This document shows positions 1-50,894 of a DNA stretch of 50,894 bases, in pieces. The DNA comes from a virus, in the IMG/VR virus record IMGVR_UViG_3300027976_000055, positions 1 through 50,894 of that record; one strand, written 5' to 3'. Within the stretch, counting starts at the first letter, position 1; each line of letters opens with the position of its first letter. The notes beneath the pieces were generated by a model that ran no database searches, had not been told where the DNA came from, and saw only the letters and a list, made by a program, of their open reading frames with translations. Position numbers and translations under genes: made by a program.

Positions 1-747
1 CTCATCAGCAAGAACGTTTCTGTGGGCTGCTTCCCAGTGGGCGAGAGTCTTGACTGATGTCTGCACGCCCTCAAACGTCATTGAGGATTGTGGCTTGAGG
101 CCGAATACTGCGGTGCTCGCCGCGCCTGCCACGCCTGCCACGACAGCGCGCTCAGCGACTGACGCTGCATTGTTGGTGAATCCCGTCATGCGGAAGTACT
201 CAATCACGGTTGAAGTCGTGGTGCGAACTGGGAACAGGTCGCGAACACGCTTCGTGCGCTTTGGAGGAACAACGATTGGGTCACGCGTAATTGTGCCAAA
301 GCTGTTTGGGGGACCAGATGGCATTGCGGTGTAAACGTCCTTGACGTTATAGCCTCCACCAAGAGCACCCTTGAACTGGTACGGGGATGGCATGTTTGCA
401 CCATTGAGTCCGTTGTTCAAAGCCTTGAATTCAGCAGACGCAATAAATGCTTCGCCGACTGATGTCAATTGCTGTGTTGGAATTGAATAGCCAGCGGCAG
501 CGGCGGCGGCGACTGACTGACCAGAAGCCTCCGAACCCCACTCCTTGACGCTGTTCATGGCTTCTAGTCCATCAATCAAGCCCTTGAGCTCCTTGATGTC
601 TGTCATGTTTTTGTCAAATGATGCCTTCTGCTTTGCGTTGACGATTACGGTGCCGTTCTCAATTTTGAATGAGTCAGCGATTTCCTTATTGTCCGCCATC
701 TTTGTGCGGAGTGCTCCTTGGAGCTCTTTGAGATTATCTTGCGACAT
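1..747 (-). CDS. Major capsid protein, HK97 fold (N-terminal part, cut by window edge)
   Basis: The first 249 codons are present and the C-terminus lies beyond the left edge. The protein begins MSQDNLKELQGALRTKM. A charged, probably helical N-terminal stretch (about residues 1-65) is followed by an Ala-rich linker (about 80-87) and then the motif pattern of HK97-type capsid subunits, with PPKRTKRVRDLFP and a following segment ending VIEYFR. This is the major building block of the icosahedral shell. The ATG at 747-745 has an AAGGA ribosome binding site eight bases upstream on the minus strand. It is the last gene seen in the minus-strand head block, and a 115-bp AT-rich gap before it suggests its own promoter, as expected for the most abundant virion protein. 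The N-terminal region looks too short for a full HK97 delta (scaffold) domain. The family call is from pattern recognition, not a search. Confidence 0.85.
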   Translation of the reverse strand, partial: MSQDNLKELQGALRTKMADNKEIADSFKIENGTVIVNAKQKASFDKNMTDIKELKGLIDGLEAMNSVKEWGSEASGQSVAAAAAAGYSIPTQQLTSVGEAFIASAEFKALNNGLNGANMPSPYQFKGALGGGYNVKDVYTAMPSGPPNSFGTITRDPIVVPPKRTKRVRDLFPVRTTTSTVIEYFRMTGFTNNAASVAERAVVAGVAGAASTAVFGLKPQSSMTFEGVQTSVKTLAHWEAAHRNVLADE

Positions 748-862
748 GATTTTGTTCCTTAGTGTTTGGGATACGAATGTGAATGTCAGCTAAGGTAAGC
801 ACCCAACCGATGTATATTAAAAATAGCAGATGATTAAGTGCTTATAATGCAACTAATTAAAA
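748..862 (-). promoter_or_regulatory. AT-rich leader upstream of the capsid gene, probable promoter
   Basis: This 115-bp gap in an otherwise tightly packed minus-strand operon is clearly AT-rich. On the minus strand it holds TTGCAT, TATAAG and TATACA hexamers, but no pair with ideal 17-bp spacing stands out. The capsid ribosome binding site AAGGA ends the region. A dedicated capsid promoter is inferred from the gap and its composition. The exact -35 and -10 boxes are not decided. Confidence 0.3.
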
Positions 863-1516
863 TCACCGTTTCTTGCGTTTTTTTAGTTCCTGGTTCACAA
901 TCGTGCGGATTGCCTGCCGTTCCCTGTTGACCTTGCCGCGCCGACCCAAAGCGGTAGTTCCGGCCCTCCGAGCAAGGTCGCTTGCATTGGTGCATGGGGT
1001 CCAAACGGTTTTGCCGGTTTTGGAAATGCGCCGACTGATGCCTATGCACCCAAGCTGTGATGCCCTTGTACGGGCGGAGTTTGGGTCAATAAACACATCG
1101 TTATCGTTGTCTCGCGGAGCCGTTGAAGGGACCATTATTTGCTTGCCGGCAACGCCACTAAGCCCGTAAAGTCCGCCACCAGGAAGGGTGCCGATACCAA
1201 TCCCGCCACCAAAGCCACCACGCTCAGCAAGTTTGTCCCACCGTTTACCCTTTTTGGGCTTACGTTTTGCGCCACGTTTTTCGGCTTCTACGATTGCAGA
1301 TTTGCCCTTAGCGCGAGCCAGTTTGTCGCGCTCCCTAAGTGCTCCAATCGTGTTCTCGCCGTACCACGAGTCTTGTTCGGCTCCGTTTGATATTTCTTCC
1401 ATTTCTTCATGAGTTTTACACGGATGCCACTTCCCGTCCATTCGGTGTGCCCCGCTACACCCCATTTGTATAGCAATACGGAGAGCGTATGCCTGTTCTT
1501 CTTTATTCTTTTCCAT
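863..1516 (-). CDS. Head-region protein of unknown function with a duplicated Cys motif
   Basis: This 217-residue basic protein matches no family I can name. It contains two related Cys motifs, MGCSGAHRM...W-H-P-C near residue 18 and LGCIGISRR...W-T-P-C near residue 156. Each is a Gly-Cys-x-Gly start followed by a Trp-x-Pro-Cys end. Between them lies a Lys/Arg-rich stretch (around residues 75-95) and a Gly-rich stretch (around 100-120). Each motif could make one disulfide or half of a metal site. The C-terminus is strongly basic. The ATG at 1516 touches the stop of the upstream gene, so the two genes are translationally coupled. Its place just before the capsid gene suggests a virion or assembly role, but that is only inference. 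Confidence 0.6.
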   Translation of the reverse strand: MEKNKEEQAYALRIAIQMGCSGAHRMDGKWHPCKTHEEMEEISNGAEQDSWYGENTIGALRERDKLARAKGKSAIVEAEKRGAKRKPKKGKRWDKLAERGGFGGGIGIGTLPGGGLYGLSGVAGKQIMVPSTAPRDNDNDVFIDPNSARTRASQLGCIGISRRISKTGKTVWTPCTNASDLARRAGTTALGRRGKVNRERQAIRTIVNQELKKRKKR

Positions 1517-2028
1517 TAGCGACCTCCGCGTACCTTTGATTCAATGTAAATATGGCGAAACAGTTCCTTCTGCTTAACTGCGAGTATCGGGTAAACCTTT
1601 GTCTCTATAATCTTTTTCCCGCTTTCAGCCTTCCTGCCTAATCGGCGCCTGCGTCTTTTTCTCGGTCTAATCAAGCTTCGCGCGACACCAAAAATAAATT
1701 CCCCTGGGTATTTTACCTCAGGGCTCCCCAGGACTTCGTAACTTGGCGACAATAACGACTTGATGCGACGCTCCAGCCTTCTTGAAGTGGAATTAATCTC
1801 GCCGAACGCGTCTGCAAACTGAACTTCTATTTCTTTTGTCATCGGGAGCGAAGCGGTTATGACCATACCGGTCGGTAGTAACAAACTCTTATGCTCAAAG
1901 CCGTTGGCATGCGCCGCCCACTTTTTGGAGTGGGCATTTATTCCATAAACCCGTTTAAACGAATCGCCTTCTAGGAGTATGCCGTATGGCTCGTCTCGCA
2001 CAACATCAATGATTACCGAGTAGTTCAT
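1516..2028 (-). CDS. Conserved-looking head-region protein, unknown function
   Basis: A 170-residue protein that starts with a beta-rich segment (MNYSVIIDVVRDEPYGILLE) and has a run of six basic residues, RKRRRRR, around residue 125. The ATG at 2028 overlaps the upstream stop by four bases (ATGA type), as usual for this operon. The N-terminal half, with the phrase KSLLLPTGMVITASLPMTKE, reads like a compact alpha/beta domain, and the basic tail could contact DNA or the capsid interior. I do not recognise a family. Its neighbours are head proteins, so a minor head or assembly role is possible but unproven. Confidence 0.55.
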   Translation of the reverse strand: MNYSVIIDVVRDEPYGILLEGDSFKRVYGINAHSKKWAAHANGFEHKSLLLPTGMVITASLPMTKEIEVQFADAFGEINSTSRRLERRIKSLLSPSYEVLGSPEVKYPGEFIFGVARSLIRPRKRRRRRLGRKAESGKKIIETKVYPILAVKQKELFRHIYIESKVRGGR

Positions 2029-4013
2029 GTGGGACCTTCTAGTGCCGCGCGAATAGATGCACCCCTGTTGCTCAGCGTCTCAACTCTATTTGTGTAAAGT
2101 GTTTCAATCATATTAATGTGCAGTTTTTCGCCAGCCGAAAGACCCTGTGAAAATTGACGCTGTTTGTACTGTCTGGTATTGAATTTTTTTGCACGGGATA
2201 ACATGGATGCCACGGCACGACGCATTGCTGCCTGACGGTCGGATTTCAGGGAACGATAATATGCGGAATACCGAGCAACGAGGATGCTGCCGAGCAGGGC
2301 ATCAATACTCATTTGTTGTCGCTTTGTAATTTCCAGTTTACTCAAATCCATCAGTCCACCAGAAAGGTTCGTTGATGCCATCGGTACTATTCTGTCGCCA
2401 ATCTGCATCGCCTCAACCGAGTCAACACCTCTGACGCGCTGGTCCGTGACTAAGTCGGCAACAAATAATTTAGCAACATCTTCTGGGCCGAAATCATCCC
2501 ATCCCGAGTTGCGCCGGATTTTTGCACCTATTAACGCGCTTTCAACATCCTCTCGGAGATATTTTCGCTTGTCTCCCGTTCCCACTAAATACACATCCGG
2601 CGATTCAAGTCCCAAAAATTGCTGAACATCCTCAGAAAACCGTTCCGATAGTGCTTCAAATGTATTTGGTTTCTTGTTATAAATATATTTACGGTTACCC
2701 AATTCAACCACTGAGGAAGATGGACTAATCACCCTTTCTCGCAAATCGCCCAGTGCGAGAACTTCGGCAAGTATTGCGGGGCTAATGTCCGAAAGCGTTC
2801 CGCCCCCGTTGATGCGAGCCATCGCACCCTCTACCGTCGTGATTTGTTCGCCGATTGCAGAGTTTGATGCAGTCTCACGAGTTGAAATACGGTCCGTGCC
2901 CAATGGCTTCATCCTTCCTTTTCTCCGCCCGCCGAAGATTTCATTAACCCACCGTTCCCGCACCAACGAGCCAGTCTTTATTGGCTGATGGGGGTTTTGG
3001 ATATTTACGAACTCCTCCGTATACTTGAGTCCGTCCCCGGTCTCGCTGGCGACATACTTTAGACGTGCGGTTGGGTCTGTTGAGATGTTTATAGAGTCGG
3101 CGGTGTTCACGGTACGACCTAATTTGCGCCTTTCACCGACAGTCAGAGTGCGCGCTTTTTCAATTGATATATTAGAACCACCCGGCATGACATATGTGAT
3201 TTTTTGTATTCCCGTATTTGACAATAGCCCAAGTTCGTCTCTTCCGAATTCCGTTTGTCCACGTGCCGATAAGATGTAATGACCACCCTCCATGTCGCGG
3301 CTATCTGGAATGGCCCGAAGTACTGATGCAGGGACGACTGGCTCTAGCACGAACCCATCAGCGCGAACGAGACGAACGAACCGCCCATCGGCTGCACCGA
3401 TTTGTTTTACGAGTCTGTTCGCTTCAAGAAGACGTGCTTTTCTGTTCAGCGATGCTGCCCGTGGAATTAAAATCTCTGGTGCCCGCCCACGTGTTGGTCC
3501 CGAGTATTCTCCTGGTGTTAAAGGGTTTCCACCCGTAGGGATTGGTTTTTTGATTCTCCCCGGTTTGTTTTGCTCGCCGATTGCGGAACCAATAAGACCA
3601 GCTATGGCAAATAACATCGCGCCACAACTGGATAATAGGCTGTCGGTGAAGCGTCCGCCGTATTGATACCCCTCGGGGCAACGGTATCCACGATTTTCTC
3701 CAGGCTTTGAACCACCCCTGTCAGACCCGCCACCAGGAGTGATTGCCCGATAGAAAGCTGACCGAATAGGGGAACGAATTCGGTCACTATCGCCAGGAAT
3801 GGCAAGACTCACGAGAGTACGCCCTAATTTTTTCTCCTGATAAGAGTTTCTGTCTTTACGGCTGTACCCACTTACGATAGATACGGCTTTGAACTCCATT
3901 ACCTCTTTGTGCTCGGGGGCAAACGACCGAAGTATTTTATTCGGCGTATCCGAGGTGTCATTTTTTAGGATAACCCTCGTACGAACCGTGCGGCCTATTT
4001 CATTCTGTGACAT
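2025..4013 (-). CDS. Large head-region protein with a Cys module (RCP...FTD...C), unknown function
   Basis: A 662-residue protein. Residues about 1-105 are polar. Around residue 108 it has YRCPEGYQYGGRFTDS followed by SSCG, a module that recurs in the 1429-residue protein at 5029-9318. A short hydrophobic stretch, AMLFAIAGLIGSAIG, follows directly and could pass through or lie on a membrane. The long middle is mixed alpha/beta. The C-terminal 200 residues are helical and charged, with PEDVAKLFVADLVTDQRVRG and a basic end. I recognise no catalytic motif. The shared Cys module, the position between capsid and protease genes and the four-base overlaps at both ends suggest a virion-associated, possibly internal, protein. 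It could be an effector ejected with DNA, but the sequence does not show this. Confidence 0.55.
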   Translation of the reverse strand: MSQNEIGRTVRTRVILKNDTSDTPNKILRSFAPEHKEVMEFKAVSIVSGYSRKDRNSYQEKKLGRTLVSLAIPGDSDRIRSPIRSAFYRAITPGGGSDRGGSKPGENRGYRCPEGYQYGGRFTDSLLSSCGAMLFAIAGLIGSAIGEQNKPGRIKKPIPTGGNPLTPGEYSGPTRGRAPEILIPRAASLNRKARLLEANRLVKQIGAADGRFVRLVRADGFVLEPVVPASVLRAIPDSRDMEGGHYILSARGQTEFGRDELGLLSNTGIQKITYVMPGGSNISIEKARTLTVGERRKLGRTVNTADSINISTDPTARLKYVASETGDGLKYTEEFVNIQNPHQPIKTGSLVRERWVNEIFGGRRKGRMKPLGTDRISTRETASNSAIGEQITTVEGAMARINGGGTLSDISPAILAEVLALGDLRERVISPSSSVVELGNRKYIYNKKPNTFEALSERFSEDVQQFLGLESPDVYLVGTGDKRKYLREDVESALIGAKIRRNSGWDDFGPEDVAKLFVADLVTDQRVRGVDSVEAMQIGDRIVPMASTNLSGGLMDLSKLEITKRQQMSIDALLGSILVARYSAYYRSLKSDRQAAMRRAVASMLSRAKKFNTRQYKQRQFSQGLSAGEKLHINMIETLYTNRVETLSNRGASIRAALEGPT

Positions 4014-4632
4014 CTAGACCCCCGCAACAATCTGTATCATACCGCGATTCATACGGTAATTCTTTTACTTCGGTTCCGTAAATCGTTGTTCCTTCAAGTT
4101 CCCAGTTGTCATAATCCCTTAAATATTTAACAAACGGTGCTTCCATCTCCATAAATTCACCGAGCACATCCATCGCATGTTTAAAGTCCGTACCGGTGAC
4201 CAGTGGCTCTGACGAGTAGGAGTCCTGTTCCCATTCCGCAAAAAAAATATCGCTTTCCAGTGACTTTTTCTTACCTCTTGCGGTGCTGGCGAGACGCCGA
4301 GTAAAGTCAGCATTGCTCCAGCCAATTTTCTTTAGTTTGCCACGGCAATTTTTCATGCCTGGGTGATGACACCCCTCATTGGGCCATAATCCCGTTGTTT
4401 CATGATGCAGCCATGCGCATATTCTTTCCAACGGGTACAGCTCTGGATGGTTTGCAAGAATCACGCGACACCGACGGAACCCGCCGGGTTTTCTCATAAT
4501 TGGTCGCCAATAGCGCAGAAGCCTTTCAAGATTTCCCCTCCGTGGTCCGTAGCCACGAAGAATGTCCCCGGTTACTAGTTCTTGGGGCATCAATCCGCCC
4601 AATGGGCCAAGGGCTTTGTACTCAGTGTCCAT
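4000..4632 (-). CDS. Head-region protein of an actinophage-like His/Cys-bearing family, unknown function
   Basis: A 210-residue protein with a central block: LLRYWRPIMRKPGGFRRCR, then HPELYPLERICAWLHHETTG, then WPNEGCHHPGMKNCRGK. The order of an RYW segment, a Cys-containing helix, a His-rich helix and a TGxWP turn resembles a family I associate with head gene clusters of actinobacteriophages. I know of no assigned function. The His/Cys density (HH, GCHHPGMKNC) would suit a metal site. The C-terminus carries a vicinal Cys pair. The start overlaps the end of the upstream gene by eleven bases, and the stop lies within the next gene. It is probably co-translated with its neighbours. Family assignment is from memory of motif order. 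Confidence 0.5.
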   Translation of the reverse strand: MDTEYKALGPLGGLMPQELVTGDILRGYGPRRGNLERLLRYWRPIMRKPGGFRRCRVILANHPELYPLERICAWLHHETTGLWPNEGCHHPGMKNCRGKLKKIGWSNADFTRRLASTARGKKKSLESDIFFAEWEQDSYSSEPLVTGTDFKHAMDVLGEFMEMEAPFVKYLRDYDNWELEGTTIYGTEVKELPYESRYDTDCCGGLDVTE

Positions 4633-5032
4633 TGTTTCCTCTTGCTTCCAGCAAATTCATCATTATCTGTGCGACTTTTGTCTGTGCGTCAATGGTATCA
4701 CTTCTCTTTTTGCTGGGCTTTTTGCCATCACTCAACTGAACCACGGGGATGTCGCCCCAAATAGATGGGTCTATTATTGATTTCCGTTCAACAAACACGT
4801 CCGACCATAGTTTGTGGTCCTTATGTCCTGGCTCCGTCCAAAGTGCGTGCTGTAAACCGTTGTCGTGAAGTTCTTTGAGGTCGGCCTTGGAATTGACCCA
4901 ATCCCAAAACGGCACGGGATGAACCACTCCATCACGACCGACCACCGCGCCCGTCTCGTTTTCACCGACCCCTTGGTCAATCACTAAATAGACCATATTG
5001 CCACTCTCTGTCGCAACAAGGACGCCGTTCAT
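4622..5032 (-). CDS. Small head-region protein, unknown function
   Basis: A 136-residue acidic protein beginning MNGVLVATESGNMVYLVIDQ, with beta-strand-like alternation in its first 45 residues and a Trp-rich middle (VPFWDWVNS, LWTEPGHKDHKLWSDVF). The C-terminal part (SKKRSDTIDAQTKVAQIMMN) is likely helical. It overlaps the preceding gene by four bases and the following gene by eleven. I recognise no family. The compact position inside the head operon supports it as a real gene. Confidence 0.5.
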   Translation of the reverse strand: MNGVLVATESGNMVYLVIDQGVGENETGAVVGRDGVVHPVPFWDWVNSKADLKELHDNGLQHALWTEPGHKDHKLWSDVFVERKSIIDPSIWGDIPVVQLSDGKKPSKKRSDTIDAQTKVAQIMMNLLEARGNNGH

Positions 5033-8000
5033 CGGCTCAACCCCGCAACAGATGCTCTGGTTTTCTGCAACCTCTTAAGCGCTTGCTCAAGTTCTGCATC
5101 TATTTCTTTTGTTATTCGTTCCGACAAAACACCATCCACCGTTTTGGTAATAGCACTGTTTGTGACGGAATAAGACAACGGAGAGTGCATATCAAGACCA
5201 TATATATGCGCGAATGAAACACTCGGTATGCCCTGCTTTTTATATTTATCTTCAATTTTTTTACTTGCCCTGTATGCCCGCAGTTGCTTCATTGCGGATG
5301 TGTTCATTGAGCCAAGTGAGTCGCCGTTGAGCGAATAGAAGTAGGCAATCTCTTCTTCGGTGAACCCAAGTCGCTGAAGTTTACTTGACAACGGTTCCTT
5401 GTTGACAACGTCAGATATATCGACATCCTTGGATGCTGACTCAACCTTGCTCCACGGGTATCTAATCTCCGCAATGTCGTCTTTACCAAAACCGCCCATG
5501 ATGTGAGCGCCGAAAACCTGATTGCCTGACATGTCGGCATCAAATGCATCAATATCTTGAGCGTGGGAGGCACTGTTTCTTACCGGTTTTACTAGTTTTG
5601 TTTGGTTCATCGCACTCACATCGTCATCTAGGTAAGCCGTTAATGCATTGAGCACCCGCACCTTACTGTTGCGCACATTCGCATCATCAACGTGGACCAA
5701 GGCATCGGCGATATCTTGTCGGTTCTCTGAGTTCATCCAAACAGGGCGCGTTTTGTTATCAGCCCCCCTGCCCATGCCGTAACTAGTTCTACCAGAAACC
5801 TCTGGTCTTAAAAGAATCTCAATGTCTCCATCGGCGCCGACATTCCCGTACGGGGTAGATGAACCAGGGTACTCAAACGGAGCGTCACCAGCAACGATTC
5901 CCTGCCGCTTAAGAATTGACCGCGTTCTGTCGTCGTGTGACGAGTGCGCCAGGAATCCACTGACTGGTCGTTCCGTGTTGCCCGTATCCGAGTGGATACC
6001 CATCCGTGCCTGATATTCGGTCTGAACGAGTTTTCGTGAACCGGATAGTTTTGGGGAAATCATGCCATCACTAGAGGAGAATTTATCCAGCCCAGATTCG
6101 GTAAACCTGACGCGTGGTCTACGGTCAAATCCTTGATGCAAGTCAAAAGCAGATATATCTAACATCCGCACGATTTCATTATCGGAATAATTATCTAGGA
6201 TATTTTGGACTTCTTCCCCGATTACTATGTCCTCCATGCCATCTGGCGAGCCATTTGATGCGAGGCTTCTGAGACCATCCAACACTTTGACAGCCGATGA
6301 ACTCTTGCTTACCGAGCGCTCCACGGGGGTTTCAATATCACCAAAAGTGCTAGTCATGCGCGATGACAGACCGGCAGATACCGAATCGGCATACTCCCTG
6401 TCAATGCCAACGGGACGCCCGCCTGCTTTTCTGATGGCATCTATGGCTTTGGTGTTATTGAGTCTGACCCTATTTGCGGCGACTGGATGACTTCTGCCGT
6501 TGCCAAGAATGCCAGATGACGACCCCCTTAACGCATTATTATGAACGTCAATGGACTTGTCAATCTCTATCTTTTGCCGTTGAAGCAGGTTTAGCGTTGA
6601 AGGATTGTCGGATGTTTCCGGCCATGTTCTTTGTAGTTTTGCCAAAATATCCCGCGACGAGTCCTGGTCTACTATTTCGGCGTAGGCGGTTCCGTCTGCA
6701 TCAATCCGTGTAATTTTTAACTTTGATGGGGGGACTATGAGTCTCCCCGCGCCCTCATCGCCGTCTTTTGCTGTCGTGAAAATTCCCCTGGTGCCTGGGG
6801 TCGTAGTAACGATTAACGACCCTGGTGGAACACCCATGTCATCGTGTAGCAGTTCGTGAGATGACACCGAATCAATACTGACGGCGTCCCCAACATTCAC
6901 CCCGTCGTTCCCGCGCGCTACACGAATGGTGACACTGTCCCTTAGTTCGGATTTATCAAGAGCCGTTAATACTGGGATAAGGGTTCTCTCAAGTTGCTGA
7001 GAAACCGTTGCTTCGTCCATGTCAAGTTGGTCTGGCTCTAATCCCATTTCTACGAGCGTCCGATTTTTACGATTGATACGTGTTACGGCGTTTTGAATGT
7101 CATTTGAGTCAGAACTGGTAAGGCGTGATATTTGATGGTATTCGGGTATCAAAAGTCGCTCTACCGCTTTTACTTCTTCTGGCTCTAGGGCTTGTAACTG
7201 GTTCTTCCGTTGCTTTTTAATATACGCAATTGTAGATATTTCATCACGGAGCAAGCGTGGACGCTTCGTGCGAATAGACGGCTTCGGCGACCCATCTTCA
7301 ACCGGTGTCTCGGGAACATCTGGCTTCCCGCCAACTAGGACTTGGGGTTTATGCATCGTATTTCGTGTTAGTTCAGCGCGCGACCTCTTGTCCGTGTCAG
7401 ATTTTAGTCTGTTTCGTTGAACCTTGGGGGTGTCATAGAACGACAGGGCATCGTCAATTTCGTCACCCACGAGCACCCCTACCTCGCGTAATGCGCCGAC
7501 CTCTGACAGCATTTCAAGTTTTTGCACTTCGCTATTTTCGGTCATAGAGCCAGCGTATTTTCCGCCGAAGTATCTGTTGATTTCATTGTCCGTATCACTG
7601 AGACCGAGTTGGCTAATGTCAATACCATCGCCAACATTTTTCATCAAACCCATCAGCTCTTCGGCTGTTATTTCGCTAACGAGCCTATCTTTGAGTTTCT
7701 CGTTGCCGAGGACCTCTGCTATAACTTTTTCGGCTTGCAGAACATGGAAAAACTCGTGAAAGCCAACAAATGCCGCCTTGACCCTTATCGGGTCATCCGA
7801 CTGAGATGCGGCAGCGGTGCTGGCGTAATGCGCTCGTGCGTTATCAAGGTATTCCAAGAGCGCGGCGGCTTTGGCTAGGTCGTTACCGCCCCCCTCAACG
7901 GTAAACCCGTACGATGTACCCTTTTCCAATGCGGTGAATTCTTTTTTTAGTTCACTCAATATCCGTTGCGTGTCATATTTAATTGCGTATTTAATATCAG

Positions 8001-9318
8001 CTAACTTTGTTCCTTCTCTGTATACTGGAACCATTCTGGCTTCGGCTTTAATCTCAAGCGTGCCATCGCCGCCCAGTATGCCGGCGGGCATAATGTATTT
8101 CACCCGCCTGGCCTCATCGGGGTTTGTTGTCCACTTATATATCAGCGCTTCCAAAAGGGCAACCTCGGCCTTCTGAAGCATCTCTACCGTAATCTCGTCT
8201 CGTTCTAATTTGCGCATCAATCTTCGTACTGTTGGGTCGCTGCTTCTGCTATGTAGCTCCCATAATTTTTCTGCCTGAAACAGTCCGTCCGTGTTCACCG
8301 TCCATCCGCCGCCCTCGTTGCCCATTTCGTTTAATTTGGCAAATATTGCCGTTACGTGTTTGCCTTGTTTTTTTTCTTCTGGAGAAAAATTACGTATATT
8401 CAAATCCGACAGTAACTGAGTTATTGTTTCATCTATTATTTCAAGTTTCCTGGCTACGCGCGCAGGTGCATTTAAACGAGATGCCCGCAATCCCTTCTGC
8501 GCCGCGCGAACGGATTCCGACTCTCGGAGTTTGCTGGCCGGCAAAAAACCAACGTCTCCGCGACTGGCGAAACTACTGGATTCAAGCAATTTCTCTAGGT
8601 CTCGTATTCCTTCGGTTGCCAAACCGACCATCTCGGAAAGCGATGTCCCAAAACAGGTGCTTCCTATTTTGTCGGTAAATTGATTAGCCTGAGGTGTCCC
8701 CGGTGGGCATCTAAATTTACCTAAACCGTCAACCAAAACACCGAAGCGCCTCGCTGCGCGTTGGGCCAGACCCCCAGCGGGATTGAGTTCCCTGATGGAC
8801 CTACCGATTGATTTTTCACTGAGGTCGTTGTTTAACGGAAGGCGTTTTTCAACCTTGCTAATTGGCTTGTTATTTTTGTCTACCCTGTATACATCTTTCC
8901 GAACACGGGGCTGCGCGGCGACCCATGCCATATGGTCTTCTGCTGTTGCAAATTTTGGGTCGTCGTCATCAATCCACCCAAAGTTTGGCTTTTTTGAGAA
9001 ACTTAGTCGTTCTGCTTCGGTGGGGAATAATTCCAATTTTTTGCCTGGTCCGCCAGTTGCGGATGGCTCGTATTTCCATCCATCTTCGTTTACTACCCCG
9101 GGCAATTCTTTTTCTTTTTGTTTAGGTGCCCCGGGTGCACTGGCCCCAATGGTATTGTCCATGCCCTTGACCGACATCTCATTACTAAGTGACGGTGATT
9201 TTTGGGCATACAGAATCCCGTTTAGAAATTCATCTACCAAGTACTCGGTGCGTTCTTGCGAGTGGCCGGTGGCCCTTAGCGAGGTGATGAAACGAGTTAC
9301 ATTGCTATGCTGACCCAT
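5029..9318 (-). CDS. Giant multidomain head protein: zincin motif, ADP-ribosyltransferase-like segment, actinophage C-terminal domain
   Basis: A 1429-residue protein. In order: a polar N-terminus; a Cys module FRCPPGTPQANQFTD...STCFG (about residues 200-225) shared with the 662-residue neighbour; one FASRG motif at residue 250; a zincin signature FHEFFHVLQ with HEFFH at 521-525 and a plausible third ligand in TENSEVQKLEMLSEVG; a segment around 790-885 that reads like an ADP-ribosyltransferase core (IRVARG, then SIDSVSSHE, then IVTTTPGTRGIFTT and LIVPPSKLKI), though the usual catalytic Glu pair is unclear; and a C-terminal domain from about 1110 (GFLAHSSHDDRTRSILKRQG, IMGGFGKDDIAEIRYPWSKV, LGFTEEEIAYFYS) of a type I associate with MuF-like proteins of actinophages. 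This set looks like a virion-carried effector or internal head protein. The zincin call is fair; the ART call is weak. It lies 19 bp after the 461-residue gene. Confidence 0.7.
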   Translation of the reverse strand: MGQHSNVTRFITSLRATGHSQERTEYLVDEFLNGILYAQKSPSLSNEMSVKGMDNTIGASAPGAPKQKEKELPGVVNEDGWKYEPSATGGPGKKLELFPTEAERLSFSKKPNFGWIDDDDPKFATAEDHMAWVAAQPRVRKDVYRVDKNNKPISKVEKRLPLNNDLSEKSIGRSIRELNPAGGLAQRAARRFGVLVDGLGKFRCPPGTPQANQFTDKIGSTCFGTSLSEMVGLATEGIRDLEKLLESSSFASRGDVGFLPASKLRESESVRAAQKGLRASRLNAPARVARKLEIIDETITQLLSDLNIRNFSPEEKKQGKHVTAIFAKLNEMGNEGGGWTVNTDGLFQAEKLWELHSRSSDPTVRRLMRKLERDEITVEMLQKAEVALLEALIYKWTTNPDEARRVKYIMPAGILGGDGTLEIKAEARMVPVYREGTKLADIKYAIKYDTQRILSELKKEFTALEKGTSYGFTVEGGGNDLAKAAALLEYLDNARAHYASTAAASQSDDPIRVKAAFVGFHEFFHVLQAEKVIAEVLGNEKLKDRLVSEITAEELMGLMKNVGDGIDISQLGLSDTDNEINRYFGGKYAGSMTENSEVQKLEMLSEVGALREVGVLVGDEIDDALSFYDTPKVQRNRLKSDTDKRSRAELTRNTMHKPQVLVGGKPDVPETPVEDGSPKPSIRTKRPRLLRDEISTIAYIKKQRKNQLQALEPEEVKAVERLLIPEYHQISRLTSSDSNDIQNAVTRINRKNRTLVEMGLEPDQLDMDEATVSQQLERTLIPVLTALDKSELRDSVTIRVARGNDGVNVGDAVSIDSVSSHELLHDDMGVPPGSLIVTTTPGTRGIFTTAKDGDEGAGRLIVPPSKLKITRIDADGTAYAEIVDQDSSRDILAKLQRTWPETSDNPSTLNLLQRQKIEIDKSIDVHNNALRGSSSGILGNGRSHPVAANRVRLNNTKAIDAIRKAGGRPVGIDREYADSVSAGLSSRMTSTFGDIETPVERSVSKSSSAVKVLDGLRSLASNGSPDGMEDIVIGEEVQNILDNYSDNEIVRMLDISAFDLHQGFDRRPRVRFTESGLDKFSSSDGMISPKLSGSRKLVQTEYQARMGIHSDTGNTERPVSGFLAHSSHDDRTRSILKRQGIVAGDAPFEYPGSSTPYGNVGADGDIEILLRPEVSGRTSYGMGRGADNKTRPVWMNSENRQDIADALVHVDDANVRNSKVRVLNALTAYLDDDVSAMNQTKLVKPVRNSASHAQDIDAFDADMSGNQVFGAHIMGGFGKDDIAEIRYPWSKVESASKDVDISDVVNKEPLSSKLQRLGFTEEEIAYFYSLNGDSLGSMNTSAMKQLRAYRASKKIEDKYKKQGIPSVSFAHIYGLDMHSPLSYSVTNSAITKTVDGVLSERITKEIDAELEQALKRLQKTRASVAGLSR
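7744..7758 (-). other. Zincin active-site motif HEFFH
   Basis: Codons for His-Glu-Phe-Phe-His, residues 521-525 of the 1429-residue head protein, inside the phrase VGFHEFFHVLQAEKVIAE. In zincin metalloproteases the two His bind zinc and the Glu activates water. A Glu about 70-85 residues later (TENSEVQKLEMLSE) would fit a third ligand. Protease activity is inferred from this motif alone. Confidence 0.55.
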
Positions 9319-9337
9319 CGTGGGGCTCGTTTCGCCG

Positions 9338-10723
9338 TTAAATGTCGGAGGATTCGTCGCTGATTAGTTGGAACTCAATCAATGATTTTTTAAATTCCTC
9401 GTCAAGTTCCGTAACCATCTCGGATTTACCGCCGATTACCCAGTCCGCAGGAATTAGATTTTCCTGACCGAGGGTATGCGCCCGTTTGATAATATGCTTT
9501 TTGGCCAGCGTCTTATCATCGGCACGGCCGTATGCCTGAATAGCGTTGCGTAAATCCCCCTCGCTCTTAATTGGGAACGAGCCATCAGGGAGCGCATCGC
9601 CAGTTTCTGCCATAACCCTGCGAGCATCTTCAGAAAATGCGCGCTTCAAAGCAATCTCGGCTGCCTCTGCCTCAATCATTTCAATGTCTTCAACTTCGTA
9701 TTTGTCGTAACCAAGAACTTCTCCGTCTAGCGATACAAAGACATCATACGATTTGCCGTTAGGGGATTCAATTTCCACCGCATACGAATCAACTCCCTCA
9801 AAAGAGTCTGGCTCGATGCTGACCACTGTGCCTGGAATACTTTTAGTAGCGATATCGCCAGCTTCGTCAAATGTAACCAACATCAAATCGCTTTTGGTAT
9901 TAATTGCGAATCTGTCGTTAACTCTGTGGCCTTCAATTTGACCAGACGCACCATCAATGAAGATGTCAAAGATTTTTGCATCCTTACGGCGCATTGTCAC
10001 AACAAACATATCTGCCTTGGATACGTATCCAGAATCAACAACTTCGCCCTTAACAAAGGTCTGTGCATAGCCTTCGGCGTGGAGCAATGTAATCTGCCCC
10101 TTTGTCCCCGTGCAACCGCCGGAACAGTCATTGCATGTTTGCGTTCCGGATGGATAAACCTTAGAGTCCATTGCACACTTATATCCGAGATTTCCGACAT
10201 CCGATGACTTAATACCCATTTGGGCCAAACGTTGCTGGCGGAATTTCTCCAGTGTTGCGGTTTCGTCTTCCGGGTCGTCCTCTGATTCGTCTTCGGGGGC
10301 AGGGCTATCGGTTCCTGTCGCGGCGGGGAGTGGTCGCTTCTTTTTCAACGGTGCGACTGGGGCTTCCTCAACTTCATCTTCGTTTTTGTCGTCATATGGG
10401 AGTTCGAGGTACTCATCGTCTTCGGTGCCAGCATCCTCCATGGCGGTGGGTTTGAGTTTTTTTGATTCCAGCACAGATGCGGTTTGGTCTACGCTTTTGC
10501 TGGTGATTTCTGCGGTAAGACGCTCAATCTCTGATTGCATTTGGTTAAACAGGTCAGACGAAAGCATTTTCATTTCTGTCGGCAGGGAACCGCACTTCCC
10601 GCAAACCGCAGATTTTGCTACATATCCGCAATCATCTTTATTGCCGCCCTTGGCGCATTGTAAAACAACACCGTCTGAATCAATGCCGAGGCTAGGCATT
10701 TTGCTTAGGTCTTTAGAGTCCAT
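9338..10723 (-). CDS. Head-region protein: N-terminal zinc-ribbon-like Cys cluster, two PepSY-like repeats, C-terminal DUF6582-like end
   Basis: A 461-residue acidic protein. Cys23, Cys32, Cys41 and Cys44 form a zinc-ribbon-like cluster (CGKCG). A coiled-coil-like stretch (LFNQMQSEIERLTAEI) and an acidic Pro-rich linker follow. A second Cys group (YKCAMDSKVYP, TCNDCSGGC) lies near residues 180-205. Two PepSY-like units follow, one with FDIFIDGASGQIEGHRVND, the other with KSYDVFVSLDGEVLGYDKY. The end (ALPDGSFPIKSEGDLRNAIQ, KHIIKRAHTLG, LIPADW) matches a widespread phage C-terminal domain I know as DUF6582. Its place between the protease fusion and the 1429-residue protein suggests a scaffold or internal head protein. 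A scaffold role would fit the acidic, coiled-coil middle, but the Cys clusters are unusual for one. The ATG has AAGGA upstream. Confidence 0.6.
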   Translation of the reverse strand: MDSKDLSKMPSLGIDSDGVVLQCAKGGNKDDCGYVAKSAVCGKCGSLPTEMKMLSSDLFNQMQSEIERLTAEITSKSVDQTASVLESKKLKPTAMEDAGTEDDEYLELPYDDKNEDEVEEAPVAPLKKKRPLPAATGTDSPAPEDESEDDPEDETATLEKFRQQRLAQMGIKSSDVGNLGYKCAMDSKVYPSGTQTCNDCSGGCTGTKGQITLLHAEGYAQTFVKGEVVDSGYVSKADMFVVTMRRKDAKIFDIFIDGASGQIEGHRVNDRFAINTKSDLMLVTFDEAGDIATKSIPGTVVSIEPDSFEGVDSYAVEIESPNGKSYDVFVSLDGEVLGYDKYEVEDIEMIEAEAAEIALKRAFSEDARRVMAETGDALPDGSFPIKSEGDLRNAIQAYGRADDKTLAKKHIIKRAHTLGQENLIPADWVIGGKSEMVTELDEEFKKSLIEFQLISDESSDI

Positions 10724-10775
10724 GGAACCAATCCTTATGTGGGCAAAGTATTTTACTCGTGATTTATATTAGCCT

Positions 10776-10805
10776 AGTATACTCCACCATTTTATAACGG
10801 ATTAA
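10776..10805 (-). promoter_or_regulatory. Candidate promoter for the 461-residue head gene
   Basis: In the 91-bp gap after the giant protease gene, the minus strand reads TTAATC (10805-10800), an 18-bp spacer, then TATACT (10781-10776). The -10 box is close to consensus and the -35 box matches three of six positions. The start codon of the downstream gene is about 50 bases further. The gap is AT-rich and otherwise empty. Confidence 0.35.
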
Positions 10806-10814
10806 TAAAGGGGG

Positions 10815-13800
10815 TTATTGGCGAAATTTATCAAATTCGCCTTTATCAATTCCGAGTCTCTCAAGTAGCGCGTCCATCTGGCTCACGGTGATGGGGAGCC
10901 CGCCAAGACCTTTGCCGCGTTGAAGTTTTGGACCGCTTCCAGAGCGAGGGTCAACCGTGCTATTTACATACCGAGACAGGGTTGCCCTTGACAATTTCTT
11001 ACCCGTAACCTCCTCTAGGGCTGCGTGTAGTTCGCCAAGCGAACTCTTGCCGCCGGTGCGGAATGGCTTAAATGCACGGTGCGCCAGTATCTCTCTGGCA
11101 TCTAGGTCTTGTGGAACTGCAGCGCCGAAGCCCGAACCGTACATTTCTTCAATTTTGGCCGCAATTTTGTTTTTTGACATGTTTGGGTAGTGATTTTTGA
11201 GTAGTCGTTCTACCTGCCCGCGACTCAGCCCTTCGCCCTCAAGGGCTTTTCTCCACTCGGCACGCGATAACACGCCTATCCCCTCAAGCAGTCCTCGTTG
11301 ACCACGATTTCCCTCGTAGTTGATTTCTTCCAACAGCGCATTGATATCGCCGCCCTCGGCTGTGGCTTTGCGTGCTATGCCTCTCCCGCGTGGGCGAGCA
11401 CGTGGGTCGTCTGGGGGATTGTCGGTCGCATTGTCGCCGAACAGTTCGTACAAACGACCCCTGTCCGTAATCGGGTCGCCGGATTCATCAAAATAGGCTG
11501 TCGGGTTATCGGCACCCCAAATTGCTTCTGGTCTGTCCCTACCAATTCGCCGTGCTAGGGCGTCGGCCAAATATGGGTCTCGTATCCGTGCATCCGGTTG
11601 AGTAAGGATTGCTGCTTGGCTTGGGGTTATTCCAAGTTCGGCGGCAATATCCGTATCCTTTTTCAATTCGTATTTCCCACTACTTCCTTGCCTGAAAAAT
11701 CTGGCGAGGGAATTCTCGCGGGCAGTGTCCCAAATTTTAGATAGTGCCCACGACTGACCACCGCCGTCATCGCCAACCCAAATGTCGCCATCGTCTATCT
11801 GGATTTGCCTGCGACCTCGCGATTCGGCAGATACCTGGGAGTCGCCTTCTATCCCGCGAACCGTTAAGTCAACGCCTTTTGGACTACGTTGTTTTTGGGG
11901 TGACAAAACCCCCGCGTCAATTGCGGCTTGCTTTTCCGCATCCACGTCTACCGTGTCATCAAAATTGTAATCGTCTAGCAAGTTTGTTATCTTGCGTGAA
12001 CCAAAACCGTCTTCGTCCTGCGATGGCCCAGGGCGACGTTTTGATGGAACGCGCCTGGCGCGGAGTCTGTCTCCATCAACAAATCTTTGTCTGTCTTCTT
12101 TGCTCCATGCGCGACGCTTGCCCTTTCTGCCTCTTCCGCGTGATGCGAAGCCCTCGTCTTCTCCTAAATATGGTTTTTCACGCTCTAGGAATGCGGTGAA
12201 TAGTTTTCGTAATGGGGGCGAATCCATGCCCGCATCCTCAATGTCCCCCGCATGGAAATTGTAGAAGCTGTCAGTCAGGTCTACGAACCAATCTGGGTGG
12301 TTGCCGTCATCGTCGCGGGTCGTCCATCTGCCGACAGTTTCATTCATCAAATCGTTTGTCATCATGAGTAGTCCGTGGCGTTTAATGGCACCGGGGTCTT
12401 TTTTCTCCATCGCCTTTGTGGGACTACCTGACTTCCACGGGTATTTCTTGCCGTCTTCAAAAAGTTCGGATGCTCTTTCGTATGTGTCTAGCGTCCGTGA
12501 CCCAAACCCAGGCGTCGCCATTTCCGCGACATCTTTGACATCTACTTCCAGTCCGCCCTTATCTTCCGGCTTGAACAACTGTCCCATGTTGGGGGACAGC
12601 CCCATTGCGTAGTTGAATGCCTCTTGCGCCTGCTTCATGGCCCTTGGCAACGCCGTCGGGTCATCGCGTAGTACCCTTAGCCAATTCGCCAAATATGGCG
12701 CGTGATTATCTTGGATGTCTGGCTCAAGCCCGTGGGCGGCAAGGAACATTGATGACGCTATTTCCGCAATCAATTCTTCGTACGCATACTCAGGGCTACC
12801 GAATTGGTTCATGTTTGCGCGCTTTAATCTTTTTTCTCCGCCCGTCCAGTGCATTAATTCATGCGCGACTGTTCCGTAGTACCCTCTAGCGTTTTTGAAA
12901 TCCGAAAACGCCGGGACGACAATAATGTCCTTGGACGGCGAGTAATATGCCCTACTGCCCTCATGATTAAGCACTGGTGCTATTTCGGCTAAGGTTTTTT
13001 CCAAATTATCAATTCGTGTTGCTTCTGGTAGTGCCTCAACCACTCCGTAATCTTCCGGAAGACCATCAACCTCATCGCGGTTGAAAACCCGAATCACCCT
13101 CCACGACATTCCACTGCGCTCTGCTACTTTGCCCGTTGCGGGGTCAAGGGTGCCTTTTTTGTCCTTTGATTTAAACGGAATCGGAACAAAAATTGGCACG
13201 CCTTTAGCGCCCTTGCGCACCTGACCACCGGCTGATTCCCATTGTCCGTATCCGGCCCACTGTTTGCTCTCGTACCCACGCGCAGACCCGATAATCGCCA
13301 GTGTCATAAAGTTAGAACCAGAATAAGGTTTTTTGGTGGTCGGGTTATTTGGCATTGATGTAACGCGCCACGGCATTTTCCAAGATGTTGGGTCGGCTTG
13401 CTCAATGGCTTCAATTAATTGCGCATTGAGGTACTCAAACATTTCATCTTTTGTTTTGATGCCGGTTTCAGAACCATATGTAAATCTGGAACCAAAACCG
13501 TCAGAACCGCTGATTGTAAATTCGTCGCCTACAAGTGTGACTATTGCGCCTTCGGGTAAATCCTTAAATGAGGCTAATGGGTCATCTTTTGGGCGACCAC
13601 CACCGCGGCCCAATTCGTCTCGGGAATTAAATCCACCACCAGCAAGCACTCTGTCAATTTGTTGATTTGCAAATGCAGCCCTGTCGTTACGGCTCATTCC
13701 TGCCCACGCGAGCGCCGGTACGGTTCCGTTGTCTAGGTCATATACAAACCCGTCTGCATCTGTGATTACCCAACGTTGCGCAAGTTCGCCATCGACTGCT

Positions 13801-16800
13801 CGCCCACGACCGCGGCGACCAGCTAGGTATTCAATTCCGAGTCGCTCTAGTGAATCACGAATAGCGTCAAGTTGGTCCATCTGTTCAGCCTGGAACCCGC
13901 GCCCTTCGCGTCGTCGTGGGTTTCCGGTCCCGCTTGGGATAACTGCTTCGGTGACGGCAAGGGCAAAGTTATTAACGGCGTCCCCGTCGTCAAGGTCATT
14001 CTCCATTTGTTCTTGAAGTTTGCTCAATGTGTTGTCGTTATCAATGAGTCTGCCCCGTCGTATGCCGCGTTGCGGATTTCTTCCACGTGAGGCAAAACCG
14101 CTGCGGGCGTCGCCTGCTTCGTCGCGGCCCCTATCTTCTTCAAGGTCAGCGTTTAGGTTTGCCCAATCTTCTGGAGTCCAGTTTGCGCGTTCAGCGGCTA
14201 CTCTTTCACGCTCCCTCGCATCCCTAGTTTCCGCCCGCTTTTTAGCAGTTATCTGAGGCGGAGTGAGTCCGCCTGGACTTTTTGCGCGGCGTGCATCTCG
14301 TCTCGCGTCCATGCGGGCTTGGTATTCTGCTTCGGTAGAAGCATCGTCAAATATGCCATCAATTGGGTCTGGCTTATTGGAATCATCGCGTGAACCAAAA
14401 CCTTCGTAAGCGTGCGCCGGGAGTGCATCGCGGGTTGTGAACTCGTAATCGTCGCGAATGGTCCGAAGAACACCACCACGACTGTCAGCGTTTTCCAAAT
14501 CGCTTACTACAGACTCTGGGACATCGGCGTAGTCGTAGATTTTGCCAGTGCCCTCACCGTTGCGGCCACGGTATTCAACCGATAGAACCCGATTGTCCTT
14601 ATCGTACGCGACTGAATTCAAGGCTTGGCTTGAGGAAACATCAATTTTGCGACCACCCAATCCGGCGGCGTCGGCTTGGCGTTCTAGCGATGCCATCTCT
14701 CTGTCGTCGAGTGCGCGTCGTTTGGCGGCTTCTACAAGGTCGTCTGCTGACTCGCCAGAACCGTTGCTTATTGCGTGGTCCGTTACCCTCTTGAGATAAC
14801 TGATTTGGTGTTCTGGTTTTAGTCTATTCCAGATTGAATCAAGTTGATTTTTTTCCATTTCTTGAGCGACATCTGAACCTTCGCGCGCGAACCTATTTCC
14901 CCTGTCTCCCTCATCGGCCCGTCGGAAAGAGTGCGTGCGCTTAATGTCATTAATAGCACGACCCTTGCTGGTGTTGTCGCGGAATTCGGCGAGGTCGTCT
15001 TGAGTTACACCCTCGTAAATGTAGATTCTTCCACCGGGATACATGACAATCAGTTCTGATACCTCTGGGTCGTAATAGGCATCTTCAAGAGCACTTGAAC
15101 CAGATACATCAACAACTTCTATTGAGGAATAATCTGGCTGAGCGCCCCTGCTGGCGAAATCGTCACCACCGGAACCCATGTATGACGCGCGGTCATCTTC
15201 GTAACCGGGAGAATCCATGTACGCTGTTTCTAGTGCGCTGACAAATTCCTCAATGCTACCCAAGTCCCCCAAATCATCGCTGTATTCATCGTCATCGGCT
15301 AAATTGATATATTGTCTTTTTTCTTCAGTGCTTAGGCTGTTCCAGTTATCGAGAATTGTTTTGGCACGGCGATTATATTGTTGTGGCAGAGGTCCATCGG
15401 CATTACGACCTCCAGTTTCAAGTTCATCCATGTGTTGCGCTATTTGACCTTCGCCAAAAGGAGAATACTTTTTTGACCCCGTGCCGCGCGAGGCGAAACT
15501 GTCATCATCTCCGCCACTAAACGAATAAAGGTCGGTCGGATAGGCCTCACTCCATTCACTTTCCTCCGGGGCGCTGACCATTTCGTAGTTGCGGAATGCC
15601 TCATTCCTGCGATACTGTTCCTCGGCTTGGTCCGTAAGTTGGCTGACTATCGCGTCAACTTCGTCACTAAGTTTATCTATGTCATCAGGGGATTTCGCGT
15701 TGCGAATCTTCTTATCGAGTTCGTCAATTTGTGCGATTTGCTCTGAATTTATATAGTCATAGTCGTTAAGTGTCTCATTATCGTTATCGTCAAGCGGCAT
15801 GTTCGTAACCATGTCACGAGCGCCGAGAAGATGAGACGACATTTCATCCCTCATTGAGTCTATTTGTTCTTCGTGTGTTGCTCCCCACTTTGGGTGGTCT
15901 AGGTCAGTGTCAACATTCGCCCTTCCGTGCTTCTGCAACTCGCTCCAGATTCCCGATGAGTGTTCTTCTCTGTCTCTCGCCAACTGTTGGTCTGCGCGGT
16001 ACTTATCAAGTACATCATCAGCGGCTTGGATTGCAGACCCATACTCGTCTAGCAGGGTCCAATCATCGTCATCGCCGGCCGCAATTTGCTCAATGATGTC
16101 GTAATTACGCGAGTTTTTACCGCGCGGTGGACCGTTGTATCCATTTGCCGTCCCCATCTCATCAGCGGCGCGGTTGCGTGCTTCAATTAATTGTTTGCGG
16201 TATTCAAGAAGTCCGTCAAGACCGCGTTGTGCATTGTCGGCATCATTTAGTTCGGTGAGTTCGTAACCGCGCTTGCGGAAACGAGACGGGTCTTCAATAA
16301 GATTGCGTGACTCATCAAGCATTTCGGCAGTTGAACGGCGTGCACCACGCGAGGCCAAGCCCTCACGATTTGCCCGCTCCGTGAATGCATCTCTGTCAAG
16401 GTCAAGAGGTTCTTCGTCCTTGAAAAACGGCAATTTATCATCGTCCGGGTATTTATCGGCAAGCCAAGCATCAACGATGTCTCTGTATTCCGATATTACG
16501 TCTTTACCGTTATTCTGGTCACTGGACATTTGTCTAATAAGGTCGCGTTCAGCTTCGTTCCATTTATCTCGCCGACTACCAGTTGTTCCGTAGCTCATAA
16601 CCCGTTCGTTGAGTGCATCCCAAACATTGTCATCGCTGACGGGCAGGCTAGTAATCCCGCCCTCTTCTAAGAGGTTGCTGAATTCATCGTAATGTTGTTT
16701 GTCAAATCTGTTACCAGGAGACGTGTTGCCACGTGAGGCGAAACCGCCGCCGTCTTTATCATAAGCGGCTTCTGCGAGTTCTTCTGCAATTTCGGTCAGG

Positions 16801-19800
16801 CGGGGACTATCCATCCTGTCGGTCATCTCGTCGTCGGGCCACCCCTCGTCAAAGAGTTCCTCAAACCGAATTCGTTCTGCTTCCTCAAACTGGCTCTCTG
16901 TTAAGTTCCAGCGCTCATCGCTAGATAGGTCGTCCCATTTTTTCTTGCCACGTGAGGCGAAACCCTCGCCTGCATTATCAAAGCGTTCAAGTATTTCTAG
17001 TGCCTCATAAATTTGAGACGATTCAACATTCGTGACATTTTTGACGAGTTCCTCTACATAAAGTATGTTGCCGTTTTTCTGGAATGGATTACCTTCGTCA
17101 GCCCCTTCTGCACGCAAAGCATCAACCCTTGCAAGAATTTCCTCGGCTATCGCACTGCGCTCTTTCTGCGCTATCCGATTCCACTCTTCCTCCGCGGCAT
17201 CCGAATCATGGTTCCGATTACTTGGGGGTAGTCCTCCGAACTCTTCGTAATAGTCCTGCAACCAATCGCGTTGTGTGTCGCGGTCAAGTTCGTTAAAGTC
17301 AAGTATATTTTCGTCGATTTGGATGCTCTCGCGTGAGGCAAAACCATCATCGTCTGCGCCGTAATATTTGCCCGTTTGCTTGTCAACCAATTTGTTAATA
17401 GCCGAACCGCTTAGGGCTGGCTCCCAGAAAGTTTTGTTGTCATCGCTTAGGTATTCTGGTCTCAGGGAAGCGTTGTAGGCGGTTTCACCGACATCTTCGG
17501 CATAAACATCGTTCCATTGTGCGAGAACACGGTTCTTACCCTTGTCCTTGCCGCTATTTATAATCTTTTCTGCGCGCACGTAATAAGTATCAGCGCCGCC
17601 GTTATATCCAACAATTACCTGTTGGTCCTTGTTGACAGGAAGAACCATTTCATTGCCACGCATCTTTGTGCGCCCGCCAGAAATTGCCCCGAGATTTCCT
17701 CGGCCGATTTGGCTTAGTGTTTCCCGGGTGTTGAATTCACTTGGCTCATCGCCGTACGGTGTCGGCCACTGTTCCGTTGATGCACGTGAACCGAAACTAT
17801 CGTAGCGGCTACGCCCACCCCTACGTTCTACGACCTCCATCAAATCGTCGTAGTCCGCAGCATCGGTTACTCGATTGAAATAATCGCGGAAAGCCTTCTC
17901 CATTTCTGGATTAGAAAATGCATCCCGTGTATTTATTTTGTCAACGTATGAACGGAATTCGGCAACGCGCTTTTCTGCAAGCGCCCTATCCGTAGTTTTG
18001 TAGTCAGGGCGCTTATTATGGAGTTCTTCCATATAACCCAGGTCGGTCTCATCGGCGGCATTAAGAATGCCAAGTTCACCGCCGGAGAAATAACGCGTTA
18101 GAAATTCATCCTCCGATTCACGTAGAACCGAACCGTTTCCGTCATAAACTCTGTCAAAAAAGTATTCCTCGTAGTCGTCATTATTAAAATCATAGTCATC
18201 TGGTGGCTCGTCATAAGCGCGACCAAAGCCACGTGAACCGAAACCGCCGTCGTATTCCTCCGGGTTATCAGCGAGATACTGCCCAACATCATCGGGGTCA
18301 ACGGATGCATCCAGCCAATCCTGGTACGCCTGTTCGTATTTATCTGGATTTTTCTTTCTTTCAAGATTGGCACGGTACGAACGCCGTCGACCCTCTTCAA
18401 GATACGATTGGAACTCAGCGATGCGCTTTTCTACAAGCGCCCTATCCGTGGTTTTGTAGTCGGGGCGCTTATCAAATAGCACTTCCATGTAAGGGTCGGA
18501 TTCAGTATCCAGTGGTGCAATCCCCGTGCCAAGTTGACCACCAGAGAAGTAACGCGTTAGGAACTCATTTTCTCCGTCATCCATACCGTAGACATTATTC
18601 TCAAAGTAATCGTCCATGTCGTCATCAGTTACTTCTACTTCGTCGTAGTCGGGCGGCTCAAAATAACTTTGCGGGGGCATACCATCGCCGCGCGAAGCAA
18701 GACCTTCATCGGCCTTGCGGAAGGTGTGCGTTTTCTTGATTCTGTTGATTGCCGCGCCCTTGCTCTTGGCAGTATTCAGGTCATCAAAATCGTCTTCGGT
18801 CACGCCCTCGTAAACGTAGGTTCCGCCGCCACGGTACTTAACCGTCAGTTCCTGGTCGCGGTCGTTCCATGATGCTTTTTCCAAAGCAGAACTGCGTGAG
18901 ACATCAATCTTTTCGGTGCGCCCATCTGCGAGTTTGTCGGCTCGTTGTTCACTGAGGACAACCTCGTGGTCGTATCTTTCGGCCCAACTCTGAGCGGCTT
19001 CCCTGCTCGTGAATGTCGGTGATTCTTCTATTTCATCAAACCCGGGTCCATCGGCATAACTGTTTGTGCGCTTGCCGACACGGACATTGAACTCGCCGCC
19101 GTAGCTTATTTCTTGAATTTCGTACGATAACCCAGAGCCACTCTCTATTGTGTTGTCGTCTGGGTCCGCTGAAGCCCAGTCCAACGATGGCGCTGATTCT
19201 CTGGTTTCAACCTCATCGGCATTGGCTTTACGGAATGCTTTGGTGCGCTTGATTTCATTAATTGCACGACCCTTAGACGGAGCACTGTCAAATGCATCCG
19301 CATCTGCTTGTGTTACACCTTCGTAAATATATGTTCCGCCCGGTTCTCCGTCGGGCCCGTTGTAGGTAACTACAAGCTCCTGAGCGCCCGAATCGTAATG
19401 GGCGGAAGCAAGAGCCTTGCTATCCGCGACATCTATTGGTTCAATGGGGGACTTCGCCTTTGGCGGGCTCGTAATCTTGTCAATGGTTTCTGGGCGGGCT
19501 TTTTCTACATCGTGCTTGCCCTTAATTTTGTTAATTTCTCTGCCCTTAGAGTTTGAATCGTGAAGTGCATCAACTTCTTTTTGGGTTACCCCTGAATATG
19601 TGTACCAACTTGTTGGGCCATCCGTGCGCTTAAAACCGACATGCAATTCTTGGTTTTGGGCATCGTAGTGAGCGCCGTCAAGTGCCCCGCTGAACTCTGT
19701 GTCAATTTTATCAAACGGCGTTGTATCAGTGCGTGAACCAAGACCCTCATCTGGTTCGTAATTCGTCAAAGATTTTTCGTACTTATCAATCATTTGTGTA

Positions 19801-22319
19801 ATATGGTCCGGAAGGGTTGCCGTGCGGACATTACCCTCATCGTTTGCGTTGTGGTAATCAACTATGCTCTGGGCTTCGTTGCGCACCATGTTGTTGAAGT
19901 CTGCGTGGTCCTCGTCATTCATTCTCAAAATTCGGGACCTATTGTTCTTGTCGTCCATGAAGCTTGAACGCAGTGCTTGGGCCACCATATTGCGCTCTAA
20001 GTCGGGGTGTTGCGCTCTTAGAATTTCACCCCACGAGCTCTTTTTGCCAGCTGAAGCAAATCCGTCGTCTGGTTCTACATCTGCAATGTTGGCTTCAATC
20101 CAGGCATCGGCGATGTCGGGGTAGTGGAAAGATGGGTCGTCTGCTGATTGGACATCTCCCAGCAACGAGGCAATGGCTTCCTCGCGCATGTATTCGATAT
20201 AGAAGGGGGATGACGTAAGGTGACGGTCCTTGGGGGCAATATTCGCCGCTGCTTCTTCTATGAAATCCGAAATCCGGTCTTCATGTTCATCGGTCATTGG
20301 CAATTCGCTCAAGTCACGGACCGCATCGTTGAATGCGTTGTACGTGTCAATGCTGTACTTGGGTTTATCATCGCCACGTGAAGCAAAATCGTCACCATCA
20401 AGAAGTGAGGCACCCCCATCATCTTCGTCAAGACTGTCTCGGTAATTGTCGTCATCGTCTAGGGCGTCCTCTTCCTCCTGGTCGAGTTCGGCGCGCAGTT
20501 TGCGGGCGGCAATGGTTTCGGGTTTCGTTACTGGCTTCGGAGCATCTTCCCGTACCGGCGACTTTGTGGGAGCGGCTGCACTCTTTGGTGGAACAAACTT
20601 TTTGCCGAATTGCTGTTCATAGGAAGTTCTACGGGCAAACTCATGCGAGACCTTATATAATTCGGTATCAACGGCATCACGACCCTCGGCGCCAGTTGAG
20701 CGACGGGTGCTAAGTAACCTTTGACCCGCAAGATTTAATTCAGAATCGTTCATGTCCCAGTACTTGGCAAGACCAGCGTTTAGTGGTCGCCTGTCAGCAA
20801 GGAACATCATGTCTTCGCGCGTCCGTGGCTGTAGTGTCCCGGCAGCCAATGCCCTTTGACGCGGTTGACCAGCGAGTGTTGCGGGGTCAACGGTTGATTT
20901 TGGACCCGTGTCTATTGTTGGCTTGTCCAGTAACTCCGTGGCATTGCGTTTCTTCCCGCCGACATCAGGTAGGTCAACATTGGGTTTCTTGATGGGGATG
21001 TAAGGGCGCATGAATGCAGTGTTGTCTTGCGCGAAACCGTCAGCATCACCGTCAATTGCATTGGGGTTGAATCCTTGCGCTATTGTCCGCAATGTTCCAG
21101 CGGTCTGTCCGATTGTTTGACCAATGGCCTTAACTGCTGTCTGAAGTGCATCCATCGCTTGCGCGGACACAACGCCGTTGATACCAATTCCCTTATCGGA
21201 CGTGTATGTCTCCAGTTTGTGATATTGAAAAACCGGTTCCAACATTGATAGTGCATCCTTAATGGCATATTGCGGTAACTCAATCAAGTGTGTAACGGCA
21301 GATTTCCCGTACGATGAACTAACAGCATCAAGCAACGAACTCATTTCGTCTTCGTCATCATTTCTGTATGCCGCACCCGCATTTGGCACAACGACTAATT
21401 CGTCTGGGTTTGGCTTTGTCACGATGTTTTGCTCTACTTCTGGTTTTACGACAGATGTATAGGCCTCTGGTTTGCCAAACATAAATGTTTCATAATTATC
21501 TGGCGTGTGATAGCCAACTCTGAATGTTGATGTTTTTCCGCTGTCCTCGGTGCGCTTGAAAATCAACGAACCTTCCGTTGCTGAAATAATTTCTACTTGT
21601 GAGTTGGTCCGCTCTGACAGTTCTTGCTGAATTTTACCCTGCTGCTCCTTTGAAAGTTTTTGAGCCAGTCCTTCCGAGAAAATATCCTCTTCTCCGTTTT
21701 CTTCGCCTTCCGTAGACGCTGGCACTGCAATAATGCGGGGCATCTGTTCTGGTGAAATCATCCGCAGCATGCTGGCGAACGGATTCCCCGTCACTAATGG
21801 GGTCTCCTCGGCGTGTTTGATGGAAATTGTGCCAGTTAGGTGATTGGCCCCATGGAGCACGGGAGAAACCTCGTAAAGTTCAACCTCTTTAAGCACATTT
21901 GCTTGCAGATTGGCATCAAAAATTGAGTCAAGTGTCTTATAACCAATTGACCATTCTTGGTCTTCGCCGAAAAAAGCGACGCTTGCAAATGCTTCTTTGC
22001 CTTTTTCGGAGTTAAGGTTAAACTGGACTTTTGCATACAGTCCGCCTACGCCGGCATCTCTCATTTTGGCTGGAAGGCGCGGGTCGCCCAGTGGAACTTC
22101 GTACATTTCAAGAACTTTGCCGATTGGGTCGTTCCAACTGTGACCCCACACGACTCTTGGCTTGCGCCTGGTGAGGCTTTTGGCAAACGCACCACTGATT
22201 ACGATGTCACCAACGGAATCCTTATTGCCGATACCGGCTACGAAACACTCAACAATCCCCGTGGCTTCGTCAATGTTGACCTGACCAGTTCCAGATTTGT
22301 ATTTTATTTCTTGATTCAT
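10815..22319 (-). CDS. Giant prohead protease polyprotein with FASRG-punctuated modules, five KTSC domains and an ArdC antirestriction unit
   Basis: One uninterrupted frame of 3834 residues; HK97-type prohead proteases are usually near 200 residues. Residues 1-170 are the protease: VVWGHSWNDPIGKV with His60, EWSIGYK with Ser124, then a Glu-rich strand before VSPVLHGAN. Around residue 420 there is NPNAIDGDADGF, a Ca-loop-like sequence. From residue 645 to 3439 a short motif, D/G-x-F-A/G-S-R-G, recurs 19 times plus one degenerate copy (FAREG, residue 2477) and divides the protein into modules. KTSC domains lie at about 872-941, 962-1032, 1138-1203, 2402-2468 and 2553-2625. An ArdC-like unit spans about 2947-3265. 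The C-terminal 395 residues are basic, with helix-turn-helix-like stretches (DIAAELGITPSQAAIL; KLSRATLSRYVNSTV). The protease should mature the head. Cutting of its own modules and their ejection with DNA are hypotheses. The start has only a weak GGTGA site upstream. Confidence 0.9.
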   Translation of the reverse strand: MNQEIKYKSGTGQVNIDEATGIVECFVAGIGNKDSVGDIVISGAFAKSLTRRKPRVVWGHSWNDPIGKVLEMYEVPLGDPRLPAKMRDAGVGGLYAKVQFNLNSEKGKEAFASVAFFGEDQEWSIGYKTLDSIFDANLQANVLKEVELYEVSPVLHGANHLTGTISIKHAEETPLVTGNPFASMLRMISPEQMPRIIAVPASTEGEENGEEDIFSEGLAQKLSKEQQGKIQQELSERTNSQVEIISATEGSLIFKRTEDSGKTSTFRVGYHTPDNYETFMFGKPEAYTSVVKPEVEQNIVTKPNPDELVVVPNAGAAYRNDDEDEMSSLLDAVSSSYGKSAVTHLIELPQYAIKDALSMLEPVFQYHKLETYTSDKGIGINGVVSAQAMDALQTAVKAIGQTIGQTAGTLRTIAQGFNPNAIDGDADGFAQDNTAFMRPYIPIKKPNVDLPDVGGKKRNATELLDKPTIDTGPKSTVDPATLAGQPRQRALAAGTLQPRTREDMMFLADRRPLNAGLAKYWDMNDSELNLAGQRLLSTRRSTGAEGRDAVDTELYKVSHEFARRTSYEQQFGKKFVPPKSAAAPTKSPVREDAPKPVTKPETIAARKLRAELDQEEEDALDDDDNYRDSLDEDDGGASLLDGDDFASRGDDKPKYSIDTYNAFNDAVRDLSELPMTDEHEDRISDFIEEAAANIAPKDRHLTSSPFYIEYMREEAIASLLGDVQSADDPSFHYPDIADAWIEANIADVEPDDGFASAGKKSSWGEILRAQHPDLERNMVAQALRSSFMDDKNNRSRILRMNDEDHADFNNMVRNEAQSIVDYHNANDEGNVRTATLPDHITQMIDKYEKSLTNYEPDEGLGSRTDTTPFDKIDTEFSGALDGAHYDAQNQELHVGFKRTDGPTSWYTYSGVTQKEVDALHDSNSKGREINKIKGKHDVEKARPETIDKITSPPKAKSPIEPIDVADSKALASAHYDSGAQELVVTYNGPDGEPGGTYIYEGVTQADADAFDSAPSKGRAINEIKRTKAFRKANADEVETRESAPSLDWASADPDDNTIESGSGLSYEIQEISYGGEFNVRVGKRTNSYADGPGFDEIEESPTFTSREAAQSWAERYDHEVVLSEQRADKLADGRTEKIDVSRSSALEKASWNDRDQELTVKYRGGGTYVYEGVTEDDFDDLNTAKSKGAAINRIKKTHTFRKADEGLASRGDGMPPQSYFEPPDYDEVEVTDDDMDDYFENNVYGMDDGENEFLTRYFSGGQLGTGIAPLDTESDPYMEVLFDKRPDYKTTDRALVEKRIAEFQSYLEEGRRRSYRANLERKKNPDKYEQAYQDWLDASVDPDDVGQYLADNPEEYDGGFGSRGFGRAYDEPPDDYDFNNDDYEEYFFDRVYDGNGSVLRESEDEFLTRYFSGGELGILNAADETDLGYMEELHNKRPDYKTTDRALAEKRVAEFRSYVDKINTRDAFSNPEMEKAFRDYFNRVTDAADYDDLMEVVERRGGRSRYDSFGSRASTEQWPTPYGDEPSEFNTRETLSQIGRGNLGAISGGRTKMRGNEMVLPVNKDQQVIVGYNGGADTYYVRAEKIINSGKDKGKNRVLAQWNDVYAEDVGETAYNASLRPEYLSDDNKTFWEPALSGSAINKLVDKQTGKYYGADDDGFASRESIQIDENILDFNELDRDTQRDWLQDYYEEFGGLPPSNRNHDSDAAEEEWNRIAQKERSAIAEEILARVDALRAEGADEGNPFQKNGNILYVEELVKNVTNVESSQIYEALEILERFDNAGEGFASRGKKKWDDLSSDERWNLTESQFEEAERIRFEELFDEGWPDDEMTDRMDSPRLTEIAEELAEAAYDKDGGGFASRGNTSPGNRFDKQHYDEFSNLLEEGGITSLPVSDDNVWDALNERVMSYGTTGSRRDKWNEAERDLIRQMSSDQNNGKDVISEYRDIVDAWLADKYPDDDKLPFFKDEEPLDLDRDAFTERANREGLASRGARRSTAEMLDESRNLIEDPSRFRKRGYELTELNDADNAQRGLDGLLEYRKQLIEARNRAADEMGTANGYNGPPRGKNSRNYDIIEQIAAGDDDDWTLLDEYGSAIQAADDVLDKYRADQQLARDREEHSSGIWSELQKHGRANVDTDLDHPKWGATHEEQIDSMRDEMSSHLLGARDMVTNMPLDDNDNETLNDYDYINSEQIAQIDELDKKIRNAKSPDDIDKLSDEVDAIVSQLTDQAEEQYRRNEAFRNYEMVSAPEESEWSEAYPTDLYSFSGGDDDSFASRGTGSKKYSPFGEGQIAQHMDELETGGRNADGPLPQQYNRRAKTILDNWNSLSTEEKRQYINLADDDEYSDDLGDLGSIEEFVSALETAYMDSPGYEDDRASYMGSGGDDFASRGAQPDYSSIEVVDVSGSSALEDAYYDPEVSELIVMYPGGRIYIYEGVTQDDLAEFRDNTSKGRAINDIKRTHSFRRADEGDRGNRFAREGSDVAQEMEKNQLDSIWNRLKPEHQISYLKRVTDHAISNGSGESADDLVEAAKRRALDDREMASLERQADAAGLGGRKIDVSSSQALNSVAYDKDNRVLSVEYRGRNGEGTGKIYDYADVPESVVSDLENADSRGGVLRTIRDDYEFTTRDALPAHAYEGFGSRDDSNKPDPIDGIFDDASTEAEYQARMDARRDARRAKSPGGLTPPQITAKKRAETRDARERERVAAERANWTPEDWANLNADLEEDRGRDEAGDARSGFASRGRNPQRGIRRGRLIDNDNTLSKLQEQMENDLDDGDAVNNFALAVTEAVIPSGTGNPRRREGRGFQAEQMDQLDAIRDSLERLGIEYLAGRRGRGRAVDGELAQRWVITDADGFVYDLDNGTVPALAWAGMSRNDRAAFANQQIDRVLAGGGFNSRDELGRGGGRPKDDPLASFKDLPEGAIVTLVGDEFTISGSDGFGSRFTYGSETGIKTKDEMFEYLNAQLIEAIEQADPTSWKMPWRVTSMPNNPTTKKPYSGSNFMTLAIIGSARGYESKQWAGYGQWESAGGQVRKGAKGVPIFVPIPFKSKDKKGTLDPATGKVAERSGMSWRVIRVFNRDEVDGLPEDYGVVEALPEATRIDNLEKTLAEIAPVLNHEGSRAYYSPSKDIIVVPAFSDFKNARGYYGTVAHELMHWTGGEKRLKRANMNQFGSPEYAYEELIAEIASSMFLAAHGLEPDIQDNHAPYLANWLRVLRDDPTALPRAMKQAQEAFNYAMGLSPNMGQLFKPEDKGGLEVDVKDVAEMATPGFGSRTLDTYERASELFEDGKKYPWKSGSPTKAMEKKDPGAIKRHGLLMMTNDLMNETVGRWTTRDDDGNHPDWFVDLTDSFYNFHAGDIEDAGMDSPPLRKLFTAFLEREKPYLGEDEGFASRGRGRKGKRRAWSKEDRQRFVDGDRLRARRVPSKRRPGPSQDEDGFGSRKITNLLDDYNFDDTVDVDAEKQAAIDAGVLSPQKQRSPKGVDLTVRGIEGDSQVSAESRGRRQIQIDDGDIWVGDDGGGQSWALSKIWDTARENSLARFFRQGSSGKYELKKDTDIAAELGITPSQAAILTQPDARIRDPYLADALARRIGRDRPEAIWGADNPTAYFDESGDPITDRGRLYELFGDNATDNPPDDPRARPRGRGIARKATAEGGDINALLEEINYEGNRGQRGLLEGIGVLSRAEWRKALEGEGLSRGQVERLLKNHYPNMSKNKIAAKIEEMYGSGFGAAVPQDLDAREILAHRAFKPFRTGGKSSLGELHAALEEVTGKKLSRATLSRYVNSTVDPRSGSGPKLQRGKGLGGLPITVSQMDALLERLGIDKGEFDKFRQ
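12525..13481 (-). other. ArdC-like antirestriction unit embedded in the polyprotein
   Basis: Residues about 2947-3265. The first half matches the ArdC N-terminal (ssDNA-binding) domain: KMPWRVTSMPNNPTTKKPYS, NFMTLAIIGSARGYESKQW, QVRKGAKGVPIFVPIPFKSK. The second half is its zincin partner: GYYGTVAHELMHWTGGEKRL with HELMH at 3153-3157 (12849-12863), then YAYEELIAEIASSMF giving the third ligand. ArdC proteins of conjugative plasmids protect incoming DNA from restriction. FASRG-type motifs at residue 2942 and residue 3272 bracket the unit almost exactly, so cutting there would release an intact ArdC of about 330 residues. Confidence 0.82.
14445..19706 (-). repeat. Five KTSC domains within the polyprotein
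   Basis: Positions are about 19706-19497, 19436-19224, 18908-18711, 15116-14916 and 14663-14445. Each copy has the KTSC pattern: an Ser-Ala-Leu start (SSALEKASWN, SKALASAHYD), a beta pair with a Gly (ELTVKYRGGGTYVYEGV), then a Ser-Lys/Arg-Gly turn (AKSKGAAINRIKKT). Copies 1 and 2 are adjacent. Copies 3 and 4 end in nearly the same way (TFRKADEG, SFRRADEG) and run straight into a FASRG-type or degenerate motif. The KTSC family has no firmly known role. The copies differ widely in sequence, so they are old duplications. Confidence 0.8.
17870..18665 (-). repeat. Duplicated ~100-residue module within the polyprotein
   Basis: Two consecutive modules (residues 1207-1360 and 1360-1509) share the run EFLTRYFSGG and then KRPDYKTTDRAL, followed by EKRIAEFQSY or EKRVAEFRSY. 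At DNA level a nearly identical block of about 49 bases occurs near 17969-18017 and again near 18425-18473. Each module begins after a FASRG-type motif. This shows whole modules being copied with the motif as border. Confidence 0.75.
21770..22319 (-). other. Prohead protease domain of the polyprotein
   Basis: This part encodes residues 1-183. It follows the S78/U35 caudoviral prohead protease layout: an early beta-strand region ending VAGIGNKDSVGDIVISGAF, the His-bearing strand WGHSWNDPIGKV (His60), the nucleophile strand WSIGYK (Ser124) and the closing VELYEVSPVLHGANHLTGT. All expected core elements are present, so the domain is probably active. Confidence 0.88.
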
Positions 22320-22400
22320 TTGTCACCATTCGTTAAGGCTGTTTTAAATAGTAAGCCAAAATTGGTGAGCGCCAACGCAACTAATGCGATTTGTTCAAGT

Positions 22401-22426
22401 GTTTCACTATATGGATATAATGAAAC
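22401..22426. promoter_or_regulatory. 26-bp near-perfect palindrome between portal and protease genes
   Basis: GTTTCACTATAT, two bases, then ATATAATGAAAC. The two 12-base arms are inverted copies with a single G-T mismatch. It touches the portal stop codon and lies in the 106-bp gap before the giant protease gene. The AT-rich arms, the two-base loop and the lack of a T-run argue against a normal terminator. An operator or an mRNA processing hairpin is possible. Confidence 0.35.
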
Positions 22427-24405
22427 TAAATGGTTTGCTCCCATGCCTGTCGTGCCTCGTTGGCAACAACCTGGAATCTAACCTTGCCTAATACATTTGT
22501 GAATATTTCAACTATCTCGTTCCTAAAGTACTCATGACGGGCCTCTTCCCCGGAAACCGATGTCGCCCTAGTAATAGCGCTTCGGATTTGTGACTGTGTG
22601 TCCGTATTTATTTCTTTGATATTGAGCATATGGGTGTTGGCTTTCGCAAAAACCTCCGTTGCATCAACGGGCATTTGTTGCATCTCCATTGAATCCCTGA
22701 TGATTGCGGATAGAACGGGTTTGATGTCCTCGTCCATTTGTTTTCCCCAAACATCTATGCCGAAAATTGACTCTATGTCAAGGGTCCCAGCAAATAGCGC
22801 TTTTCTGGATTTAGCGCCTGCCGATTTTTCCGTAACCACTCGTTGCTGTCTTTCCAGAACCCGTTCAAGTGACCTGTCTAGGATTTGAGTCCACCGTTCA
22901 AGGGCATTTTCCATTTCTTCACTCTTGAACGACATCGGGCCGGATGCGACCGCCAACCCTGGCGGCGTTGGCTCAATTGCCGTCTCGGGGGCACCACCCG
23001 CAACCCCGGATGCTGCGGCAGCAAGTGCACCCGCCATGGTGCTGGGGTCAGGCGCCCCTTCTGTTGGTGGCAGGGCATCTGATGGCATTCCCGGTGGAGC
23101 CTCTGGTGGCATTCCAGGAGGAGGCGCACCGCCCTCTCCGCCCATCATCACTGGCGGTTCTTCCATCTTTTTCTTTGTGTTTGCAATTGGGGTTAGATTC
23201 GGGTTCATTAACAATGAATCCGCAAGGTCGGCATCTACTTCTTTTCTTCCGCTGGCAAGCCGATATTCGTTGACACTTATGAGACCCTGAGACAATTCAT
23301 CTTTTGAGTATCTTTCACGTTCCTGTTTGTAGAGTTGCAATACGGGGACCTCGCTTAAATCAAAGTCCACATAATTGTCGGGGTCAAGTTCGTCCAGGGC
23401 GCGAGCGAGTGGCTCAAGATGGGGCAACATTGTTTCCATCCAGAACACTCGGATTTCCTCGGCCGCATTGCTAAATGTTCTACCGGCCGCATTTCCAATA
23501 ACCGTTTCTGGCACGCCGAACGATGCGAGAATTTCCTCTTTGGTAATTTGCCGCATTTGAATATAAGCGGCATCTCGTGGTGATGCACTGGTGTCAACGT
23601 AATCGGCGCCATCGTCCGCAGAGAGAACCGTTGTCGTGCCCGTGTGTGCCAAATTACCTCTAAATCGATTCTTTAACTCATTCTTGTCGTCATCGCTGAT
23701 TTCGCCCTTGACCACGAGTATCCCGCCTGGGCGGCCATCGTTCATTAAAAAATTACGGTTGTAGAGTTTTGCAAAGGTCTCAATTTCAATGGCAATACCA
23801 GCCGACTCCATTGGGGTAAGTGAGAGATACGGGTCAAGCGGGTGAGGTCTGCGTACCCACACGACATCCTCCGGCCTCATGACGATTACCCCGCCGTTTG
23901 GCATTGTTACTTCATATCCGGAGACAAATTTCTTGGCATCAGGGATTGGCGCGGTGTGCTGCGGGGGGAGAAGGTTCAGTCCTATAATCTCGCCGTTGCG
24001 ACCCCGTACCTTTTCAATGAATGCGCCGCGCGTACCAAGCAGTAATTGGGATGAAAGCCGATAACGAAAGATGAATGAGTTTTCGCCAATGTTTGATTTG
24101 GTATTTAGAACCTCAAGAAGCGATGATTTCTTGGCGTTTTTGCGTGAGATTATTTCGCCATCGGGAGAGTTATCTTTTCGTAGCATGATGGGCAGGCGGG
24201 CCTGGTTGCCAGCAATGGCATCAATGCATCTTGCAACCCATGTAACTCGTTGCATCCCTTCTCTGTATGCACGTTCAATGTCCCATGAGTCCGTGTACGC
24301 CTTGCCAGCCAACCCCATGTTTTGTGCGATGGGCGCGCCAGGCCCAATCAGGGACTTTAGTGCCGATGGACCGAGGCCCTTGTTCCTAGACGAGTTCCAT
24401 GCCAT
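22426..24405 (-). CDS. Portal protein, HK97 family, with long C-terminal extension
   Basis: A 659-residue protein forming the ring at the capsid vertex through which DNA enters and leaves. The family core spans about residues 25-400: RVTWVARCIDAIAGNQARLP, then FRYRLSSQLLLGTRGAFIEK, LLPPQHTAPIPD, EDVVWVRRPHPLDPY, the phrase GRPGGILVVKGE, and FGVPETVIGNAAGRTFSNAA. A Pro/Gly/Met-rich linker (about 420-485) leads to a helical C-terminal domain (ERVLERQQRVVTEKSAGAKS, SIFGIDVWGKQMDEDIKPVL), which resembles C-terminal extensions of actinophage portals and may take part of a MuF-like role. It follows the small membrane protein by two bases and lacks a clear ribosome binding site, so translational coupling is likely. 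Confidence 0.92.
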   Translation of the reverse strand: MAWNSSRNKGLGPSALKSLIGPGAPIAQNMGLAGKAYTDSWDIERAYREGMQRVTWVARCIDAIAGNQARLPIMLRKDNSPDGEIISRKNAKKSSLLEVLNTKSNIGENSFIFRYRLSSQLLLGTRGAFIEKVRGRNGEIIGLNLLPPQHTAPIPDAKKFVSGYEVTMPNGGVIVMRPEDVVWVRRPHPLDPYLSLTPMESAGIAIEIETFAKLYNRNFLMNDGRPGGILVVKGEISDDDKNELKNRFRGNLAHTGTTTVLSADDGADYVDTSASPRDAAYIQMRQITKEEILASFGVPETVIGNAAGRTFSNAAEEIRVFWMETMLPHLEPLARALDELDPDNYVDFDLSEVPVLQLYKQERERYSKDELSQGLISVNEYRLASGRKEVDADLADSLLMNPNLTPIANTKKKMEEPPVMMGGEGGAPPPGMPPEAPPGMPSDALPPTEGAPDPSTMAGALAAAASGVAGGAPETAIEPTPPGLAVASGPMSFKSEEMENALERWTQILDRSLERVLERQQRVVTEKSAGAKSRKALFAGTLDIESIFGIDVWGKQMDEDIKPVLSAIIRDSMEMQQMPVDATEVFAKANTHMLNIKEINTDTQSQIRSAITRATSVSGEEARHEYFRNEIVEIFTNVLGKVRFQVVANEARQAWEQTI

Positions 24406-24407
24406 AT

Positions 24408-24590
24408 TTATTCAAGACCTAACAGAATTCCGAGAATCCCACATGTAATGCCAGCCACGATTAATCCCGCTGGGGGGAATATGAGACCAGCGCCTATAGC
24501 CGTACACAGTATAAATGATGCCATTAATAAATTTGTTACAGTATTGCGATTTTTTAATGCCGTTTTTGTGCCCTCGATGAATTTGTTCAT
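24408..24590 (-). CDS. Small membrane protein, first gene of the head operon
   Basis: A 60-residue protein with a short basic N-terminus (MNKFIEGTKTALKNRN) and two hydrophobic stretches, LLMASFILCTAIGAGLIF and AGLIVAGITCGILGILLG, joined by a Pro-containing turn. AAGGA stands six bases before the ATG. It is the promoter-proximal gene of the minus-strand head block, directly before the portal. Size and two predicted membrane segments would suit a holin or a small inner-membrane protein, but a separate holin candidate exists at 49802. The role is unknown. Confidence 0.55.
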   Translation of the reverse strand: MNKFIEGTKTALKNRNTVTNLLMASFILCTAIGAGLIFPPAGLIVAGITCGILGILLGLE

Positions 24591-24658
24591 AATTGTTCCT
24601 TACTACTGTAGTCCATTATCATGGTCTAACCTAGGAGGACACTGTAAACGGAGACACA
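24591..24658. promoter_or_regulatory. Divergent promoter region between head and terminase operons
   Basis: These 68 bp separate the minus-strand head block from the plus-strand terminase/tail block, so they or the gene edges beside them must hold start signals for both. They contain a small palindrome ACTAC-T-GTAGT (24602-24612), a minus-strand GATAAT, and a plus-strand TTATCA 17 bp after TTGTTC. GGAGGA and GGAGA lie before the terminase ATG. No box pair is clearly consensus. Confidence 0.4.
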
Positions 24659-25963
24659 ATGCCCGACTGGGAAAAAGTACTTGAATACCTCGAACCCAAG
24701 GAAGCACCGTATTGCCCTGAAGATGCGTCGCTAAACCAACGGGTGTTTCTCAGGTGTTACGCACTTGAGGCCCTATTCGGAGGTGCCGCAGGCGGCGGCA
24801 AATCCAGCGCCCTATTAATGGCGGCGCTTCAGTACGTAGATGTCCCTGGGTACTCTGCAATTTTGTTCAGGCGCACATTTGCCGACCTCTCGCTCCCCGG
24901 TGCTCTCATGGACCGTTTCCGAACATGGGTCGCAGCGTACGATGATGTCCACTGGAACAACAACAGTTTCATCGCCACATTCCCGTCTGGTGCTCGCGTA
25001 ACATTCGGTTACCTTAATAATAAAGATGACTATCTGCGTTATAAGGGCAGCGAATTTCAATTCATCGGAATGGACGAGGTTACGGAAATCCGAGAATCGG
25101 ACTATAGGTACCTGTTTTCTCGTTTGCGCCGTCCATCTGGCGGTCCGCTTTCACAGGTCCCGCTCAGGATGAGGTGTGCCTCAAACCCAGCGCCCAATTG
25201 GGTTAGACAGCGGTTCATCGTTGAGGGAATCTCCGAGAATCGCATATTTGTTCCGTCCAAATTGACGGATAACCCCGGAATTGATGCTGTCTCGTACCGA
25301 CAGGCCCTTCAAGCCCTGGACCCCGTTGAGAGAAAACGGCTTGAAGAGGGGGACTGGTGGGCGACAACCCTCGGCAGCCTATTTGACAGAACATCAATGG
25401 TCATTATGGACCAACATGAAATTCCGCAAATTACATCGTCTGCTAGAACGGTTAGATTTTGGGACCTTGCCGCCACCGAGCCAAGTTCCAGTAATCCGAA
25501 TCCCGACTGGACCGTTGGTACGTTGATGTTGTTTGACCAGGGCATATCGTACATTTTGGATGTCAAGCGCGCTCGGGTTAGCGGGGAGAAGGTCGAACAA
25601 TTGGTGAGTCAAACCGCCTATGAGGACGGTCATGGGGTTCCGGTCCGCATGGAGCAAGAACCGGGTTCGTCTGGTAAGGCTATTATTGACCAATATGCCA
25701 GATATATTCTTCCTGGGTTTGATTTTGGGGGGATGCGGGCAACGGGCGACAAATTAACCCGCGCCCGTCCATTTGCGGCTGCGGTCGCCAACGGCAACGT
25801 CAGGTTGCTTAGGGGGGCATGGTTGACGGCGTGGTTGGACGAATTATGCTCATTTCCTGAAGCCGTTGACCACGACGACCAAGTTGACTCTGCGACTGGT
25901 GCGTTTACACATTTAACCGGTTTGGGGTTGCCGCAGAGGAAAAGAGTGAGTATCATCTGTTAG
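24659..25963 (+). CDS. Terminase large subunit (ATPase and nuclease of DNA packaging)
   Basis: A 434-residue motor protein that docks on the portal, pumps DNA into the prohead and cuts the concatemer. The Walker A motif is GGAAGGGKSS at residues 41-50 with Lys48. The adenine/Q region precedes it. Walker B with the catalytic Glu is FQFIGMDEVTE near residue 139. A coupling motif CASNPAP follows near residue 178. The nuclease domain begins with VRFWDLAATE (Asp269) and ends with DHDDQVDSATGAF, which holds the last metal-binding Asp residues. The length is typical. No small terminase subunit is recognisable next to it. The ATG is preceded by GGAGA. It opens the plus-strand operon, which runs on into recombination genes. 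Confidence 0.95.
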   Translation: MPDWEKVLEYLEPKEAPYCPEDASLNQRVFLRCYALEALFGGAAGGGKSSALLMAALQYVDVPGYSAILFRRTFADLSLPGALMDRFRTWVAAYDDVHWNNNSFIATFPSGARVTFGYLNNKDDYLRYKGSEFQFIGMDEVTEIRESDYRYLFSRLRRPSGGPLSQVPLRMRCASNPAPNWVRQRFIVEGISENRIFVPSKLTDNPGIDAVSYRQALQALDPVERKRLEEGDWWATTLGSLFDRTSMVIMDQHEIPQITSSARTVRFWDLAATEPSSSNPNPDWTVGTLMLFDQGISYILDVKRARVSGEKVEQLVSQTAYEDGHGVPVRMEQEPGSSGKAIIDQYARYILPGFDFGGMRATGDKLTRARPFAAAVANGNVRLLRGAWLTAWLDELCSFPEAVDHDDQVDSATGAFTHLTGLGLPQRKRVSIIC

Positions 25964-25984
25964 TAACTTATTAGAAGGGTGAAC

Positions 25985-26491
25985 ATGTTAAAAGAGCGCA
26001 TTAAACAGATAAGCGATTTACTCATGGAACTAGACCGCGAGATTGGTCTTTATACAGCGACAAAGCCACCGGCTGAAGAAGCCTGCGAACTATTGGTTCA
26101 GTTGCATCAAGCAAAAGCCGACATGAGGGTTGTGTATGATGGTTTCTCGCACGGTGTGAGCCAGGTCATGCAGGACAACGCATCAATATTCGTCAGCGGT
26201 AGCGAAGTGGAAAAAAGTTATAGCACCAAACGAACCGGGTGGCAACACAAAGATTTAGCGCGAGTGGTGGCGGGGAAGTTGTATCAGATGTCCATTGATA
26301 TGGACACGGGTGAGGTTCAGGTCAGCCCCGGTGACCTAATTGCACAACTGCTTGATTACGTGCAGCCCGCGTACTGGAAAGTGACGGCGCTCCAAAAATT
26401 AGGTCTGAATGCAGATAACTACTGTATTGCGGGAGAAACAAAAGTAAGTATCATTATCCGAAAGGGAGGACAAGGGCATGACAACAACTGA
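25985..26491 (+). CDS. Conserved-looking phage protein of unknown function beside the annealing protein
   Basis: A 168-residue protein with a helical first half (LKERIKQISDLLMELDREIG) and then KSYSTKRTGWQHKDLARVVA, SIDMDTGEVQVSPGDLIAQL and a C-terminal WKVTALQKLGLNADNYC. I have the impression that the STKRTGW...LGLNADNYC pattern is common in phages next to recombination genes, but I know of no function. An in-frame GTG six bases earlier (25979) is possible; the ATG at 25985 is chosen because GAAGG lies six bases before it. It overlaps the Rad52-like gene by 14 bases. Confidence 0.55.
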   Translation: MLKERIKQISDLLMELDREIGLYTATKPPAEEACELLVQLHQAKADMRVVYDGFSHGVSQVMQDNASIFVSGSEVEKSYSTKRTGWQHKDLARVVAGKLYQMSIDMDTGEVQVSPGDLIAQLLDYVQPAYWKVTALQKLGLNADNYCIAGETKVSIIIRKGGQGHDNN

Positions 26492-27149
26492 TATATATCA
26501 GCAATTAACTGAGGCATTCCCACCAGAAATGGAACGGAACTTAAGCAAGGGGGGCACGAACCTCACCTACATCCCAGTGAGCGAGGTAATCAACCGATTG
26601 AATAAAACCCTCGGCGTCGACCAGTGGTCTTTCACGGTAGAGATGTGCGAACGCGATGCAATTGATACTGATTTCGTAATCGCTCGTGTTCGCCTTGTAT
26701 GGAATACCGTCCCCGAGAGTGAGGGTGCATATGCTCGGCGCGTGGTGCGCGACGGAATTGGTGGGCAAAAAATTAACCGCACCAAAGCTGGTGCCATCGT
26801 TGATTTGGGCAATGACTACAAGGGCGCGGTGTCGGATGCTTTGAAAAAGGCAGCACAAACACTTGGCGTTGCTTTGTACTTGGCTCGCTCTGATGATGCG
26901 ATAGAGATTGAGCTAGCGATGGACGCACCGGCTGTATCGGACGAAGCGATTGAAGCATTCAATACGATTGTGGCACTAAGCAAAACTTTCAACAAGGAAC
27001 AGAAAGATGAGATGAACAGCAAGTGGCTTGAGATTGCAGGAGACCTGCCAAAGCCTCGTAAGGCAACCGACGCCCCCGTGGAGATGCTCAAGGCACTCCA
27101 TGACGAGGCAGTAAGGTTGTCCTTCCATGGAACTCTCATCACAAAGTAA
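26478..27149 (+). CDS. Rad52/Rad22-like single-strand annealing protein
   Basis: A 223-residue protein. The first 140 residues match the Rad52/Rad22 annealing core of phages: NLSKGGTNLTYIPVSEVINR, then WSFTVEMCERD, and VDLGNDYKGAVSDALKKAAQ followed by TLGVALYLARSD. Such proteins bind single strands and pair complementary DNA during phage recombination and concatemer formation. The C-terminal 80 residues are helical and variable, as usual. The ATG has GGGAGGA seven bases upstream. The following PD-(D/E)XK nuclease would supply the strand resection this kind of annealing needs, and the RuvC-like resolvase downstream completes a recombination set. Confidence 0.85.
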   Translation: MTTTDIYQQLTEAFPPEMERNLSKGGTNLTYIPVSEVINRLNKTLGVDQWSFTVEMCERDAIDTDFVIARVRLVWNTVPESEGAYARRVVRDGIGGQKINRTKAGAIVDLGNDYKGAVSDALKKAAQTLGVALYLARSDDAIEIELAMDAPAVSDEAIEAFNTIVALSKTFNKEQKDEMNSKWLEIAGDLPKPRKATDAPVEMLKALHDEAVRLSFHGTLITK

Positions 27150-27948
27150 ATTACCTGACCCAATAAACCCACCGCCGTATTTATCGGCATCTTCTATTTC
27201 AACATGGAAGCAATGCAAACTTAAATACAAGTACAGCAGGCTGGACAAAATCCCCGAGGGGACTAGTGAAGCGCTGTTGATGGGTTCGTTTGTGCACGAG
27301 GTCTTGGAGCACTTTTATGCACGCCCTGCGGGTGAGCGTAATTTAGCAAACGCTAAAGCAATGTGTTCCTATGTGTGGACAAAATCCGAATGGGGCGAAC
27401 AGGTCAAACAGGTCCTCTCTACTGGTGGACAGGTGCGACAGTTCCGATGGAATTCGTGGTGGTGTCTAGAAAACCTATGGATTATAGAGAATCCCGAGTT
27501 GATTGTTCCGGCGGGTATTGAGATTGAAGTCAACGGCCCAATTGGCGGGAGTGTTCCCGTTAAGGGATTTGTTGACAGGTACTCATTAACAGATGCGGGT
27601 GCATTGAGGATTAGCGATTACAAAACCGGCAAGGCCCCAAAGAAAAAAGAATGGCTTGACGAAAAATGGTATCAATTAACAATTTATGCCATATTGCTAA
27701 AGGCAAAAACCAATTTACCTATTGAAGAGTTGGAGTTACTATTCCTTAAAGAAGCCATAAAATTCACCAAAAAACCAACGGAACGGGAAATTGATGAAGT
27801 CGCATCGGACATCGTTGCGGTTCACGCCGACATCTTAAGCGCATGCGAAACACGAGAGTTCCCAACAACGGTATCAAAACTATGTAATTGGTGCTCGTTT
27901 AAGCCAATCTGCCCGGCACACAACAAACCACGGAAAGCACTTGTATGA
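27127..27948 (+). CDS. PD-(D/E)XK nuclease, RecB/Cas4-like, probable 4Fe-4S protein
   Basis: A 273-residue exonuclease-type protein. YLSASSISTWKQCKLKYKY carries the first Cys (Cys30). LMGSFVHEVLEHFY gives the His57-Glu58 pair of the GxxxH motif. LRISDYKTGKAPKKK near residue 160 holds the catalytic Asp and the Asp-Tyr-Lys motif. KWYQLTIYAILL is the QxxxY motif. The end, KLCNWCSFKPICPAH, supplies three more Cys, so together with Cys30 a Cas4/AddB-like iron-sulfur cluster is expected. It probably resects ends for the Rad52-like partner, with which it overlaps by 23 bases. It overlaps the next gene by four bases. Confidence 0.88.
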   Translation: MELSSQSKLPDPINPPPYLSASSISTWKQCKLKYKYSRLDKIPEGTSEALLMGSFVHEVLEHFYARPAGERNLANAKAMCSYVWTKSEWGEQVKQVLSTGGQVRQFRWNSWWCLENLWIIENPELIVPAGIEIEVNGPIGGSVPVKGFVDRYSLTDAGALRISDYKTGKAPKKKEWLDEKWYQLTIYAILLKAKTNLPIEELELLFLKEAIKFTKKPTEREIDEVASDIVAVHADILSACETREFPTTVSKLCNWCSFKPICPAHNKPRKALV

Positions 27949-28454
27949 CAAACGAAACTTTTGTAAAATTGGTAGCGGAAGAAGTCAAAAATAAACTATC
28001 CCCCATGCAGCGCGCCGTGCTATTACAAAAAGAGAATTGGGGGGGCTGGCGAGATGCCCTGGTGTCTCTAGCGTCAAACCTTGAGTCGCAGATACAACAA
28101 ATTAATGCTGATGAAAAAACGGACAAAGAGCGCTACGCGGCATTCGGGTCTGACGGAGAAAAATTAATGCACGAGTCATCGCATGCCTACAAAAGTAGAG
28201 CCTCAAAAATCAACAGGTTTAAATTCCATGTTGAAAGACGTCTTGACGATGTAACCAAGATGATTGAAACCGATGTAGTCCTTGAATCAGCCGGATGGGA
28301 TGATGTCGCTTTCTATCGGCGCGCCATCAACGAACATAGAGTTCTGTTACGAGAGTACGACCTTGAAGAAACCCCTATTGACAAGGCCCTCTGGGCCGCG
28401 CTTGATAAAAAATGGGAGTTTGATACGGTGGCAATGGTTTTTAATGATTCGTAG
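27945..28454 (+). CDS. Coiled-coil-rich protein of unknown function in the recombination cassette
   Basis: A 169-residue, highly helical, charged protein. Segments such as LVSLASNLESQIQQINADEK and NRFKFHVERRLDDVTKMIET suggest coiled coils. It overlaps the nuclease gene by four bases (ATGA) and the HNH gene by eleven, so the three are co-translated. No catalytic motif is visible. A role as partner of the recombination proteins is possible from location only. Confidence 0.5.
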   Translation: MTNETFVKLVAEEVKNKLSPMQRAVLLQKENWGGWRDALVSLASNLESQIQQINADEKTDKERYAAFGSDGEKLMHESSHAYKSRASKINRFKFHVERRLDDVTKMIETDVVLESAGWDDVAFYRRAINEHRVLLREYDLEETPIDKALWAALDKKWEFDTVAMVFNDS

Positions 28455-28752
28455 ACGGAGTGCAAAAAAAGAAGAAGAATACAAACTGCGCCGTCCATTC
28501 GTTGCCGAGATTCTTTCTTTATATCCGACTTGTCAGGCGTGCCCGATATTTGCCAAACATGATGAAAAAGTTACATACGTGTGCAGATATTCTACCGATG
28601 TGCATGAACTCAAAAGGCGCTCACAGGGCGGTTCAATACTTGACCCAGCTAATGTCCTCGCGGTTTGCAGACCCTGTCACGCGCGAATTGGGAATTATCC
28701 CCAATTGGCATTTGACCTGGGCTTAGCGAAGCACGGATGGGAAGCCGACTGA
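28444..28752 (+). CDS. HNH endonuclease-like protein
   Basis: The start is set at the ATG at 28444, overlapping the previous gene by eleven bases, giving 102 residues. A longer in-frame start at 28282 would overlap by more than 170 bases and is unlikely. The motif set is complete: a Cys30-x-x-Cys33 knuckle, TDVHELKRRSQGGS with the central His54, LDPANVLAVC with Asn70, and CRPCHARIG with Cys75, Cys78 and the final His79. HNH proteins nick or cut DNA. Here, away from introns and inside a recombination operon, it may help process DNA ends or packaging substrates. A homing role is less likely. Confidence 0.8.
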   Translation: MIRRRSAKKEEEYKLRRPFVAEILSLYPTCQACPIFAKHDEKVTYVCRYSTDVHELKRRSQGGSILDPANVLAVCRPCHARIGNYPQLAFDLGLAKHGWEAD

Positions 28753-28766
28753 GGCACGGATATACT

Positions 28767-28839
28767 AAGTGTACATTTAAATAAATTATAAAAAAAGTCA
28801 ATGGCTTACACTTTTGAGGGTAACTCGTTATGTACACTT
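28767..28839. promoter_or_regulatory. Widely spaced perfect 10-bp inverted repeat
   Basis: AAGTGTACAT at 28767-28776 and its exact inverted copy ATGTACACTT at 28830-28839, 53 bp apart, in the 172-bp gap between the HNH and RuvC-like genes. The spacer is AT-rich. Paired sites at this distance could be an operator read by a dimeric or looping regulator, or bring an mRNA hairpin together. No protein candidate is evident. Confidence 0.35.
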
Positions 28840-28862
28840 GTAATCCTTAGGACCGTTATAGG

Positions 28863-28900
28863 CGAAAAAACTGGGTGAGGAAACTTGCTCAGTTTTTTCG
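28863..28900. terminator. Strong intrinsic terminator, probably bidirectional
   Basis: A stem CTGGGTGAG paired with CTTGCTCAG through G-C, A-T and three G-T wobble pairs, closed by a GAAA tetraloop. An A6 run lies on the left and a T6 run on the right, themselves extending the stem. The T-run gives a terminator for the plus strand and the A-run one for the minus strand. It would end the terminase/recombination transcript and separate it from the RuvC-like gene, which begins 25 bp later and would need its own promoter or readthrough. Confidence 0.75.
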
Positions 28901-28924
28901 TCCGTTGGATTAGTATTCGTAGTC

Positions 28925-29452
28925 ATGAACCTGCTTGCATTGGACCTTTCCCTTGTCTCAACGGGATATTGCCACAACGGGGTGACGGGTGTGCTCGGAA
29001 CCCCAAAGCGCGGTGTTGAGCGTCTGGTTGTATTATCGGAAGCAATTTCTGACCTTATTCGTGAATTCTCTATTGATGTCGTGGTAATCGAGGGTTATTC
29101 GTTTGCCTCCCGAAGCGGTCAGGCGTTTTCAATCGGCGAACTGGGCGGGGCGGTTAGGGTGGTCATACATAAATTGGGGATTCCATACATTGAGGTGCCA
29201 CCAACCTGTAGGGCAAAATTTGCTACGGGCAAAGGTAATGCATCCAAAAACGAAGTTGTTTCGGCGGTGTCTGCCCGAACTGGGATTGTGTGGCAAAACC
29301 CTGGTGCCGACGACAAATGTGATGCGTGGATTCTGGAAGAGATGGCGCGTTGCTATTTGGGGTTGAGCCAAATTGAATGGCCAAAGGTCAATAAAGAAGG
29401 CTTAAAGGCAGTAGATTGGTCTTCACTAGATGTTTCACGAAAGGATAACTAG
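28925..29452 (+). CDS. RuvC-like Holliday junction resolvase
   Basis: A 175-residue RNase H-fold nuclease. MNLLALDLSLVSTGY gives the first catalytic Asp (Asp7), VVVIEGYSF the Glu (Glu56), and GADDKCDAWILEEMAR the closing Asp pair. Between them VPPTCRAKFATGKGNASKN is the usual Lys-bearing loop. Phage RuvC-like enzymes cut four-way junctions so that branched concatemers can be packaged. The length equals typical RuvC. The gene follows a strong terminator and has no good ribosome binding site. FASR in GYSFASRSGQ belongs to the resolvase fold and is not one of the polyprotein motifs. Confidence 0.85.
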   Translation: MNLLALDLSLVSTGYCHNGVTGVLGTPKRGVERLVVLSEAISDLIREFSIDVVVIEGYSFASRSGQAFSIGELGGAVRVVIHKLGIPYIEVPPTCRAKFATGKGNASKNEVVSAVSARTGIVWQNPGADDKCDAWILEEMARCYLGLSQIEWPKVNKEGLKAVDWSSLDVSRKDN

Positions 29453-29454
29453 AC

Positions 29455-29790
29455 ATGCGGAGCGCGCCTATTAGTCAGGTGGAAATTGAGCAAGAGATAT
29501 TGCGGTTTCTTAAAGAACTAGAGAGTCACACTGAGGCATTTGAAACCCTCGCCGTCGACGGTGCCAAAAAGGATTCCAGGCTTAAGGGCGCATGGGCGAC
29601 AGAATATCTTTCCGCAAAGGGTTCAATCCGCGAGCGCGAGGCATGGGCCGACTATAAACTTGCCGACCAAGACTTTGAATCTAAAATCGCCGAGGCGCTT
29701 GTTAAGGCAAAGAGGGAAAAATTGCTATCCCTGCGTACGAGTATTGACGCACTGCGAACCCTTAATGCAAATGTGAGGGCGCAGGTATGA
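29455..29790 (+). CDS. Small helical phage protein of unknown function
   Basis: A 111-residue, almost fully helical and charged protein (SQVEIEQEILRFLKELESHT, ESKIAEALVKAKREKLLSLR). Its layout of a long helix, a short KGSIREREAWAD turn and a second long helix is one I associate with small proteins near phage recombination genes, with no known function. It overlaps the ParB-like gene by four bases and lies two bases after the resolvase, so it is part of the same transcript. Confidence 0.5.
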   Translation: MRSAPISQVEIEQEILRFLKELESHTEAFETLAVDGAKKDSRLKGAWATEYLSAKGSIREREAWADYKLADQDFESKIAEALVKAKREKLLSLRTSIDALRTLNANVRAQV

Positions 29791-30542
29791 AGGGTAATAT
29801 CCACGAGTCATTATCTGGCCTTGCCGTTCCGGTTTCGTCACTCAAGCCGCTTGAGAACAATCCCCACAAGGGTGATGTTGATGCCATTGTCGCGTCTTAT
29901 TATGAATTCGGACAAATCAAACCGATAGTCGCTCGGCGCAACGATGACGGTACGGCAACCGTCATCGCTGGCAACCACCAATTATTAGCGGCGATAAGGC
30001 TTGGATGGGAAGACATTGCATGTATATTTTTTGAAGGTGATGAGTCTCGGGCTATTGCTTTTGCGATTGCGGACAACCGGACCACTCAGTTGGGTGAGAC
30101 CGATGAAGCCATGCTCTCGGGCTTGTTACTGGAAATCTCCGATGAGTTTTCTGAACTGATGGCAGGGCTCGGATGGGACGAGTTTGATATTGCTGCACTT
30201 GAAGAGATGTCCTCAATAGAAGAAAGCGACCTTGCAACAAGTACGTCGTTTACCCCCCCAATCATCCAGCGCCCAGTGTCTGAACTCGTCAAGGAAATGA
30301 ACGGGAGCCTTGAAGCAACGGATGAGTTTTCGCATGCCGAGATGGCAGCCACTGGGAGCACGGTCGCAACTGGCTCTAAATCCGCCAATGCAATTGTCCA
30401 ATACACGATTGTCTTTGATGCTGTTGAGCAACAGGCTAAGTGGTACGCGTTTATTCGGTGGCTTAGAAGTAGCCCGTCAATTGACGGCAACACAACTTCG
30501 GAAAGATTGATGAATTTCATCGCCGAGCACTGCGAAATTTAG
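29787..30542 (+). CDS. ParB/Srx-fold protein, first of two flanking the PAPS-reductase-like gene
   Basis: A 251-residue protein. Residues 15-110 are the ParB N-terminal fold: LKPLENNPHKGDVDAIVASY, the phrase FGQIKPIVARR, and VIAGNHQLLAAIRLGWEDIA, followed by AFAIADNRTTQLGE. ParB-fold domains bind DNA and hydrolyse nucleotides, and stand-alone phage versions are often linked to DNA modification or nuclease activity. The C-terminal 100 residues have no recognised fold. The stop TAG shares its G with the GTG start of the next gene, so the two proteins are made together. An IbrB-like role beside the IbrA-like neighbour is a reasonable comparison. Confidence 0.82.
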   Translation: MKGNIHESLSGLAVPVSSLKPLENNPHKGDVDAIVASYYEFGQIKPIVARRNDDGTATVIAGNHQLLAAIRLGWEDIACIFFEGDESRAIAFAIADNRTTQLGETDEAMLSGLLLEISDEFSELMAGLGWDEFDIAALEEMSSIEESDLATSTSFTPPIIQRPVSELVKEMNGSLEATDEFSHAEMAATGSTVATGSKSANAIVQYTIVFDAVEQQAKWYAFIRWLRSSPSIDGNTTSERLMNFIAEHCEI

Positions 30543-31681
30543 TGACTCGTCAACGTCTGTTTCTTGATATGTCTTGTGTGGATGCTGCGCGCGCTCGCAT
30601 TCGTCATGTTTACGATACCTTTGACACCGTATGTATACAGTTTTCTGGCGGTAAAGATTCTACTGCCGTACTTTATCTAGCGAAAGAAATCCACGAAGAA
30701 CGCGGACTTGGTCCGGTGAAAGTAATTTTCCGGGACGAGGAAATGGTGTCCCCGGTGGTGATTGATTACGTAATGAAGGTACGTGATTATGACTGGGTTG
30801 ACCTTGAGTGGTACTGCCTTCCGTACGGTGCGGAAATTTGGATTCTCGGCAGACGAGAGTCCGCCATTTTGTGGAGCGAGCGACGACGGTTAAGTGGTGA
30901 CTGGATTCGCCCAATGCCAGATTTCGCAATCAATGCAACCCACTTTGGCTTGACCCACGATGCCCCTTTGCCTGAATCGGTTGATTACTACACGATGCAG
31001 GGGAAGGCGGGCCGGGTTGCATTCATTACTGGCGTTAGGGCGAACGAATCAATGATTCGGTATAGGTCGTGTGTGCAAAAATTGCATGAAAACTACATAG
31101 TCATTCCATTCAGAATGAAAAAGGGAATTCCCCTAAGGTTTGCTAAAATAATTTACGACTGGCAAATGGACGATGTTCTCAAATTTATCACCGAAGAACA
31201 CGGGGCCGAGTATTGCGAGTATTACGACCTCGCCGCGCTGACGGGAAGCAACACTCGTGTCGGCATACCCCTGCACTCTGTTGCGATTCGCAGAATCGGG
31301 GATGTCATTGCGACTGAGCCGGAGTTTTATGACCGACTCGTAACCGTGTATCCCCGAATTGACTCGCAACGGCGCTTGTGGCCCGACTTTGACGTTGATG
31401 GACTCATTAATATGTATTCGCATGACGGCTTCGGTGGGGCCGGAAAGTTCATTGATGATTTTATTGTTGGAGAAACAAAACAGCGCCGAGCGAGGGCATT
31501 TGTTGCTCAGTTCAGGAAAAAGCATGTTCTTGACGAATACTCATATCCTATTAGTTGGCTGATTCGGAATTTATTGCTGAACGAAATAAATGTAACATCG
31601 GCGTCGCCGATAGGCCCCGGCACACGGGCGCACACAATACGAAAAACGGAAATGGTGGACGTGATATTAGATGAAAGTTGA
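30542..31681 (+). CDS. PAPS reductase-like PP-loop protein
   Basis: A 379-residue protein with a GTG start coupled to the ParB-like stop. The PP-loop is CIQFSGGKDSTAVLYLA at about residues 31-47. Further family marks are VIFRDEEMVSPVVIDYV, the phrase FITGVRANESMIRYRSCV, and DWQMDDVLKFITEEHGA. The fold uses ATP to adenylate a substrate, as in PAPS reductase, DndC (DNA phosphorothioation) or IbrA. ParB-like and PAPS-reductase-like genes are often found as pairs in phages and genomic islands. No DndD, DndE or IscS-like partner is present in the window, so phosphorothioation is not supported. A role in regulation or base modification is possible. Confidence 0.82.
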   Translation: MTRQRLFLDMSCVDAARARIRHVYDTFDTVCIQFSGGKDSTAVLYLAKEIHEERGLGPVKVIFRDEEMVSPVVIDYVMKVRDYDWVDLEWYCLPYGAEIWILGRRESAILWSERRRLSGDWIRPMPDFAINATHFGLTHDAPLPESVDYYTMQGKAGRVAFITGVRANESMIRYRSCVQKLHENYIVIPFRMKKGIPLRFAKIIYDWQMDDVLKFITEEHGAEYCEYYDLAALTGSNTRVGIPLHSVAIRRIGDVIATEPEFYDRLVTVYPRIDSQRRLWPDFDVDGLINMYSHDGFGGAGKFIDDFIVGETKQRRARAFVAQFRKKHVLDEYSYPISWLIRNLLLNEINVTSASPIGPGTRAHTIRKTEMVDVILDES

Positions 31682-32216
31682 AATGGTAAAAATAGAAGAT
31701 ATTAAGCCATCGGAGTGGGCGGCCACATATATCCTCAGACCCGACCTCCTTGTTCTGTCCGTGTCAATAGCCGACAACGGGATTTTGTCTCCATTATTGG
31801 TGCGCCGGGGGACGGGGGAAATTATTGACGGGCATCAACGGTTCTATCTGGCATCACAGAATCATCACATCAGAGAAAAGATTAATGGCGTTTTACCAGT
31901 GACGTATATTGACTGTGGAGCCCTACAGGCGATGATTCTTCATGTGCAGATGAATAGGGCGCGGGGCAGCATCGTAGCAAAACGGCTATCGCAGATTGTC
32001 AGAAAGCTGTCTTTTTCAAAAGCGGTATCAACGGCCGAGTTCGACCGCCTATTTTGCATGAAACATGACGAACTAGAACTCCTGCTAGAGGGGACACTGG
32101 TGAAGATGCGAAAAATCCACCAACACACCTACTCAAGGGCATGGGTCCCCATTGAGGTTCCGGCTGCGGAATTGGGCAGTGTGGTCATAGAGCGCCCACC
32201 AAACGATGACCGATAA
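31671..32216 (+). CDS. Second, shorter ParB/Srx-fold protein
   Basis: A 181-residue protein. The ParB-fold core is near complete: IKPSEWAATYILRPD, then LVLSVSIADNGILSPLLVRR, the signature GEIIDGHQRFYLA around residue 49, and ALQAMILHVQMNRARG. It overlaps the PAPS-reductase-like gene by eleven bases, forming a ParB-PP-loop-ParB trio. The two ParB-like proteins are not close copies: the first has GNHQ where this one has DGHQ. They may form a heteromer or act on different partners. An extended -10 promoter begins directly after it. Confidence 0.75.
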   Translation: MKVEMVKIEDIKPSEWAATYILRPDLLVLSVSIADNGILSPLLVRRGTGEIIDGHQRFYLASQNHHIREKINGVLPVTYIDCGALQAMILHVQMNRARGSIVAKRLSQIVRKLSFSKAVSTAEFDRLFCMKHDELELLLEGTLVKMRKIHQHTYSRAWVPIEVPAAELGSVVIERPPNDDR

Positions 32217-32238
32217 CACGGTTCGTTTGGCGAATCAA

Positions 32239-32247
32239 TGGTAAAAT
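32239..32247 (+). promoter_or_regulatory. Candidate extended -10 promoter for the neck/tail genes
   Basis: TGGTAAAAT (TGn plus TAAAAT) in the 67-bp gap after the ParB-like gene. No good -35 hexamer lies 17 bp upstream, which fits an extended -10 promoter. GAGGAG and the ATG of the Arg-rich gene follow about 30-40 bases downstream. It would begin the structural gene series that follows. Confidence 0.35.
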
Positions 32248-32283
32248 CGGCTTGTCGATAATAACGGTCCGAGGAGTTTGTCT

Positions 32284-32472
32284 ATGCCTACCCCAGAAGT
32301 TGGTGGCGAAGAGGGTACAAGTTTACTGAAGCGCATTGGCCGCGCTGCGCAATTATTCACACAGGGTCTTAGGGGTGGAATTAGAGATTTCCGGAGACCG
32401 CGAGCAAGGGCTCGTTCTCGCAGGGGTGACTTTAGGCGCGGGCGACGAGATGTCCAGCGCGGAACAGGGTAA
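32284..32472 (+). CDS. Small Arg-rich protein of unknown function
   Basis: A 62-residue protein, about one third Arg in its last 30 residues (FRRPRARARSRRGDFRRGRR). GAGGAG seven bases before the ATG at 32284 fixes the start; a TTG six bases earlier would sit inside the ribosome binding site spacing. It is the first gene of the neck series. The composition resembles protamine-like or DNA-contacting peptides, so it could coat DNA or bind the connector, but that is inference from composition. Confidence 0.5.
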   Translation: MPTPEVGGEEGTSLLKRIGRAAQLFTQGLRGGIRDFRRPRARARSRRGDFRRGRRDVQRGTG

Positions 32473-32484
32473 AGGAACAACACC

Positions 32485-33147
32485 ATGGCATTAGTCTCTC
32501 TAGCGGAACTTAAAACATACATGGACATCAGTCTGACGAACCGTCAGATGGATGCCGTTGACTTCGTCCTCGCAGGGCTCCAGAGCGAACTTGAGACATA
32601 CCTACGCAGACCCGTAGAACTAACCGAGTTTACCGAAGTAATTAGGCTGAATTCTGAGTTCACGGGAATTCCGATGTCATCGTTTTTTACAAACTCAAGT
32701 CGGAATGAGTCATCATTCTATGGGACGAACTATGGGACGAACGCCGGCGGCAGTATGACAACATGGTTAGAGCCGCCAATGACCGTGTATGTTGAGAATG
32801 CCCCTATTATAAGTGTTAGCAGCGTCACCTATCAAGCGCTAAGGGCGACCTCGGGGACACTATTGGTTGAAGAAACCGACTACGTGGTTCGCAAATTCGG
32901 TGTCGATGTATACCGGGCATCTTCAGACGACAAAGTGACCATCGTCTATACGGCGGGTCTTAATGGCACCACAATCCCAATTTTCAAATTAATGATTCTT
33001 CGGGCGGCGACACGAGAAATCCAAAATATGCATGATGATGTCGTTGGACTGAAGGACCTAGAAACCCGCAATGTGGCCCCATTGACGACAGGGTTTATGG
33101 AGTCGGAGTTAATGGCTCTAAAGAAATTTAGACGCAATAGGATATAA
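32485..33147 (+). CDS. Head-tail connector / adaptor protein
   Basis: A 220-residue protein. The helical start SLAELKTYMDISLTNRQMDA followed by VLAGLQSELETYLRRPV, a beta-rich middle (TVYVENAPIISVSSVTYQ, DKVTIVYTAG) and a final helix bundle with ILRAATREIQNMHDDVVG are the layout of the HK97 gp6/SPP1 gp15 type adaptor that binds beneath the portal. The middle insertion (GTNYGTNAGGSMTTW) is Gly/Asn-rich. AAAGGA precedes the ATG. The next gene begins directly after its stop. Gene order (adaptor, tail completion, terminator, sheath) supports the call. Confidence 0.72.
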   Translation: MALVSLAELKTYMDISLTNRQMDAVDFVLAGLQSELETYLRRPVELTEFTEVIRLNSEFTGIPMSSFFTNSSRNESSFYGTNYGTNAGGSMTTWLEPPMTVYVENAPIISVSSVTYQALRATSGTLLVEETDYVVRKFGVDVYRASSDDKVTIVYTAGLNGTTIPIFKLMILRAATREIQNMHDDVVGLKDLETRNVAPLTTGFMESELMALKKFRRNRI

Positions 33148-33642
33148 ATGGCAACTTATACAAAAATTAAAATAACAGTGGATGCCAAACGGGCAATTCA
33201 ACGAATGCACGACATGAAGCGTCGAGGGCGCGATTTCGTGCCACTTTTTGAAGAAGCCAGAATCGCTATGGAGGCATGGAATTCCGCCAACTTCACCCAG
33301 GGGGGGTTGCCCAGCGGCAAGCGGTGGAATGCTCTTAGTGCGGATTACTCTTCATGGAAACGTCTAACGCGCCCCGGCGCACCCCTGATGGTCAGGAGTG
33401 GGAGGTTATTCAGGAGTCTGGTCAGTCTCCGTGGCAACCCAAATGTTATTACCCCGTTGTATGCGGAATTTGGAACAGACCTTGAGTATGCAAAGTTTCA
33501 TCAATACGGCACAACACGGATGCCTAAGCGCAAAATCGTGTTTGAGCCGCCGATGTTTGCCCGTCGCATGGGTAAAGCTGCGGCACGGTACCAGGCGCAT
33601 GGGTTAATTGATTCATCCAGCCTACTGAACACCAACATCTAG
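33148..33642 (+). CDS. Phage virion morphogenesis (tail completion) protein
   Basis: A 164-residue protein of the Mu gpG / P2 gpS type. LPSGKRWNALSADYSSWKRL, the LMVRSGRLFRSLVS element, and YAEFGTDLEYAKFHQYGTTR followed by MPKRKIVFEPP form the family signature. These proteins complete the neck or tail end so that the tail can join the head. The ATG follows the stop of the connector gene without gap, so they are translated in sequence. The C-terminal 20 residues are unstructured. Confidence 0.82.
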   Translation: MATYTKIKITVDAKRAIQRMHDMKRRGRDFVPLFEEARIAMEAWNSANFTQGGLPSGKRWNALSADYSSWKRLTRPGAPLMVRSGRLFRSLVSLRGNPNVITPLYAEFGTDLEYAKFHQYGTTRMPKRKIVFEPPMFARRMGKAAARYQAHGLIDSSSLLNTNI

Positions 33643-33646
33643 CACT

Positions 33647-34264
33647 ATGGCCGCCATTACGGAGTTGATGCACGGACCACAGTTCGCTAAATCGTATGTC
33701 AGCGACTACCTTCAGAGCGACATCCCGTTGCGGATTATTGATTACCAGAATGAGTGGCAAGCGGATGGGACGGAGTTGCCGACGCCAATCAAATACCTTA
33801 CCTACGAGCCAATTGCACTTGATACATGGCCAACCATCATTACCGTAGCCATCTCAACCAATAAGTTTGACCTAATTGACTACAATGCAACCGACCCCAT
33901 CTATCGGGTCACCTATTCTCTTCGGACATACGTCTGGGTTCGGGCGGACGGTTCCGAGGAGGTTACCATCATGCGTGACAGGCTAACAACCGTAGTCCGA
34001 ACCGCCCTTTTGGACTATCCGTCAATGAGGTCAACCGACGACAGGGTGTCATGGTTGGCGAAAATGGACGAAAACTCATTGAGGGAGGAATTTTCTGACC
34101 TAACCCTATTAAAGGGCGACAGGGTTCTGGCTGGCGCTTACCTGTCTTACGATTTCACAATTGACGAAATAGTCAGACGACGGACGATTGGGACGATAGA
34201 AGAAATTGACATGAAGGTAAAACTGACGGGCGGGCCGAATTCCGCCCTCTCGTTAGATGCCTAA
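33647..34264 (+). CDS. Probable tail terminator / neck protein
   Basis: A 205-residue protein. The phrase TWPTIITVAISTNKFDLIDY, followed by YRVTYSLRTYVWVRADGSEE and MRDRLTTVVRTALLDYPSMR, describes a beta-sheet plus helix domain like that of tail terminator proteins, which cap the sheath/tube end. It lies between the tail completion protein and the sheath, the usual place of a terminator gene. Its sequence alone is not diagnostic. The last residues are immediately followed by a promoter candidate. Confidence 0.55.
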   Translation: MAAITELMHGPQFAKSYVSDYLQSDIPLRIIDYQNEWQADGTELPTPIKYLTYEPIALDTWPTIITVAISTNKFDLIDYNATDPIYRVTYSLRTYVWVRADGSEEVTIMRDRLTTVVRTALLDYPSMRSTDDRVSWLAKMDENSLREEFSDLTLLKGDRVLAGAYLSYDFTIDEIVRRRTIGTIEEIDMKVKLTGGPNSALSLDA

Positions 34265-34281
34265 TAATAAGCGTGTACAAT
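34253..34281 (+). promoter_or_regulatory. Candidate promoter before the sheath gene group
   Basis: TTAGAT (34253-34258), a 17-bp spacer, and TACAAT (34276-34281), at the end of the terminator-like gene. The -10 box matches the consensus at five of six positions; the -35 box matches at three. The promoter overlaps the region that would be coding if the next gene started at its GTG (34273), which favours the later ATG at 34309. Confidence 0.4.
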
Positions 34282-34308
34282 ATAGGAGTTGTTGGTAACA
34301 GGAGATTT

Positions 34309-34683
34309 ATGAATTGCAAGACATTTCAGGAAATTAAACTGGGAGCAAAGATTCCAGATACCCCAGATGTTGTTTGCCTATGCAGTAACACCACCGGGGA
34401 CAGGTTTGATATCGGGAACAACGGGGTGGTTTTCCCCCCACGCAGTTCGGCAATTATTAGTGCGGACTACTGCTCTGGTTCCCCGGAGATGATTGCGGCC
34501 ATTGCTTCTGGCGCGATAAAGGTTCACGGGGACGTGCCAAAAGCGGCCAGCGCCCCATCAAAAAAATATGCGAAAAGTGTTCCCGCAGAGCAAGTTGTGG
34601 AAGTTGCATCAACTGAAGCAAAAAATTGGGTACAATCTAATGAAACCGACGAACAAAATTCGTCACCTAAGACGACAAACTAG
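34309..34683 (+). CDS. Small protein before the tail sheath, unknown function
   Basis: A 124-residue protein. The ATG at 34309 has GGAGA four bases before it and is preferred to the GTG at 34273, which lies inside the promoter. The first 75 residues include CLCSNTTGDRFDIGNNGVVF and PPRSSAIISADYCSGS, a likely beta domain. The last 45 residues are Ala/Lys/Glu-rich and disordered. I recognise no family. Location between neck and sheath suggests a tail accessory or assembly protein. Confidence 0.5.
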   Translation: MNCKTFQEIKLGAKIPDTPDVVCLCSNTTGDRFDIGNNGVVFPPRSSAIISADYCSGSPEMIAAIASGAIKVHGDVPKAASAPSKKYAKSVPAEQVVEVASTEAKNWVQSNETDEQNSSPKTTN

Positions 34684-34692
34684 CGAGGTGCC

Positions 34693-36153
34693 ATGCCAGG
34701 CGTAGTCATTAACACAGCAGTAAGAACAGGTCCCAACACCCCCTCAACAGTTGAGGCCGCGCAGGCATTCTTTGTCGGCATCGCAGACCGTGGTCCAACC
34801 GCGGCGGCAACCCTCGTCAAAAACATTGAGGAGTTCGCACTTCTTTACGGTCCGTACTCATCCTCCGCCTACCTGCAACCGACGGTTGAGACATTTTTTG
34901 AAGAAGGTGGCACCCAGTGTTACGTTGCGCGAGTAACTGGCACCAGCGCTGCGTCGTCAACGCTCAATATTGAAAATGCCACCCCTGCGACCGCAATCAT
35001 CATTACCGCCAACGGTCATGGAGTTTGGGGCGACGATTTAGCAGTTACGGTTACGGCCGGAACACTAAGTGGCACCATTAATATTTCATTCACGTACAAT
35101 GGTACCAAAATTGGTAATACTGGCAACTGTGCAACAAACCTAATTGCAATCGGCAAAATTAATTCGGATGCCACTTTGAGCAAGTATGTAATTGCATCTA
35201 GTGGCGTTGGCGTTGATACAATTGCCGCCGCCGTCGAAGCTACTTCTCTTGCCTCCGGGGCTGCTGGTTCAACTCCATCTAATGCCCAGTTGGTTACCGG
35301 TCTTGCATTATTCAGTGATTCATTCGGCACGGGCGCTGTTGCATGTCCGGAATCTTCACACGCGGACGTTTATACCGGTCTTGTTGACCATGCAAATGAC
35401 TTCAACCGCATCGCTATTTTGCACGGTGGTTCATCTGACTCCATTGCCACAACAAAGACGCTCGGTCAGACAATGTCCGCCCTTGATGATGCCGAACACG
35501 CCGCGCTGTACTACCCATGGGTGTATGTACCATCAGCAGTCGCTGGTGTAAACAATCTTACTCCGCCAGATGGATATGTTGCGGCAAAGCGTTCTGCTGT
35601 TGTCAACACTACCGGTACTCACCAGCCATACGCTGGTTTACCATCAGTGGCTCAATGGGTCAACGGCGTGGTCACCGATGTGAGCAAAGCCAACGGGGAC
35701 CTATTGGATGACGAGCGTGTAAATGCGATTCGGGTAATTGCGAATACGGTGCGTATTTATGGCGCTCGTTCACTTTCAACCGATGACTCAAATTACCGCT
35801 TCATCACATCACAGGACACCGTCAACGATGTTGTCACGCAGGGCTATCGCACCCTTGAGGACATCTTGTTCCACACCATTGATGGTCGGAACCATTCGTT
35901 TGCCAATATTGAGGCACGCCTTATTGCGGTGCTTGAGGGATTCAGAATTAAGGGAGCCCTTTACGAAGCATTCAACACCAATGGTGTTAGACTTGACTAC
36001 GGCTACACGGTTAAGTGCGACAACTCGCTAAACCCAGTAGCCCAGTTGGCTACGGGTCTAGTAAAAGCCCGCATCGGTGTCAGGGTTTCAAGCATCGGCG
36101 ACAAGATTGAAGTCAACATCATTAAATCAAACCTGACCACATCAGTCGTTTAA
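34693..36153 (+). CDS. Contractile tail sheath protein
   Basis: A 486-residue protein. MPGVVINTAVRTGPNTPS, then AFFVGIADRGPTAAATLVKN and ALLYGPYSSSAYLQPTVETF with FFEEGGTQCYVARV are the conserved sheath N-terminal motifs. YPWVYVPSAVAGVNNLTPPD and YAGLPSVAQWVNGV belong to the central domain. The C-terminus (NAIRVIANTVRIYGARSL, FRIKGALYEAFNTNGVRL, KARIGVRVSSIGDKIEVNII) is the interlocking domain that wraps the tube. An insertion rich in Ala/Ser/Thr (about residues 90-170) is probably the variable outer domain. It shows that this phage has a contractile tail. GAGGTG precedes the ATG. Confidence 0.92.
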   Translation: MPGVVINTAVRTGPNTPSTVEAAQAFFVGIADRGPTAAATLVKNIEEFALLYGPYSSSAYLQPTVETFFEEGGTQCYVARVTGTSAASSTLNIENATPATAIIITANGHGVWGDDLAVTVTAGTLSGTINISFTYNGTKIGNTGNCATNLIAIGKINSDATLSKYVIASSGVGVDTIAAAVEATSLASGAAGSTPSNAQLVTGLALFSDSFGTGAVACPESSHADVYTGLVDHANDFNRIAILHGGSSDSIATTKTLGQTMSALDDAEHAALYYPWVYVPSAVAGVNNLTPPDGYVAAKRSAVVNTTGTHQPYAGLPSVAQWVNGVVTDVSKANGDLLDDERVNAIRVIANTVRIYGARSLSTDDSNYRFITSQDTVNDVVTQGYRTLEDILFHTIDGRNHSFANIEARLIAVLEGFRIKGALYEAFNTNGVRLDYGYTVKCDNSLNPVAQLATGLVKARIGVRVSSIGDKIEVNIIKSNLTTSVV

Positions 36154-36171
36154 TAACGGAGGAATAAGGAA

Positions 36172-36654
36172 ATGGCAAAAGTAGCACAAAGACAAGTACT
36201 GGCTGAAATCGTTAAGGGCAACCGCAACACTGTCACGACCGGCGCATCGGCACCAAGCTTCCCCCCTTCATTCAGGTTCGCCCAAGTTTCGGGCGGGGAG
36301 ATTACGGCATCCGTGGAGAAAATCTACGAAGGCGGCGCGAGTCGCCCGACCGTATTGTGCGCACCAGCCGAAATTGGTGACATCACGCTGACGGCCCATT
36401 ATGACGATGATGCAGCGGCAACGGGTATCGCAAGAAGCATTCGTGCCCTGCGCCCCCTGATTGGTCAAGTTTTTTACGATGTAAACATCAAAACATATGA
36501 CTGCAACATTGAAGTCAAGGGGACCGATAGGGTCTATACAAATGCACTCCTTGTGGGTCTTACCGAGCCAGACGGCGACTCGTCGTCTGGTGCCCCGGCA
36601 ACCTTTGCACTGACCTTTGCGGTCAGCGACGTGAGCGTCCCGGCAGAAGTCTAA
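36172..36654 (+). CDS. Tail tube protein
   Basis: A 160-residue protein directly after the sheath with a strong GGAGG site before the ATG. AQVSGGEITASVEKIYEGGA, the phrase EIGDITLTAHYDDD, and DVNIKTYDCNIEVKGTDRVY followed by NALLVGLTEPDGDSSSG and TFALTFAVSDVSVPAEV show the beta-rich tube fold of contractile phages. Hexamers stack into the inner tube. Size and position beside the sheath make the call firm. Confidence 0.85.
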   Translation: MAKVAQRQVLAEIVKGNRNTVTTGASAPSFPPSFRFAQVSGGEITASVEKIYEGGASRPTVLCAPAEIGDITLTAHYDDDAAATGIARSIRALRPLIGQVFYDVNIKTYDCNIEVKGTDRVYTNALLVGLTEPDGDSSSGAPATFALTFAVSDVSVPAEV

Positions 36655-36764
36655 CAAATAGCCCCTTGGGGCGAAATTGGGCGTTTCTTTAGTTGCAATA
36701 TTGCGCGCATCTGCCGTGCTAGGTTTACATCAAGCCAACCAATTACAACAAAGGACACACCCAT

Positions 36765-37310
36765 ATGGTCAGTGAACTATACGAAGACGACACGCCAGCG
36801 ACAAAGGATGAAAAGCCCGTATCGGCTAAAGCGAAAACATCCGGCAAGGATATCGGCAATACGGTATTGAGCAAATTGACCGCCGCAATTCAGGCAAAAG
36901 TTATTCGCCCAGACGTTTACGTTGACGTCCCAGAACGACCAGGTGTGAAACTCCGCATCAGCCCAAATATCACTCAGCAGCAAATGAAGCACTGGCGCAA
37001 AAATGCCGGCGATGAGACACGCGCGGGGATGGATGCGACGAAATTCGCGGCATGGGTAGTTGGCAACACGACTCAGGGCATTCATTTCAATGATGATGAG
37101 GTTCTTGACAACGATGGCTATGAACTTAATTTCGCCTCAACTGAGGTTTTACACATGACCGACCAAGTTCGTCCAATCCCAGAAGCGGTACGAGCATTTT
37201 TCGGGCTCGACCCACACGTAGAGGCCGCCGCAGTTGCAATTCTTGATGCCTCAGGGTATTCGGACACAATTGAGGCCGTGGACCCTACGAAGGGGTCTAC
37301 GACGAATTAG
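36765..37310 (+). CDS. Tail assembly chaperone, short frame
   Basis: A 181-residue protein in the place of the tail assembly chaperone, between tube and tape measure. It has an acidic, disordered start (DDTPATKDEKPVSAKAKT), then a compact domain: IRPDVYVDVPERPGVKLRIS, ISPNITQQQMKHWRKNAG, and KFAAWVVGNTTQGIHFNDDE. Chaperones of this class bind the tape measure and recruit tube subunits. The frame ends at a TAG (37308-37310), but a GGGG at 37292-37295 allows a -1 slip onto an open frame that runs to 37474. Two products of 181 and about 236 residues are therefore expected, as in the lambda G/GT pair. Confidence 0.8.
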   Translation: MVSELYEDDTPATKDEKPVSAKAKTSGKDIGNTVLSKLTAAIQAKVIRPDVYVDVPERPGVKLRISPNITQQQMKHWRKNAGDETRAGMDATKFAAWVVGNTTQGIHFNDDEVLDNDGYELNFASTEVLHMTDQVRPIPEAVRAFFGLDPHVEAAAVAILDASGYSDTIEAVDPTKGSTTN

Positions 37311-37474
37311 TAGATGACACCCGCGTCGTCACGGCGGCGCGGCTCGGAGAACTATTCGGCTGCGACCCAATCCGATTACTTGATTGCACTGATGAGGAAT
37401 GGCTGATACGCCTAGCATGTGGTAAAGTTATATCACAAGACCGCGAAGCTGAAGCAAAGCGGGCCAAATCCTAA
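37292..37474 (+). CDS. -1 frameshift extension of the tail assembly chaperone
   Basis: The -1 frame is open from just after a TGA at about 37269 to the TAA at 37472-37474. Read from the slip it gives VYDELVDDTRVVTAARLGEL, then FGCDPIRLLDCTDEEWLIRL and the phrase ACGKVISQDREAEAKRAKS, a plausible folded domain. It contains no ATG, GTG or TTG start with a ribosome binding site, so it must be reached by frameshift. The likely site is AAG-GGG, where Gly-tRNA on GGG (37293-37295) can re-pair with GGG one base back. The slip gives 177 + 59 = 236 residues. This is the T part of a G/GT-type chaperone, expected at low level. Confidence 0.78.
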   Translation, partial: GVYDELVDDTRVVTAARLGELFGCDPIRLLDCTDEEWLIRLACGKVISQDREAEAKRAKS

Positions 37475-37516
37475 GATTTAGTCCTGTCGGCTTATTACCA
37501 CTACTTGGGGCACCCA

Positions 37517-40500
37517 ATGGCTGACGAAAAAGTCACAATCAAGATTGAAGTATCGTCTGATGATTCTGCCATTGACAAAACTCGCCGGAAACTTGAGCGC
37601 CTTGCCAGGTCGGAAGGAACGTCTCGCAAACGCAATGCCAATAATGCCGCCGCTGCGAAAAAGACCATACAGGATTATGGGAAAACGGCTGACACCCTAA
37701 AAAATACAAGCCGCAAATGGAAGAAACATTTTGACAGTCTTGACAAGATGGTCCAAATGATGGGCAAGGGCTTGATGAAATTCGTCACGGGAAGCTTGAA
37801 AATCGTCGTTGCCGAAATGGTCCTGTTGGGTGCCGCAATGATGTTGGTTCACGGCTTTTTTGCCATTGGTCAGGGCATAATGAAGCTTTATCGCGGTGCC
37901 ATGAAAATGACCGCTGGTGCAATGGCTGGTCTGACTATCGCCGCGGGCACACTGGCGGCAGCGATGCGCGAACAGCAAGCAGCAATGTACGCATTTGCAA
38001 CAACAAATCGCAAAGAATTTGGTAGCACCCTAAACCAGGCCAGAGTAAACATGCGGATGCTTACTCATGATACAGAATTGGCCGCTGTCGGCACGGATAA
38101 CCTCGTCGCTGCTTATGGGGCAATTATTAATAAGACTGGGAAATTTAATGCCTCAAGTGCGTCAATGCTCAAGGGGTTGATGGATTTTGCATCCGCCGGT
38201 CAAGACCTGAAAACGGGCACAAAAGCAGCCGCCGACCTTGTTGGGGAACTGCAAAAAGTAGGTGGTTCATACGACTCAATTAAAGCATCGGCCCTAAAGC
38301 TTGGACCACAAATGAAAAAGGCTTTAGATGAATACGAGAAATTAGTCAAAACTAGGGGCGGAAAAAAAAGCAAAGACGACTTAATTAAAGCCATTACCAG
38401 CGGAGAACTGGCAAAGATGGGTGGCGTTGAGGGGCAATTTGCGGCAGTCAACTCAACCTTGATAAGCATGTTTAAAGCAACGATGACTGGATTCAAAAAT
38501 CAGTTTGCAGATTTTGGTCAGGTATTTTTGGCACCAGTCAAAAAAGAACTTGAGGAAGTTTCGCGCATTTTTAAGTCCACATTTCAAAGGGTTTTTGGCG
38601 AAATTGAGGCCTTTGGCACGGGCGGGTTTATTGACAAGATTTCCGATGCGGCCCAAAAGGTTTCAGATTTAATTATTCACCTAACCCGCGATTATCTACC
38701 GGATTCGGTCGACATGTTTTCCAGAATGGCCGACAAATGGAAAATGTTCACAGAGGGCTATAACCGAATGCTTGACTTCCTGAGACCGTTAACTGACGGC
38801 GCTGGGGTAATTGAAGATATGCTCAAAAACATTCTCGGCCCAATATGGGTACAACTAAAAGAAAAATTCGGAACATTTAACGCTGAACTTATAAAGCACC
38901 GAACTAGCTTTCTTGAATTCGGAACAGCGGTCGGAACATTGATAACGAGAATCGGCAATTACGTAAGTGTCGTTAGAGCGATGTTCATAGAAGCAATGCC
39001 GTTCATCACAAAAATCGTTGATGGCATCACATTGATGGTAGATAAATTCACAAGCTTTCTAGGCATTTTCACTAAGGTGATGAAGGCCATGACCGGTGGG
39101 GGCGAGGGCGGTATTGGTTCGTTCGCTGGATTAGCCGGAATTATTGCTATGTCAAGAAAAATGAAAAACAATGCTGGCGGGTGGGTTGGCCAATCCCAGA
39201 GTGGAATTCGGCAGGCGGCCAATATGAATGTAACCGCAGGCGTGGTAAACGTCAACGGTAGACCTGTCGCCTCGTACGGCCTTAAATCAAACCCTGGATA
39301 CCAAATAGCAAATAACAATGTAACTACTCCGTCCCTGGGTTACGGCAGACCGGGCGCAGGGCCCGGTTCTGGTCCGAGTACTCGTGTTCGTGCACCGGCG
39401 GTACCATTGAGCCAACAGCGCGTTGGGGGCCGGATGGTAAGTTTTTCCGAAACTGGGCGCGGCACGGGCCCAATTGACCGAAGCCAATTAAATATAACTG
39501 GTCAACGGTTTCGGTCCGGTGTATTTGTTCCTGCGGACCAGCGCGTTGACCCGGTAACTGGGCGAAAAACCGTAACTGCGTCTGGGCGCATAATCCGCGG
39601 GCGAGAAAGTTGGATAGCACGAAGATACGGGGAATCTCAAAGGCATGGTGCCACAGGGTTCGGGTCTGGCCCAAGTAGTCCTGGGGCCAGCAGCGGAAGA
39701 TTTACAAACTGGGCTGCAGATAAATATCGCAAAAGGCTAGTGGGGAGTTCGCAGTATCTTGGTACGGGCGGTGGCGCCAAGGGACTATGGCCCCTTAGCG
39801 TTGGTGCGACAACTGGTCCCGGTTCAAGCACATTCAACCCAAAGTCTAGGCTTGGCTCAAGAATGCACAAGTTTTACGGTGGCAGTGCATACAACAACTG
39901 GTGGGCCCCCGATAGTGCTGACCCCGAGAAGACTGGTCCGCGAGAACGCAAAACTCTGATGGGTAGGCGACTTCAGAAAATAGGTTCAGGTGCGCGTGGC
40001 ATCCGAGAAAGCCGTGCCGGGCAAGCGGTCCAAAAGGCCAACAGGGGAATGGGTGCTGGCATGGGGGCATCAATAGGGATGGGGTTGCTTTCTCAGAAAA
40101 TGGACCCATCCGCGCAGGGAGCCATGGCTCTCGGTGCATCTATCGCAATGTTTAATCCATTGTTAGGTCTTGCAATTGGTTTTGGCGGTGCTGCCCTTAA
40201 TGCCAAAAATGCCAAGGGCGGTGCGGGGATGGGTGCGGCGGCTGGTGCAGCAATCGGAAGCATGATTGCCCCGGGTATCGGAACTGCCGTTGGTGCCTTT
40301 ATCGGGCTTGTTGGCGGCGGCATCATGGGCCACATCAACCAGCAAAAAGCACAAAATAAAGCAGCACAGGGCGCTGCATCTTCAATGCTCGCCAGTCAAC
40401 AAAGGGGCGCTTTTGCGAAAGCGGGTTTAGCAATTGCAAATCAAAAAGGGGTCGGCGATTCGTCTATAAAAAATATCTTTCCTGAGATATTGGGGCAGGG

Positions 40501-42220
40501 AGAGGTCTTGAGCAAGTTGGCGGCATCGGCACTTGTGTCCACAGGCTCTGGGGAGGTTCAGGCAGGGCGTCAGCGCGCGGCCGCTAAGGACATTGTAGAC
40601 AATCAAGCTAAATACGGCTCAAAACTAACGGAAGAAGAATCCAAATCTGCACTAGTAACACCAAAACAGTTTTTGGAAAAGTTAGTAAAAGAACAAGGGG
40701 AAAGAATGAAGGTTGGCACTGCGCTGAGTGAGACTTACGGCAAACGGGTCAAAGAGTTAGGGCGGATTTCTGGAAAATCAGAAATGGAAGTTGAGAATCT
40801 TGCACGGACGATGAATGTCAATCTTATGGATGCAAGCATGTCTTTTACCGATGTTTTAGAAAAAATGGGGATGGCCATCACTCTTACAGCGGCGCAAATG
40901 AAGGGCATACAAACCGACATTGCTATCAAAAATCTTGAAATGTTTCAAGAAGCGATTACCCAACTTGAAGCGCCAAAAATATTAGACGAAAAACTATCGG
41001 TGCTACGCGGTCAGATGGATGCGAGTGGCGGAATTTCGGATACAGACCTCATGAAAGGAATGGCGGATGTCCTCCCCGACATCATCGCACAAGCCGGTGG
41101 AGGCCTGCAGGGGGCACTAAAAGCCCAAAAACTACTTGGTCGTGGTGGGTCGGCATACAGCCAAAAAGGTGCCGATGGTCAAATTGGCTATCTATACGGC
41201 AAAGAGGACACCGTTTATTCTGGTAATAGCGGCATGGTGATGGATAGATTTCTTGCCCAAACGGTCCGCGACCAAGGAGTGAATTTAGGCGGATTTATAA
41301 ACAATCAAATGATTCAGGGAACCGGGGATGGCGGGGGGCGCAGCGCTCTCAACTCAGAATTATTTTCTGGGTATATTTCGCGGTTAAGCAAAACTAATGC
41401 GGGCGCGGCGTCGGGGCTAAGTAGCGCCGTTGAAAGCAACTCCCTTTTTGAGGGTGTTGACATGGCGAGTCAGAGTGCAATCGTAAAAGCATTTCAGGTT
41501 TACGATAAAAACTTTACAGCCCAAGATGTCGGGTTGGGGTCTGTTGCCAGCGACCAAGACATGGCGCTTTCGCTTGGAAAAATATCCGACCTTGATGAGT
41601 CATTGCAAAAAGTGTTTGACAAGTTTATTACCGAGTTTGGAGTTTTCTTCAAAAGCGACGCCGCTAATCAGCCCGCATGGTTTACGGCAGAAGCATTTAA
41701 AACATTGATTGACGAGATGAAGAAACTTGATATACCTGATACATCATCGCCACGGGGCGCTAATTTTGGCGATACAACGTCTTCCCGTTTAGCAAGGACA
41801 ATGGGTCGTCACTCCGCAATGGATGGACAACTAACTGGCTCTCGGACCGTGACATCGGCCTACAGAACAACCGGTCTTGGCTCGCCGAGTTCCGACCACG
41901 TTATGGGTCGCGCTTATGACCTAACTGGACAGAACCTCGGCGCATATGGGCGTCTCGTGCAGTCAAATGGCGGATTTGCGGAGTTCCACGGAGTAAACGG
42001 TAGTCGTCACCTTCATGTTGTCCCTGGCGCTGGCCCCACGGGCGACACAACCGCCCCTGCATCATTTGGTTCATATTCACCAACGGGTCAATCTGGCACT
42101 ACGGTCACTAACACCTATAATATTTCCGTTGAAGCGGGTAGTCACAGCGCTAATGAAATAGCGGAAATCACTATGAGAAAGATTAAATCCATGCAATACA
42201 ATAATTCGCAGAGGGCATAA
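37517..42220 (+). CDS. Tape measure protein with a C-terminal peptidase-like (M15-type) domain
   Basis: A 1567-residue protein; the ATG at 37517 is chosen over a TTG at 37505 because GGGG precedes it at good spacing. The N-terminal half is helical with hydrophobic stretches (KIVVAEMVLLGAAMMLVHGF, GAMAGLTIAAGTLAAA). Residues about 575-820 are Gly/Arg-rich and disordered. Around 845-940 lies a glycine-zipper region (GAAAGAAIGSMIAPGIGTAV). Residues about 1445-1510 hold TVTSAYRTTG, then SSDHVMGRAYDLTG and finally SRHLHVVPG: the His, Asp and His pattern of M15-type peptidoglycan peptidases. The protein sets tail length, and the peptidase could open the cell wall during infection. The C-terminal 60 residues contact the baseplate in other phages. 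The stop TAA shares an A with the next ATG. Confidence 0.88.
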   Translation: MADEKVTIKIEVSSDDSAIDKTRRKLERLARSEGTSRKRNANNAAAAKKTIQDYGKTADTLKNTSRKWKKHFDSLDKMVQMMGKGLMKFVTGSLKIVVAEMVLLGAAMMLVHGFFAIGQGIMKLYRGAMKMTAGAMAGLTIAAGTLAAAMREQQAAMYAFATTNRKEFGSTLNQARVNMRMLTHDTELAAVGTDNLVAAYGAIINKTGKFNASSASMLKGLMDFASAGQDLKTGTKAAADLVGELQKVGGSYDSIKASALKLGPQMKKALDEYEKLVKTRGGKKSKDDLIKAITSGELAKMGGVEGQFAAVNSTLISMFKATMTGFKNQFADFGQVFLAPVKKELEEVSRIFKSTFQRVFGEIEAFGTGGFIDKISDAAQKVSDLIIHLTRDYLPDSVDMFSRMADKWKMFTEGYNRMLDFLRPLTDGAGVIEDMLKNILGPIWVQLKEKFGTFNAELIKHRTSFLEFGTAVGTLITRIGNYVSVVRAMFIEAMPFITKIVDGITLMVDKFTSFLGIFTKVMKAMTGGGEGGIGSFAGLAGIIAMSRKMKNNAGGWVGQSQSGIRQAANMNVTAGVVNVNGRPVASYGLKSNPGYQIANNNVTTPSLGYGRPGAGPGSGPSTRVRAPAVPLSQQRVGGRMVSFSETGRGTGPIDRSQLNITGQRFRSGVFVPADQRVDPVTGRKTVTASGRIIRGRESWIARRYGESQRHGATGFGSGPSSPGASSGRFTNWAADKYRKRLVGSSQYLGTGGGAKGLWPLSVGATTGPGSSTFNPKSRLGSRMHKFYGGSAYNNWWAPDSADPEKTGPRERKTLMGRRLQKIGSGARGIRESRAGQAVQKANRGMGAGMGASIGMGLLSQKMDPSAQGAMALGASIAMFNPLLGLAIGFGGAALNAKNAKGGAGMGAAAGAAIGSMIAPGIGTAVGAFIGLVGGGIMGHINQQKAQNKAAQGAASSMLASQQRGAFAKAGLAIANQKGVGDSSIKNIFPEILGQGEVLSKLAASALVSTGSGEVQAGRQRAAAKDIVDNQAKYGSKLTEEESKSALVTPKQFLEKLVKEQGERMKVGTALSETYGKRVKELGRISGKSEMEVENLARTMNVNLMDASMSFTDVLEKMGMAITLTAAQMKGIQTDIAIKNLEMFQEAITQLEAPKILDEKLSVLRGQMDASGGISDTDLMKGMADVLPDIIAQAGGGLQGALKAQKLLGRGGSAYSQKGADGQIGYLYGKEDTVYSGNSGMVMDRFLAQTVRDQGVNLGGFINNQMIQGTGDGGGRSALNSELFSGYISRLSKTNAGAASGLSSAVESNSLFEGVDMASQSAIVKAFQVYDKNFTAQDVGLGSVASDQDMALSLGKISDLDESLQKVFDKFITEFGVFFKSDAANQPAWFTAEAFKTLIDEMKKLDIPDTSSPRGANFGDTTSSRLARTMGRHSAMDGQLTGSRTVTSAYRTTGLGSPSSDHVMGRAYDLTGQNLGAYGRLVQSNGGFAEFHGVNGSRHLHVVPGAGPTGDTTAPASFGSYSPTGQSGTTVTNTYNISVEAGSHSANEIAEITMRKIKSMQYNNSQRA

Positions 42221-44823
42221 TGGCCGTACCGATTCAAAGTGCATACACGATTCCAACTGGGGTAACTACATTTCCTGCCGCTAGCTTAAAGTACCTATCT
42301 CAAGGGATTCTAAGCGATGGCATGGTTGGAATTGGTGCCACCACAAACGAATATGGTTCGCAGTGGGGTGCGGCTAAAAGTCTGATATTGCGTCCGGTCG
42401 CAAAAAAACTACACATACGACAAAAAACATGCTTAAAAGTCTCGCCCTATACCCCATTGGTGACTAACGAATTTTGGGTGCCCGTATTTGAGGAACTTGA
42501 CCCCGTTTTCTACGGTGCCTCCAAAAATCAAATTACAGCTAATTCCCCATGGTTAAAACGCGGCACCCTATGGCCACTGGGGCAAACAACCTACTGGATA
42601 CCCAGCGCCGTATCAGCAAGTGGAACAATAACTAATTGGTTTAGATTGGGTAACTCGCAAAACATGACGTCACTGTCTGTCTCTGGGCCCGCATTTGCAT
42701 CAATACCGGACAATGGTTGGACGGTTGGTTCGGACGCGTCGTATAATTACAAATGGTCGGCGATAGATTCGGCATTCGCAAACGTTGCACTTACCAGCGC
42801 CGAAACCGCACCCCCAGTAACAAAGCTCGGCGACGTTAGCTTGGGTGGCATTTTCAAGAAGGGGGCTTTGTCGCCTTACAATTTGCAGGAATATCAGGCA
42901 TCGGCAGGGCTTAAAACTTTATCGGGGACACCCGTTACGCCGTTTACCGTGGCGGGCGTTCCTGGCTCTACTACTGGTTACGCATTTTATTGGAGTCCAT
43001 TTTTTATAACAGTTGCCAATATCAAATTACCAATATTTGTTACAAACGACACCTTGGTACGAATTCAGGCTTGGAGAAACCAGGCGACCCATCCTGTTGC
43101 CCCGGCGACAATACCGTTGTCCTATAATGGATGGAACATCAATACGGCCAAATTTATTGAAAATGCCGATGCCCCAGGCAACGATGGAATACCGGAAGTT
43201 CTAGCAACGGCTATTGAAATAACCGAAGCCAACTTTGATTTTCTTGAAAGTTGGACCGAGGGTGCAAACCTTGTGAAAAAGAACTTAGTCGTGACCAATC
43301 CAACAAAGTGGATGGTACTGCCGCGGCGATACAAGGTTGGTGTCGCTATCAACTCTGGGTTTCCCGGGGCTAGTAAAGGTTATAGTTCTGGAGTCTTTGG
43401 CACTCAGGATATTGCGGTCTCAGCGACAAAGTTTGGCTTTTATAATCCCGCTAATTACCCTCCGGCATTCAATCACTTTGGAATTTTTAATACTCAATCA
43501 CATGCGACGGCATACGCAAATTACATTAATAATTTAATGCCCTATATCGCCCTAAACACAGCCGGGCCGATTGATGGGTTTATTCAAAAGAGCACGACAG
43601 CAACAACAAAAGTTAGTTTTGACCCTCGGGGGCTGTATGGAATACCCGATGGCACGATAACGTTCTCTAATTTACTCGGTGGCGCGCCCGTTCAACCGCA
43701 ACTGGCACAAACGGACATAGAAAAGGGCTTAGGGCTCGCCAGTGGCGGAAAACTAAATTATGATGCTGCCGTTATGTATCTCATCAAACAGGGTTCAGCA
43801 ACCCTGAATTTAGACACATTGAATACATTGTTGCGAATGATTGATGCCACTGACGAAATGACCGACCCGTTGAGTGTAGTAAAGACACGATTTTTAGAAC
43901 AAATACGATTGGTGTACGCCAACCTGCTCGGGGCACAGGGGGTCACCGGGGAAATGCTAACCAACCGTGTTAATGCGCTCATGCTCGCAATTGGCACCGC
44001 AGCGAGCTCTGGTGGCTCTGGTGGCTCCGGCAGGTCTGGTGGGTCCGGTGGGTCTGGTGGGGTGCCTAGGCAGCCTGGCGGCGGTGCCACCCCCGCCACC
44101 GAGAGCATGCGTATTCGGCTTCAGGCCCGAGGTCTGGCTGGATACATTAAACCAACTGGTTGGAATACGACAAGCAAGCCAACGCTAGTACAGCAATATT
44201 CGTACACAAAAACATCAAAAAATACCGCAGGCCAAGAGCAGTTATCGCAGGTAATTATGTCCGAACCGTTGCGTTATGAATTTCCATACATCCCAATTAA
44301 TGTTCAGTATTCTGGACTCGGTGCACAGTGGACAGAAATAGAACGTAAAGCAAACTTTCCTATTGTTGATTTTCAGTCTTTCCAGTTATTAAAAATATCA
44401 TTTAATTTTGACGTGGCCGATGGGGACGGCTTGTTCACCTCAGTTGACAACCAGTTGACGACATTACGCAAAATGGCCCAAGCACCATACCCTGTTACCC
44501 TCTACAACATGGATGCAATTGTGTCTGAGGAATTAAGATATCCGTTATTCACACGGGGCAGGGGTGTTGAGTTTGTTATAAGCGATTTCTCAATCTCGTC
44601 CACGCAGCGCACCCCGGGTTCGCCATCGCACATATCGCGAGCCACATGCTCAATGACCCTTCAGGAAATTCCAATTGAAGAAGTTTCGGTAATATTTATG
44701 CCACCTATTACGCCGTGTAAAAAAGTAAATTGCCCGCCGCCGTCGGCCACTACCTGTATAAGAGATTGCACGGAGCAAGCGTTTATGCTATTTAGTCCCC
44801 TAGTTAATGGGGTCAGCAACTAA
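42220..44823 (+). CDS. Large tail/baseplate protein with a flexible Gly/Ser linker
   Basis: An 867-residue protein. The first 600 residues are beta-rich (HIRQKTCLKVSPYTPLVTNE, GYSSGVFGTQDIAVSATKFG) without a fold I can name. A pure Gly/Ser linker (GGSGGSGRSGGSGGSGG, near residue 600) leads to a C-terminal domain: EPLRYEFPYIPINVQYSGLG, the phrase WTEIERKANFPIVDFQSF, and LLKISFNFDVADG, then a last part IISDFSI-like with SDFSISSTQRTPGS and a Cys-rich tail with six Cys. That C-terminal domain resembles one I associate with minor tail proteins in actinophages, found between tape measure and hub. It overlaps both neighbours by one base. A tube-to-baseplate joining role is likely. Confidence 0.65.
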   Translation: MAVPIQSAYTIPTGVTTFPAASLKYLSQGILSDGMVGIGATTNEYGSQWGAAKSLILRPVAKKLHIRQKTCLKVSPYTPLVTNEFWVPVFEELDPVFYGASKNQITANSPWLKRGTLWPLGQTTYWIPSAVSASGTITNWFRLGNSQNMTSLSVSGPAFASIPDNGWTVGSDASYNYKWSAIDSAFANVALTSAETAPPVTKLGDVSLGGIFKKGALSPYNLQEYQASAGLKTLSGTPVTPFTVAGVPGSTTGYAFYWSPFFITVANIKLPIFVTNDTLVRIQAWRNQATHPVAPATIPLSYNGWNINTAKFIENADAPGNDGIPEVLATAIEITEANFDFLESWTEGANLVKKNLVVTNPTKWMVLPRRYKVGVAINSGFPGASKGYSSGVFGTQDIAVSATKFGFYNPANYPPAFNHFGIFNTQSHATAYANYINNLMPYIALNTAGPIDGFIQKSTTATTKVSFDPRGLYGIPDGTITFSNLLGGAPVQPQLAQTDIEKGLGLASGGKLNYDAAVMYLIKQGSATLNLDTLNTLLRMIDATDEMTDPLSVVKTRFLEQIRLVYANLLGAQGVTGEMLTNRVNALMLAIGTAASSGGSGGSGRSGGSGGSGGVPRQPGGGATPATESMRIRLQARGLAGYIKPTGWNTTSKPTLVQQYSYTKTSKNTAGQEQLSQVIMSEPLRYEFPYIPINVQYSGLGAQWTEIERKANFPIVDFQSFQLLKISFNFDVADGDGLFTSVDNQLTTLRKMAQAPYPVTLYNMDAIVSEELRYPLFTRGRGVEFVISDFSISSTQRTPGSPSHISRATCSMTLQEIPIEEVSVIFMPPITPCKKVNCPPPSATTCIRDCTEQAFMLFSPLVNGVSN

Positions 44824-45953
44824 TGCTTGGACAGGCCGACCCATTTAAAATCTATTTTGGCGACCTTGCAACCAAAGTGTCCGAAGATATCTCTAAGTCA
44901 ATTTTAAGTGCACGGGTAAGTTACTCTACCAAGATGGTTACGGAAATTACTTTAGAAATTTTTGATTCCGGATTTAAGTTTGGTGCTAATAATTATTTCA
45001 ATATTGGACGCGATGTTTTATTTGTGACAAAGTCAATACGCAGTGTTACGCCACTAAATGATATGACCATCAGCGTTGGCTTTCGTGCTTTAAAAATGGA
45101 AGTAGCCGATATAACAGTTTCGCAGAGTCAAGGCGTAAACCCAATTTGGCAAGTAAAATGCAGAACCAAAGCAATTCAGCAAATGAAACGAGATAAGAAA
45201 TCAGGCAGTTTTCCCAATACCAATGGCACGGAATTCGTTAAACAAGCGGCGCGAAAATACGGGCTAGACTTTGTGGGCGAAGTTACGACTAAGTCAAAAA
45301 ACATCACTAAGGCATCCGGGACACAACAGGCCGACTCCCTGTGGAGCGTAATACAAAACCTTGCGTCGCAGGCGCAGTTTGAGTGTTTTGAGGTTGATGG
45401 GGTGCTATATTTCGCATCAATGAAGTGGCTAATGCATAAGTGGGGCTCCCACAGCATGACATTTGATAAAAAAATAAAAGACACAACTACCGGCAGAACG
45501 AAAACCACAAAAGTCCTTCACCGATTCGTCCCACTGGTGCCTGGTTCAACCGGACAGGATTTTGAAACAATGTCCATTCCCGAGATGCACAAGGGGGATA
45601 ATGACCCATTGGAGGCAAACGGCTCGGCAAACATCGCCCGCGCTAGTGGTGTCGTGTTGCGCCCCGGCATGACTGTTTTCGTTGGAGGCATTCCAACGTT
45701 TGTTGGGTACTACTTGATAACGGCAGTTGATTATGAGGAATTATCGCCCGACCCGGTGTCCATCACGTTCGCCACACCGGAACGCGACCCCAAGGTGAAA
45801 ATTACCGGTTTGCAGGTTGGGGCGATGTACCCTCAAACTGGTGACCCAGCCGGACCGGACGTTCTCATGCCCTATCTATTGGGCCGAAGTGGCAAACTAG
45901 TAACCGAGACCGGCCCACCGTGGTCGATTCCGGGACTGGGACCCAAATCGTGA
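44823..45953 (+). CDS. Baseplate hub protein, gp27 / late-control-D-like
   Basis: A 376-residue protein. The layout is of the hub family: an opening beta domain (FKIYFGDLATKVSEDISKSI, YSTKMVTEITLEIFDSGFKF), a middle with GTEFVKQAARKYGLDFVGEV and SLWSVIQNLASQAQFECF, and a closing domain with ASGVVLRPGMTVFVGGI. GTEFVKQAARKYGL and LWSVIQNLA fit the helix/strand pattern of gpD-type hubs, which join the tube to the spike and baseplate. The next gene, with a spike-type OB fold, is its expected partner. It begins on the A of the previous stop. Confidence 0.75.
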   Translation: MLGQADPFKIYFGDLATKVSEDISKSILSARVSYSTKMVTEITLEIFDSGFKFGANNYFNIGRDVLFVTKSIRSVTPLNDMTISVGFRALKMEVADITVSQSQGVNPIWQVKCRTKAIQQMKRDKKSGSFPNTNGTEFVKQAARKYGLDFVGEVTTKSKNITKASGTQQADSLWSVIQNLASQAQFECFEVDGVLYFASMKWLMHKWGSHSMTFDKKIKDTTTGRTKTTKVLHRFVPLVPGSTGQDFETMSIPEMHKGDNDPLEANGSANIARASGVVLRPGMTVFVGGIPTFVGYYLITAVDYEELSPDPVSITFATPERDPKVKITGLQVGAMYPQTGDPAGPDVLMPYLLGRSGKLVTETGPPWSIPGLGPKS

Positions 45954-46303
45954 CCATTCAGCGCAACCCCGAACGGGTACGTCATGAAGGTGGCGCCCAG
46001 GCCCCCCTTCAGGGCGGCGGGTTGTATCTTGGCTACATAACATCCATCATCAAAGGAAAGGCATCCGTTAATGTTCCCACGCTGGGTGTCAGTTTCGCAA
46101 ACATAGGCACGATAGGGGGGACACCGGCGCTGTCTTTGAAAATCAACGATTCGGTCATATTCGCGTTTTTGGAAAACGATGTATATAAATCCGTTATTAT
46201 TGGTAGAATTAATACGTCTGCTGATGTGTACCCAACACTTGCTCAGTTCAATGCACTCGTATCCCGTGTTGCCTTTTTAGAAAGTAATGACCATGTACAT
46301 TAA
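45950..46303 (+). CDS. Baseplate spike / gp5-N (OB-fold) protein
   Basis: A short protein of about 117 residues. GLYLGYITSIIKGKASVNVP, then ALSLKINDSVIFAFLENDVY and KSVIIGRINTSADVY are the strands of the OB fold found in gpV/gp5-type central spike bases. A final coiled coil (TLAQFNALVSRVAFLES) ends in DHVH. The GTG at 45950 forms a GTGA overlap with the hub stop and is preferred; an in-frame GTG at 45920 would add ten residues. No triple beta-helix needle follows, so this is a reduced spike or spike-base protein. Confidence 0.72.
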   Translation: MTIQRNPERVRHEGGAQAPLQGGGLYLGYITSIIKGKASVNVPTLGVSFANIGTIGGTPALSLKINDSVIFAFLENDVYKSVIIGRINTSADVYPTLAQFNALVSRVAFLESNDHVH

Positions 46304-46328
46304 TAACCACGGAGGGAAGATTTTTTAA

Positions 46329-46625
46329 ATGGATACCATTAAATTCCCTATTGAATACAATTCAACGGGCATGGTCAAACTTATTCAGGGTTCACCGGAG
46401 TACTACAAGCAACTTTTAAGTTTTGCCGCGTTGACGGAGCCGGGGACCCACCCGTTAACTCCACGATTTGGAGTATTTGACCCATCGTATCAACTGGTTG
46501 ACCGCAATGTTTTCATGGCGCATGCGGCGCGGTTTGTCCCAGAAATAACCGTTGGTTTGGCGAACATTTCAATGAACCCTCAGGCGGAACGAATCACCTT
46601 GGACGTGGAGTTTAGGATTAACTAA
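46329..46625 (+). CDS. Baseplate wedge protein, gp25-like
   Basis: A 98-residue protein. IKFPIEYNSTGMVKLIQGSP, the phrase KQLLSFAALTEPGTHPLTPR followed by FGVFDP, and ERITLDVEFRIN form the gp25/GpW pattern. In contractile tails gp25 holds the wedge core together with the J-like protein next door. A GGAGGGA site lies before the ATG. The gene ends one base before the J-like gene. Confidence 0.85.
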   Translation: MDTIKFPIEYNSTGMVKLIQGSPEYYKQLLSFAALTEPGTHPLTPRFGVFDPSYQLVDRNVFMAHAARFVPEITVGLANISMNPQAERITLDVEFRIN

Positions 46626-46626
46626 T

Positions 46627-48036
46627 ATGGCCGCTGATTTTTCTCCTTACGTGAATCTCCGCATTTACGATAAGCAACCAAGTGAAATTTACCTAAATGC
46701 CATTGAAATAGCGCAAATGGTGATGCCGGACTTTCAGCTCCGCCAGGGGACCATTGAGGACGGCATGTTTCAAGCCATGGCATATATGACCTCGGTAGCG
46801 GTTACCCACATTAACGCTCTCCCAAATAAATTAATGGAGGGAGTTCTGTCAATGATGGGCTTTGAGCGCCTGTCGGGAGGCAGGGCATCCGTTTCCGCTC
46901 GCGTTCAGTTACTCAGTTACGATGGCGAATTTATTCCATCGGGTACTATTTTTTCACACGCGGTAGTAGCATTTTCCGAGTCACTAACAACGTATTACGA
47001 GACAATTAACTCAACAATTATGCCAAGTGTAACGGAAAAATTAGCGACAATAACCAATGTGACGAGCGATGGAACGACCGTAACATACACTGCAACAAAT
47101 GACCTTGAGGCCGGGGACGTGGTGACGATTACCGGCATTACTCCAAGTGCTTTTAATCTTTCGTTTGCATCCGTTGCAACCGCATCGGGTTCGGGCTTTA
47201 CTGTAACCAATGGCGCCACTGGGTCGTATTCATCTGGCGGGTTAACGGTGACCGAACGTCCTTACGTGGACATACCATGCGTTGCCCGCGAGGTGGGAAT
47301 ATCTGCATCTGCCGCCGATGGCGATGAATTTTTGCTTACAGATTTTTCGGCGTCAATCGGCACTGTTTTTGCGTTAGGCAATTTCGTGCAGGGTTCCGTT
47401 TCTGAATCCGATTCAGAGTATTTAATCCGTGGTGCTTCGTTTCTGCGTTCTCTTAGTGAGAATTTTGTGACCGCCTCCCAAATGGGTCAATACATTCGTA
47501 CGACATACCTAAACGTTTCTCGCGCCTTAGTCTATGACCTTACTGATTCGGATGCCAATTCTGATACGACCGCCGCTGATGTCCCGGGAACCGTTTCTAT
47601 TTATCTATACGGGAACGGAGATTTTTTAAACTTTACCGAGAAAAACATCATCCACCGAGACATTGTCGCAAAATCACACGTTGGATTAGTTGTCCGCATG
47701 AGTGATGCACGAGTAGTTTACCCGACGATATCGGTAACTATATATATTAATTCCACATTCCGACAAGACACGACCGAGCTGGCTGTTGACTACGTGCTAA
47801 CTAACGGAATTAATTTATTGACATACTCGGTAGCATCTGGCCTTATTCGGTATAACGATGTCTTATCCATGCTGTCATCCATATCTGGGGTTGACTACGT
47901 TTCAGACCTTGTGCTTGGTGGGTCAAATATGACGCTCCTTGATAACGGGGATTTAGAGTTTGAGGACAAAGGGGATATCCCGTCCGTAATAACCGCCAAT
48001 ATATCCCTGACAACTATTTTGAATTACGGTATGTAG
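46627..48036 (+). CDS. Baseplate J-like wedge protein with an inserted beta module
   Basis: A 469-residue protein. MAADFSPYVNLRIYDKQPSE, then GTIEDGMFQAMAYMTSVAVT, PNKLMEGVLSMMGFERLSGG and SARVQLLSYDGEFIPSGTIF are the J-like start. The second half (SEYLIRGASFLRSLSENFVT, YPTISVTIYINSTFRQDTTE, IRYNDVLSMLSSISGVDYVS) is the J-like core. Between residues about 141 and 208 sits an insertion (ITNVTSDGTTVTYTATNDLE, GDVVTITGITPS, GFTVTNG) of a module that also occurs twice in the following gene. The gp6-like wedge with gp25 and this insertion form the periphery of the baseplate. Confidence 0.82.
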   Translation: MAADFSPYVNLRIYDKQPSEIYLNAIEIAQMVMPDFQLRQGTIEDGMFQAMAYMTSVAVTHINALPNKLMEGVLSMMGFERLSGGRASVSARVQLLSYDGEFIPSGTIFSHAVVAFSESLTTYYETINSTIMPSVTEKLATITNVTSDGTTVTYTATNDLEAGDVVTITGITPSAFNLSFASVATASGSGFTVTNGATGSYSSGGLTVTERPYVDIPCVAREVGISASAADGDEFLLTDFSASIGTVFALGNFVQGSVSESDSEYLIRGASFLRSLSENFVTASQMGQYIRTTYLNVSRALVYDLTDSDANSDTTAADVPGTVSIYLYGNGDFLNFTEKNIIHRDIVAKSHVGLVVRMSDARVVYPTISVTIYINSTFRQDTTELAVDYVLTNGINLLTYSVASGLIRYNDVLSMLSSISGVDYVSDLVLGGSNMTLLDNGDLEFEDKGDIPSVITANISLTTILNYGM

Positions 48037-48038
48037 TC

Positions 48039-49757
48039 ATGATAACCAGTAATATATTAAGCGATTTTGATGCTTTATATTCTCGGTCTGGCGGCGATGT
48101 TGTGTATCCGATAAACGGGTACGCGCCCAACTGGAATGTGGTCACCGCGCTTGCGTCGTCAAGCATTGTTTCTGATTTCGTTTATCGCGCTCAAAATTAT
48201 TCGTTGCGGATTAACCCCGGAAATGCTAGTAATGTTGATATTGAGAATCTCTCAATACAGGTTGACCAATTGTCGGCATCAGATGAATATATATTTCATT
48301 GCATGGTTTACTGTTCCAGTGCCGTGACGGTAACCACTGACCTATATCATTCGGGTCTAGAATTTACTGAAGTGCTAAGTGCCGATACGGGCACGGCCAT
48401 CTCGGTGAGACCAAACGCGTGGACTGCCGTATATTCAAACATATTGGTCCCCAACGAACTTGATATACACGCCCCACATTCTGATGTTTCCGTACGGATA
48501 TCGGTTAACGGACATCAGGCGCAGCCGATTTTTATTACCAAGCCCGTCCTAACGTTGGATAAACCCTTTTTGTATAACACCTACTGGAACCAGGGCAAGG
48601 GTATGTTCCCTGATTTTTTAATTGACATCGACTCCCAGCAATCAAATCCAACCTACCCTTTGTCTAAATTTTGGCACTCACTTACGGGGGTTAGCAATGA
48701 TGTAATGAAAAAGTACGTTGAGTTGTTCCACTACGAGATACACGAATTGAGCCCCGGTGATGATTTGCAAGTTGATAATCGGCTCTATAACTTATTCCAC
48801 AGCACTCTGACGGACCCCGAAATAATGCCCAGTACATATTTTGATTGGGCCACGATGTTTATTGGCGCCAATCCATCAACGGGCATATACGTAACGGAAT
48901 CTGTTGCACTTGACCCCGTGGTGAACAAAACCGTGGATAACAAAGTCCTAACGTCCGACGTGGTGACCCTAACAACCTCCGTCAGCCACACATTTGTTGT
49001 TGGCGACACCGTAGTTATTACATCAATGGGTTCCCCGTTCAATGGGACCTGTGCAGTTATATCTGTACCGGGGGCAACAACATTCACGTATGCGCGGACA
49101 GCGGCCGATGTTGTTAGCACGCCCGTCGGCGCGAATACCAAAACCGTTGACAATAAGGCCCTGACCGACAATGTCGCGACACTGACCACTTCTGTGGACC
49201 ACGAGTTTCTTGTTGGGGATTCGGTCGCAGTTACAGGCGTGGATGCGACATTTAACGGGACCTTTGACATCGTTGCTGTCCCCACTACCGCAACTTTTAC
49301 ATACGCCCTGACGGCAGCAGATGTCGTCTCGGCCCCATCTGGTGGGACGGCGGTAACAACACCAACGGCAATAGCGACCCATCGGTTGGGGCAAGTGGCC
49401 GCCGTCCAGTCAAGTGATGACGACTACCGAAAGTGGCAATTGCAAACACGGGTTTATGGGTACGGGAGCGGAAGCACCTATGCGGTCAAACAGGCAGCCA
49501 AACAGGTTCTGACGGGGGACCAAAAAGTTGTGGTTTCGCCCAACTATTTAAATAATGAGTGGGAGATACATTTGCGTACTCTCACATCCGAGACCCCCGA
49601 TGCTTCTGTAGACGGAGATGAGAGTGCACGAGTTTTGGCCGCCGTTGAGCCATCACGGCCCCAGGGGCACGTATTTACCCATGAATCTGTCGCCGAAATC
49701 AACTTCATCCTTGACGACTTGGATTTTGGGACTTTTGACCTCAATGTTCTAGGCTGA
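48039..49757 (+). CDS. Baseplate / tail protein with two tandem beta modules
   Basis: A 572-residue protein. The first 190 residues look like a carbohydrate-binding-like beta sandwich (YSLRINPGNASNVDIENLSI, WTAVYSNILVPNELDIHAPH). A helical part follows (YPLSKFWHSLTGVSNDVMKK, HEIHELSPGDDLQ-type segment). Then come two tandem modules at about residues 297-364 and 367-436, and a C-terminal domain (KQAAKQVLTGDQKVVVSP, IHLRTLTSETPDASVD). It follows the J-like wedge by two bases, the usual place of the gpI-like protein that links wedge and fibre. The sandwich may bind a surface sugar. The call as tail/baseplate is firm by position, and the exact role is not. Confidence 0.6.
   Translation: MITSNILSDFDALYSRSGGDVVYPINGYAPNWNVVTALASSSIVSDFVYRAQNYSLRINPGNASNVDIENLSIQVDQLSASDEYIFHCMVYCSSAVTVTTDLYHSGLEFTEVLSADTGTAISVRPNAWTAVYSNILVPNELDIHAPHSDVSVRISVNGHQAQPIFITKPVLTLDKPFLYNTYWNQGKGMFPDFLIDIDSQQSNPTYPLSKFWHSLTGVSNDVMKKYVELFHYEIHELSPGDDLQVDNRLYNLFHSTLTDPEIMPSTYFDWATMFIGANPSTGIYVTESVALDPVVNKTVDNKVLTSDVVTLTTSVSHTFVVGDTVVITSMGSPFNGTCAVISVPGATTFTYARTAADVVSTPVGANTKTVDNKALTDNVATLTTSVDHEFLVGDSVAVTGVDATFNGTFDIVAVPTTATFTYALTAADVVSAPSGGTAVTTPTAIATHRLGQVAAVQSSDDDYRKWQLQTRVYGYGSGSTYAVKQAAKQVLTGDQKVVVSPNYLNNEWEIHLRTLTSETPDASVDGDESARVLAAVEPSRPQGHVFTHESVAEINFILDDLDFGTFDLNVLG
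48927..49346 (+). repeat. Two tandem ~68-residue beta modules
   Basis: Positions 48927-49130 and 49139-49346 encode two copies: KTVDNKVLTSDVVTLTTSVS with FNGTCAVISVPGATTFTYA, and KTVDNKALTDNVATLTTSVD with FNGTFDIVAVPTTATFTYA. Both contain HxFxVGDxVxVT-like cores and end in a TAADVVS stretch. A weaker third relative lies inside the J-like gene upstream (about 47049-47249). The modules are a kind often seen in phage tail proteins. Confidence 0.7.
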
Positions 49758-49763
49758 TAAAAA
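49735..49763 (+). promoter_or_regulatory. Candidate promoter for the holin-like gene
   Basis: TTGACC (49735-49740), a 17-bp spacer, and TAAAAA (49758-49763). The -35 box is a near match and the -10 box matches four of six. A second TAAAAT lies a few bases further. GAAGGAG follows and the holin ATG is at 49802. It overlaps the end of the upstream gene. Confidence 0.5.
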
Positions 49764-49801
49764 TAGATGATAAAATTGAGTACACCTACGAAGGAGACAA
49801 C

Positions 49802-50017
49802 ATGAGCGTTAAATTTATTAAAGAGCTGGTAGAAAATGCAGTCACGGTATTCGTGGCGGCATGGTTCGGTGCATCTACGGCGGCGGGCTTGTCATACGAG
49901 TCATTGACGGATTCAGCAAATCTCAAGGTCGGTGTTGTCGCACTGGCGGTATCGGTAGCGGCTGGTCTTGGGTTGAAGAAGGTTGGCCCAAACAAGGACT
50001 CAGCTTCTATTCTTTAG
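49802..50017 (+). CDS. Holin-like membrane protein
   Basis: A 71-residue protein with two hydrophobic stretches, AVTVFVAAWFGASTAAGLSY and VGVVALAVSVAAGLGL, a charged turn between (ESLTDSANLK) and a basic C-terminus. This size and layout fit the r1t-type holin class, small two-span proteins that make membrane lesions at lysis. GAAGGAG precedes the ATG. No endolysin is recognisable in the window, though one could follow beyond the right edge. A membrane role is clear; the holin call is inference from size, composition and place after the tail genes. Confidence 0.6.
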   Translation: MSVKFIKELVENAVTVFVAAWFGASTAAGLSYESLTDSANLKVGVVALAVSVAAGLGLKKVGPNKDSASIL

Positions 50018-50050
50018 ACAAACTGTCCTTTTTGGAGGCGCTTCCTAGCA

Positions 50051-50056
50051 TATAAT
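50051..50056 (+). promoter_or_regulatory. TATAAT -10 element upstream of the fibre-type genes
   Basis: A perfect TATAAT in the 67-bp gap after the holin-like gene, followed by AGGAG (50074-50078) and a TTG start at 50085. No good -35 hexamer is present at 16-18 bp; CTTTTT or TTTTTG lie there. It may be a weak or activator-dependent promoter. Confidence 0.35.
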
Positions 50057-50084
50057 TCATTGAGACGATGACTAGGAGTAACTT

Positions 50085-50459
50085 TTGATAGCTGGGACAT
50101 ACAACATTTTATGTGAGGCCGGCTCTACATTTGGTCGCGTACTGGATGTCCAGGAACCAGACCTGCTTGCTGACCCCACTGGGGCGACATATACGGTCAT
50201 GAACCTTGAACACTTTACCGCCCGGATGCAGGTTCGTAGAACTATTGAATCGACAACCGTGATGGTTTCTCTTACAACCGAAAACGGAAGAATCGCAATT
50301 GATGGCGCAATAGGCAGGATTACCCTCAGCATGAGCGACATAGTAACGGCAGCCCTTGAATCTAGCGGTGTTTATGACCTGGAAATCCTTGATGTTAGTG
50401 GCAATGTGTCAAGACTTATACAGGGGAACTTTACTTTGGCACCAGAGGTGACGCGATGA
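50085..50459 (+). CDS. Tail-associated protein, unknown function
   Basis: A 124-residue beta-rich protein starting with TTG at 50085; AGGAG is exactly six bases before it and supports this start. AGSTFGRVLDVQEPDLLADP, the phrase FTARMQVRRTIESTTVMVSL and TLSMSDIVTAALESSGVYDL are typical of small beta proteins in fibre gene clusters that may join fibre to baseplate. The gene overlaps the next one by four bases. Confidence 0.55.
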   Translation: MIAGTYNILCEAGSTFGRVLDVQEPDLLADPTGATYTVMNLEHFTARMQVRRTIESTTVMVSLTTENGRIAIDGAIGRITLSMSDIVTAALESSGVYDLEILDVSGNVSRLIQGNFTLAPEVTR

Positions 50460-50761
50460 CGGTGCCAAATCAAATTATTATTGACCAAGATGCGGCCAAC
50501 CAGATTATTATTGACCAAGATGTTGCCAATCTGGTCACCGTTAGGCTCGCCGGAGCGGCTGGAAATACTCGTCGCCATGTACACACTCAGGGGGCAGCGA
50601 GTACCAGTTGGGTCATAACCCACACCCTTGGCGGGAAGCCATCGGTAACTATCGTGGACTCTGCTGACACACTCGTCGTTGGTACTGTAATATATGATAG
50701 TAACACTCAAATCACCGTAGGTTTTACGGCGGCTTTTTCTGGTTTCGCATATCTGACTTAA
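50456..50761 (+). CDS. Short tail-fibre-type protein
   Basis: A 101-residue protein. The end (RHVHTQGAASTSWVITHTLG, KPSVTIVDSADTLVVGTVIY, QITVGFTAAFSGFAYL) matches a widespread C-terminal fibre/appendage module with H-T-Q, W-x-I-x-H and G-x-A-Y-L marks. The start carries a ten-residue tandem repeat (NQIIIDQDAA, NQIIIDQDVA). It is likely a trimeric fibre tip or chaperone-like tail part. Confidence 0.68.
   Translation: MTVPNQIIIDQDAANQIIIDQDVANLVTVRLAGAAGNTRRHVHTQGAASTSWVITHTLGGKPSVTIVDSADTLVVGTVIYDSNTQITVGFTAAFSGFAYLT
50468..50527 (+). repeat. Two tandem 30-bp units at the start of the fibre-type gene
   Basis: Positions 50468-50497 and 50498-50527 differ at only a few bases and encode NQIIIDQDAA and NQIIIDQDVA. 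A third, broken start (NLV) follows. The copies keep frame, so the array can change in length without breaking the gene. Confidence 0.75.
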
Positions 50762-50771
50762 GGCAGGGCTC

Positions 50772-50894
50772 ATGGCGGTAAAATTTGTAACAAATATTGA
50801 CCTTAATCAGAATCAACTGATTAATGCCTCGTTTGAGGTTTTGGTTACCGCACCAGGTTCTGGGAACTTTGAAGGGCGGATGTATTACAACTCC
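50772..50894 (+). CDS. Tail fibre protein, N-terminal part (cut by window edge)
   Basis: 41 codons are present, starting MAVKFVTNIDLNQNQLINAS and continuing with FEVLVTAPGSGNFEGRMYYN. The opening NIDLNQNQLINA-type phrase and the G-x-F-E-G-R-x-Y-Y-N stretch are common in phage fibre N-terminal regions. AGGCAGG lies just before the ATG. The body, which would decide host recognition, lies outside the window. Confidence 0.6.
   Translation, partial: MAVKFVTNIDLNQNQLINASFEVLVTAPGSGNFEGRMYYNS

Follow-up and report, generated by a model that had tools for sequence, protein, structure and literature searches.

Why would a virus place a prohead protease at the start of a protein thousands of residues long? 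The question is raised by one reading frame, P0001, in the 50,894-nucleotide stretch of viral DNA analysed here (hereafter, the window). A sequence-only reading of the window had described an open frame of 3834 residues and proposed a protease-headed polyprotein with FASRG-type cleavage sites. The length is correct. The frame starts with ATG, spans positions 10815-22319 exactly, and lies on the minus strand, a point on which that reading was silent. The protease is followed by some 3,600 residues of further modules. Features of the window are listed in Table 1.

A protease-led chain between portal and capsid genes

Fusions homologous to P0001, between 3772 and 5494 residues long (including examples of 3918, 3987 and 4307), are present in independent virus contigs. 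Hence, an assembly artefact, or a fluke of the reading frame, is ruled out as the source of P0001. Nor is P0001 unique, or the largest such fusion (5494 residues). We conclude that fusions of this type are real, widespread and, at the level of sequence, well supported as protease-led polyproteins.

The N-terminal domain had been called an HK97-type prohead protease (S78), and we agree. Residues 21-165 match PF04586 with E=5e-9 (37 bits, compared to a cut-off of 21), and phrog_3244, a head maturation protease, also matches this region. The NCBIfam equivalog TIGR01543 (proheadase_HK97) scores 43 bits, which is under its cut-off of 59. Residues H60 and S124 (QEWSIGY) are unchanged across 16 relatives, and in alignments S124 falls on the serine that HK97 gp4 and isolate-phage proteases conserve. 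The significant profile match, together with the conserved catalytic histidine and serine, indicates membership of the S78 family. Position agrees: P0001 lies between the portal gene, upstream, and the major capsid protein gene, which shares its strand and follows downstream after several others. HK97 gp4 shares the domain match, the conserved catalytic residues and this location. However, gp4 has about 225 residues, whereas the P0001 protease is trailed by about 3,600 residues of other modules. In several relatives, the S78 domain retains a V-K-S string at its end. A PDB sequence search with the S78 domain gave no significant match. The AlphaFold model of the N-terminal 700 residues was poor (mean pLDDT 49) and was not carried into a fold search. 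Note that most relatives encode a protein of similar size at the position occupied here by the PepSY-domain protein.

Table 1. Coordinates of features in the window, with residue positions in the encoded protein.
Feature	Residues	Position	Strand	Remarks
P0001, putative S78-headed polyprotein gene	3834 aa	10815..22319	-	
Conserved N-terminal unit	1-644	20388..22319	-	protease and ~450 aa common to other long fusions
HK97-type prohead protease domain S78	21-165	21825..22259	-	PF04586; H60 and S124 invariant
Motif FASR	645	20376..20387	-	end of N-terminal unit
Motif LGSR	860	19731..19742	-	
KTSC-region copy (further)	1134-1201	18717..18920	-	phrog_3292
Motif LASR	1207	18690..18701	-	
Motif FGSR	1360	18231..18242	-	between look-alike modules 1210-1362 and 1363-1511
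Motif FGSR	1509	17784..17795	-	
Motif FASR	1660	17331..17342	-	
Motif FASR	1787	16950..16961	-	
Motif FASR	1860	16731..16742	-	
Motif LASR	1988	16347..16358	-	
Motif FASR	2275	15486..15497	-	
Motif FASR	2388	15147..15158	-	
KTSC domain	2563-2616	14472..14633	-	best of five
Motif FGSR	2641	14388..14399	-	
Motif FASR	2742	14085..14096	-	
Motif FNSR	2897	13620..13631	-	
Motif FGSR	2942	13485..13496	-	directly before ArdC-MPTase module
ArdC-N, ArdC N-terminal antirestriction domain	2962-3079	13083..13436	-	
MPTase-PolyVal zincin domain	3105-3228	12636..13007	-	
Motif FGSR	3272	12495..12506	-	directly after ArdC-MPTase module
Motif FASR	3391	12138..12149	-	
Motif FGSR	3439	11994..12005	-	
P0002, second giant late protein	1429 aa	5029..9318	-	probable trans substrate
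Motif FASR(G) of P0002, single	250	8560..8571	-	shortly past conserved RCPPG...CF stretch
Portal protein		22426..24405	-	
PepSY-domain protein		9338..10723	-	between fusion and P0002 gene
Major capsid protein		1..747	-	cut by window edge

A repeated motif between modules

A protein-family search of the modules, which the sequence-only reading had suggested, gave five KTSC domains, ArdC-N and MPTase-PolyVal in addition to S78. Between modules, P0001 carries 18 motifs of the form [FL][AGN]SR. All but one fit [FL][AG]SR, the eighteenth being FNSR. The count of 17 compares with a mean of 0.33 after shuffling (maximum 4 in 2000 shuffles). Similarly, F.SR occurs 16 times, where shuffling predicts 0.64 (maximum 5). 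Acidic and glycine residues precede most of the 18 sites. The adjacent, look-alike modules at residues 1210-1362 and 1363-1511, read directly from the translation, are apparent duplicates, and a motif ends each. DNA encoding the motif varies, with 15 distinct 12-mers among the 18 sites and comparable codon variety in three relatives (G014, G001 and G015). Hence, selection acts on the peptide and not on the DNA. With AlphaFold, all eight motif sites modelled were in low-pLDDT stretches adjoining confidently folded domains, and the ArdC-MPTase module was confidently folded between two such sites; the low pLDDT may stem from shallow alignments (9-16 rows). Elsewhere in the window, a FASRS string in a RuvC-like resolvase (28925-29452, plus strand) was judged to be a chance match.

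A protease-domain scan of viral contigs found at least 599 relatives. At 95 loci examined, the S78 chain reached at least 900 residues in 80 cases and at least 2000 in 31, as far as the contigs extend. We cut P0001 at its motifs, mapped the pieces onto other late proteins by sequence search, and asked how far each mapped end was from the nearest motif. Across 8 other chains, 37 of 58 module ends were within 10 residues of a motif, compared to a mean of 5.9, and a maximum of 17, for random placement (2000 trials). Some of the far-off ends result from KTSC repeats that match several places. The piece containing ArdC and MPTase illustrates that their order differs between chains. It starts at residues 926-1011 in three relatives (G002-G004), at residues 2730-3254 in four others (G001, G005, G006 and G016), and in G014 it lies in a different gene, of 1030 residues, as the C-terminal piece. 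Whatever its position, a motif lies 4-14 residues upstream in 8/8 chains. These comparisons show that modules are exchanged between phages as motif-bordered cassettes. A 949-residue protein of G014, used as a query, retrieved its own contig only. One relative (L010) has a DUF2958 domain as a module, at residues 1430-1500 of the fusion.

Polyproteins of eukaryotic RNA viruses have an embedded protease, repeated cleavage sites, and modules freed from one chain. P0001 seems to be built on similar lines, with an embedded protease and a repeated signal at module borders. Unlike those polyproteins, to which it has no homology, P0001 would be late head cargo of a DNA phage, and its cleavage is predicted.

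Lineage-private versions of the signal in separate proteins

With no motif assumed, the top over-represented tetrapeptide was of G-phi-x-S type in nearly every S78 chain of at least 2000 residues. The variants differ by lineage: GFAS/FASR, GFASR, LGSR, GLSS/LSSG, GLSSG, GMAS, FAST, GFSS, FSSS, GLAS and GLAST. Each lineage holds its own version of the common core. The residue after the serine can be R, G, S, T or even L; hence, the scissile bond is not fixed. In short fusions (about 1000-1290 residues), the S78 chain itself is mostly without a strong motif.

The private string of a genome recurs in its other late proteins. LSSG occurs 12 times in the S78 chain of G014 and 10 times in other late proteins; the equivalent counts are 2 and 17 for LRSS in G015, and 2 and 8 for LAS[ST] in G022. 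All three strings are rare elsewhere. When S78 chains and late proteins were paired by contig, they shared more than shuffled pairs (p=0.0012), with the signal coming mostly from four contigs. It is as if one enzyme reads the private motif both in cis and in trans. P0002 provides an example. Among its homologues the motif occurs once, in a shared position behind the RCPPG...CF stretch, and in the dialect of each genome (FASRG in the window, FGSR in G006, GLSSG in G014 and LRSSG in G015), although some homologues are without it. P0002 also has a HEFFH zincin-like motif that Pfam does not recognise. A late giant protein of G022 (L138) contains an RNase_T exonuclease domain.

The capsid protein is the normal substrate of S78 prohead proteases, and served as a positive control. 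This substrate appears not to carry the same signal: in the window and in most relatives the capsid protein was without the private motif, and had loose phi-x-S strings only. Loose phi-x-S or phi-x-small strings are found near the HK97 cleavage position. In HK97 and isolate relatives, K-S strings are common to the protease and the capsid protein. These include the HK97 K103-S104 site, the residues of which were checked here. Hence, S78 may have two types of site, or may cut the capsid protein at a looser one.

Competing readings and known systems

We favour, with a probability of roughly 0.7, the reading that P0001 is a head-targeted polyvalent polyprotein cut by S78 at G-phi-x-S(-R) linkers, in cis and in trans; cleavage, cutter, prohead entry and injection are steps that we infer. 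The chain would enter the prohead. The N-terminal S78 protease would cut its own chain at the linkers, giving about 18-19 proteins. It would also recognise its private signal in other giant late proteins of the phage, P0002 for instance, and cut them in trans. The modules released (ArdC-like antirestriction, KTSC and others) would be injected with the DNA. Packaging and ejection are suggested by gene position and by the known behaviour of polyvalent proteins. Points against this reading are the capsid protein without the private motif, the variable residue after the serine, and the short fusions in which the S78 chain mostly has no strong motif. The protease-headed polyprotein of the sequence-only reading thus stands at the sequence level, on the strength of motifs at module ends, shuffling, concerted letter changes and S78 as the constant partner. 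Its signal needs revision, being not FASRG as such; the core is G-phi-x-S, is private to each lineage, and is apparently also read in trans.

The cutter could instead be the embedded zincin MPTase, or P0002 as an HExxH protein, with S78 fused for delivery or capsid maturation only. MPTase-PolyVal is indeed present in the P0001 chain, P0002 has its HEFFH motif, and Iyer et al. proposed MPTase self-processing for polyvalent proteins (PMC5512222). However, among 25 contigs, MPTase-PolyVal was found in 11 and S78 in 25/25, though the latter is by construction since the contigs were chosen by S78. In G014, the S78 chain has the motif even though the MPTase is in another gene. Furthermore, three contigs, all incomplete, keep the private motif with no detectable MPTase (G008, 132 kb; G015, 67 kb; G022, 136 kb), which points to S78. 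Hence, S78 is favoured over MPTase as the probable cutter; incomplete contigs and HEFFH in P0002 leave this short of proof. We consider a zincin cutter quite unlikely.

It may also be that nothing is cut. The motif could serve a chain that is packaged in one piece, either as a tag for docking or loading, recognised by capsid, scaffold or portal, or as a spacer between modules. Cleavage is, after all, deduced here from sequence, the capsid protein is without the private motif, and two polyvalent proteins, N4 vRNAP and ArdC of pSa, are delivered whole according to PMC5512222. Conversely, a single tag per chain would be enough for loading, and location at module ends, with letters that change together in separate proteins, suits a protease better. 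We consider an uncut motif unlikely. Far less credible is an origin of the motif in module shuffling, as a trace left where short DNA repeats recombined, with no role for the peptide. Modules clearly do shuffle and duplicate, but the site codons differ, as described above, and the peptide is common to different late proteins of one genome.

How does an S78-cut polyprotein relate to known systems? Iyer et al. 2017 describe polyvalent proteins, with ArdC-N and MPTase, that are thought to be injected, and compare them to RNA-virus polyproteins (PMC5512222). P0001 resembles these in being very long, in having ArdC-N, MPTase and other conflict domains, and in being encoded in the packaging/head region. 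With such unlike domains in one chain, encoded alongside virion packaging genes, P0001 can be classed provisionally as a polyvalent protein. However, for polyvalent proteins the zincin MPTase was proposed to do the cutting, and assemblin-like peptidases are noted at C-termini only, whereas P0001 is led by S78. In the text of PMC5512222 consulted here, no repeated lineage-private cleavage signal is described. In phage SPN3US, a single short motif, AXE, marks the sites at which the prohead protease gp245 processes itself and many head and injected proteins (PMC10052503). In contrast to P0001, the substrates in SPN3US/phiKZ-type phages are encoded by separate genes, the parts removed are mostly N-terminal propeptides, the motif is another, and there is no cis-fused cargo polyprotein (PMC10052503). 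Phage P1 packages Dar antirestriction proteins in its head, and the P1 prohead protease trims DarA; Dar proteins differ from P0001 in being separate, with one propeptide cut (PMC12810830). The sequence-only reading knew of no description of such a system, but polyvalent cargo, the polyprotein analogy, and protease trimming of injected proteins all have precedents (PMC5512222, PMC10052503, PMC12810830). An open-access literature search gave no account of a cargo polyprotein that is led by S78 and has lineage-private sites, and a cis-fused S78 polyprotein of this kind appears to be new relative to that literature.

A wider proposal, to which we give slightly less than even odds, is that phages of a large, uncultured clade produce their injected cargo as RNA-virus-like polyproteins with the head protease in front. 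This protease and its cleavage signal would drift together into a private dialect for each lineage, read in cis and trans, and any module gaining end signals would become head cargo. If true, phages would have a plug-in arrangement by which the effectors that they inject are shuffled, and there would be a concrete, testable rule by which one gene loads and releases many different early-infection proteins. Packaged and injected proteins of metagenomic phages could be listed by means of the private motif, the module cassettes would be a source of uncharacterised anti-host domains, and the lineages would represent many natural replicates of protease-substrate co-evolution.

The nearest isolates are phages of Gordonia, Brevibacterium and Streptomyces, with S78 proteins of 36-41% identity and no repeated FASR motif in those proteins. 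A genome scan for the host gave only MAG contigs (Gammaproteobacteria and Phycisphaerae) and a distant Sinosporangium locus; our guess, from the hosts of the nearest isolates, is an actinobacterium. Gilgamesh, a Streptomyces phage (L086), encodes a 4624-residue protein of unassigned function near its S78 gene (gp48, 11979-25853), in which no comparable repeated motif was found. Isolates from all three host genera (L084, L082, L083, L086 and L087) have repeated E-x-K-S-like strings in the capsid delta region and the S78 protein, which recall K103-S104 of HK97 (L167). In the capsid protein of DalanDe, a Gordonia phage (L084), EIKS occurs 4 times compared to an expectation of 0.004. The DalanDe protein gp27 (5632-10533; 1633 residues) has long extensions both before and after its protease domain.

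Follow-up and report, generated by a model that had tools for sequence, protein, structure and literature searches.

A protease-led open frame among head genes

The window analysed here comprises 50,894 nucleotides, positions 1 to 50,894 of the IMG/VR virus record IMGVR_UViG_3300027976_000055 (Table 1). A block of head genes surrounds a long polyprotein-like open frame, with the portal gene just upstream of it and the gene for the major head protein at the window edge. Pfam places an S78 peptidase, five KTSC stretches, an ArdcN domain and a zincin in this one chain of 3834 aa, and the S78 region is matched by PHROG 3244, a head maturation protease. The original prediction called the product a head protein. 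That label is right only in the sense of a frame that begins with a PF04586 prohead protease inside a block holding portal and major head protein; a structural role for the long tail is putative.

We take S78 to be an assemblin-like kind of peptidase. The domain is N-terminal here (residues 21-165), unlike the C-terminal trend of assemblin-like peptidases reported in 2017. By S78 and terminase the closest isolates are Gordonia phages, at about 41-44% identity, a nearness that hints at an actinobacterial host. With its terminase/portal packaging block, the phage presumably injects double-stranded DNA.

Two neighbouring ORFs on the minus strand belong to the setting. The first, of 1429 aa (P0004, 5029-9318), has no Pfam or PHROG match; its HEFFH sequence could mark a second zincin, and it carries one FASR motif. 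In the second, of 461 aa (9338-10723), as in positions 8956-10410 of the related locus L118, the C-terminal segment resembles by eye the S78 C terminus of the Gordonia phages GMA6 and DalanDe, as if a single ancestral protein had been split.

Table 1. Features of the window, with positions counted from its first letter.
Feature	Position	Strand	Evidence or remark
Polyprotein-like ORF, 3834 aa, one open frame	10815..22319	-	N-terminal prohead protease, then about 18 motif-delimited units
Peptidase_S78 (prohead protease) domain, residues 21-165	21825..22259	-	Pfam PF04586 4.7e-9
Portal protein gene	22426..24405	-	Pfam PF04860 2e-50; PHROG 2662
N-terminal 249 aa of the major head protein; the window end cuts the gene	1..747	-	PHROG 10 3.1e-15
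ArdC unit, residues 2946-3275, motif to motif	12495..13484	-	
ArdcN (ssDNA-binding-like) domain, residues 2962-3079	13083..13436	-	Pfam PF08401 2.6e-22, above cut-off
MPTase-PolyVal zincin domain, residues 3105-3228	12636..13007	-	Pfam PF18818 1.3e-37, above cut-off
HELMH active-site motif, residue 3153	12849..12863	-	Equivalent of R388 H201-E202-H205 (alignment to 6i89)
Glu pair, residues 3181-3182	12774..12779	-	Equivalent of R388 E228/E229, metal ligand helix
Upstream FGSR bracket, residues 2942-2945	13485..13496	-	
Downstream FGSR bracket, residues 3272-3275	12495..12506	-	Low-confidence in both models
Very basic 48-aa unit, FASR 3391 to FGSR 3439	11994..12137	-	pI 11.8
Single FASR in the 1429-aa ORF P0004 (5029-9318)	8560..8571	-	

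The chain contains a complete ArdC unit

The claim that an entire ArdC-type unit lies within the chain is borne out by the Pfam matches to both domains, by the HELMH motif and by a phmmer match against the PDB to the ArdC of plasmid R388 (6i89, E 1.8e-44) that covers almost the full length of the plasmid protein. The ArdcN match spans profile positions 5-123 of 123, and PHROG 7245, 'anti-restriction protein', matches the unit at 4e-75. Five residues of the unit (H208, E209, H212, E236 and E237) are invariant in 17 of 17 aligned rows and align with R388 H201, E202, H205, E228 and E229; the roles of the R388 Glu pair are given in the available text of PMC7213743. The limits first drawn, 12525-13481, do enclose ArdC, but they are not its exact span, which from motif to motif is 12495-13484, and they trim about ten residues of a disordered C-terminal linker.

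Structure prediction had been named as a check on this identity. An AlphaFold2 model of the unit, made with 17 sequences, has a mean pLDDT of 79.5, and its low-confidence ends (1-6 and 307-330) are where the linkers and motifs are located. It matches R388 ArdC (6i89) with a Z score of 25.1 and an rmsd of 3.6 over 264 residues, and Foldseek gives TM values of 0.66/0.78. In an extended model of residues 2881-3410, whose flanks are supported by two sequences, the ArdC body is ordered and both FGSR sites have low confidence (disordered). The zincin part also resembles IrrE (Z 5.6) and weakly matches other metalloproteases (Z under 6, VIA list). Compared with its counterpart in the relative L002, the unit has a dN of 0.121 and a dS of 1.27 and is therefore under purifying selection. 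Together, sequence and predicted structure firmly identify residues 2946-3275 as a complete ArdC, ArdcN plus zincin, with a predicted R388 ArdC fold and an intact zinc site.

A short motif divides the chain

Both FGSR motifs said to bracket the unit, at residues 2942 and 3272, were found around ArdC. F[AG]SR occurs 14 times in the 3834 aa, whereas shuffled chains gave an expectation of 0.11 and a maximum of 2. Written as [FL][AGN]SR, 18 sites split the chain into 19 stretches; when 18 sites were placed at random, an empty ArdC interior with equally close flanks arose in about 0.2% of trials. The F and R codons of the motif vary synonymously, so it is the protein sequence that is maintained. 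The motif serine is encoded by TCA at 12 of 18 sites, against 65 of the 262 serine codons in the gene, an excess that suggests a trace of joint copying.

One of the stretches so delimited is the 48-aa unit, very basic where the remaining chain units are acidic (pI 4.1-5.7). Five other phages of the set have it as well, with 48-66% conservation, and it is perhaps a DNA-binding or head-targeting peptide.

The capsid protein is the main substrate expected of an S78 enzyme. The first 249 aa of the window's capsid protein contain no F[AG]SR. When the capsid N-terminus of the window was compared with those of 15 relatives, W[GA]S turned up in many, with letters independent of the phage's own code, and QLSSR in two phages of LSSG type, near residue 93; a specificity common to capsid and polyprotein is therefore hypothetical. 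By eye, these N-termini (window 1-747, L085, L086, L104-L116) have a conserved Trp near residue 70, often as W[GA]S. It could lie close to the place where the capsid delta-domain is cut, and it recalls the way the polyprotein motif begins, with aromatic-[GA]-S.

ArdC accompanies the long forms of the protease gene

A scan of IMG/VR with the N-terminal 200 aa returned 163 matching stretches, from which 80 loci were kept. Their S78 genes range from 458 aa to 5494 aa, the extended forms measuring 2489-5494 aa. Along their entire length, seven short S78 proteins (458-486 aa) correspond to residues 1-409 of the window protein, and the long tail is therefore an appendage.

Forty-seven records drawn from the 80 loci were searched for ArdC, which was present in 21. 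Of the 25 records whose polyprotein is long or cut off, 20 have it, and the five misses are contigs of 4.6-29 kb that do not imply true absence; of the 22 others, one has it (0/4 forms near 1000 aa, 0/1 fragment, L040, and 1/17 short forms). The sole short-form record with ArdC, G041 (locus L102), has it in another motif-tagged gene. Two large genes of this locus, at 3304-13116 and 13504-18765 (minus strand), lie near the capsid gene and consist of GMRS-spaced units; they carry ArdC, zeta-toxin-like and pentapeptide-repeat domains, and the S78 gene of the locus is of the short form.

Window, L002, L003 and the 21 records make 24 ArdC-bearing records or loci and furnished 19 ArdC rows, with G024-G027 (four near-copies of G023) and the fragment G007 left out and L004, a cut-off sequence identical to the window, uncounted. 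The trees were built without L018, and alignment A1 without L018 and L099, which are near-copies. The 19 rows fall into 15 clusters at 90% identity and hence are not independent.

The bracket recurs in relatives and is spelled differently by different phages

In all 19 ArdC-bearing polyproteins a motif precedes the ArdC core by at most 10 aa. Downstream, one lies 26-51 aa from the core, mostly at exactly 26, in 17 of 19, a figure that is partly post hoc since the relaxed pattern behind it was picked after the misses of strict regular expressions had been seen. The strict expressions passed over FSSR and FASL, giving distant flanks for L095, L099, L101 and L024 and distant downstream flanks in eight rows with FASL or FSSL as well; the relaxed pattern also makes chance-like hits inside the ArdC core, one in L024 and two in L102. 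The downstream exceptions are L103, whose gene ends there, and L003, with LGSM at 25 and LGSR only at 103. As a control, 75 stand-alone bacterial ArdC ORFs from 80 genome loci had the upstream motif in no case; this control is informative on the upstream side only, the downstream stretches averaging 11 aa.

The letters of the motif go by phage: FASR/FGSR in the window, L095-L099 and L101, LGSR in L003, LSSG in L002 and L103, and GMRS in L102 and L040. Copies number 14 for F[AG]SR in the window, 17 for LGSR in L003, 5+6 for LSSG in L002, 12+5+5 for LSSG in three genes of L103 and 3+4 for GMRS in two genes of L102, and each of these five has at most one copy of any other spelling type. The motif is thus shared with neighbouring large genes (once in P0004 of the window, in three genes of L103 and two of L102), the window capsid N-terminus being free of it. 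Because one spelling runs across three L103 genes and two L102 genes, its reader would act in trans.

Homologous ArdC borders are also spelled differently, with FGSR in the window, LSSG upstream and LGSG downstream in L002, and LGSR upstream in L003. The S78 tree accommodates the four spelling types with 3 changes, the minimum, and the FASR group, whose monophyly there is weakly supported (80/78), with 1; on the ArdC tree FASR needs 3 changes, forced by strongly supported branches, and the window and L002 units are sisters at 100/99. The numbers in this comparison are small, with one LGSR row, one GMRS row and two LSSG rows. That spelling tracks the S78 tree and not the ArdC tree favours the protease lineage, or a factor travelling with it, as the putative reader; since S78 goes with the genome backbone, the reader could be encoded by any gene of that backbone.

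The ArdC cassette has probably changed place and partner

The position of ArdC differs among these phages. It lies near residue 1030-1065 in L096 and L095 and near 2960-3270 in the window, L003, L097 and L098; in L002 it occupies a second ORF that follows an in-frame stop codon, in L103 a separate gene and in L102 a different large gene. In L002 the stop, a TAA within 9900-10060, divides the polyprotein just ahead of the ArdC unit, and the second half could start at a TTG exactly at an LSSG motif; the split may be a sequencing artefact, readthrough or a true gene fission.

The window is 90% identical to L095 in S78 and 41% in ArdC; to L002 it is 78% identical in S78 and 81% in ArdC. These discordant identities make it most likely that the ArdC unit moved between lineages. 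Other units are common to the phages in patches, and extra units of other phages include pentapeptide-repeat, UvrD-like, DUF2958 and zeta-toxin-like domains.

A proposed cargo polyprotein read by its own protease

The explanation that we favour, and regard as probable, is that ArdC is a cargo cassette of a prohead-protease-led polyprotein that is cut apart in head maturation and ejected with the DNA. The protease/scaffold-like front part would bring the chain into the prohead, and the S78 protease would cut at or beside the motif ([FL]-[AG]-S-R in the window phage); the freed units would remain in the head and be ejected with the DNA. Ejected ArdC could then shield the incoming genome from host restriction, and would most likely do so by occluding DNA and not as a protease. 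The motif would serve as an exchange-tolerant joint, with cassettes moving between phages and each border adopting the recipient's letters. The original prediction that the phage delivers ArdC with its genome is on these grounds a reasonable one, strengthened by the fusion to a protease, the bracketing motifs and the lineage-specific code. For the broader proposal, in which the prohead protease has become the head of an expandable cargo polyprotein with a lineage-specific cleavage spelling and ArdC-like cassettes are traded and re-spelled, a form of protease-addressed delivery, we judge the case evenly poised.

We consider it unlikely that the motif is a flexible joint left uncut or a side effect of the duplication of units. 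The chain would then stay whole as a virion protein or internal scaffold, with ArdC working inside it or serving as ballast. The motifs do lie in stretches of low predicted confidence, and the TCA excess at their serine (12/18 sites versus 65/262) fits such an origin; however, the synonymous variation of the F and R codons indicates that the protein sequence is kept, and a mere linker leaves unexplained both a single phage-specific spelling over several genes and the change of spelling at homologous ArdC borders in the window, L002 and L003.

A second alternative, that the ArdC fold does another job here, as a DNA-bound protease on host proteins or DNA-protein crosslinks or as a packaging aid, seems to us decidedly unlikely. 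It gains from the likeness of the zincin part to IrrE (Z 5.6), from the comparison of R388 ArdC with Spartan in the available text of PMC7213743, from the suggestion in PMC7824862 that host proteins are the proteolytic targets of ArdC-like zincins in some jumbo phages, and from the presumably double-stranded phage DNA, since R388 ArdC prefers ssDNA (PMC7213743, same text). Against it stands the demonstrated antirestriction activity, directed at type I HsdRMS according to that text, of the solved protein most closely related to the unit across both domains.

It is very improbable that cleavage of the polyprotein at the motif is the work of the ArdC zincin instead of the S78 protease: an auto-processing role for such zincins was proposed by Iyer et al. 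(PMC5512222, in the portion available), ArdC accompanies motif-bearing chains (20/25 long or cut-off records versus 1/22 others) and its HExxH and Glu pair are invariant in 17/17 rows, but motif type tracks the S78 tree and not the ArdC tree, the window and L002 units are 81% identical yet bracketed by FGSR and LSSG, L002 and L103 are both LSSG with ArdC only 38% identical, and R388 ArdC, in the available text of PMC7213743, showed no HhaI proteolysis and a dispensable active site.

Should the cargo explanation be true, the motif makes the cargo readable from sequence, each piece being a candidate injected protein; most pieces are unannotated, and many would likely be counter-defence factors. 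It would also offer a direct test of virion delivery of ArdC by phages and a natural case of co-variation between a protease and its site.

Comparison with known systems

That ArdC occurs in phage 'polyvalent proteins' is already known (Iyer et al. 2017). The N-terminal S78 domain, the motif-delimited units, the lineage-specific spelling and the re-spelled, moved cassette look new; no prior description of an N-terminal prohead protease with motif-delimited cargo was found in the literature covered, which took in few subscription journals.

The ArdC proteins of the IncW plasmids R388 and pSa (PDB 6i89, 6sna) share both domains, a whole-length match and the zinc-site residues with the window unit. 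They are free-standing and needed in the recipient, whereas the window ArdC is an internal, motif-bracketed cassette of a head-block polyprotein. According to the available text of PMC7213743, R388 ArdC prefers ssDNA, does not need its protease activity and probably hinders HsdRMS through DNA binding; it is effective when made in the recipient, supply by the donor is no help, and export was not ruled out. The statement that plasmid ArdC protects incoming DNA thus holds as regards antirestriction, with the caveat that the protein is needed in recipients; the recipient-not-donor result weakens the analogy to virion delivery, export not being excluded.

The P1 Dar proteins offer an analogy of delivery, and the original prediction cited them rightly: they are antirestriction proteins packed in the head and tied to head morphogenesis (PMC9024508, in the part available). 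Several separate genes encode them, and that text describes no motif-delimited polyprotein, in contrast to the single window chain.

Among isolates, the capsid maturation proteases DalanDe gp27 and GMA6 Orf19 of Gordonia phages are closest by S78 domain, at about 41% identity. In DalanDe gp27 the S78 domain stands towards the C terminus, behind a long N-terminal extension, and no repeated motif was seen; GMA6 Orf19 is a short form.

As far as the accessible text of PMC5512222 goes, Iyer et al. (2017) found ArdC domains in large phage proteins that are encoded close to virion genes and for which packaging and injection are predicted, with assemblin-like peptidases always C-terminal and processing mainly by zincins. 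The window ORF is likewise large and multidomain, combines ArdC-N and MPTase and lies near head genes; it differs in its N-terminal S78 domain and in units separated by a repeated, lineage-specific motif.

Parallels to the proposed processing come from T4 and from SPN3US/phiKZ. In the available parts of PMC9026906 and PMC5694885, T4 IPI is an antirestriction factor, a head protein cut by the prohead protease and ejected, and the SPN3US/phiKZ ejection proteins are cut by the prohead protease at A-X-E or S-X-E. Head proteins cut at a short motif and then ejected are what we propose for the window units. The T4 and SPN3US/phiKZ proteins come from separate genes and are cut after Glu, whereas the window has many units per chain, the protease in front and another motif.
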